Source: a virus | Length of the DNA: 27,309 nucleotides | Strand: one strand, 5' to 3' | Virus record (IMG/VR): IMGVR_UViG_3300037225_000433 | Location: 1 to 27,309 of that record | Shown: positions 1-27,309 of the stretch, piece by piece | How positions within the stretch are numbered: the first letter of the stretch is position 1 | Layout of the letters: every line of letters begins with the position of its first letter | The notes under the pieces: generated by a model | Database searches by the model: none | What the model saw: only the letters and a program-made list of their open reading frames with translations | What the model was told of the DNA's origin: nothing | Position numbers and translations under genes: made by a program

Positions 1-34
1 TGGCGATGTTGATGATCTCTCGCTCATCCATCAT
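1..34 (-). CDS. Small phage protein, 5' end only (runs off the left edge)
   Basis: Only the first eleven codons are in the window (MMDEREIINIA). The ATG at 34 is preceded by a clear SD, AAGGAGAAACT, and overlaps the stop of the upstream gene in an ATGA junction, so translational coupling is likely. It continues the leftward early-type operon. Nothing can be said of its function. Confidence 0.6.
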   Translation of the reverse strand, partial: MMDEREIINIA

Positions 35-498
35 AGTTTCTCCTTGAGAAGCCTTGGAATTTTACCGAAGCCGAACTTGGTGTCATCCTCGCTTGGTGTT
101 AGCGTGACCTCGAACACGATCTTGCAGTCCTTCTCAACAGTTGCACCTTTGGGCACAGAGGACCAGCACAGCCACCCGTCTACGGACTTCACCACCATGA
201 CTGTGCGCTTGGGCCACCACGGGTGTGCTCGGTTCTCTTTCGTTTCCACCTTTATAACGGTGCCTTCTACTTTGACACGCCCTGTTGGGCAAGGCTTAGC
301 TGCGGCTTTCTCTGCTGCCCATACATCCTTACGTTGAAGTTGGCCCTGTCCTGCTCCAGCATCGACAGGCGTTTCGCCTCCACTGCCAGATGGTTCCTGC
401 GCGACTGCCCCGTGTATTTCTTTGGTGCTAGTGGTGGCATTCCCATCGCCCTCAGGCTGCTGCTGTCGTACTCGTCCCAGTTCGGCATTGGTGTCCAT
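31..498 (-). CDS. Conserved phage hypothetical protein with a disordered N-terminus
   Basis: A 155-residue protein. The start at 498 is chosen over an upstream ATG at 522 because AAGGAGAACTC sits directly before it. The C-terminal half (about residues 75-155) is beta-rich and resembles a small domain seen in many phage early regions, with alternating V/I and a WLCWSSVPKG stretch; I know no firm function for it. The first 75 or so residues are rich in G, S, Q, A and E and look disordered. They are encoded over the 3' end of the phosphoribosyltransferase gene in another frame, an overlap of 232 bases. The stop overlaps the next start (ATGA). Confidence 0.7.
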   Translation of the reverse strand: MDTNAELGRVRQQQPEGDGNATTSTKEIHGAVAQEPSGSGGETPVDAGAGQGQLQRKDVWAAEKAAAKPCPTGRVKVEGTVIKVETKENRAHPWWPKRTVMVVKSVDGWLCWSSVPKGATVEKDCKIVFEVTLTPSEDDTKFGFGKIPRLLKEKL

Positions 499-1106
499 GA
501 GTTCTCCTTGTTGCAGTCCCATTCGTAGCGCGGTGCCATAGACCTCGACACCATTGCTATCTGCTCTTCTCGTACTTTGGTCTCAGCTTCACGTTGCGTC
601 AGTTCTCGCTGTGCCTTCTCTTTGTCTTGTATGGCGCGGCGTGCGTTCCAGTTCTCCGCATAGCGCGTGCAAAGTATCTCCGGCCAACTGTGGTATTCCG
701 CGAAGTCTTCGTGATTAAAGTAGTACGCTTGGAGCACTGCTACGCACTTTGCATGGGGGATGTGCTCTGCGATCTTCTCCATAATCGTGTCCACGGTGTT
801 GCCTGTGGCGATGAAGTCATCTACGATCACGTAGTTCTTCGCATTGTGGTCACCCTCGACTGGATAACTGCCATGGTCTGTTTTCTGCTTGCGCACTGCC
901 AGCAAAGTCTTGTCCATTTCCAGAGCGATGGCTGGGGCGATCAGCGCACCAGACAAGCCACGGAATGCGATGGTGGTAAACTCCAGCCCAGACTTCTCAA
1001 GAAGTCGTACGCACTTCGCTACGATCTTCTTGGCTTCACGTGGCTGGATGAACTCCTTGAGGTGGGTGACAGTGCGCGAGTAGTTAGGTACGTGGTCAGT
1101 TGGCAT
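267..1106 (-). CDS. Phosphoribosyltransferase-like protein
   Basis: A 279-residue protein. Residues 93-104 (VIVDDFIATGNT) are the classic PRPP-binding loop of type I phosphoribosyltransferases: hydrophobic strand, two acidic residues, then TGNT. Upstream, FRGLSG and AVRK near residues 48-72 fit the rest of the fold. Such enzymes move ribose-phosphate between PRPP and a base; the base used here cannot be read from the sequence, but purine or orotate salvage is plausible for a phage. The core ends near residue 150; the remaining 130 residues are a charged helical extension of unknown role. The start at 1106 is preceded by GAGGTGCCCA; an ATG at 1127 has no good SD. It overlaps its upstream neighbour by 11 bases and the downstream gene by 232. 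Confidence 0.8.
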   Translation of the reverse strand: MPTDHVPNYSRTVTHLKEFIQPREAKKIVAKCVRLLEKSGLEFTTIAFRGLSGALIAPAIALEMDKTLLAVRKQKTDHGSYPVEGDHNAKNYVIVDDFIATGNTVDTIMEKIAEHIPHAKCVAVLQAYYFNHEDFAEYHSWPEILCTRYAENWNARRAIQDKEKAQRELTQREAETKVREEQIAMVSRSMAPRYEWDCNKENSWTPMPNWDEYDSSSLRAMGMPPLAPKKYTGQSRRNHLAVEAKRLSMLEQDRANFNVRMYGQQRKPQLSLAQQGVSK

Positions 1107-1371
1107 TGGGCACCTCGCAGTGTGCATGGCGTGTGCCTAGCGAATCACACGGAGTTCCTGTGACCATCGGCTTGTAGCACACGCAGCACAATTCATAGAC
1201 TGGTTTAACGTGCACCTTGGAATGGCGCGGTGGGGCAGGGCGCACGCCACGGATGATGGCAATGGCCTGCTCACGGTTTGTGCATGGCAGACTGCCAAGT
1301 TTCGCACGCTTGAGAATGAGACACGCAAGCCCGACTAGGGCAGACGTGGGCAGTTTGCTATAGTCGGGCAT
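1096..1371 (-). CDS. Small CxxC protein, putative zinc-binding
   Basis: A 91-residue protein whose C-terminal third holds the motif CCVCYKPM followed by a spaced Cys and H-x-x-C, which could bind one zinc ion. The N-terminal half is helical and basic. A very strong SD, GGAGGAGTAAACC, sets the ATG. It sits between another cysteine-rich gene and the phosphoribosyltransferase. I do not recognise the family; DNA or protein binding is only a guess from the zinc-ribbon-like pattern. Confidence 0.65.
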   Translation of the reverse strand: MPDYSKLPTSALVGLACLILKRAKLGSLPCTNREQAIAIIRGVRPAPPRHSKVHVKPVYELCCVCYKPMVTGTPCDSLGTRHAHCEVPNAN

Positions 1372-1374
1372 GGT

Positions 1375-1641
1375 TTACTCCTCCAGATCGGGCCGCGCTT
1401 CAGCCCGTGCAGTTGCGTTGTACATCTGTGCGATGTGCTTGGCTTGTGCCAAGTATGGCGCTTCAACAGGAAAATGGAAGGGGCAGCACGATTGCTCTCC
1501 CTTCTCTGTGCGAGTGCAATGCTCACAGCCATGCTTAGCACATGCCTTGCTGTAACCTGTGAACCATAAGCACCCCTTGACACGACAGTACCATTCAGGA
1601 TGCTTATTTTTGCGCTCCGCTGTCTTCGAGGCTGTGCTCAT
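1375..1641 (-). CDS. Cysteine-rich small phage protein
   Basis: An 88-residue protein with eight cysteines and several histidines between residues 18 and 56 (WYCRVKGC, CAKHGCEHC, SCCPFH), a density that implies one or two metal sites or disulfides. No signal peptide is present, so zinc in the cytoplasm is more likely. The SD is AAGGAGCAAGACT. The gene ends four bases before the next start and its own start overlaps the preceding small gene by 38 bases. Family not recognised. Confidence 0.65.
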   Translation of the reverse strand: MSTASKTAERKNKHPEWYCRVKGCLWFTGYSKACAKHGCEHCTRTEKGEQSCCPFHFPVEAPYLAQAKHIAQMYNATARAEARPDLEE

Positions 1642-1780
1642 AGTCTTGCTCCTTGTAGATGGTCATATCGTTGCCATGGGGACAGGGAAGTTCCCAATAA
1701 CCGTCAAAACTGAGTCTCCCTGTCCCTCTGGTAATACAGCCACAAATACCTGTAGATGCGTTGCAATTGCACTTGCTCAT
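1604..1780 (-). CDS. 58-residue cysteine-rich microprotein
   Basis: A short reading frame starting MSKCNCNASTGICGC. Its cysteines are in C-x-C and C-x2-H arrangements (residues 4, 6, 13, 15, 33), like a tiny zinc knuckle. It is supported by a strong SD (GAGGAGCAAACCT) and by an ATGA overlap with the stop of the gene upstream. Its 3' end overlaps the next gene's start by 38 bases. It is the third consecutive cysteine-rich small protein in this operon. No function can be assigned. Confidence 0.55.
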   Translation of the reverse strand: MSKCNCNASTGICGCITRGTGRLSFDGYWELPCPHGNDMTIYKEQDYEHSLEDSGAQK

Positions 1781-1950
1781 AGGTTTGCTCCTCGCGGCTC
1801 AGTATCAAAGCACAAGTTGTGCTTGTCCCTTTCAATGCAGTGTACCAGCATTAGCACCACGCTAGTGTTGCCTTGCAATGCCCAGTACTCCATGCGCCGT
1901 ATTACTTCGTCTAGGTTCAGTTGATGGTTAATGTGCAGTGCTGTGCTCAT
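1777..1950 (-). CDS. 57-residue hypothetical protein
   Basis: The ATG at 1950 follows GAGGAGCGAACCT and overlaps the upstream stop (ATGA). The product is helical with two hydrophobic stretches (LDEVIRRMEYWAL and VVLMLVHCI) and ends RGANL, the same last five residues as its upstream neighbour because both genes end in a copy of the same SD linker. Family not recognised. Confidence 0.55.
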   Translation of the reverse strand: MSTALHINHQLNLDEVIRRMEYWALQGNTSVVLMLVHCIERDKHNLCFDTEPRGANL

Positions 1951-2144
1951 AGGTTCGCTCCTCGCTCTGTCCTTGTCGGACACACGGGTTCTGTGCCTGT
2001 CACCTGATGCACGGTGAATTGCTTCCACTGCAATGTGGTGAGCTTGACGCCTGTGTAGCCGAACCGTCGCAGATGTACAACACTCTGCCACGCATTAGCC
2101 AAGCCCAGTGCGTTGTCTGCGAACGTTCCTCCGTAGGCTTCCAT
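1947..2144 (-). CDS. 65-residue hypothetical protein
   Basis: A small protein beginning MEAYGGTFADNALGLANAW. The start at 2144 is chosen because GGAGGAGTGACC precedes it; the frame is open further upstream but has no SD there. The stop overlaps the following ATG. The composition is that of a soluble globular peptide with a mixed helix and strand pattern. Function unknown. Confidence 0.55.
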   Translation of the reverse strand: MEAYGGTFADNALGLANAWQSVVHLRRFGYTGVKLTTLQWKQFTVHQVTGTEPVCPTRTERGANL

Positions 2145-2155
2145 GGTCACTCCTC

Positions 2156-2386
2156 CTATGGGTTGCACACCCAGTACCCGTTTGGGCATACGCGATACCC
2201 ACTCGCATCGTAATAGCACGGCGGCTGTACATAGTGATAACCGTTCGGGCATTGCTCACGTGTGGGTTGCTGTGCGCGTGCCAGTGTACCTGCTAGGAAT
2301 AGCCCAGCAAGCAAGGTGAGTAGCAGTGCAGACTTCCATGCGAATGCGAAGATTCCGTGCTCGAATTGCTCTGCGGTTTGCTTCAT
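2156..2386 (-). CDS. Small exported or membrane-anchored Cys-rich protein
   Basis: A 76-residue protein with a hydrophobic helix at about residues 15-36 followed by ARAQQ, a good signal peptidase I site (cleavage after residue 38). The mature part would be only about 38 residues, with four cysteines and the motif CPNGY twice (residues 46-50 and 67-71), probably disulfide-bonded outside the membrane. A phage protein of this kind could act at the cell envelope, for example in superinfection exclusion, but that is inference. The SD is GGAGGACACACA; the start overlaps the preceding stop. Confidence 0.6.
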   Translation of the reverse strand: MKQTAEQFEHGIFAFAWKSALLLTLLAGLFLAGTLARAQQPTREQCPNGYHYVQPPCYYDASGYRVCPNGYWVCNP

Positions 2387-2595
2387 TGTGTGTCCTCCGT
2401 GGCGGTGTCCTTGGCTAAGTCCTGAGCACTATGCTTGGACTCTTGATCTTCGTACAGTTGTACATCGTGCACTCGTTTCGTATCTAGCAACTCCGCTGCG
2501 ATTAGCTGTGCGGTAATGAAGGTATAGGCTTCAACTTCCACACGGCGAGTGCCATGGTACGCTACGAAGTGCTTCATGGTTAATAATGGCTTCAT
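2383..2595 (-). CDS. 70-residue hypothetical phage protein
   Basis: Begins MKPLLTMKHFVAYHGTRRVE. The first ATG (2595) is used because GAGGTGGAGCA lies before it, while the internal ATG at 2577 has no SD. Residues 7-48 could form a small alpha-beta fold and the last 20 residues are acidic and probably disordered. Coupled to both neighbours by four-base overlaps. Function unknown. Confidence 0.6.
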   Translation of the reverse strand: MKPLLTMKHFVAYHGTRRVEVEAYTFITAQLIAAELLDTKRVHDVQLYEDQESKHSAQDLAKDTATEDTQ

Positions 2596-2741
2596 TGCTC
2601 CACCTCTGCTTCGAACCTATCTTCATCATCTGTGGTGTCCAAGCCGAGTAGCAGGTCTATGGCTATGGTAAATGCCCAATAGACTTGCAAGTTGTCAGAC
2701 ATGCGGCGCAATGCTTGCAGTCGTTCTAAAGTGTTTATCAT
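2592..2741 (-). CDS. 49-residue hypothetical protein
   Basis: The product begins MINTLERLQALRRMSDNLQ, has a hydrophobic helical middle (WAFTIAIDLLLGL) and an acidic tail. It may be an amphipathic or weakly membrane-associated helix. The start at 2741 has the SD GGAGGAAACG and overlaps the stop of the upstream gene (ATGA); the stop overlaps the next start. Function unknown. Confidence 0.55.
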   Translation of the reverse strand: MINTLERLQALRRMSDNLQVYWAFTIAIDLLLGLDTTDDEDRFEAEVEQ

Positions 2742-2887
2742 CGTTTCCTCCAATGTAACCAAACGTGGTAGTGACCTCGGCGTGTTCGTTGCAAACGTAT
2801 GGACCACCCTAGTGATGCCCATACATTTGCCCAGCGCCGTGCTTGCTGTCGCGTGAGTATTCCGTTGTAGTGCCAAGATGCACCCAT
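2738..2887 (-). CDS. 49-residue basic, Trp- and Arg-rich protein
   Basis: A short frame, MGASWHYNGILTRQQARRW..., with six tryptophans and about eleven arginines or lysines, ending HVWLHWRKR. The strong positive charge would suit nucleic acid binding. It is supported by the SD AAGGAGTGACC before the ATG and by an ATGA overlap with the next gene. No family recognised. Confidence 0.5.
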   Translation of the reverse strand: MGASWHYNGILTRQQARRWANVWASLGWSIRLQRTRRGHYHVWLHWRKR

Positions 2888-2896
2888 GGTCACTCC

Positions 2897-3019
2897 TTAG
2901 TGGTTCTCCTTCCACTCTCCATAACCTATCAACCAACATAACGCCCCTGTAAGAATACCAATAGGACCAAATGAGGCGGCACCTATGCAGCAGACGAGTA
3001 TAAATGTAAATGTCTTCAT
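2897..3019 (-). CDS. 40-residue membrane microprotein
   Basis: Almost the whole product is hydrophobic: MKTFTFILVCCIGAASFGPI, then a second apolar stretch (ILTGALCWLIGY) before a charged tail, EWKENH. It probably forms one or two short membrane helices. The start at 3019 is fixed by AAAGGAGTGACC. The same SD linker is used at 2887. The role is unknown; small phage membrane peptides can be holin-like or affect the host envelope, but nothing here decides. Confidence 0.55.
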   Translation of the reverse strand: MKTFTFILVCCIGAASFGPIGILTGALCWLIGYGEWKENH

Positions 3020-3029
3020 GGTCACTCCT

Positions 3030-3197
3030 TTAGCTTCTGTAATCACCTTCCCAAGTGACTCCCAGTGCATGCAGCATGAGGTGGTCCTGTACTGTGAGCA
3101 TGGTGATTGGCTCTGCTTGTGGCAGTGCATCAGTGTTAACGCCTAATGCCCTGCGGATGTCGAGCAGTGATTGGTAAGACTTTTCGGTTGGTGTCAC
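3030..3197 (-). CDS. 55-residue hypothetical protein with GTG start
   Basis: The frame begins GTG ACA CCA (MTPTEKSYQSLLDIRRALGV...) with the GTG overlapping the upstream stop (GTGA), and an AAGGA about ten bases before it. Without this gene there would be an unexplained gap in an otherwise gapless operon. A helical N-terminal half is followed by MLTVQDHLMLHALGV. Function unknown; the start is less secure than those of its neighbours. Confidence 0.45.
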   Translation of the reverse strand: MTPTEKSYQSLLDIRRALGVNTDALPQAEPITMLTVQDHLMLHALGVTWEGDYRS

Positions 3198-3343
3198 TGT
3201 GCGTCCGTCCTTTGCTCCACGTGAAAGTCCACACCCTTGTCTGCGCGTGCGGCTGCTATGTCCTGTGCGGTTGCTCGGCGTGTGGCAATGGTACTGCCCT
3301 GTGGCATGCGTCCGTACTTCTGAAAGTATTCGAATGCGTTCAT
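3194..3343 (-). CDS. 49-residue hypothetical protein
   Basis: The product is MNAFEYFQKYGRMPQGSTIA followed by an Ala- and Arg-rich helix and an acidic-polar tail. The ATG at 3343 is preceded by AAGGAGACCACACC. The FEYFQKYGRMP opening suggests a small soluble domain. It is tied to the following gene by a GTGA overlap. Function unknown. Confidence 0.5.
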   Translation of the reverse strand: MNAFEYFQKYGRMPQGSTIATRRATAQDIAAARADKGVDFHVEQRTDAQ

Positions 3344-3387
3344 GGTGTGGTCTCCTTGGATCCTATTGGATTGTGACTCGGCTGTGC

Positions 3388-3573
3388 TTACTGCGCTGTG
3401 AACTCTAGTTTAGTGCCTTTGCGAACCTGTGCAGAGGTGCGATTGTTGTTAAACGCATCGCAGCGTTGCAAGGCTTGCTCATAAGTAAGGCCAGTTTCTT
3501 CAGTCATCTTTCGAGCACTTGCGAACTGCTCAAAGTTTGTGCATGAGCGTTTGAACGTCTTGTAATAGGTCAT
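3388..3573 (-). CDS. Conserved small phage protein (FEQFA...TGLTYEQA...RKGTK type)
   Basis: A 61-residue protein, with TYEQALQRCDAFNNNRT in the middle and RKGTKLEFT near the end. Proteins of this layout are common in the early regions of many tailed phages and are annotated only as hypothetical. The start at 3573 has a weak SD (GAAGGGAC) and overlaps a tiny upstream frame; an in-frame TTG at 3600 is possible but less likely. Function unknown. Confidence 0.65.
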   Translation of the reverse strand: MTYYKTFKRSCTNFEQFASARKMTEETGLTYEQALQRCDAFNNNRTSAQVRKGTKLEFTAQ

Positions 3574-3641
3574 AAGTCTTGTGTCCCTTCTTTGAGCCAA
3601 CGGTACACAACGTATACCAGTGGGATTAGATCAGCAGTCAT
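3570..3641 (-). CDS. Possible 23-residue peptide
   Basis: A minimal frame, MTADLIPLVYVVYRWLKEGT..., whose stop overlaps the next ATG (ATGA). It has one apolar stretch. No SD is visible, so it could only be translated by coupling from the 26-residue frame it overlaps. It may simply be a spacer; listed because it fills a gap in a close-packed operon. Confidence 0.25.
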   Translation of the reverse strand: MTADLIPLVYVVYRWLKEGTQDL

Positions 3642-3711
3642 GCTGGCGTGTGATTGTGACGTTGCCCCAGCGGTCATCCTTGGCTGTGTAGACATTGCCT
3701 TCGTATGTCAT
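3631..3711 (-). CDS. Possible 26-residue peptide
   Basis: ATG at 3711 with a good SD (TAGGAGAACACC) opens a frame MTYEGNVYTAKDDRWGNVTI... of 26 codons ending in Cys. The SD and spacing match those of the proven-looking neighbours, which argues that translation starts here even though the product is tiny. It is beta-like in composition. Function unknown. Confidence 0.4.
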   Translation of the reverse strand: MTYEGNVYTAKDDRWGNVTITRQHDC

Positions 3712-3750
3712 GGTGTTCTCCTATGCGCCGTGCATGGCGCTGTGCGAACG

Positions 3751-3996
3751 TTAGCGTACGTTGGGGCAGTTAGAAGAGTGAAAGGCTACACCATTACAGC
3801 AACGTAAACGCTGTGCGTACTCTTCAGAGTCAGGCTGTAGGACTCCCAGCAATGCTGTGGGAGTGTTCCGGTTGCGCCGTGCAACTTCTGCTTTGTGCTG
3901 TTCAGCTACAGAGGTTTCAATGCTGCGATGGATGCGTGCAATCTCCTCACGGCTGATGTAGTTTGTGAGCGGGTTATTCTTTGTGATACGTGGCAT
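3751..3996 (-). CDS. 81-residue hypothetical protein with a C-terminal Cys cluster
   Basis: Starts MPRITKNNPLTNYISREEIA, with a long basic helix to about residue 45, then RCCNGVAFHSSNCPNVR at the end, where two adjacent cysteines, a histidine and a later cysteine could hold one metal ion. The SD is AAAGGAGCAAACC. No family recognised. Confidence 0.6.
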   Translation of the reverse strand: MPRITKNNPLTNYISREEIARIHRSIETSVAEQHKAEVARRNRNTPTALLGVLQPDSEEYAQRLRCCNGVAFHSSNCPNVR

Positions 3997-4007
3997 GGTT
4001 TGCTCCT

Positions 4008-4280
4008 TTACAGCCAGTCGCGCTGGCCTGTTGCTACTGCATTGGCATTCTCAAGCTGTGACTGTTCGCGCTTGTCCTGCGCGATTGCTTTGTCGATGTA
4101 CTTGGCATCTCCGCACATTGGGTGCAGGATAACTATCTGGCCGCGCTTCAATGTTCCGCCTGTTATGCTTGCAGCCTGCTCATTGCCGAAGCGCTGATGC
4201 CGCACCACGCTGAAAGGTTTAGCATCTGTTAGCAGCTTGGCTATTGCCTTGGCTCTGGTATTAAGGTCTGCACTGGTCAT
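4008..4280 (-). CDS. 90-residue hypothetical protein
   Basis: The start at 4280 follows AAAGGAGACCGCA. The product begins MTSADLNTRAKAIAKLLTDA, has a central strand-rich stretch (RGQIVILHPMCGDAKYI) and a charged helical C-terminus. The pattern is that of a compact soluble protein. Family not recognised; it lies in the promoter-proximal part of the leftward operon, where phages often carry host-takeover genes. Confidence 0.6.
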   Translation of the reverse strand: MTSADLNTRAKAIAKLLTDAKPFSVVRHQRFGNEQAASITGGTLKRGQIVILHPMCGDAKYIDKAIAQDKREQSQLENANAVATGQRDWL

Positions 4281-4291
4281 TGCGGTCTCCT

Positions 4292-4519
4292 TTAGAGTAC
4301 TGGTGTGGGTGAGCAGAGGATGCGTGCGCCGATTGCCTTGGCCCATGTCCTAGCGCTGATACGAAGGTCACGCTGTGCAATGATGCGCTTGGCCTCGCCC
4401 ACGTTGCCATTGGCAAACTCCAGCGCATCGAATGCAAGCTGTAGCTTCGATGTACGTATGCCGCGTGCTGTGCATCGCCGTGCGGATGCTGCGAAGCGTG
4501 CTTCCAATGTATCGTACAT
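4292..4519 (-). CDS. 75-residue basic hypothetical protein
   Basis: The start at 4519 is set by CAGGAGACCACC; the frame is open upstream without an SD. The product (MYDTLEARFAASARRCTARG...) is Ala- and Arg-rich and helical, with ANGNVGEAKRIIAQRDLRIS suggesting a small helix-turn-helix or UBA-like bundle. DNA binding is possible but unproven. Confidence 0.55.
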   Translation of the reverse strand: MYDTLEARFAASARRCTARGIRTSKLQLAFDALEFANGNVGEAKRIIAQRDLRISARTWAKAIGARILCSPTPVL

Positions 4520-4556
4520 GGTGGTCTCCTGTGCGCTGTGCGCGGCTGATGCTGCG

Positions 4557-4730
4557 TTATGCGATGCGTGTTTTCTTGGTTGTAACATGGCGTCCGAAAC
4601 GCCTGTCAGATGCGCTGTGCTGGTCTGCTTGCAACACTCGCTCTATGCTGCGTTCGATGCGCGGTTGCTTTGCACTTGGCAATGCACCATTGCATACTAC
4701 TGTGTAGCGGAACCCTGTGGGTGTTTGCAT
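4557..4730 (-). CDS. 57-residue basic hypothetical protein
   Basis: Starts MQTPTGFRYTVVCNGALPSA at 4730, after AAGGGAGATACA. It has a helical middle (RIERSIERVL) and a strongly basic end (RRFGRHVTTKKTRIA). An in-frame GTG at 4766 lacks an SD and would overlap the previous gene's end. Function unknown. Confidence 0.55.
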   Translation of the reverse strand: MQTPTGFRYTVVCNGALPSAKQPRIERSIERVLQADQHSASDRRFGRHVTTKKTRIA

Positions 4731-4740
4731 TGTATCTCCC

Positions 4741-4884
4741 TTACTTTGCAAGAATTGTGAGTGCACGCCTAGTGCGTGACCAGTTGCTCAGATAACCGCA
4801 GCCTTTTGCGCTGCCCTGCTCTATCTTTGTAACAGTTCCGCCTTTTGCTATGTACTCCAAAAGCAGTTTCTTTTCGGCTGTCAT
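4741..4884 (-). CDS. 47-residue hypothetical protein, first gene of the leftward operon
   Basis: The product is MTAEKKLLLEYIAKGGTVTK, then a Gly- and Ser-containing turn and a basic helix. Its start at 4884 follows GAGGGTACATT. It is the first gene after a leader of about 600 bases that contains the structured RNA described at 5010-5495. The helix-turn-helix-like spacing (LLEYIAKGGTVTKIEQG...) would fit a small DNA-binding protein, but this is inference. Confidence 0.55.
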   Translation of the reverse strand: MTAEKKLLLEYIAKGGTVTKIEQGSAKGCGYLSNWSRTRRALTILAK

Positions 4885-5009
4885 AATGTACCCTCGTGTG
4901 TGTCTTTGATTCAAACGCACAGCACACTCGATTGCAGCACATCCTGCGAGTATCACTCTCAGATTGTATGCGCTCCGTGTGTGCTGTACAGTTGCTCAAA
5001 GTTTGCGCT

Positions 5010-5495
5010 CCGATTGGAGCGGCTGTGTTTTACGAGTAGGTAGGTTTGCTAGTCCTTTGACTTACTCGGCTGCGCTTCGCTTGCGTTTCTGCGGTTGGCC
5101 TAGGTTGCTGCCCTCTTGTTAAAGACGGTGAGTCTGATCACCTTTCTCGGCTGAGCCCTTCGTGTCGGTGTTTTGACCGTCCCGGCTAGTCTATCCCCTG
5201 TTCCATCTCCGAGGCTTGCCTAGTGCCTTTTGCATTTGTCGCTTCGGTTTGCGCTTTTCCCTTGGTTACGGTGGGTTGTTTACCGTGTGGCTGTTACCTT
5301 GCGGTATGCCTTGTTCTCTCCCTACGGCGAACCCTTTCGGGTTCCCTAGGCTCCTCTGGTTCGGGGTGGAGAGTTCTTTGACTCTGTACCGCGACTCCCC
5401 ATCTTCTGCTAGTGGCCGTCCCTGTGTCTGTTTACGACTAGCCCGTTCCCTTTGGAGGTCTTAGGCTCTTTACTTATTGCCCTCGACTGAGTTCA
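5010..5495 (-). ncRNA. Candidate large structured RNA or operon leader
   Basis: No convincing gene lies here. Read on the minus strand, the sequence is A-rich and full of hairpins. Two stems close GNRA tetraloops only on this strand: GAACCC-GAAA-GGGTTC (5329-5344) and TACC-GCAA-GGTA (5295-5306). Others are ACGGT/ACCGT (about 5268-5285), AGAGT/ACTCT (5370-5385), GGTGA/TCACC (5128-5143), CGCTCC-AATC-GGAGCG (about 5007-5022) and a possible long-range GCTAGT/ACTAGC helix (5408-5413 with 5437-5442). A candidate promoter sits just upstream at 5500-5528. It could be a free-standing phage RNA (of the size range of ROOL or GOLLD) or the 5' leader of the early operon. It does not match the motifs I know for group I introns, RNase P or tmRNA. 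Its ends are approximate. Confidence 0.5.
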
Positions 5496-5499
5496 CTTT

Positions 5500-5528
5500 A
5501 GCATACCTAGAAACCATGCATATAGCAA
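5500..5528 (-). promoter_or_regulatory. Candidate sigma70-type promoter for the leftward RNA and operon
   Basis: On the minus strand TTGCTA (5528-5523) and TATGCT (5505-5500) are separated by exactly 17 bases. Each hexamer matches the consensus at four of six positions. Transcription would begin near 5493 and read into the structured RNA and then the small genes from 4884. Confidence 0.45.
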
Positions 5529-6540
5529 ACTAGTAAACACCTGCAACAAAGATGGCATTACAATTGCGTGTTTCTAATCTAAAGGACTTAGCAATACATA
5601 CGCCTGTGTTCCCGTTCTACGCTCACCGCCGCGCCGGAAGCATAGATCGGCCGCGCCGGAAGCACTCTGCCATAAGAGACAGGATCATCGCAGCATCGAA
5701 GCGCTAGGCCCATTGCCGTGGCATTGCAGTGTGCCATGCTCACAGCCTAGCGGCCTACTCTGCTGCCTTCCAACACTGGCACCTGTCAAGGTGTTCCCTA
5801 AGCGTATTCCGTACGCACCTAGATTCGACCTGAAGACGGAATACCAGCATAGAGCAGACAACAGGGACAGAACATGCACCTGCCAAGCCATCTCCCAGCG
5901 ATGTACCTAGCGTGTACCTTGGCTCGTAACTGCCGTCTATTCGATCCTTGCTCACTCGACGGTCAAGCCATGAGTGTTACAAGCTGTAACACCTAGCAGC
6001 CTCCCGACTTATCTGTTACAAGATGTAACACTGTAGCCGTCGCCACGGTCAAGAGACGGTGTTCCCAAGCCTTCGCTTTGCCTTCGCCCTGCCTATCCCA
6101 AAGTGAGCAAAGCACTTCGCCATTTATTCGCCCTGCTCAGACCTATGCCCATGCTCCCGCTCCTCTCCACGGGTTCCTCCCTTGCAGCACCATGGCAGCA
6201 CCATGGCGAATGCATGGCGAAAGGCCCGGCTCCCGACCTTCGCTATCCCTTCGCTTGGTGAGACAGTAACCTGATATCACCCGCACTGATATCAAGGACA
6301 TGCTAAGTCCTGTGCTTGCAACACCGCAGGAGAATCCATGCCTCTCCACCACGAGCTAAGTCCTTTGTTATGAGCAATGCGAACTCCAAGCGAACAGGGC
6401 GAAGGATAAGCGAAGGTAACAGCCAAGCGAGAGGCATTCTCAGGCCAGACGTTTACCTAGGGGCTATACGCTTAATGAGCCTTCTATCCAAGCGCTGGGG
6501 ACAGCTAGACTCAGGCGGCTCCCACAGGCACGGCTTCCCC
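5529..6540. other. 1 kb gene-free region with inverted repeats (possible origin or second structured RNA)
   Basis: No reading frame here has an SD or a plausible protein. Visible structure: a direct repeat CCGCGCCGGAAGCA near 5630 and 5651; a nested hairpin with CGCTAGG (5702-5708) pairing CCTAGCG (5746-5752) around TGGCA/TGCCA (5719-5736); CACCT-gtca-AGGTG near 5785; a nine-base inverted repeat GTATTCCGT/ACGGAATAC between about 5803 and 5844; two TGTTACA palindromes (listed separately); two copies of CAGCACCATGG in tandem near 6183; many TTCGC/GCGAA words between 6060 and 6430; and the palindrome TGATATCA twice (6272-6279 and 6287-6294). A cluster of such repeats between divergent transcription units is typical of phage control or origin regions. 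Confidence 0.4.
5974..6030. promoter_or_regulatory. Pair of TGTTACA-N3-TGTAACA palindromes, probable operator
   Basis: Two near-identical dyads, GTGTTACA-AGC-TGTAACAC (5974-5992) and TGTTACA-AGA-TGTAACA (6014-6030), have centres 39 bases apart. The odd spacer base is the only difference in the core. This is the form expected for binding sites of a dimeric repressor or partition protein; no such protein is seen in the window. Confidence 0.5.
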
Positions 6541-6569
6541 TTGACATTTCCATGGCGGTATGTTATAAT
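6541..6569 (+). promoter_or_regulatory. Consensus sigma70 promoter
   Basis: TTGACA (6541-6546), a 17-base spacer and TATAAT (6564-6569): a perfect match in both hexamers and spacing. The expected start is about 6576, giving the next gene a leader of only about 11 bases that contains the AGAGGA SD. Confidence 0.85.
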
Positions 6570-6586
6570 TTAAATAGAGGATATTT

Positions 6587-6892
6587 ATGCCAAGGAAAAG
6601 AGAACTGGATAGACTTCGAGAACGTGCTCGGCTTGACCCTGTGTTTGCTGCTGAGTGGAAAGCAAAGAAATTGGCTGAGGATAAAGCTAGGCGTGATGCT
6701 AAACTGACTCCAGATATTAGACAGAAGGAATCTACCGAGGCGCTGGTGCCGGACCACAAGCATGGCAAACCTCCGGTGCCTAGGGCATTGCTGTGTCCCG
6801 GCTGCAACTCGGCACTCGGACTACTCAAGGACTCCCCGGAACGCTGTGAAGCTGCTGCGGCATACCTGAGAAAATTTTTGGAACTCACATAG
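6587..6892 (+). CDS. Endonuclease VII-like protein lacking the first zinc Cys pair
   Basis: A 101-residue protein. Residues 55-95 match the catalytic half of the recombination endonuclease VII family (His-Me finger): DHKHG (D56, H57, H59), a CPGCN knuckle at 70-74 and the conserved ALGLLKDSPE. Full family members also have an upstream CxxC pair that completes the zinc site; here that region (residues 40-52) has no cysteine. The N-terminal 45 residues are a very basic helix. It may be a degenerate or minimal homing nuclease, or one that binds metal differently. The gene stands alone behind the consensus promoter at 6541; the SD is AGAGGA. Confidence 0.7.
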   Translation: MPRKRELDRLRERARLDPVFAAEWKAKKLAEDKARRDAKLTPDIRQKESTEALVPDHKHGKPPVPRALLCPGCNSALGLLKDSPERCEAAAAYLRKFLELT

Positions 6893-7061
6893 GCACGGGC
6901 TTGGGTCCGACTTGGTAGTATCCCGTACCTGAAGCACGGGAAGGTTAGGCGGCGCAACGCCTAGGAGCCTTCTAGGCGGATAAGCGCCTGAGCTTGGCAT
7001 TCCCGTACGGGAACATCCCGGTGTCACCGATCGGTTACTCCATGGAATGACACCGTACGGT
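6893..7061. promoter_or_regulatory. Palindrome cluster with CCGTACGG/CCGATCGG cores
   Basis: After the nuclease gene comes a hairpin CCCGT-N9-ACGGG (about 6932-6950), then alternating TAGGCG/CGCCTA words (6945-6989) that can pair in more than one way. These are followed by three ten-base perfect palindromes: CCCGTACGGG (7002-7011), ACCGATCGGT (7026-7035) and ACCGTACGGT (7052-7061). Their centres are 24 and 26 bases apart. Regular spacing and a shared CCG/CGG frame suggest operator sites for one protein. Confidence 0.45.
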
Positions 7062-7100
7062 AACTTTCCTTTGTTTTCTTAGAGATGGCAGGACAAGCCC

Positions 7101-7217
7101 ATGGCTAACCCATTGGAAATGCTAGGATATGCCACCTTTCAGAACATGGAATGCCAATCTCATTGTGAGAATAGTGACGCTTGCATCACATTTCCCACGG
7201 ATTGCCCTGAAAAGTGA
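7101..7217 (+). CDS. Possible 38-residue Cys-rich peptide
   Basis: ATG at 7101 after AGGACAAGCCC opens MANPLEMLGYATFQNMECQS and continues to a TGA at 7215-7217. The second half holds four cysteines (ECQSHC, DAC, DCPEK) with a spacing like a small metal or disulfide knot, which is unlikely to arise by chance in so short a frame. It lies just downstream of the palindrome cluster. The evidence is only moderate: the SD is weak and no family is recognised. Confidence 0.35.
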   Translation: MANPLEMLGYATFQNMECQSHCENSDACITFPTDCPEK

Positions 7218-7441
7218 TGTAGACTTCACATTGCCGGACCTGTGCTGGGCGGTTTGTTCTGCAAATCCCCTCGAATCAAGGAGTTTAGTGCGTGGGATGC
7301 CGGACATGGGTCCGGTCGTACCCTGCGTGGGTCCGGATAGCCCACAGCCTATCGCGGCACCGCGATCCCATAGCCTCCAGCCTGTTCATGCCGCGTGAAC
7401 ACCGGGGAATCCTGAACAGCTACCATGGCCGTGTTATTCTG
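7218..7441. other. Gene-free stretch with hairpins and TGTTCA/TGAACA repeats
   Basis: No gene seen. It holds a 16-base hairpin ATCGCGG-CA-CCGCGAT (7351-7366), GGGTCCGG twice (about 7308 and 7329), and an inverted repeat TGTTCA-N7-TGAACA (about 7384-7402) with a third TGAACA about ten bases further on. The last set lies some 40-60 bases before the next promoter and could be an operator. Confidence 0.35.
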
Positions 7442-7470
7442 TTGACGTGGTAACTTGGCCATGTTATAAT
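7442..7470 (+). promoter_or_regulatory. Strong sigma70-type promoter
   Basis: TTGACG (7442-7447), 17 bases, TATAAT (7465-7470): eleven of twelve consensus bases. The bases just before the -10 (CATGTTATAAT) resemble those of the promoter at 6541. It drives the endonuclease VII gene at 7489. Confidence 0.8.
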
Positions 7471-7488
7471 CATAGTTGAGGTGATCCT

Positions 7489-7884
7489 GTGGCATCTGCA
7501 ATGACGGAGTGGCGGCACAAGAACCCTGAACGCGCTAAGCAAGCGCAACGGGAATACGAGCGCAAGAACCGAGACAAAATCAACGCGAATAGAAAAGCAT
7601 GGCGCAAAGCCAACCCCGGCAAGATGCGTGATCAATGGCTGCAACAGCAGTATGGCGTCGGCACTGCTTGGTACAACATAGTGCTCGCCGCACAGAACCA
7701 CCGCTGTGCGATATGCAAACGTCACGAGTCTGAGTTCAAACGTGCTCTGGCTGTGGATCACAACCACACGACGCATAGGAACCGTGGTCTTCTATGCACG
7801 GCTTGCAACGTTCTTCTGGGCATGATAGAAAAGGCTCAAGTGCGCTGGGTCGACCTTCAGGAGTACTTGGCGAAGTATGCATGA
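7489..7884 (+). CDS. Recombination endonuclease VII family nuclease
   Basis: A 131-residue His-Me finger nuclease. C73-x2-C76 and C103-x2-C106 form the zinc site and D90, H91, H93 and N107 belong to the active centre (VDHNH, then RGLLCTACN). The first 60 residues are a basic helical DNA-binding arm. Family members resolve branched DNA in T4; short stand-alone versions such as this are often mobile homing-type genes. The start is GTG at 7489 because GAGGTGATCCT precedes it at normal spacing; the ATG at 7501 is too far from the SD. It is a fuller relative of the gene at 6587, and both have their own strong promoter. Confidence 0.8.
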   Translation: MASAMTEWRHKNPERAKQAQREYERKNRDKINANRKAWRKANPGKMRDQWLQQQYGVGTAWYNIVLAAQNHRCAICKRHESEFKRALAVDHNHTTHRNRGLLCTACNVLLGMIEKAQVRWVDLQEYLAKYA

Positions 7885-7885
7885 C

Positions 7886-7919
7886 TATGCGCAACATCCC
7901 AGCGCCATGGTTGCGCATA
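7886..7919. other. Ten-base-pair hairpin after the endonuclease gene
   Basis: TATGCGCAAC (7886-7895) and GTTGCGCATA (7910-7919) are perfect inverted repeats around a 14-base loop. There is no T-run after it, so it is not a standard terminator; it may protect the mRNA end or act as a protein site. Confidence 0.45.
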
Positions 7920-7973
7920 TCACCCGGTAGTTGCGTTTAAGAGAAAGTGACCTAGTAATTCTTAATGGCTCCT

Positions 7974-8013
7974 GTCACCAACTCTTGCACTTTTGGTGAC
8001 GCTGTGGTACACT
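7974..8013 (+). promoter_or_regulatory. Promoter with an inverted repeat around the -35
   Basis: TTGCAC (7985-7990), 17 bases, TACACT (8008-8013). The -35 is flanked by GTCACCA (7974-7980) and TGGTGAC (7994-8000), a seven-base inverted repeat that looks like an operator. The -10 context GTGGTACACTGGAA closely matches GTGGTATACTGGAA at 15178, hinting at co-regulation. Confidence 0.6.
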
Positions 8014-8065
8014 GGAAGAGTAAATCCGCCGATCCCCTTAGGGGACGAGCACATGGAGAATCACA

Positions 8066-8296
8066 ATGGCAAAGCAACAAGAAGTGAAGCAGTGGAATCG
8101 CGGTGAGTTGAAGACGTATGGTGCTGGGAACTCCCAGCTTCTGCTCGACTACCGCATAGCATTGATCGAAGCCTACAAGCTGGGCGAGGACATCAAAGAC
8201 CTGTATGGTGTCATCCCACCGAAGGCAATCTTCGACACGTTCGCCACAACAACTGAAGTCGAGCATCGCATCCACATCGGCTTGGTCATCAACTAA
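8066..8296 (+). CDS. Monocistronic 76-residue phage protein of unknown function
   Basis: MAKQQEVKQWNRGELKTYGA begins a soluble, mostly helical protein with DYRIALIEAYKLGEDIKDLY in the middle. The ATG follows GGAGAATCACA. It has its own promoter (7985-8013) and terminator (8302-8345), and a small TCCCC-TTA-GGGGA hairpin lies in the leader. A single small gene with a complete expression unit between two opposed operons is typical of a cargo gene that must be made independently, such as a regulator or a host-interaction protein. I recognise no family. Confidence 0.75.
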   Translation: MAKQQEVKQWNRGELKTYGAGNSQLLLDYRIALIEAYKLGEDIKDLYGVIPPKAIFDTFATTTEVEHRIHIGLVIN

Positions 8297-8301
8297 GAAT
8301 C

Positions 8302-8345
8302 GCCCCGGCTCCCTGCAAAGGGATGACCGGGGCTTTTGTTGTTTG
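8302..8345 (+). terminator. Rho-independent terminator
   Basis: GCCCCGG (8302-8308) pairs with CCGGGGC (8327-8333), with an inner TCCCT/AGGGA stem, followed by TTTTGTTGTTT. It ends the unit at 8066-8296. Confidence 0.85.
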
Positions 8346-8628
8346 TACACCTATGGCTTCACACTGCTCAGTAAACTGACAAGGTTCAGATAGCACTTCT
8401 GGTTTAGGCTATAAACCGCCTAACAGGCCATTAGGCGTTCTTCCGCCTAGCAGCAATGGGGCACACTCTGCACAATACCTCAAGAAAGTGTGTAATATAT
8501 GTCCCTTTACCGACTTTCCCAAACGCGAAACCTAGGCGTATGCGAAAGGTTTCTTGCGGGAACTGCTGGGGAAAATTCGGAGAGCCTTTGCGGCAGGACG
8601 CGGCTCGAGCCGAAGGGCAGTAGGTGCC
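8346..8628. other. Gene-free stretch with mutually exclusive hairpins
   Basis: No gene seen between the two facing terminators. CGCCTAA (8417-8423), TTAGGCG (8431-8437) and CGCCTA (8444-8449) allow two alternative hairpins that share the middle strand. The same TAGGCG/CGCCTA words occur at 6945-6989. Another CCTAGGCG lies near 8533. No promoter was convincing. Confidence 0.4.
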
Positions 8629-8669
8629 AAAAAAAAATGCCCCACAAAGGCGCGAGGCCAATGTGGGGC
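8629..8669 (-). terminator. Strong rho-independent terminator of the replication operon
   Basis: On the minus strand GCCCCACA (8669-8662) pairs with TGTGGGGC (8646-8639) and, after two bases, is followed by nine T residues (8637-8629). It lies ten bases after the last gene (stop at 8679) and faces the terminator at 8302, so the two transcripts are well insulated. Confidence 0.9.
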
Positions 8670-8678
8670 TTGTGTTCT

Positions 8679-8867
8679 TTAGTGTATGCAGCCGCCTTCT
8701 AGGTGATCGTATGCGAGTGCATTGTCTACCTCATCCTTCGTGATGCGGTACGTGTGCAGGCCATCCTCTTCGATCATGCTGATGATCATGGAGCCTCCGT
8801 TGGGAAGCACCCTGAGTTGCCGCGTGACTATGTCAGCGAGTTCTGCTAGTACTGGCTCTGTTACCAT
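8679..8867 (-). CDS. 62-residue hypothetical protein, last gene of the replication operon
   Basis: Begins MVTEPVLAELADIVTRQLRV after GAGGAGGAAC. A helix is followed by strands (SMIISMIEEDGLHTYRITKD) and an acidic helix ending in a Cys-His tail. The pattern fits a small alpha-beta domain. Overlaps the preceding gene by 35 bases. Function unknown. Confidence 0.65.
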   Translation of the reverse strand: MVTEPVLAELADIVTRQLRVLPNGGSMIISMIEEDGLHTYRITKDEVDNALAYDHLEGGCIH

Positions 8868-9033
8868 GTTCCTCCTCTACATGTTCTGTGTTCTCCTGTT
8901 CAAGAGCGTAGACGAACCGCTCAAGTTTTGAATTGGCTAAGGACAGGTCTACTCTTGCGCGTTCATACTCCACTGTGCACACCTTTACCCTGTCTATGAG
9001 CGAGCGCAAATCTGAGGCTTGGTCCTTGGTCAT
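8833..9033 (-). CDS. 66-residue coiled-coil protein
   Basis: Starts MTKDQASDLRSLIDRVKVCT at 9033, where the ATG shares a base with the upstream stop (TAATG); AAGGAAG lies upstream. Residues 5-50 have heptad-like leucines and alternating charge, predicting one long helix. The tail is polar. Function unknown; it may form a homodimer. Confidence 0.6.
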   Translation of the reverse strand: MTKDQASDLRSLIDRVKVCTVEYERARVDLSLANSKLERFVYALEQENTEHVEEEHGNRASTSRTR

Positions 9034-9518
9034 TAGAATGTCTTCCTTCCGTACCACCGCTCGCGCTGCCGTGTGGCTACGCTGAATGCGCTGAGGCATG
9101 CGTTTAGGTACTCCGCTAGGATTAGGTCAGGCGTGTTGCTGGTGTTCTCCACGGAGTGCTTGTTGATCAGTTGGCGCAAGTCCTGCTCAAACGCTGTGAG
9201 TACTGGACGTGTGTTCTGGTAAGGTTCTTGTGCCTTCTCCACCTGAACGTCGTGCCTTGGATCATTCCATGGCATGTATGGCCCCGGCTGTGCTACTCCC
9301 TCACCGAAGCTGACGATCCCTACAGTCTGCTTGGCAGTCCCTATGTAATCCGTTGGGACTTCTTGGTAACTGTCTGTGTGTTCGTTGTACTCCCAGCTTT
9401 TGTTGATGACAGGTTCGAACCGCGTGGTCTGAATGCGTGGTCCTTGTTCTTTCACCAACCCTTTGACTGGATAAGGCCCCAGCAAATCCTCATACTTGTT
9501 GTCTCCTACTTCACTCAT
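9033..9518 (-). CDS. Conserved phage hypothetical protein (SNTPDLILAEYL type)
   Basis: A 161-residue protein. The C-terminal 50 residues, with LINKHSVENTSNTPD, ILAEYLNACL and RERWYG, match a domain I know from many tailed phages of actinobacteria and others, where it is annotated only as hypothetical. The N-terminal 100 residues are proline-rich and less ordered. The start follows AAGGGAGAAAATAAC. Its place in the replication operon suggests an early role, otherwise unknown. Confidence 0.7.
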   Translation of the reverse strand: MSEVGDNKYEDLLGPYPVKGLVKEQGPRIQTTRFEPVINKSWEYNEHTDSYQEVPTDYIGTAKQTVGIVSFGEGVAQPGPYMPWNDPRHDVQVEKAQEPYQNTRPVLTAFEQDLRQLINKHSVENTSNTPDLILAEYLNACLSAFSVATRQRERWYGRKTF

Positions 9519-9519
9519 G

Positions 9520-9780
9520 TTATTTTCTCCCTTTGATTTTCACGAAGCGGTTCTTCTCCGCGTCGAACTCATAGCCGTTTGCTTCTTTGTGGCAGCGCAG
9601 GCACAGGCTGTCCACTGCGGAGTTCGCAGGGCACATCTTGCACTTGACACACTTGCCCAGTACAGGAGCATAGGACGTTGCCACGGACTCTGCGCCCTTG
9701 CAGATTACATCTGGCTCAGCGATCTCCTTAGTCTTCTTCGGTGGTGCTTCCGTCGTCCGCTTTACTAATCGTTTCGCCAT
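9520..9780 (-). CDS. Small zinc-ribbon protein
   Basis: An 86-residue protein; the start at 9780 has GGAGGAACAGA before it. The first 25 residues are Lys- and Arg-rich, and residues 52-75 hold CVKCKMC and LCLRC, a CxxCxxC plus CxxC arrangement for one zinc ion. The basic tail KIKGRK ends the protein. Nucleic acid binding is likely but the target is unknown. It overlaps the next gene upstream by 53 bases. Confidence 0.65.
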   Translation of the reverse strand: MAKRLVKRTTEAPPKKTKEIAEPDVICKGAESVATSYAPVLGKCVKCKMCPANSAVDSLCLRCHKEANGYEFDAEKNRFVKIKGRK

Positions 9781-9910
9781 TCTGTTCCTCCGGTGTACAC
9801 CAATTCTCCTCGCGCTCATGGATCAAGTCGCGGTAGTGCTCGGCTTGGGACTTCCGTGGGTCCATTCGATGGCGCAAATACGCATCTCCCCAACACTTCT
9901 CACATGCCAT
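9728..9910 (-). CDS. Conserved small phage protein (MACEKCW family)
   Basis: A 60-residue protein beginning MACEKCWGDAYLRHRMDPRK, with SQAEHYRDLI and WCTPEEQ further on. This layout is familiar from many phages, especially mycobacteriophages, always without a known function. The CxxC and later Cys suggest a metal site. The SD is AGAGGAGCACAAAT. It overlaps both neighbours in other frames. Confidence 0.7.
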   Translation of the reverse strand: MACEKCWGDAYLRHRMDPRKSQAEHYRDLIHEREENWCTPEEQNGETISKADDGSTTEED

Positions 9911-10166
9911 ATTTGTGCTCCTCTTTCTCACGTGTCTCACGTAGTTTTTTCGCAAGCCTGCGATAATACTCCAGCCTTGATAACCCTTTGTCCATACGGA
10001 TGCTCTCCTCGCGCTGGCAGTGGTCACACATTGGGATGCACGCACAGATGCTGCATGGGTATGCGCCAAGCGCTTTGCAACGCTGGCATACCGTGAATGT
10101 TGCTTTCAGGTCGCGGAGGAACACCAGCCACGAGCAGCGCAGGTAGTTCCTAAGGTTTTGTAGCAT
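9900..10166 (-). CDS. Small multi-CxxC protein
   Basis: An 88-residue protein; start at 10166 after AAGGAGTTGGACA. Residues 27-50 contain VCQRCK, CSICAC and MCDHCQ: seven cysteines in CxxC-type pairs, enough for a two-zinc or RING-like knuckle. The last 35 residues form a charged helix (EYYRRLAKKLRETREKEEHK). Possibly a nucleic acid or protein adaptor; family not recognised. Confidence 0.6.
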   Translation of the reverse strand: MLQNLRNYLRCSWLVFLRDLKATFTVCQRCKALGAYPCSICACIPMCDHCQREESIRMDKGLSRLEYYRRLAKKLRETREKEEHKYGM

Positions 10167-10572
10167 TGTCCAACTCCTTGTTGCACAGTTCATCGGCTTT
10201 TTCATTTCCTATTACACCATAATGACCTTTGCAGTGTTTAAGCACGTGACAACCCTGCACCAGCAACCCATACGCCTTGCTCATGAGCGGACGCAATTCA
10301 TCGCTGTTCACCTGCCAATTCTGATTCACTTGCTCGACCACCAACTTGGAATCACAATATGTGATCACATTGCGTGTACTGTGAGAGTAAAGCCACTCCA
10401 ACAAGTGGATGAGTCCCATATATTCCGCAAAGTTGTTACTCCGCAGTTCTGGACCAAGGTAGTAGGATTCGCTATGCAACTGCTCACCTTTCTCATTGTA
10501 CATAACCCAAGCACAAGAAGCCAAGCCGGGGTTCGACACTCTAACTGCACCGTCCGTGTATGCTGTCAGCAT
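10150..10572 (-). CDS. rnhA: Ribonuclease HI
   Basis: A 140-residue enzyme with the full RNase HI signature: D7 in YTDGA, E50 in NNFAEY, D74 in YCDSKLV, H117 in KGHYGVIGN and D127 in EKADEL. It cuts the RNA strand of RNA-DNA hybrids, here probably primers during phage replication. The length is standard for a minimal RNase HI without an N-terminal hybrid-binding domain. A strong SD, AAGGAGGAGC, precedes the ATG. It lies in the same operon as the DNA polymerase. Confidence 0.92.
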   Translation of the reverse strand: MLTAYTDGAVRVSNPGLASCAWVMYNEKGEQLHSESYYLGPELRSNNFAEYMGLIHLLEWLYSHSTRNVITYCDSKLVVEQVNQNWQVNSDELRPLMSKAYGLLVQGCHVLKHCKGHYGVIGNEKADELCNKELDNATKP

Positions 10573-10717
10573 GCTCCTCCTTCTCCGGTTCTACATAGAA
10601 CACGTGCTTGCCACTTCCACATCTGTATTTCTCCAACGGTGGCATATCTGAGTGCTCAGCATCCCTCGCCAGATACGCTTGGCTTGGGCAGAACGGACAG
10701 TTTAGATAAGCCAACAT
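10541..10717 (-). CDS. 58-residue zinc-ribbon-like protein
   Basis: MLAYLNCPFCPSQAYLARDA has a CxxC near the N-terminus and a single Cys with a His (RCGSGKHVF) 30 residues later, so the second half of the ribbon is C...H rather than CxxC. The start at 10717 has a GGGGAG close by, perhaps too close; an ATG at 10750 has no SD. It overlaps the RNase H start by 32 bases. Function unknown. Confidence 0.5.
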   Translation of the reverse strand: MLAYLNCPFCPSQAYLARDAEHSDMPPLEKYRCGSGKHVFYVEPEKEEHADSIHGRCS

Positions 10718-10932
10718 TTCTCCCCTATGGGAGAGTATGCATAGTCCCATGCATCGCAGAGGTAATCTATGGCCTCACCCTCGCGCTCTGTCATAGTATA
10801 CCCGATTTGCTTTGGGTAGATGACACCTCCCCGGCTGATAGAGCTGATAGTGAAGTTTGCTTTGATTACAGCAAACGCCTCTTGATCGTCACCGGGGAAC
10901 TTTGCTCGCAGTTCATCACTTGCTTGTGGCAT
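10702..10932 (-). CDS. 76-residue hypothetical protein
   Basis: Begins MPQASDELRAKFPGDDQEAF at 10932, where the ATG shares a base with the stop of the HNH gene (TGATG) and GGAGG lies 10 bases upstream. The middle is strand-rich (GGVIYPKQIGYTMTE) and the end is helical and acidic. A small soluble alpha-beta protein; family not recognised. Confidence 0.6.
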   Translation of the reverse strand: MPQASDELRAKFPGDDQEAFAVIKANFTISSISRGGVIYPKQIGYTMTEREGEAIDYLCDAWDYAYSPIGEKCWLI

Positions 10933-11477
10933 CAGAGTAAATCCTCCGCTATAAGTTTGTCGTACTTCGTTGGTGTGCTCCACGATCTAATCAGAGAGCC
11001 AAGCATCACCCACTCTTCATAGGTGAAGTGGTTTGACTTTGCTCGGTTGCAACGTGGGCAGCACACCACGCAGTTGCTGCGCGAGTATCCAAGGGAGTTG
11101 TTCTTGCGGTCCAAGTTGTAGGCAGAGCCGCGCACACCTTTCTTAATGTTTAGGTGAGGAACCCATGGAACCTTTGCTTCACAGTAGTGGCAGTCTAAGC
11201 CCACAAACTTCAAGTACTGCTTGTAAGACAAGTCAACCACTGCTCTTCCTTTAGAAGCCCTACACAGTAGGTTGTACAGAGCCTCATAAGGTTTCAGTTG
11301 ATTGTGGGCAGAATAACACCCAACGCAGGTGCTAGTCTTCCCTCTGTAAAGGTTAGACGTTGACATATCTGCGGTTCTTCCACATTTGCAAATGCACTTC
11401 CACTTGGGATGCCCATCTGAGTAATGACCTTTCCCAAGAATAGTCCAGTTTCTAAGTACATCTCCGACTTTAATCAT
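10932..11477 (-). CDS. HNH homing-type endonuclease
   Basis: A 181-residue protein. An N-terminal zinc module (C28, C30, C32 and C51, C54, with the intervening SNLYRGKTST) is of the kind that precedes DNA-binding modules in homing nucleases. The HNH core runs from about 95 to 147: CHYC (96-99), NLDRKNNSLGYS (121-132), NCVVCCPRCNRAK (135-147). It cuts DNA at a specific site and can spread by recombination. The gene starts by ATGA overlap with the end of the DNA polymerase gene; homing genes often sit next to a polymerase gene, as in T-odd and SPO1-like phages. A GTG three codons upstream is a weaker start. Confidence 0.8.
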   Translation of the reverse strand: MIKVGDVLRNWTILGKGHYSDGHPKWKCICKCGRTADMSTSNLYRGKTSTCVGCYSAHNQLKPYEALYNLLCRASKGRAVVDLSYKQYLKFVGLDCHYCEAKVPWVPHLNIKKGVRGSAYNLDRKNNSLGYSRSNCVVCCPRCNRAKSNHFTYEEWVMLGSLIRSWSTPTKYDKLIAEDLL

Positions 11478-13984
11478 TTCATCCACCGATCCGCTATGTG
11501 ATAGTCCGCAGTCATTTTCACTTTATGCATTACTTCTGCCGCCGCTCTAGCAAAGGCATCTTCTACTAACTCAGCAACAACTTGTCCATATCGTTTTGGA
11601 CATTCCAGTAAAAGTTCGTCGTGAACCATGTTGACTACTTTCGCTTTGTACTGTGGAAGGGAGTGCCAAAGGTAAGGTTTTCCCGAAACATCAAAGCCGC
11701 AGCCCATACTGCGCTTAATTATCGAGGCATTTGTTCCCTGAATGCAATGATTTTTACCTCTGCGCTCTGTGCTGCCGTTGAGTGCCCATATTGCCCGGTC
11801 TACCTCTTTCTCCGTGGGATTGCGGTGTGTGAGTGCACGCAGTTCTTCTTTAGTAGGCTTTCTAAGGTTAGCTGCTTTGAATCTAAATATACAAGCCTCC
11901 GACTCATCGTCGGACAATTCCAGAGATTCCTCGCGCTCATCAATCCACCACTGCCGCGCCATTTCCCTTGTAGGAACTGGGAATGAACGGCGTCTGCCGA
12001 ACATGTCCCGTGCTTCACGCATGGACTTTGCCAATTTACCACTGCGCTCCAAGTAGCCCCAAACATCAGGAAAAGCAGCTTCGTGTAAGCGCATCAGCTC
12101 TTTTGCCGCATCGACAGTGATTCCAAGTTCATCAGCTAGTGCAGCAGGTCCACCACCATAGCACAGCAGGAAGTTGATGGATTTAGTTTTCTGTCGTAGC
12201 TCTGTATGTCCTTTACATTTGCACTTCTGACGCATCATCTCACCTATAACTCCGAGAGGATATTTCTTTACAGTTTCAGCAGTGTGCAATGCATAGTACT
12301 CGCAGCCTTCTAATTTAAGAGAAGGCCATTTCTCCGGCTCTAGGATTTCTGTAGAAACCGAGTGAACGTCCCATCCTTTGTTGAAGGCCATGATCCATGT
12401 TGTGGCATCTGCCAACTCTGCAATTATACGCAACTCGGCTCCTGCCATGTCCACAGTTACTAAACAATACCCGTCAGGTTCATCTTTATCTGGTGGACTA
12501 GCAATGAAGCACGCTCGTACTTCATCATCTTTTGGAAGATTCTGCGCGTTAGGCTTCGATGATGAGGTTCTTCCGGTTTCAGCTTCAAGCTGGTTAAAAA
12601 GGCAATGTAGTCGGCCATCAACTGGGTGTCTCCAACCTTCTTTCGAGAGTGGCTTCGTGATCCACCTTTGCGTCCATTGTAAGCCATAAGTACCCGTGTC
12701 CTTCTTTCCCTTGTTGTACTTTCTCAACGTTTGGATCAGCGGCCTATCATTGAACCGCAGCAGCGTGTCATCAGTTGTGTCTTTGATGCTACGCATACCC
12801 GGCATCTGTTGCAACGCCGCGAGCAGTTGGTCACGCGAGCCATAGTTGATGTAGGCTTGACCCTCACACTTCTCCAGCATGTTCTTCCACTCAGTGTGCT
12901 TCTTGCTGAGTTCTGAATGGGACTTGCGTGCATCCGCCTTGTCTTTGGCTCGCGCCTGTTCTGCCGCCTTCAAAAGCACACTTAGCGCGGCTTTCTTCTC
13001 CTTGTCCTTCTCCAAACGCTTCTGGGCTGCTAGGTCAATCTCGTGTGGTGTCGGGAACTGGAAGTCTTCCTGCCAGTGTTTATAGCGACGTTCAATTTCT
13101 TCGTGGTCGATCTGTTTGTCCTTGTCACCAACGATGGGCAGGAAACCTTCGTCCAAAGTCCTGAGTTGTCCTATACGTGCTTCCAACACGTGTTGAATAC
13201 GAATCTTCCAGCGGTCATCATCCAAGTTCTGACCATTTATGTGCATGTCTGCGAACGTGCCTATGGCATCATTCTCAATCTGCGCTGTGGTCAGCAGTTG
13301 GTCAGGTGTCATTATGTTGATCTGGGCCTGTCGCATCGCGTGTGGGAAGCGTACGTCGAACGCGGCGTAATCTATCTGCTTCTGAGTCAGCGGGGTTTCC
13401 AGATCGAAACTTTCTTGCTCAGTCTTGTCGATAAGCAGTTTGAAGTGACGCGCAGCGATAGACGCCATGGAGAACTCTGCCATCTTCTTCAGTGAGATTG
13501 TCCCGGCCTGAATCACGCGCTCTGCCATGTCGGTAGAGAACAGATGCCAGATACGCTTGCCGAAGTTGAACCAGAATACCATGTACTCGAACGCTAGGTT
13601 CTGTCCAACCTTCAAGAAGTCTCGGGTGCAGAGGACAGGCTCTAGTACTTCGAAGATTGCATCGTAGACTCCATCGTTGTGAATTCCAAACTCTCCCTGC
13701 GTAGCAACCAGCCTGTCCTTGGACCCAGCGAAGGCGAGCAGATCAATCACATACTGTTCGTCGCGGTCACCAATCTGAATTGTACGTACACGCCGAAACC
13801 AGAAGTCATTGCAGATATCCGTCTCCGTGTCGAGACCTACGGCAAAATCCCCAGAAAGTCTCTTGCGTGCGATATAATCTTTCAACAGCAGAAGTCCAGC
13901 CGCATTGGCAACGAGTACAGGCTTCAGATGAGGTTGTAGAGCACCCAAGTCAATCGGGTGCAGTTGTTGCACAAGTTCGGGCAT
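11474..13984 (-). CDS. Family A DNA polymerase with 3'-5' exonuclease
   Basis: An 836-residue replicative enzyme. Exonuclease motifs: LDTETD (51-56), GQNLAFEY (127-134; Glu instead of the usual Asp) and YAAFD (206-210). Polymerase motif A is DMAGAELR (512-519), motif B R597, K601, F605 and YG (609-610), and motif C VHDE (787-790). NHCIQGTNASI (745-755) is also typical. F605 is the residue that in other polymerases is F or Y and sets discrimination against dideoxynucleotides. There is no 5'-3' exonuclease domain. A Lys/Ala-rich helical stretch (321-371) and an insertion of about 45 residues before the IQG motif are unusual. The nearest SD (AAGGAGAG) is about 15 bases from the ATG, farther than normal; a TATAAT sits in the gap. 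Confidence 0.93.
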   Translation of the reverse strand: MPELVQQLHPIDLGALQPHLKPVLVANAAGLLLLKDYIARKRLSGDFAVGLDTETDICNDFWFRRVRTIQIGDRDEQYVIDLLAFAGSKDRLVATQGEFGIHNDGVYDAIFEVLEPVLCTRDFLKVGQNLAFEYMVFWFNFGKRIWHLFSTDMAERVIQAGTISLKKMAEFSMASIAARHFKLLIDKTEQESFDLETPLTQKQIDYAAFDVRFPHAMRQAQINIMTPDQLLTTAQIENDAIGTFADMHINGQNLDDDRWKIRIQHVLEARIGQLRTLDEGFLPIVGDKDKQIDHEEIERRYKHWQEDFQFPTPHEIDLAAQKRLEKDKEKKAALSVLLKAAEQARAKDKADARKSHSELSKKHTEWKNMLEKCEGQAYINYGSRDQLLAALQQMPGMRSIKDTTDDTLLRFNDRPLIQTLRKYNKGKKDTGTYGLQWTQRWITKPLSKEGWRHPVDGRLHCLFNQLEAETGRTSSSKPNAQNLPKDDEVRACFIASPPDKDEPDGYCLVTVDMAGAELRIIAELADATTWIMAFNKGWDVHSVSTEILEPEKWPSLKLEGCEYYALHTAETVKKYPLGVIGEMMRQKCKCKGHTELRQKTKSINFLLCYGGGPAALADELGITVDAAKELMRLHEAAFPDVWGYLERSGKLAKSMREARDMFGRRRSFPVPTREMARQWWIDEREESLELSDDESEACIFRFKAANLRKPTKEELRALTHRNPTEKEVDRAIWALNGSTERRGKNHCIQGTNASIIKRSMGCGFDVSGKPYLWHSLPQYKAKVVNMVHDELLLECPKRYGQVVAELVEDAFARAAAEVMHKVKMTADYHIADRWMK

Positions 13985-14017
13985 GTTTTGATTATACTCT
14001 CCTTAGGAAATGCCATG

Positions 14018-14036
14018 ATCGCCGTCAGGCGGCGAT
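14018..14036. other. Hairpin before the DNA polymerase gene
   Basis: ATCGCCG (14018-14024), loop TCAGG, CGGCGAT (14030-14036) is a perfect seven-base stem between the coiled-coil gene and the polymerase. No T-run follows. It could slow transcription or tune polymerase expression. Confidence 0.45.
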
Positions 14037-14038
14037 GA

Positions 14039-14281
14039 TCATATTTGCTCGCCGCGCACCCATGTGCGTTGGCGTTTGCAGCCGCGCTCCAGATCATTGA
14101 TTTGCTTCAGCAGCTTCGCCTGTTCCTGCTCCCCAAAGGCAACCTTCTGCTCGGCGTCCGGCTCGCGCTCTGCCGGGGCGAGGCGCATGGACTCTGTGTT
14201 CTGGTGCATCTCGTTCAGCTTCAACCACAGGGCCTGCCGCCGTTTGCTACGGGATTGCCGCTCACTTGCAGATAGTTGCAT
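14039..14281 (-). CDS. 80-residue basic coiled-coil protein
   Basis: Begins MQLSASERQSRSKRRQALWL and is almost wholly charged helix (KLLKQINDLERGCKRQR near the end). It is the first gene of the leftward replication operon. The SD is weak (AAGAGCT) at normal spacing. A short basic coiled coil just before the polymerase could be a DNA-binding or polymerase accessory factor, but no family is recognised. Confidence 0.55.
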   Translation of the reverse strand: MQLSASERQSRSKRRQALWLKLNEMHQNTESMRLAPAEREPDAEQKVAFGEQEQAKLLKQINDLERGCKRQRTWVRGEQI

Positions 14282-14413
14282 ATTTGTAGCTCTTTCTTTT
14301 CAATCACATGGAGAAGCAAGGTATTTGCTAACTTGTTGGATTTAATAGCCATGTGTTACCTTAGTTCTGGTCTCTACTGTAATTCTCTATGGTATATGCC
14401 GGGAAGGGACATG

Positions 14414-14444
14414 ATTATCCTATCACGGAATTCCCAGAAGTCAA
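14414..14444 (-). promoter_or_regulatory. Candidate leftward promoter of the replication operon
   Basis: On the minus strand TTGACT (14444-14439) is followed by TAGGAT at a 16-base spacing or GATAAT at 19 bases. An EcoRI-like palindrome CGGAATTCC lies in the spacer. The expected transcript reads into the genes from 14281. Confidence 0.45.
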
Positions 14445-14547
14445 ATCGGGGTTAAACCCTTTAGAACGTGTACTTACGGGCACCCTTCGGCTCCTAACTC
14501 CATGAAAACAAGCGTCTCAGGTTTGAAAAGTAACCCGCAAAAGTCAC

Positions 14548-14576
14548 TTGACAAACACAAAACTTCGTGTTAAACT
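14548..14576 (+). promoter_or_regulatory. Rightward promoter with an inverted repeat in the spacer
   Basis: TTGACA (14548-14553), 17 bases, TAAACT (14571-14576). The spacer contains AACAC and GTGTT as an inverted repeat, a possible repressor site. It drives the HNH-type gene at 14603. The 320 bases between 14281 and 14603 hold this divergent promoter pair and nothing else that I can see. Confidence 0.75.
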
Positions 14577-14602
14577 TTTAAGTGAGTAGGAAAGGGGAGC
14601 AC

Positions 14603-15154
14603 ATGGGCGGAGAAGGAAGCGGAAGAGGAAATTGGAAGCTAACGTTGGAGGAGTACGAGAACCTGACAACTGCTTTGTTAACAGGCAACTACAAGACGCA
14701 CGCAGAGGTTGCAAGAAGTTTTGGTGTGTCCAGAGAGTACATAAGACAGGTCAATGAAAAGCTGGGATTAGTAACGCGCCGAGTGGTTACAGCAGAACGC
14801 AAAGAAGCCGTAAAGTCTCTTAGAAAGAGCAAGTTGGAAAGTTGTATGCAGAGACTGAAGGAAGCATACCCTGCTGAATGGTCGGCTTATGCCAATGCTA
14901 AACAGCGCTGCACCAACCCCAAGAACCCCGGCTACAAACACTATGGAGGGCGTGGTATATTGTTCTTATTCAGCAACTTCAGGGAGTTCTGGGAGTACAT
15001 AGGTCCGCGACCATCAGAGGAGTTATCTTTGGATCGAGAGAACAACGATGGAAATTACGAAGCAGGCAACGTGAGGTGGGCGACACAAAAAGAGCAGTGT
15101 GCTCCGGGTAAGCGTAGAAGCAAAAGTACAAGAACTGATGAAAGTCAAGCCTAG
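14603..15154 (+). CDS. HNH-type homing endonuclease with N-terminal HTH
   Basis: A 183-residue protein. Residues 14-55 look like a helix-turn-helix (HAEVARSFGVSREYIRQVNE). From about 95 on it matches a phage nuclease family I recognise by AKQRCTNPKNPGYKHYGGRG, then FREFWEYIGPRP, LDRENNDGNYEAGNVRWAT and KEQ; the DRxNNDGNY...NxRW part is the HNH-like active site. It is probably mobile. The start at 14603 follows AAAGGGGAGC; a GTG at 14582 lies at the transcription start and is unlikely. Confidence 0.75.
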   Translation: MGGEGSGRGNWKLTLEEYENLTTALLTGNYKTHAEVARSFGVSREYIRQVNEKLGLVTRRVVTAERKEAVKSLRKSKLESCMQRLKEAYPAEWSAYANAKQRCTNPKNPGYKHYGGRGILFLFSNFREFWEYIGPRPSEELSLDRENNDGNYEAGNVRWATQKEQCAPGKRRSKSTRTDESQA

Positions 15155-15158
15155 ACTA

Positions 15159-15187
15159 TTGCGTCTCATGCTGAGACGTGGTATACT
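15159..15187 (+). promoter_or_regulatory. Promoter with an embedded CGTCTC/GAGACG dyad
   Basis: TTGCGT (15159-15164), 17 bases, TATACT (15182-15187). CGTCTC-atgct-GAGACG spans the end of the -35 and most of the spacer, an operator-like position. Transcription would start near 15194 and produce the structured RNA that follows. The -10 surroundings match the promoter at 8008. Confidence 0.6.
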
Positions 15188-15193
15188 GGAATT

Positions 15194-15528
15194 GCCTCGA
15201 ATAACAGGCACATCTCTTCCGCACCTGCCGCGCAATGCGGCGTAGCACGCCGGGGCAGTCCCTAGTCATTCTCCTTTCTAGGTTGTACGCCCCGGCGTAG
15301 AGACATTGAGACGTAGCTGTACAGCAGGCGGCGCAACAAGCCGCCTCGTCTCACCAAGTTTATATCCAACCAACAGTAGTTGGTTCAGGCCGCGCACACA
15401 CCATACCCGGCCTTTAATCTTGCATCAGTCACGCGCAACCAAAGACACGCATACGACAAAGATGCACCGAGGGCGCGGCTCTTTAAGGGATGTCCGCGCC
15501 ACTCATTGAGATTTTAATCTGCAACACC
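15194..15528 (+). ncRNA. Candidate structured RNA or long 5' leader
   Basis: No gene lies here. Perfect or near-perfect stems in order: GCCGC/GCGGC (15227-15241); ACGCCGGGGC (15247-15256) with GCCCCGGCGT (15289-15298), enclosing CCTAG/CTAGG; GAGACG (15308-15313) with CGTCTC (15347-15352), enclosing GCTGTACAGC and AGGCGGC/GCCGCCT (15326-15346); AACCAAC-agta-GTTGGTT (15368-15385); AGGCC/GGCCT (about 15387-15413); GGCGCGG/CCGCGCC (15472-15500). Such dense, non-overlapping helices behind a promoter suggest a functional RNA. It may be a free RNA or the leader of the HNH-AP2 gene at 15581. Confidence 0.5.
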
Positions 15529-15574
15529 GAGGGCGGGTGCCAGTAACACCCGTCCTCAACTCTTTACTGGAGAG
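15529..15574 (+). promoter_or_regulatory. Pseudoknot over the SD of the HNH-AP2 gene (copy 1)
   Basis: An 11-base-pair stem (15529-15539 with 15547-15557, one G-U pair) has the loop CCAGTAA (15540-15546). Its exact complement TTACTGG lies at 15564-15570 and includes the first two bases of the SD GGAGAG. Pairing would make an H-type pseudoknot that hides the ribosome binding site. Equivalent elements with different, matching sequences occur at 17228 and 22575. Confidence 0.7.
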
Positions 15575-15580
15575 TCACAA

Positions 15581-16075
15581 ATGAAAGAAATAAAGTTAAC
15601 GCAAGGTTTTGTTGCACTCGTTGACGACGAAGACTTCGAGCGAGTAAACGCATACAAGTGGCAAGTTTTAATAGGTAGGAGCAACGTTTACGCTAGGCAC
15701 ACCTCCTCCATTGATCGCAAAGATATTTTGATGCACAGATTCATCTTGGGTGTAACAGACAAAGCAAGCAAAGTTGACCACGAAGATCACTACGGTTTGA
15801 ACAATCAACGTTACAACTTACGATCAGCTACTAACCAAGAGAACTGCTTCAACCAGCGAGCATCGAGCGACAACACGTCAGGGTATAAAGGTGTGTGCTG
15901 GAAAAAAGGAAGAAACAAGTGGGTAGCGATGATAAGGCTAAATGGAAAGCTACTTCATCTTGGCTACTTCATTTCAATTGAAGACGCCGCTAGAGCATAT
16001 GATGCTGCGTCGTTGAAGTACTTTGGTGAGTTCGCCTTTACCAACATGATGGCTCAGAAAGAAAAGAGTCAATAA
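15581..16075 (+). CDS. HNH-AP2 homing endonuclease (copy 1)
   Basis: A 164-residue protein. MHRFILG (51-57) and VDHEDHYGLNNQRYNLR (65-81) form the HNH nuclease, and residues 100-154 are an AP2 DNA-binding domain (SGYKGVCWKKGRNKWVAMI, then HLGYF, AARAYDAAS and FGEFAFTN). Such proteins are free-standing or intron-borne homing nucleases. It is a clear paralogue of the gene at 17278: the first 20 residues are nearly identical. The SD (GGAGAG) is part of a predicted pseudoknot, so translation is probably restricted. Confidence 0.85.
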   Translation: MKEIKLTQGFVALVDDEDFERVNAYKWQVLIGRSNVYARHTSSIDRKDILMHRFILGVTDKASKVDHEDHYGLNNQRYNLRSATNQENCFNQRASSDNTSGYKGVCWKKGRNKWVAMIRLNGKLLHLGYFISIEDAARAYDAASLKYFGEFAFTNMMAQKEKSQ

Positions 16076-16260
16076 TGTCTGACATCGACTCCGATGACTA
16101 CTTCCTGCTACTCAGTGCTGAGCAGTTGAAGAGTATGACCTACGCTCAGGCGCAGGCCGAGTATGAACGTACCACCTTCGTCTCCGATGAGATGAAAGCA
16201 GAGTGTAATGCTGAGTTGGAAGCAGCGAAGAAAAATCATTACAAGATTCCTAAAGTTTAG
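16075..16260 (+). CDS. 61-residue acidic hypothetical protein
   Basis: The ATG shares a base with the stop of the HNH-AP2 gene (TAATG). The product (MSDIDSDDYFLLLSAEQLKS...) is acidic and helical, with a Tyr-rich tail. The SD (AAAGAG) is modest, so it is probably translated by coupling. Family not recognised. The tRNA-Ala gene begins four bases after its stop. Confidence 0.55.
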   Translation: MSDIDSDDYFLLLSAEQLKSMTYAQAQAEYERTTFVSDEMKAECNAELEAAKKNHYKIPKV

Positions 16261-16263
16261 AGT

Positions 16264-16337
16264 GGGCGGTTAGTTTAACGGGAGAACTTCTCGTTTGCAC
16301 CGAGAGGATGAGTGTTCAATTCACTCACTGTCCACCA
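16264..16337 (+). tRNA. tRNA-Ala (anticodon TGC), CCA encoded
   Basis: Acceptor GGGCGGT (16264-16270) pairs with ACTGTCC (16327-16333), followed by A and an encoded CCA. The anticodon stem TCTCG/CGAGA closes the loop TTTGCAC, giving anticodon TGC (16296-16298). The T arm is GAGTG-TTCAATT-CACTC. The third acceptor pair is G-T (G3:U70), the identity mark for alanine. The D stem is short (three pairs). It reads GCA-type Ala codons. Confidence 0.85.
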
Positions 16338-16352
16338 AAGCGGGGAGAGGTA

Positions 16353-16379
16353 GCAGGTTCAAATCCTGTCGGTTCCACA
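16353..16379 (+). pseudogene. tRNA 3' fragment (T arm and acceptor only)
   Basis: GCAGG-TTCAAAT-CCTGT is a perfect T arm, followed by CGGTTCC, A and CA, as at the end of a tRNA. No matching 5' half (GGAACCG...) lies upstream, only 15 bases from the tRNA-Ala end. It is a remnant of a tRNA, or an attachment-site-like copy of a host tRNA end. Confidence 0.5.
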
Positions 16380-16419
16380 TGTCCCAAAGCAGACTGCCCT
16401 AGTGGCTGGCGCGGGACGG

Positions 16420-16488
16420 GGCCGTAGCTCATTCTGGCAGAGCGCTCCCAAAACTTGGAGGTCGTAGGTTCGAATCCTTCCACGGCAC
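16420..16488 (+). pseudogene. Degenerate tRNA-like sequence
   Basis: GCTC-N9-GAGC is a good D arm and GTAGG-TTCGAAT-CCTTC a T arm with one mismatch. GCCGT and ACGGC can pair as part of the acceptor, but two bases seem to be missing between acceptor and D arm. The anticodon stem CTCC/GGAG has only four pairs and an eight-base loop (CAAAACTT) without T33. It probably cannot make a normal tRNA. Confidence 0.45.
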
Positions 16489-16516
16489 GCCGTGTAGCTC
16501 AGTCGGATAGAGCGCC
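16489..16516 (+). pseudogene. tRNA 5' fragment (acceptor and D arm only)
   Basis: GCCGTG, TA, then the D arm GCTC-AGTCGGATA-GAGC are the 5' half of a tRNA. No anticodon arm or 3' half follows. It directly abuts the degenerate tRNA-like sequence, whose 3' end (CACGGC) would pair with this 5' end. Confidence 0.45.
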
Positions 16517-16709
16517 AAGTAAAGTTATGGGTTGATGGCAGAGAATGAGGCATGCACCCGGCAATGGGCCGGGACTACGCGAGACGCGCCCCTCGCAATA
16601 CCCACCAAGATTCGACACGTTTCCTGACTCCCCTTGACTGGGGTACAATATAAAGCATGCAGCATTCGTGCTGGCGGTCAGGCTTGTCGAAAGTCGCCTT
16701 CGGGCGCAC

Positions 16710-16760
16710 GCAGATGTTCTGGGCATGCAGATGTTCTGGGCATGCAGATGTTCTGGGCAT
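16710..16760. repeat. Three perfect tandem copies of a 17-base unit
   Basis: GCAGATGTTCTGGGCAT is repeated exactly three times head to tail (16710-16726, 16727-16743, 16744-16760). The unit length is not a multiple of three, so it is not a coding repeat. There are no spacers, so it is not a CRISPR array. Confidence 0.9.
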
Positions 16761-16777
16761 TGATCAGCCTGTCTTCT

Positions 16778-16939
16778 GCAAGTCCCGAGACTGCTGGGCC
16801 TTTAGTGGCACTGTGGGCATAGCAACAGTTGTGGAGCAAGATCACTCCCGGTGTTGCATAACCGCTCTGCTTTCGCCGCAGACTACGGTGCGGGGTACGG
16901 AAACCGCAAGTCCCGAGACTGCTGGGCCTTTAGTGGCAC
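16778..16939. repeat. 34-base direct repeat, two copies 128 bases apart
   Basis: The same 34 bases occur at 16778-16811 and 16906-16939, from GCAAGTCCCGAG to TTTAGTGGCAC, with no mismatch. Within each copy GGGCCTTTAG lies near the end. The copies bracket a 94-base segment that may have been inserted or may be deleted by recombination. Confidence 0.85.
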
Positions 16940-17227
16940 CATAGGGACACAGGCGTATCAACTGCGCCAATGCCAACTCAGTTGACGGTCTGGGACAGAA
17001 GTTCGCTGTTGAACTGTCGCCAGTATATTGAACAGCGGTCGGGAGCGTACGGTGGTAGCGCTCAGACATCCACGCCACTACGCAGTTAATAGGTCACCCA
17101 CGCGGATACGCAAGGGCACCGCTGCGCTGGGGATTCACCCGCACCCTGAAGTTTGTAAGCCCTCCTCGCGTGGAGGCTGACAGCGGGATACTTTAGAAAC
17201 ATCCTAAGGCTTAGCGGCTTTGGGCTA

Positions 17228-17273
17228 GACTCGGAGGGTGCTCCAACACCCTCCTTGAGTCGTCCTTGGAGGG
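17228..17273 (+). promoter_or_regulatory. Pseudoknot over the SD of the second HNH-AP2 gene (copy 2)
   Basis: GACTC and GGAGGGTG (17228-17240) pair with CACCCTCC and GAGTC (17247-17261) with a two-base TT bulge. The loop CTCCAA (17241-17246) is the exact complement of TTGGAG (17266-17271), which includes the SD GGAGGG. The stem matches the copy at 24264 in shape, with compensating base changes. Confidence 0.7.
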
Positions 17274-17277
17274 ACAA

Positions 17278-17775
17278 ATGAAGGAAGTACAATTAACGCA
17301 GGGTTATGTTGCTTTGGTCGATGATGAAGATTTTGAGCGTGTAAACAAGTTCTCATGGTATGCACAAGTGCAGCGATTCAAAGACAAAAGAGTTCGCAAT
17401 GTGTATGCTCAGAAAAAAGAGAAATTATTAAGCGGCGCAAGGACTACAAAGTCTATGCACGCTTTTATTGTGAACAATCCTGACCACACAGTCGAAGTTG
17501 ATCACGAGGATCACAATGGTTTGAACAACCAAAGATACAACCTTCGTAAAGCGACCAAAGCTGACAATCAGCACAACACCCGCAAACGCATAAATAATAC
17601 TTCTGGGTATAAAGGTGCTTATTGGCATAAGAAGGACAAAGTGTGGAGAGCTATGATAGGTGTAAACAGCAAACTCATACACCTAGGTTCGTACGCAACT
17701 GCTGAGCAAGCCGCAATGGCGTACGATGAATCGGCTAGACGACTGTTCGGAGAGTTTGCAAATACAAATTTCTAA
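17278..17775 (+). CDS. HNH-AP2 homing endonuclease (copy 2)
   Basis: A 165-residue paralogue of the gene at 15581. VDHEDHNGLNNQRYNLR (74-90) is the HNH part and residues 108-165 the AP2 domain (TSGYKGAYWHKKD, HLGSY, AAMAYDESA, LFGEFANTNF). It has a slightly longer segment between the N-terminal VALVDDEDFERVN and the nuclease. The ATG at 17278 follows GGAGGGACAA, which the upstream pseudoknot would cover. A TTG four codons upstream is not needed. A terminator follows. Confidence 0.85.
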   Translation: MKEVQLTQGYVALVDDEDFERVNKFSWYAQVQRFKDKRVRNVYAQKKEKLLSGARTTKSMHAFIVNNPDHTVEVDHEDHNGLNNQRYNLRKATKADNQHNTRKRINNTSGYKGAYWHKKDKVWRAMIGVNSKLIHLGSYATAEQAAMAYDESARRLFGEFANTNF

Positions 17776-17790
17776 GCAGTAACAAACAGA

Positions 17791-17825
17791 CCTCACCTTT
17801 CAACGGGTGAGGTTTTGTCGTTTAT
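17791..17825 (+). terminator. Rho-independent terminator
   Basis: CCTCACC (17791-17797) pairs with GGTGAGG (17806-17812) and is followed by TTTTGTCGTTT. It separates the endonuclease/tRNA island from the packaging operon. Confidence 0.8.
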
Positions 17826-17905
17826 ACGCGCAGAGGCCGCGCAGCAACTCGCCTCACTTCATCTTGCCCGAAAGTTTCTCAGAGCGGTGGGCAGTGGAGT
17901 TCATT

Positions 17906-18238
17906 ATGCGAGCGTCTTCCTACCTAAAGGGTTTGTACAATTTTTACAATGACAAGTATTTTGCTGGAGAACTTCCGCAGGATACAAAACTTTTCTTTGT
18001 TCATAAAATTGGAAAAAGCAGCAGCGTAGCAAAGAGCAATTGCGCTATCACTTACTTTACCAATCCGCCAGTAATTGCCATTCAGAGAACAAAGAAAATG
18101 AAATCGATGCGTTATGTGGTAGCAGATTTACTCCATGAAATGTCTCACTTATCCAAACCGAGAGCAGAACATGGAGAAGTGTTTCAAGAAGAAATGAAGC
18201 GCCTAGCAGAAGCTGGAGCATTTCAGGATGTATGGTAA
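17906..18238 (+). CDS. SprT-like zinc metallopeptidase
   Basis: A 110-residue protein. LLHEMSHL (75-82) has the HExxH zinc and catalytic motif, and EHGEVFQEEM (88-97) supplies the third ligand region, as in SprT/Spartan-like domains. The N-terminal LKGLYNFYNDKYFAGELP is also the usual SprT opening. The role in phages is unknown; cellular Spartan cleaves DNA-protein crosslinks. The start at 17906 follows GTGGAGTTCATT. It is the first gene of the rightward packaging operon, about 25 bases before the next gene. Confidence 0.75.
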   Translation: MRASSYLKGLYNFYNDKYFAGELPQDTKLFFVHKIGKSSSVAKSNCAITYFTNPPVIAIQRTKKMKSMRYVVADLLHEMSHLSKPRAEHGEVFQEEMKRLAEAGAFQDVW

Positions 18239-18263
18239 ATAAAAACTTTAAGGAGACTCAGAA

Positions 18264-18626
18264 ATGTCAATCGAAACAGTAGTTGAAGGTGCAGTAGCAG
18301 CAGTTGAAGGTGAAGCAAAGAGTGTTGCTGAAGCCGTTGTGGCAGAAGCCGCAAAGGTCGAAGGCGAAGTGAAGGCCGAAGTGGCGAAGGTCGAAGCAGT
18401 GGTGAAAGCCGCACTCGTCCAGATCACCGCAGATGAGAAGTTATTTTTGCGAGAGGCTGAACTTGAATTTCTCAAAGCACAGATGGAGATTCAACGCCTT
18501 ACGAAGCTGGCCGAAGAAAAGTCGAAGGCGTACACAGCCTACATCGAGAACCTGTACAAGACCTACGCAATTACCAAGGTCGAGTATGTGTTTGACGGTG
18601 CAGTAAACGTCTTCAAGAAACTGTAA
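18264..18626 (+). CDS. Ala/Glu/Val-rich coiled-coil protein
   Basis: A 120-residue protein after AAGGAGACTCAGAA. The first 55 residues are repeats of the type AxVEGEAKxV built almost only of A, E, V and K, which predicts a long helix. Residues 56-100 continue as charged coiled coil and the end is aromatic (YVFDGAVNVFKKL). Possibly a structural or assembly protein given its place before the terminase genes; family not recognised. Confidence 0.65.
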   Translation: MSIETVVEGAVAAVEGEAKSVAEAVVAEAAKVEGEVKAEVAKVEAVVKAALVQITADEKLFLREAELEFLKAQMEIQRLTKLAEEKSKAYTAYIENLYKTYAITKVEYVFDGAVNVFKKL

Positions 18627-18635
18627 GGAGAAGCA

Positions 18636-19166
18636 ATGGCTGACTCAGCCGAAAAGAAAACAACCCAGACGGAACCAGAAATTCCGTCTGGGTCTACAGC
18701 TTTGATGGTGGCAAACCAGCATGGGGCTGTGCATGAGGTCATAAAGGACGGGAAATCTGGGAAGTTCTTAGCAAAGAAGAAGCCATTGATCCCGACCATA
18801 GACTTCACGCGCAAAGAACGCAAGATTCTGAACACACCTCGTGAGCAAGGCGATAAGAAGGGAATGGCGGAACATGAGATATCCTTCCGAAATATCCTTC
18901 GTATATCACAGATAGAAACTTCAGACCCTAAGTTAACAATGGCTGTAGTCAAGGCGTACGAGATTGTGATGCGCCGCGCACTGGGCAAAGAAGCAACGTC
19001 GGAACAAGACTTAGACAGGATGGAGAAGCAAGCCATAACGGGATACTTTATAACAGCCCCTGCACTTCCCAACCCAGTAGTTGAAGACGGAGACAAGCCA
19101 AAAGACAAGCCTACGCAACCATCGTTTGCAGAGGTAATTGGCGTAGTCACGAACGAAAAGAAATAG
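18636..19166 (+). CDS. Hypothetical protein, possible small terminase subunit
   Basis: A 176-residue protein (SD AAGGAGAAGCA) directly before TerL. Basic residues cluster at 55-80 (KKKPLIPTIDFTRKERKIL) and the middle is helical (KLTMAVVKAYEIVMRRAL), while both ends are polar and disordered. The position and size fit a small terminase, the DNA-recognition partner of TerL, but no helix-turn-helix is obvious, so the call is from context only. Confidence 0.4.
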   Translation: MADSAEKKTTQTEPEIPSGSTALMVANQHGAVHEVIKDGKSGKFLAKKKPLIPTIDFTRKERKILNTPREQGDKKGMAEHEISFRNILRISQIETSDPKLTMAVVKAYEIVMRRALGKEATSEQDLDRMEKQAITGYFITAPALPNPVVEDGDKPKDKPTQPSFAEVIGVVTNEKK

Positions 19167-19176
19167 AGGCAACTCA

Positions 19177-20865
19177 GTGCCCCGTAAAAAGATTGTAGAT
19201 GCAGTAGTGCAGAAGCCTTACATCAATGCGGATGGAACGTTGAATTTCAACAAGATTTTCATGTTCCAGCCTAAGCAGATGGAGTTGCTAAAGAACGTTT
19301 CACGCAGCGGTGCTCTAGGCACAAAAGAGTACGTGCAACCAGTCGCAGGCCAGTGTCTCAGCACTGGAGGTATCCGTTCAGGGAAAACCTGCGGGTGGCT
19401 GATGTTCTTCGTGATGCATTATTGCTTGCGGTGGAAGAACTGCAACCTTCTAGTCCTCCGTAGAAACTTCAAAGAGTTGGAAAACGGCGCGATTGCTGAC
19501 TTCAAAGCATTCATGCCGCCTGAGTTGTATGAGTATGACCAGACGAAACACGTAGCGACATTGCAGAATGGCTCGCGTGTAGTCTTCGGCCATTGCCAGA
19601 ACAACAAAGATCGAGATATTGAACAGTACTTAGGACAGGCATACCCAGCAATCATCGTTGATGAATGCGGCCAGTTCTCGCCGGATGCATGGATGATGCT
19701 TTACTCACGTAACATCGTCAACGCAGCTTGCGAACGTGATGAAGCAGGAAACCTGCCCATCCCAGCCATCGTAGGATGCACGAACCCCTTGGGTCCACAC
19801 TACGAATATTACCGTACCCTGTTCGTCCAGAAGGAGCCATGGAATCCCAGTGAGAACGTAAAGCGTGATCCTGTGGATGGTTCATGGTGGGAGCAGATTT
19901 CTGGAGAGTGGAACAAGGTTTACGATCCAGACGAATACGCTTATCAGCGCTCGACAGTGATGGACAACCCAGAACTGCTCGCACGCGATCCCGGCATCAT
20001 TGCACGTTTGATGTCGATGCCTAAGGCGAAGCGCGACAAAGTTTTATACGGGTACGACGGTCAGGTCGAGGGTCAATACTTCGACTGCTTTGATCCTCAG
20101 TATCACGTACTCAACCTCAGAGAAGAACCCGACGCAATCGTTTGGCAGGACTATCAGCCAGTGTGGGCGGGAGAAGACTGGGGAATGCAGCACGCCAACG
20201 CCACTTATCTCTTCACGAAGGCGATGGTCAGGAACTCAGTTGGAGACGACTACAGACTCAAGACTGTGTGTTTCGCTGAATTGGTTGTGACAGGTGGCAA
20301 GACGATGGATGAACTAGCGTCCCTCATCAAAGCCAAGTGCCACCGACCAGACGGCGTCCCTGTCAAACTCAACGCAATCTACTTCTCTCACGAAAAGTTC
20401 AATCGCCAGATGGATGACAGGACACCTGCGAACGAATACTCTAAGGCTTTGAGACTTGTGGGCCTGCCGCCAGTTACAGCAGCAACGCAAGATCGCATAG
20501 GTTCCGCATCGCTGATGTACAACGCCATCAAGAAGGGTGAACTTGTAATCCTCGACACTTGCAAGGAGATAATTCTTGCGATCCCGTCGCTGATGCGAGA
20601 CCCAAAAATACTAGATGATGTGCTCAAGGTTAACGCTAAAGGCGATGATGCGTACGATGGTTTTCGTTATGGGTTGTACGGTCACCTTGCAGCTAGAAAG
20701 AAGCCTGCTGCACAAGCAGAAGCCGAACGAGTTATTGCTTTGAAAAAGTCCGACCCATTAGCTGCTCACTTCTTAAAAATGAAGCTAGACGCAGAATCTG
20801 CGAACAGGACATCATCATTCAGACCACCAGATCAACCTGTGTGGGTTGGAAAGCAGGATCAGTGA
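19177..20865 (+). CDS. terL: Terminase large subunit
   Basis: A 562-residue DNA packaging motor. ATPase: Walker A GGIRSGKT (64-71), Walker B AIIVDE (158-163), and a coupling motif at GCTNP (200-204). The nuclease domain starts near GEDWG (D334) and has the C-terminal acidic motif DDAYDGFRYGL (490-500). It cuts concatemeric DNA and drives it into the head through the portal. The start codon is GTG at 19177, with GAGG upstream, ten bases after the previous stop. The last 60 residues are an extended tail. Confidence 0.92.
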   Translation: MPRKKIVDAVVQKPYINADGTLNFNKIFMFQPKQMELLKNVSRSGALGTKEYVQPVAGQCLSTGGIRSGKTCGWLMFFVMHYCLRWKNCNLLVLRRNFKELENGAIADFKAFMPPELYEYDQTKHVATLQNGSRVVFGHCQNNKDRDIEQYLGQAYPAIIVDECGQFSPDAWMMLYSRNIVNAACERDEAGNLPIPAIVGCTNPLGPHYEYYRTLFVQKEPWNPSENVKRDPVDGSWWEQISGEWNKVYDPDEYAYQRSTVMDNPELLARDPGIIARLMSMPKAKRDKVLYGYDGQVEGQYFDCFDPQYHVLNLREEPDAIVWQDYQPVWAGEDWGMQHANATYLFTKAMVRNSVGDDYRLKTVCFAELVVTGGKTMDELASLIKAKCHRPDGVPVKLNAIYFSHEKFNRQMDDRTPANEYSKALRLVGLPPVTAATQDRIGSASLMYNAIKKGELVILDTCKEIILAIPSLMRDPKILDDVLKVNAKGDDAYDGFRYGLYGHLAARKKPAAQAEAERVIALKKSDPLAAHFLKMKLDAESANRTSSFRPPDQPVWVGKQDQ

Positions 20866-21056
20866 TGATTAAGTGTGACCGTTGCAAAAAAGAAGTAGAC
20901 GGTGCTGTCGACGGTATACTTAGTGCTGGATGCTACGTTGGTTGGTTGAAGTTTATGAACCCCGGTGAACATCTCATCTGCGATGCCTGCATGTGGTCAG
21001 ACCCACGATATATTGCAGTGTACGGTGTGAATCTTACTCTGGAGGCTCAGCAATGA
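20865..21056 (+). CDS. 63-residue zinc-ribbon protein
   Basis: MIKCDRCKKEVDGAVDGILS has CDRC (4-7), and CDAC lies at about 47-50, so it can hold one zinc ion in a CxxC...CxxC ribbon. The ATG shares a base with the TerL stop (TGATG). A GGA lies before it. Possibly a packaging accessory; unproven. Confidence 0.65.
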   Translation: MIKCDRCKKEVDGAVDGILSAGCYVGWLKFMNPGEHLICDACMWSDPRYIAVYGVNLTLEAQQ

Positions 21057-21427
21057 GTTGGACAGGAACAATCAGAGATTTGTGGGACGATCTATTCTAC
21101 TCTTCATTAGTTCAGCGTCTTGAACAAGACCTGATGCTGTGCAGAGCGGACGCTCAGCAGTTGCGCCAAGACAAAGACGCAGTGATTGGTGATCTGCGTT
21201 CGGAGAAGGCACTGCTTCAAGCGAAGGTTGGTATGTACGAACTGAATATCAATCGGCGCGTTGGCATTGATCCGGCAGCAAAGAACCCAAAGAAGCCCAG
21301 CTTCGCCAACTTCAACTCACCACCAGCACTATCGCCGTGGCAGAGAGAAGTAATGGAGCACGACGCACAGAACGCAAAGGAATTGGAAGAAGAGGCATTA
21401 GCCTCGAAGGGCGCAACTAATGTCTAA
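21053..21427 (+). CDS. 124-residue coiled-coil hypothetical protein
   Basis: Start at 21053 after GGAGGCTCAGCA, overlapping the previous stop by four bases. Residues 18-65 are a heptad-rich helix (LEQDLMLCRADAQQLRQDKD, then RSEKALLQAKV), followed by a proline-rich stretch and an acidic helix. It may be a small structural or scaffold-like protein. Family not recognised. Confidence 0.6.
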   Translation: MSWTGTIRDLWDDLFYSSLVQRLEQDLMLCRADAQQLRQDKDAVIGDLRSEKALLQAKVGMYELNINRRVGIDPAAKNPKKPSFANFNSPPALSPWQREVMEHDAQNAKELEEEALASKGATNV

Positions 21428-21638
21428 GAAAGAAATCAGCAGCATCTATATAACCTGCGAGGAAATTGACGGCAAGGAAGCATACCGTACCGAAGTCAAT
21501 TACAAATCAAAACAGTCCATATCACAAAAGCGTGGATGGGTTCCTTCCTCAATGGGAGAGTCGGAAAAGTTCACAAGTACCTCGTGCGAAACTTTGTGTA
21601 AGAAACTCAAAGAAGTACTAGGTGGTTGCAGCAAGTAA
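21420..21638 (+). CDS. 72-residue hypothetical protein
   Basis: MSKKEISSIYITCEEIDGKE begins a strand-rich first half, with a basic middle (YKSKQSISQKRGW) and a helical end containing Cys (ETLCKKLKEVLGGCSK). It overlaps the preceding gene by eight bases and has a GAAGGG upstream. Function unknown. Confidence 0.6.
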   Translation: MSKKEISSIYITCEEIDGKEAYRTEVNYKSKQSISQKRGWVPSSMGESEKFTSTSCETLCKKLKEVLGGCSK

Positions 21639-21664
21639 CTCGGCACTGCCGAAGAGGAGTAACA

Positions 21665-22156
21665 ATGTTCACATCAAAAAGCGGCAAAAAGTTTGGCAGC
21701 GTCTTCGCTGGTAAGCATTACGATGAGAATCACACGGAAGACGGGATGCATTCTGAGTCGCCAGAGCATGAAGCTAAGGAATCCCCAGAGTTTGAGGCGG
21801 GTGAGCAAGAAGGTGCTGAAGAGCACAAAGCCGAAGGAGAAGGTGAAGGCGAAGAGCAACCCGGTGAGGAAGTGCACCCTGTCGTAGCAGAGCACGGCAA
21901 GGCCCACAAGACTATCGTCACGCACGACCACGAAGCCGGACGCCACACTGTCACCTCGCATCACAAAGACGGACACGTTCACACAAACGTACACGAGCAC
22001 GCTCACAAAGCACACGACGAGGCACGTAGCCTTGCCGGGGTTCCACCCGCAGGCAAAGAGAAGAACGAAGAGAAGGAAGGCTTCGGCCACAAGGATCAAG
22101 GACAGCAAGGCGCACCGTCTGAGGAAGATGGATTCGCGATGCCAAACTTAGTCTAA
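21665..22156 (+). CDS. Glu- and His-rich low-complexity protein
   Basis: A 163-residue protein, start at 21665 after AGAGGAGTAACA. Residues 30-75 are almost all E, G, A and K, and 80-125 hold more than fifteen histidines in the pattern HxxH/HxH (GRHTVTSHHKDGHVHTNVHE). It must be largely disordered, and the His-rich part could bind divalent metal or shield charge inside the head. No family recognised. Confidence 0.65.
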   Translation: MFTSKSGKKFGSVFAGKHYDENHTEDGMHSESPEHEAKESPEFEAGEQEGAEEHKAEGEGEGEEQPGEEVHPVVAEHGKAHKTIVTHDHEAGRHTVTSHHKDGHVHTNVHEHAHKAHDEARSLAGVPPAGKEKNEEKEGFGHKDQGQQGAPSEEDGFAMPNLV

Positions 22157-22164
22157 GGAGCGTC

Positions 22165-22326
22165 ATGCCGTTCAAGTCGATTGCACAACAGCATTTTCTG
22201 GAGGCCCACCCAGACAAAGTGGGCGGCAGGGGAAAGTTGAAGGAGTGGGAACAAGCCACGAACTTCAAAACCCTGCCAAGGAAGGCCGCAGGCTTAGGTC
22301 GGAAGCGGGAGAAAGCGAATGGCTAA
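22165..22326 (+). CDS. 53-residue basic phage protein (MPFKSIAQQ type)
   Basis: The product is MPFKSIAQQHFLEAHPDKVG, then a KLKEWEQATNF stretch and a strongly basic tail (RKAAGLGRKREKANG). Short proteins of this opening are common in phage structural regions with no known role. The SD is AAGGAGCGTC and it overlaps the next gene by eight bases. Confidence 0.65.
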   Translation: MPFKSIAQQHFLEAHPDKVGGRGKLKEWEQATNFKTLPRKAAGLGRKREKANG

Positions 22327-22546
22327 GTTTGCGTTCTCCATCATCAAAGAGCCGAAGACTGGGTATCAGTCGCACCACCCCGGAAGTTCTGAGCACTGCT
22401 TCAACTGTTCAAAGTTCAATCGAGAAGAAAGTGGCTGCACTGGGGAAAAGATGAAAGAACTTAGCAAACGTCCTCGACTACCCAACGGGGATATAAAAGT
22501 ACACCCAGTAGCTTATTGCAGGTTTTGGGAAGACATCAAGAAGTAA
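22319..22546 (+). CDS. 75-residue Cys4 protein
   Basis: Begins MAKFAFSIIKEPKTGYQSHH. Four cysteines (HCFNCSKF, SGCTG, AYCRFWE) are spaced like the small four-Cys iron-sulfur (HiPIP-like) or zinc proteins found in many phages; the last Cys in YCRFW is typical of that group. The metal is not decided. The SD is GGGAGAAAGCGA. Confidence 0.6.
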   Translation: MAKFAFSIIKEPKTGYQSHHPGSSEHCFNCSKFNREESGCTGEKMKELSKRPRLPNGDIKVHPVAYCRFWEDIKK

Positions 22547-22551
22547 AGAAA

Positions 22552-22621
22552 CTCAGGGGTTGCTCCCTGAGATAGAGTTGGGAGGTGCCGATTACACCTC
22601 CTACTCGACCTTAATCGGAGG
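22552..22621 (+). promoter_or_regulatory. Pseudoknot over the SD of the GIY-YIG gene (copy 3)
   Basis: A first hairpin, CTCAGGG/CCCTGAG (22552-22571), is followed by GAGT and GGAGGTG (22575-22587) pairing with CACCTCC and ACTC (22595-22606). The loop CCGATTA (22588-22594) is the exact complement of TAATCGG (22612-22618), whose last two bases begin the SD GGAGG. This is the third instance of the element at 15529 and 17228. Confidence 0.7.
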
Positions 22622-22625
22622 AACT

Positions 22626-23177
22626 GTGAAACAAGCGAATTGTCATCCAGAAAGGACTCTGTACTGTAAGAAGCTGTGTAGGCAGTGTTATCACCACAAC
22701 TACCAGAAGACTTACAGGAAAGAGTCTATAAGAACAAGAAGTTTTGATGTACAAGATTTACCAATAGGTTTCTACGTATACATATGGCTACGAAAAGATG
22801 GCACACCATACTACGTAGGAAAAGGAAGCCACGACAGGGCTTATGACACACGCAACCACAGAGTGCATTGTCCTAAAGTTTTAGATCGCATTGTAATTTT
22901 CCCATCACAGTCTGAAGACGATGCGTTTGAAACAGAGATTGCGCTGATCTGGTATTACGGGCGCAAAGATTTAGGTCTCGGTTGCTTGAGGAACCTTACC
23001 GATGGTGGAGAAAATCCGCCTAAAGGAAAGCGTAAAGGGCAGCATCCTACTTTGGAGACTAGAGAGAAAATAGCAAAGACACTTACGGGTGGGCATCACT
23101 CTAGCACACTAAAAGGAAAACCTTGGACAGAAGCAAGAAGGTTTGCCCAAAGCAAAAGGAATACACAATGTCAATAG
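22626..23177 (+). CDS. GIY-YIG homing endonuclease with NUMOD3
   Basis: A 183-residue protein. An N-terminal Cys motif (C6, C14, C18, C21: a CxxRTLYCKKLCRQCY-like finger) is followed by the GIY-YIG core: FYVYIW (49-54), YYVGKG (62-67), the catalytic E104 in FETE, and N123. Residues 128-170 (GGENPPKGKRKG, ETREKIAKTL, LKGKPW) are a NUMOD3-type DNA-binding repeat. It is a mobile nuclease inserted among structural genes. GTG at 22626 is chosen because GGAGGAACT precedes it; a frame open from 22560 would run through the regulatory hairpins. Confidence 0.85.
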   Translation: MKQANCHPERTLYCKKLCRQCYHHNYQKTYRKESIRTRSFDVQDLPIGFYVYIWLRKDGTPYYVGKGSHDRAYDTRNHRVHCPKVLDRIVIFPSQSEDDAFETEIALIWYYGRKDLGLGCLRNLTDGGENPPKGKRKGQHPTLETREKIAKTLTGGHHSSTLKGKPWTEARRFAQSKRNTQCQ

Positions 23178-23350
23178 GATTTGGTACACCAAAGAAGAAA
23201 CCAGCAGTACCCGTGGCACCCGCATCGCTAGACTCTACGCAGATGCCTAGCTGGATGAGCGGAGAGGCACCTACGCCAGCACCACGCAAGAAAAACCCTC
23301 GCATAGATAGTGGTGGGCAACTCGCACGAGGAAGTATGAGGGCAGCATGA
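23168..23350 (+). CDS. 60-residue Pro/Lys-rich protein
   Basis: The product, MSIGFGTPKKKPAVPVAPAS and onward, is rich in P, A, K and S and looks disordered, with SWMSGE in the middle. The start at 23168 follows AAAGGAATACACA and overlaps the end of the GIY-YIG gene by ten bases. Possibly a minor structural component. Function unknown. Confidence 0.6.
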   Translation: MSIGFGTPKKKPAVPVAPASLDSTQMPSWMSGEAPTPAPRKKNPRIDSGGQLARGSMRAA

Positions 23351-23484
23351 GCCTAGGAATGGGACGACGCCCGAAGTCAAAGCTACCTGAGCCTTCTTCG
23401 AACACGAAGAACACAGGGAAGCAAGACTACATGGGTGAGTTGATGAACACCAAGAAGGAGAAGCAACCATGGCAATCGGCGTAG
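23347..23484 (+). CDS. 45-residue basic protein
   Basis: MSLGMGRRPKSKLPEPSSNT begins a short, polar, basic protein ending KKEKQPWQSA. The ATG overlaps the previous stop (ATGA) and GAGGG lies upstream. It overlaps the next gene by 16 bases. Function unknown. Confidence 0.5.
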   Translation: MSLGMGRRPKSKLPEPSSNTKNTGKQDYMGELMNTKKEKQPWQSA

Positions 23485-23678
23485 GGCACAAGAAGCACAA
23501 GGTGGATTTAGGTTCACATGGTTCCTTCAATGTGAACAAAGGTGGATTACACCGTGCACTGGGAGTACCAGAGGGACAGAAGCTGACGGCTGGTGAAAAA
23601 GAACCCAAGCCGGGAGACAGCGAGCACACAAAGCACATGAAGGCTTCGGCCAAAGGCTTTGCAGCAATGAAGCACTAA
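23469..23678 (+). CDS. 69-residue basic, Gly/His/Lys-rich protein
   Basis: MAIGVGHKKHKVDLGSHGSF begins a protein with several His-Lys pairs and the motif HRALGVPEGQKLTAGE, ending KGFAAMKH. The SD is AAGGAGAAGCAACC. The last 20 bases of the gene are duplicated 224 bases downstream. Related small proteins occur near portal genes in other phages; role unknown. Confidence 0.6.
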   Translation: MAIGVGHKKHKVDLGSHGSFNVNKGGLHRALGVPEGQKLTAGEKEPKPGDSEHTKHMKASAKGFAAMKH

Positions 23679-23740
23679 GAGGTCAGCAACCATCCGTGAA
23701 TCACACACGGCTCTGGTGAGGTTAAGAGTACACCTCAATC

Positions 23741-23816
23741 ACGGTTGTAGCTCAATACGGGAGCACTCGGCAGTTAACCGATGAGATTGTGGCAATCCGA
23801 CCACTCAACCGCGCCC
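23741..23816 (+). tRNA. tRNA-Asn-like sequence (anticodon GTT), atypical
   Basis: CGGTTG (23742-23747) pairs with CAACCG (23806-23811). GCTC-N7-GAGC is a good D arm and TCGG-CAGTTAA-CCGA an anticodon arm with GTT at 34-36, as in tRNA-Asn, but base 33 is A instead of the near-universal T. The T arm has GTGG/CCAC around CAATCCGA, which lacks the TTC of a normal loop. It may be a decayed tRNA or a tRNA-like RNA. Confidence 0.45.
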
Positions 23817-23828
23817 ATTAGCAACATC

Positions 23829-23880
23829 TCACGTCTAAGTAACGTGGGCTAGCTCGGCGGGTGCTCCAACACCCCCTTGT
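23829..23880 (+). repeat. Repeated double hairpin, copy with a damaged stem (copy 4)
   Basis: CACGT-CTAAGTA-ACGTG is followed by GGGTG-CTCCAA-CACCC. The first 46 bases (23829-23874) are identical to 24241-24286. One G is missing from the 3' side of the second stem and the GAGC that would close it is gone, next to the direct repeat at 23882. No TTGGAG partner follows. Confidence 0.7.
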
Positions 23881-23938
23881 ATTTGCAGCAATGAAGCACT
23901 AAGTGTAGATGTAAAATAAAATAATCAGGAGACTCAGA

Positions 23939-24232
23939 ATGAACACAAAAGGCACACCAGAAAAAGTAGATTCACCAGATACTGGAATTGATTGGTACGA
24001 TTTCGGTGGAGGAAGTACAGTTGCACCTACAACTTTCCTAGCATCAGATGGAAAAACAGAAAAGATACCCGGAGTTGGTGAGGGGTCTACTATGGCTGCT
24101 TTGTCATGTGTAAAGAATGGCCTACTTTACTACAAAATCCTTACAGGTGATTTTACCGAAAAGGATTTACCGAACATGTTAAAGGACCACACACCAACCT
24201 TTCAACAAGAAGTAAACGCAGCAACTGCATAA
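23939..24232 (+). CDS. 97-residue hypothetical protein
   Basis: Begins MNTKGTPEKVDSPDTGIDWY, has a Gly-rich centre (DFGGGSTVAPTTFL, then GVGEGSTMAAL) and a mixed C-terminal half (YYKILTGDFTEKDLPNMLKD). The SD is AGGAGACTCAGA, the same leader as at 18264. Soluble, strand-rich; family not recognised. It stands between two copies of the repeated hairpin. Confidence 0.6.
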   Translation: MNTKGTPEKVDSPDTGIDWYDFGGGSTVAPTTFLASDGKTEKIPGVGEGSTMAALSCVKNGLLYYKILTGDFTEKDLPNMLKDHTPTFQQEVNAATA

Positions 24233-24240
24233 AACATACC

Positions 24241-24295
24241 TCACGTCTAAGTAACGTGGGCTAGCTCGGCGGGTGCTCCAACACCCGCCTTGAGC
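24241..24295 (+). repeat. Repeated double hairpin upstream of the portal gene (copy 5)
   Basis: CACGT-CTAAGTA-ACGTG is followed by GCTC and GGCGGGTG (24264-24275), loop CTCCAA, then CACCCGCC, a TT bulge and GAGC (24282-24295). The stem has the same shape and bulge as copy 2 at 17228 with compensating changes (C-G for A-T). No full TTGGAG partner precedes the portal gene; its SD (GAGGAG) could pair only with CTCC. Confidence 0.65.
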
Positions 24296-24324
24296 GTAGA
24301 CGAATGTACTGGTAGAGGAGACAC

Positions 24325-26922
24325 ATGGCTGACGATGTTTCACAAGTAACAGGCACAAGTGCCGAAGGTACTGGTAAGGCAGAGCAGCCTGAAAGCCCAA
24401 ACAATAGTCCTCTCGGAGTGTATGCCCCGTTCCCGTATAGTCCAGAGCCTTTTGCAGAGTTGACTGATGGCGCTCGTCTTTCATTGATGGCGCTAGATGA
24501 CCTTTGCACCAAAGCCGATGTGGCCGCACGCCGCATGGAAGTTGAACAGGCTTGGGAAGCACTGCACTTTGAGCGTGGATACCAACACTTGATGCGCGGC
24601 AAGCGCGGTGGCTGGGAACTCCCCGGTGGTGGGCAGGGAAAGAAAGCCAATGAGCGGAACCACAACAGCATTTATGACACGAACGTGTATGGGCCGAAAG
24701 GGGACATCATAGTCTCCGCACTATCTCGCGAAGTTCCGCAGGTAGAGTTCTTCCCAGCAAACCCTGAATGGGGTCCAGATAAGATCGCGGCTGAGGAAGC
24801 CGACAGGTTCAAAGATATCTGGGCACGTAACAACAATTTGCATGACCTGTTAGTCCAATGCGCCAGAATTTTCTGGAACGAAGACCGCACGCTTATGTGG
24901 ACGCGGTACGAATTGAACGGACAGAAGTATGGATTCGAAGAGGACCAAAATACACCTACGGTTCCGCAAGACGAGCAAACACCTCCAGATGACACACCAA
25001 CAGGACAAGAAGGACAGGAAGACTTCCTAGAAGTCACAGAGTCTGAGTCAAGTGGTGGTGAGGAAATAGATGGTTTGCTAGCTGAGAGCGGTGTAGGAAA
25101 TGGCGCAAAGAAACCACTCGGTATGGAAGTCACCACAGTGCACGGGAAACTCGATCACAAAGTTCCCATCTCTGTTGACAACTTCTCCGAGATGCCATAC
25201 GTTCAGCTAATGCTGGACTATGACGTTGCGCTGGTCCGTGGTATGTTCCCATGGATCGCCTCGAAGATTAGCCCCGGTAGTGATGGGGAATCTTCAACAC
25301 AGTTAGACAGGATCGCACGCGAGAACGTACGCCAAGCCGTCCTTGGCGCATATGTAACTGGCGACTCACTTAGCCGTCACTGTACAGTGAAGTACTCGTG
25401 GCTAAGACCCTGCATGTTCCTTGACGTGTCAGTGAACGATGAAGTAAAAGCGGAACTGATGGAAGCATTCCCAGACGGAGTGCTACTGGCGCGTGCAGGA
25501 AAAGAATACGCCTTCTCACGCAATGAGAAGATGGACGAGCACATCGTCATAGGCCACCCATCAGCGGGTAAAGGCCAGAACCGCAGAGCGATGGGTACGG
25601 CGCTCATCTCTGTCCAGAAGAGAATCAACGACTGGGTAGACTTGCTGGACGACTTTTTCAAACGAACCGTCCCCAAGAAGTGGATGAACTCCGAGGCGTT
25701 CGACATGGATGCCATCAAGAACGAACCCAACGTTCCCGGCAGCATCGGTCCCTTCTTACCGCAGCCGGGACTTACAGCCGAAACACAGTACATCATGGTA
25801 GAGCCTACGCCGCAGCATCAGCCTGCGTTGCCTGACTTTATCAAGTGGTTCATCACTACACTGTCTGAGGAAATATCAGGTGCACTACCGTCCTTGTTTG
25901 GTAACAACACAGGGGAACCAACGGTGGGTAGCTCAGTTGTTCAGCGAGATCAAGCATTGCAGCGCATCGGATGTCCATGGAACAACATTCAGGACATGTT
26001 CGCGCAAGCTGCTGCTCAAGCTGTCAAGTGTGCTGCCGAGTGTCGCGATGGTAAAGAAATTACCCAGAACCTGCCGGGACGTGGAAACGTTTCGGTGAAT
26101 ACGGCGAACTTGCTAGGTGGCAAAGTATTGTGCTACCCGGAGAGCAACCCGTCCATCCCAGAAACTGAAGAGCAGAAGTCCATAAAGATCACAGGTATGA
26201 TCGACAAGGCTTTGCAAGCACCAGCCACACCTTTTGCAGCGTGGGTATTCAGCCCGTCGAGCCTTGCCGAAACAGCAAGTGCTCTACGCATGAAGAACTA
26301 CAAAGTGCCAGGTGCGTCATCTGTCACTAAGCAGCGATGTGAGTTTGAGAAGCTGCTACGTGGTGGTCCAATGCCTAATCCGCAAGTGACCCAGATGCAG
26401 GAAGGCTTGGGAAAGATTACTGGGCAGATGCAACAGGCGCAGCAAGGTGGCATGCCAATTCCACCGGAGGCTGCACAAATGGTACAGCAGGTTCAGCAAC
26501 AGATGCAATCGTTGCCAAAACTTGTTAGCACTATACCAGTTGCACAGGATGAGAGTGAGAATCACGTTGTTGAAGCGAACGAGTGCTTTGAATGGATGAA
26601 CGGTACAGAAGGTCAGAAATTCAAGTTCGGTAACCCTCAACAACAAGCAGGTTATGAGAACATACACCTGCACTGGACAGAACACGTGGCAATGGCAAAG
26701 AAGATCATGGCGCAGAATAAACCACCGGACAAACCACCGTCTGAGTCAATCAGCGTAGATGTATCGAAGATGCCGGGGCCTGTAGCAGTTCAAGCATTAG
26801 CGAAGATGGGAATACAAAGTTCCCCTGCGCTATTTGCGCAGCAAGCCGAGACTGCCCTGAACCACAAAGTGGCAGGCAAGGCGATACCCGAGGCACTAAA
26901 GCAGCCAGTACCAGAGCAATAA
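24325..26922 (+). CDS. Portal protein (probable)
   Basis: An 865-residue protein after AGAGGAGACAC. The N-terminal 200 residues (DIIVSALSREVPQVEFFPAN, then WARNNNLHDLLVQCARIFWN and MWTRYELNG) and the large mixed core look like the stem and wing of large portal proteins of podovirus type. An acidic, Pro/Gln-rich linker is at about 210-265, and a Gln-rich segment (QMQQAQQGG, QMVQQVQQQMQ) near 690-720 could be the crown or barrel helix. The portal is the ring through which DNA enters the head and to which the neck attaches. Position after TerL and before a scaffold-like gene supports the call. A small tail fibre-like role is excluded by the content. Confidence 0.75.
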   Translation: MADDVSQVTGTSAEGTGKAEQPESPNNSPLGVYAPFPYSPEPFAELTDGARLSLMALDDLCTKADVAARRMEVEQAWEALHFERGYQHLMRGKRGGWELPGGGQGKKANERNHNSIYDTNVYGPKGDIIVSALSREVPQVEFFPANPEWGPDKIAAEEADRFKDIWARNNNLHDLLVQCARIFWNEDRTLMWTRYELNGQKYGFEEDQNTPTVPQDEQTPPDDTPTGQEGQEDFLEVTESESSGGEEIDGLLAESGVGNGAKKPLGMEVTTVHGKLDHKVPISVDNFSEMPYVQLMLDYDVALVRGMFPWIASKISPGSDGESSTQLDRIARENVRQAVLGAYVTGDSLSRHCTVKYSWLRPCMFLDVSVNDEVKAELMEAFPDGVLLARAGKEYAFSRNEKMDEHIVIGHPSAGKGQNRRAMGTALISVQKRINDWVDLLDDFFKRTVPKKWMNSEAFDMDAIKNEPNVPGSIGPFLPQPGLTAETQYIMVEPTPQHQPALPDFIKWFITTLSEEISGALPSLFGNNTGEPTVGSSVVQRDQALQRIGCPWNNIQDMFAQAAAQAVKCAAECRDGKEITQNLPGRGNVSVNTANLLGGKVLCYPESNPSIPETEEQKSIKITGMIDKALQAPATPFAAWVFSPSSLAETASALRMKNYKVPGASSVTKQRCEFEKLLRGGPMPNPQVTQMQEGLGKITGQMQQAQQGGMPIPPEAAQMVQQVQQQMQSLPKLVSTIPVAQDESENHVVEANECFEWMNGTEGQKFKFGNPQQQAGYENIHLHWTEHVAMAKKIMAQNKPPDKPPSESISVDVSKMPGPVAVQALAKMGIQSSPALFAQQAETALNHKVAGKAIPEALKQPVPEQ

Positions 26923-26929
26923 GACTAAG

Positions 26930-26950
26930 GGGCCACCTAAGACGTGGCCC
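26930..26950 (+). other. Intergenic hairpin after the portal gene
   Basis: GGGCCAC (26930-26936), loop CTAAGAC, GTGGCCC (26944-26950): a perfect seven-base stem. The loop resembles the CTAAGTA loop of the repeated hairpins at 23829 and 24241. No T-run follows. It may tune the ratio of portal to downstream head proteins. Confidence 0.5.
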
Positions 26951-26985
26951 GACTCAGAATCTCAGAAATTAAGAAGGACTCACAA

Positions 26986-27309
26986 ATGAGCGACGCGCTC
27001 GTAGATTTTGCATCATTAGACTCAGCAGTGGAGACACCAGCAGTAGAAACACCAACTGAGGTGGAAACACCCACTACAGGCTCAGCAGTAGACACACCTA
27101 CCGAGGTAGAAACACCCTCCGAAGGAACAGAGACAGCACTATTGAATGCAGACGGTACGGACAAGACGCCCGAAGAGCAAGAGGCGTTCAAGACCGCAGC
27201 CGCTGCCAGAACAGCCTCTGACAAAGCATTAGAATCCACCCCAGCTAACGTGCGCTCTGCACTGAAGGCAATGCGTGATGCGGACCCGAAGAACGCTGGC
27301 GTGGTGAAA
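26986..27309 (+). CDS. Probable scaffold or head protein, 5' part only
   Basis: The frame opens at 26986 after AAGGACTCACAA and is still open at the right edge (108 codons). The N-terminal 50 residues repeat the word VETP with T, S and E (MSDALVDFASLDSAVETPAV and onward), acidic and disordered. Then comes a charged helical region (EEQEAFKTAAAARTASDKAL). An acidic, low-complexity protein right after the portal is most often the scaffold for capsid assembly, but a complete sequence is needed. Confidence 0.5.
   Translation, partial: MSDALVDFASLDSAVETPAVETPTEVETPTTGSAVDTPTEVETPSEGTETALLNADGTDKTPEEQEAFKTAAAARTASDKALESTPANVRSALKAMRDADPKNAGVVK

Follow-up and report, generated by a model that had tools for sequence, protein, structure and literature searches.

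A covarying loop–Shine-Dalgarno pseudoknot in the leaders of unrelated nuclease genes of uncultivated phages

Leader elements in the analyzed window

The window analyzed here (27,309 nucleotides, positions 1 to 27,309 of the IMG/VR virus record IMGVR_UViG_3300037225_000433) contains three endonuclease genes preceded by a hairpin whose loop is complementary to a strand entering the Shine-Dalgarno (SD) sequence, which raises the question of whether loop and strand pair in the mRNA and what such pairing might do. The three sites reported in the initial annotation were all recovered, namely loop CCAGTAA (15540–15546) with target TTACTGG (15564–15570) at site 1, CTCCAA (17241–17246) with TTGGAG (17266–17271) at site 2, and CCGATTA (22588–22594) with TAATCGG (22612–22618) at site 3. 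They are the sole plus-strand matches to a scan requiring a stem of at least 7, a loop of 6–7 nt, a complement to the entire loop, and a downstream start codon; the single minus-strand match is the mirror of site 1, and 150 shuffled windows gave 18 matches in total (0.12 per shuffled window, both strands).

The full element extends beyond what was first described. A hairpin termed P1 lies upstream at sites 2 and 3 and is poorly conserved at site 1, the loop-bearing hairpin (P2, with loop A) has an additional outer stem, and the target strand (loop B) is located inside a small hairpin, P3, at 3/3 sites (ACTCT/AGAGT, GTCC/GGAC, and CCT/AGG, respectively). The originally proposed stem-to-target gap of 4–6 nt is correct if the outer stem is counted but becomes 6–11 nt from the inner stem, and the GGTG...CACC stem signature is the commonest form rather than a universal one.

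All features of the window described below are on the plus strand. Site 1 (15495–15582, 31.2 bits with our covariance model R1) comprises the P2 hairpin GAGGGCGGGTG-(CCAGTAA)-CACCCGTCCTC (15529–15557; sequence and RNA fold, z −4.3) and a P3 predicted by RNA folding (15559–15575), in which ACTCT (15559–15563) and AGAGT (15571–15575) flank loop B. Loop B overlaps the SD GGAGAG of an AP2-HNH homing-type endonuclease gene (gene 1, 15581–16075; Pfam AP2 7.9e-9, HNH_3 weak), whose stop codon overlaps the start of the next gene (TAATG). Site 2 (17194–17285, 57.9 bits) comprises P1 with loop UUAGCG (17203–17224; RNA fold and R1 match), P2 with outer stem GACTC/GAGTC and inner stem GGAGGGTG/CACCCTCC (17228–17261; sequence, fold, and covariation), and P3 (17262–17275; RNA fold). 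Here loop B overlaps the SD GGAGG of AP2-HNH endonuclease gene 2 (17278–17775), which is 54% identical to gene 1. At site 3 (22543–22630, 81.1 bits), P1, CTCAGGG-(GTTGCT)-CCCTGAG (22552–22571; R1 match), begins a few nucleotides past the upstream stop codon (22544–22546) and is followed by P2 with outer stem GAGT/ACTC and inner stem GGGAGGTG/CACCTCC (22575–22606; sequence, R1, and fold), P3 (22609–22621; sequence and fold), the SD GGAGG (22617–22621), and a GIY-YIG endonuclease gene (22626–23177), which is recognized by the translation motif YVYIWLR...YYVGKG and had no match in a Pfam search.

Model R1 also found two pseudoknot-less remnants in the window, both consisting of P1 and P2 with loop CTCCAA and no loop complement. 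One is without a nuclease (23819–23906, 37.1 bits), and the other (24231–24312, 36.3 bits) is followed by a gene at 24325 (865 aa).

Covariation of the loop and the SD strand

The claim that loop A and the SD strand change together because they pair is supported both by a loop-free pattern test and by the covariance-model alignment. In the former, the search pattern left the loop sequence unconstrained and the complement was then scored: 22/25 and 20/23 of the matches have an exact 7-nt complement, permuted loops gave 0, and the matches without a complement are GC-rich chance matches. The covariance model itself holds no pseudoknot; its seed copies, however, were found using pairing as a criterion. 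For 68 distinct rows with 7-nt loops obtained with this model, 6.49 of 7 positions are paired, versus 4.15 (maximum 4.57) in shuffled controls, and the middle loop positions include all four Watson-Crick types (e.g., A-U 20, U-A 19, G-C 12, and C-G 11). The typical loop is CCNNNNN (6–7 nt) with the partner NNNNNGG, the GG of which starts the SD GGAGG.

Across the whole structure, 93.2% of cells are paired, with a covariation score of 0.624 versus 0.186 for shuffled and at most 0.133 for slid alignments. The outer P2 stem covaries, as does P3 (mean 3.49 bp versus 2.51 shuffled), and no link was found between P1 loop classes and any other part of the element.

The inverted repeats might instead work as DNA, that is, as recombination or endonuclease recognition sites of a mobile element, a role that would suit both their location at the left-hand boundary of insertions and the occurrence of one leader with different nucleases. 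We consider this very improbable: G-U pairs outnumber A-C pairs in P1 and P2 by 110 to 21, a wobble-pair asymmetry between strands which identifies the structure as RNA on the coding strand, the distance to the SD and start codon is fixed, and the non-nested arrangement is explained directly by single-stranded RNA.

Distribution of the leader family

The wide search proposed in the initial annotation as a check revealed further copies: approximately 90 distinct ones were found in IMG/VR, up to eight per phage, with loop–SD pairing in approximately 84. The element is a folded RNA of ~90 nt upstream of many unrelated nuclease genes in an uncultured phage group. The SD (GGAGG or GGAG) lies within loop B and the 3′ arm of P3 in ~84/90 copies, and the distance from the end of loop B to the start codon is 5–13 nt, mostly 7–8. 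P1 mostly starts 4–7 nt after the upstream stop codon, and the nuclease stop codons often overlap the start of the next gene. The pseudoknot is lost where no nuclease follows: six copies, including the two remnants of this window, are without a loop complement, and none has a nuclease behind it.

No similar leader was found by blastn in isolated phages, though relatives of the nucleases exist there. The elements of the window and of four loci had no Rfam match at E ≤ 1, and a group I intron or another known RNA was rejected on this basis.

Apparent joint mobility of leaders and nucleases

The suggestion that non-homologous mobile nucleases share the element is borne out by the GIY-YIG, HNH/EndoVII, AP2-HNH, T5orf172, and PD-(D/E)XK enzymes encoded behind its copies. 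That it also travels with them is supported by this use of one leader before different nuclease families and by relatives with leader-less empty sites. Gene A (22319–22546) and gene B (ATG at 23168) abut in relatives, whereas the window has the leader and the GIY-YIG gene between them; the junction is empty in L409, L411–L415, and L417 and is occupied in the window and in L408 by different nucleases. Leader and nuclease were therefore inserted together at this locus, which meets the mobile-cassette criterion of an insertion in some relatives with the same site empty in others; cleavage of the empty alleles has not been shown. The leader seems to have spread along with selfish nuclease genes.

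The possibility that AP2-HNH leaders carry a pseudoknot in general was considered and rejected, as the pseudoknot is not enriched among the relatives (5/48 versus 4/55 control genes). The absence of enrichment indicates that the pseudoknot belongs to the leader family and not to the protein.

Geometry of the pseudoknot and P3

The structure was initially interpreted as an H-type pseudoknot. The hairpin loop does pair with a downstream strand, but with a full P2 the fold is strained for a textbook H-type. In most copies, the first and second pseudoknot loops are 0 nt long and the third has 4–6 nt across a P2 of 11–13 bp, whereas the third loop needs ~6 nt to span P2 even along a straight path, so that in standard A-form a third loop of 5 nt has difficulty reaching the junction across a P2 of 12 bp. 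The pseudoknot may consequently require opening of the outer stem or of P3, and partial fraying of the stems would relieve the strain. P3 also involves the SD strand, in competition or in cooperation with the pseudoknot. A kissing interaction between loop A and the P3 loop of one molecule was rejected because the P2–P3 gap of 0–2 nt is too short to connect the distant ends of a stacked kissing complex; the two are retained only as alternative states.

These constraints leave room for a two-state switch, in which P2 and P3 as tandem hairpins and P2 with the pseudoknot would be mutually exclusive on the SD strand, with the SD more exposed in one of them; the choice could be triggered by ribosomes that complete translation of the upstream gene, by the rate of transcription, or by a protein. 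Both P3 and the pseudoknot covary, in most copies the span before loop B is too short for both in A-form, and the start of P1 just past the upstream stop in many copies is compatible with a role for terminating ribosomes. The switch nevertheless remains a possibility that we rather doubt, since there is no conserved ligand-like core, P3 is only 3 bp long in most copies, and the pseudoknot could persist throughout in a structure that is bent or frayed in part.

Proposed function

We consider it likely that the element is a modular cis-acting, SD-sequestering 5′ leader of free-standing mobile nuclease cassettes in uncultivated phages. Covariation establishes the structure, and its place over the SD and its link to nucleases are equally established; the repression itself is inferred. 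The nascent mRNA would fold P1 first and then P2, whose 6–7-nt loop would pair over its whole length with the strand entering the SD. The AGG following the GG of the SD has a CCU partner immediately upstream, with which it can form P3, and the pseudoknot and P3 together would cover the SD. Only weak initiation is then expected at the nuclease ORF, or initiation that depends on the long polycistronic transcript invaded by the cassette; either would limit the burden that the nuclease places on the phage. P1 is inferred to be a buffer against ribosomes terminating 4–7 nt upstream.

The leader thus probably restrains nuclease translation, an inference made without expression data. The pseudoknot duplex (median −7.2 kcal/mol, without a loop penalty) is not stronger than the SD:anti-SD duplex (median −9.3) and would therefore tune rather than block initiation; complete blockage might moreover be detrimental to the gene that follows, given the overlapping stop and start codons. 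Such overlaps, which would require translation, can be taken to favor a different role, that of a translation enhancer or insulator (a ribosome stand-by site or a shield for the 3′ end of the upstream mRNA) instead of a repressor; the SD and its spacing come close to the ideal, and in T4, mRNA structures can improve initiation (PMC3014915). We find this role unlikely, as the pairing strand takes up the initial GG of the SD and P3 the remainder, and purely insulating stem-loops would not need loop–SD covariation.

A broader version of the sequestering leader can be offered only tentatively: a selfish-gene module in which a two-state pseudoknot/hairpin leader, common to GIY-YIG, HNH, PD-(D/E)XK, and T5orf172 nucleases through leader–ORF shuffling, would gate nuclease translation by the activity of the invaded operon.

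Comparison with known regulatory RNAs

To our knowledge, the examples of homing endonucleases controlled by RNA amount to a few hairpins of T4-like phages, each of them studied in isolation. Hairpins sequestering the RBS have been described for I-TevI, I-TevII, I-TevIII, segB, and Aeh1 mobE (PMC2988022). As in those systems, an RNA structure lies over the SD of phage GIY-YIG or HNH endonuclease genes, intron-encoded or free-standing, and the leader most likely resembles them in purpose, insofar as repression can be inferred. It differs in structure, with a non-nested covarying loop–SD pairing plus P1 and P3 in place of a simple nested hairpin, and in being one family common to non-homologous nucleases and spread with them. 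In T4 a late promoter bypasses the hairpin. Sigma70-like sites, the only promoter type scored here and only upstream of P1, were found in 7/78 copies; their transcripts would include the whole structure, with no skipping.

The T4/T2 gene 32 pseudoknot, a protein-binding site located ~67 nt upstream (PMC3014915), is likewise an H-type pseudoknot in a phage mRNA 5′ leader tied to translation, but in the present family the pseudoknot strand forms part of the SD. The SD-sequestering pseudoknot riboswitches (preQ1, SAM-II, and SAM/SAH) also pair a hairpin loop with the downstream SD; in contrast to them, the loop sequence here varies freely, without a conserved ligand core or Rfam match. Finally, int-alpA RNA (RF02996) occurs in other contigs ahead of AP2-HNH relatives and is likewise a structured leader carrying a complement to a loop, but its outer stem encloses two hairpins and its complement is upstream of the SD, not inside it. 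Its covariance model had no match on the elements of the window, whereas searches of this type do detect int-alpA in L012, L025, and L041.

The present leader is an RNA family not included in Rfam, with clear pseudoknot covariation, that is common to several unrelated nuclease folds and co-inserted with them. Tight regulation of selfish nucleases, and regulation as part of the mobile unit, thereby become directly testable, and a natural series of differing loop–SD pairs becomes available for RNA-switch work.

Similar structures outside the nuclease context

A looser pattern scan of the genome contigs gave matches that look like chance. A search with the GGCGGTG pattern recovered four copies already known and, in other phages, two sites resembling the pseudoknot that lie upstream of non-nucleases. 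One pseudoknot copy of the family sits before a 331-aa protein without a Pfam match.

Pseudoknot leaders in the window and in other viral loci

The three hairpins and loop complements that the initial annotation had proposed ahead of the nuclease genes at window positions 15581 and 17278 (both AP2-HNH) and 22626 (GIY-YIG) were confirmed by a sequence check, coordinates included. A scan under strict criteria (≥7-bp stem, 6-7-nt loop whose complete complement lies within 14 nt, and a start codon behind) returned exactly these sites on the + strand of the window and no others, whereas 150 shuffles gave 18 sites in total. At this rate of 0.12 per window, chance was already unlikely before any search for relatives.

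IMG/VR was mined for proteins related to the AP2-HNH and GIY-YIG nucleases, and with DNA patterns, which yielded some fifty leader copies beyond those of the window. As a guard against circularity, a separate test used pattern matches that put no constraint on the five central loop bases. An exact 7-nt complement was found in 22 of the 25 distinct copies of one pattern set and in 20 of 23 in the second, and in none when loops were permuted among copies; the six exceptions are GC-rich chance matches.

The covariance model R1 was built from 44 sequences using only the hairpins P1 and P2, so that it cannot reward the pseudoknot, i.e., the pairing of the P2 loop (loop A) with a strand overlapping the Shine-Dalgarno sequence (SD; loop B). 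R1 matched 78 places; of the 24 phage records, 19 had matches (up to 8 each) and the five chosen solely for AP2-HNH relatives had none. Over all loci collected it gave 120 matches, 90 of them distinct, approximately half of which lie outside the 44 model sequences. Automatic scoring of the distinct copies found a complete complement in 75 and one short of a single loop base in three; five of the 12 copies missed by the script have, by eye, a 7-8 bp pseudoknot with a slightly different hairpin. A second parser recovered 79 copies with the pseudoknot, plus such misses. Overall, about 83-84 of the 90 distinct copies carry it; further copies with loop-SD complementarity, as the initial annotation asked for, therefore exist.

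Architecture and covariation

In consensus, the leader (~90 nt) reads AUC and then P1 (6-9 bp), whose loops fall into a few classes (e.g., UUAGCG, UGAUCA, and GUUGCU). CUAG separates P1 from P2, which consists of an outer stem that varies (3-5 bp), an inner stem whose commonest form is GGGAGGUG/CACCUCCC, and loop A of 6 or 7 nt, mostly CCNNNNN. P2 is often followed by GACCU, then by loop B (NNNNNGG) and AGG, with the start codon mostly 7-8 nt past loop B; a further small hairpin, P3, surrounds loop B.

When the pseudoknot and P3 are added to the alignment made by the model, standard pairs occupy 93.2% of cells (68.3% shuffled) and both-side changes 511 cells (137 shuffled). The covariation score is 0.624, compared with 0.186 shuffled and no more than 0.133 after sliding by 1-3 columns, and all four Watson-Crick combinations occur in near-equal numbers at the central loop pairs; loop and SD strand therefore change together, as had been claimed. 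P3 also co-varies (AACT/AGTT, ATCT/AGAT, GTCC/GGAC, ACCCT/AGGGT, and CACTCT/AGAGTG), its mean length being 3.49 bp versus 2.51 with partners shuffled (maximum of 2000 shuffles, 3.0). The stems could in principle form in DNA or in the antisense strand; this was rejected on the excess of G-U pairs over A-C oppositions in P1 and P2 (110 versus 21), which identifies the structure as coding-strand RNA.

Several P1 loop classes are self-complementary (UGAUCA, UUAUAA, and UAAUUA; P1 loops in the window lie, e.g., at 17211-17217 and 22559-22564). A search for a partner of the recurring P1 loops found none; they may serve in dimerisation or as a protein site.

Proposed mode of action

The most economical reading is sequestration of the SD in cis, translation control being inferred. 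The pseudoknot would cover the first GG of GGAGG, and P3 the remainder. Computed duplex energies (median −7.2 kcal/mol for the pseudoknot versus −9.3 for SD:anti-SD) suggest tuning of translation rather than a complete block. Among 79 parsed copies, P2 spans 11-13 bp in 67, and its distance to loop B is 4-6 nt in 66. By idealised coordinates, the third loop of an A-form H-type pseudoknot would need ~6 nt, even in a straight line, to cross 12 bp, and the other two junctions have zero nucleotides; hence the outer stem, the P2 closing pair, or P3 must give. On this geometry, the leader may adopt either of two folds, one combining the pseudoknot with inner P2 and the other the full P2 with P3.

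The hairpins of T4-type homing endonucleases (I-TevI, -II, -III, segB, and Aeh1 mobE) are the precedent for such sequestration and supply a rationale, namely to limit nuclease translation on host transcripts (PMC2988022; PMC3014915). The likeness to T4 control of the ribosome-binding site drawn in the initial annotation holds for the inferred role only: T4 uses a simple hairpin, which late promoters circumvent, whereas here a pseudoknot overlaps the SD. The leader would act as the T4 hairpins do but falls outside their group.

No Rfam family matches the leader, blastn of two leaders against 50,697 phage records found nothing, and no description was found in the open-access literature searched (subscription papers lay outside the search), in agreement with its presumed novelty. 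We rate it as a new RNA family, inferred to serve a known regulatory role, and its common use by unrelated selfish genes as unusual.

Associated genes

Judged by Pfam matches and motifs, the ORFs behind the element are predicted mobile-type nucleases. The domains include Endonuclease_7 (e.g., L384 and L398; L-numbers denote the other viral loci compared), HNH, HNH_5, HNH_3 (L394), NUMOD3, GIY-YIG (L121), SegE, AP2, T5orf172/MUG113 (L387), and PDDEXK_5 (L390, 9e-27); many other ORFs, including the window's own GIY-YIG protein, have nuclease motifs without a Pfam score. The one clear exception with a pseudoknot in this leader family is an apparent non-nuclease of 331 aa without Pfam match (L143/L396; L396:339-1331), preceded by a complete leader and pseudoknot. 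Different families can have identical leaders (e.g., with loop CCTATCA ahead of GIY-YIG and HNH genes on the same contig), which indicates shuffling of leader and ORF.

Four other nuclease-like ORFs of the window have no leader: 6587, 7489, and 14582 follow a sigma70-like promoter just upstream, and the fourth, at 10935-11486 (− strand), overlaps the terminal part of the polymerase gene. Such a promoter is near only 7 of 78 leaders. Taken together, these contexts place the leader mostly with cassettes riding on another's transcript.

Mobility and remnants

The locus of the GIY-YIG insertion was traced in other contigs by its upstream flanking gene (gene A, window 22319-22546). In L409, L411-L415, and L417, the downstream gene B directly adjoins or overlaps gene A (TAAATG, TAATG), without insertion. 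In the window and L408, the leader starts directly past the gene A stop and the nuclease adjoins or overlaps the gene B start, the inserted gene being GIY-YIG in one and HNH in the other. The leader thus belongs to the inserted cassette at this locus, which supports the earlier suggestion of a control element travelling with mobile nucleases. P1 starts 4-7 nt past an upstream stop codon in 28 copies.

Six R1 matches (window 23819 and 24231; L396, L386, L399, and L121) retain P1 and P2 without the loop complement, and none has a nuclease behind it, which fits decay after nuclease loss; a seventh, in L209, looks like chance. The end of an upstream gene (23658-23682, TTTGCAGCAATGAAGCACTAAG) is repeated at 23882-23904, right past the remnant that lacks the pseudoknot, which looks like the trace of a cassette loss or repair. 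The nuclease stop codon often overlaps the next phage gene's start (window 23168-23177, 16072-16077, and many loci), in place of the stop-start overlap that the interrupted pair had originally; that gene may depend on nuclease translation.

Other RNAs near nuclease genes

The DNA between the AP2-HNH genes at 15581 and 17278 (16264-16540, 16640-17170) contains a tRNA-Ala and a weak second tRNA, together with a YrlA (Y-RNA-like) match below threshold. It also has a repeated segment, gcaagtcccgagactgctgggcctttagtggcac, present twice, in whose region no Rfam match was found. A group I intron (L197:970-1184, RF00028, E 8e-18) lies ~60 nt upstream of a leader copy (L197:1248-1335) and its GIY-YIG gene, and an AP2-HNH gene on a viral contig is closely preceded by a permuted tmRNA (L006:1557-1772, RF04321, above gathering score).

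The int-alpA RNA (RF02996), of unknown function, or look-alikes directly precede AP2-HNH genes at L041:1914-1979, L012:1920-1983, and L025:1916-1982, and similar leaders do so in L006, L019, L043, L046, and L051. A second pseudoknot leader, independent of the first, seems to be present here: in its second hairpin, the loop is complementary to a strand ~16-24 nt ahead of the start codon (e.g., ATATCTCC/GGAGATAT, AACCAGAAC/GTTCTGG, and ATGTACCAA/TTGGTACAT), a possible clue to int-alpA.
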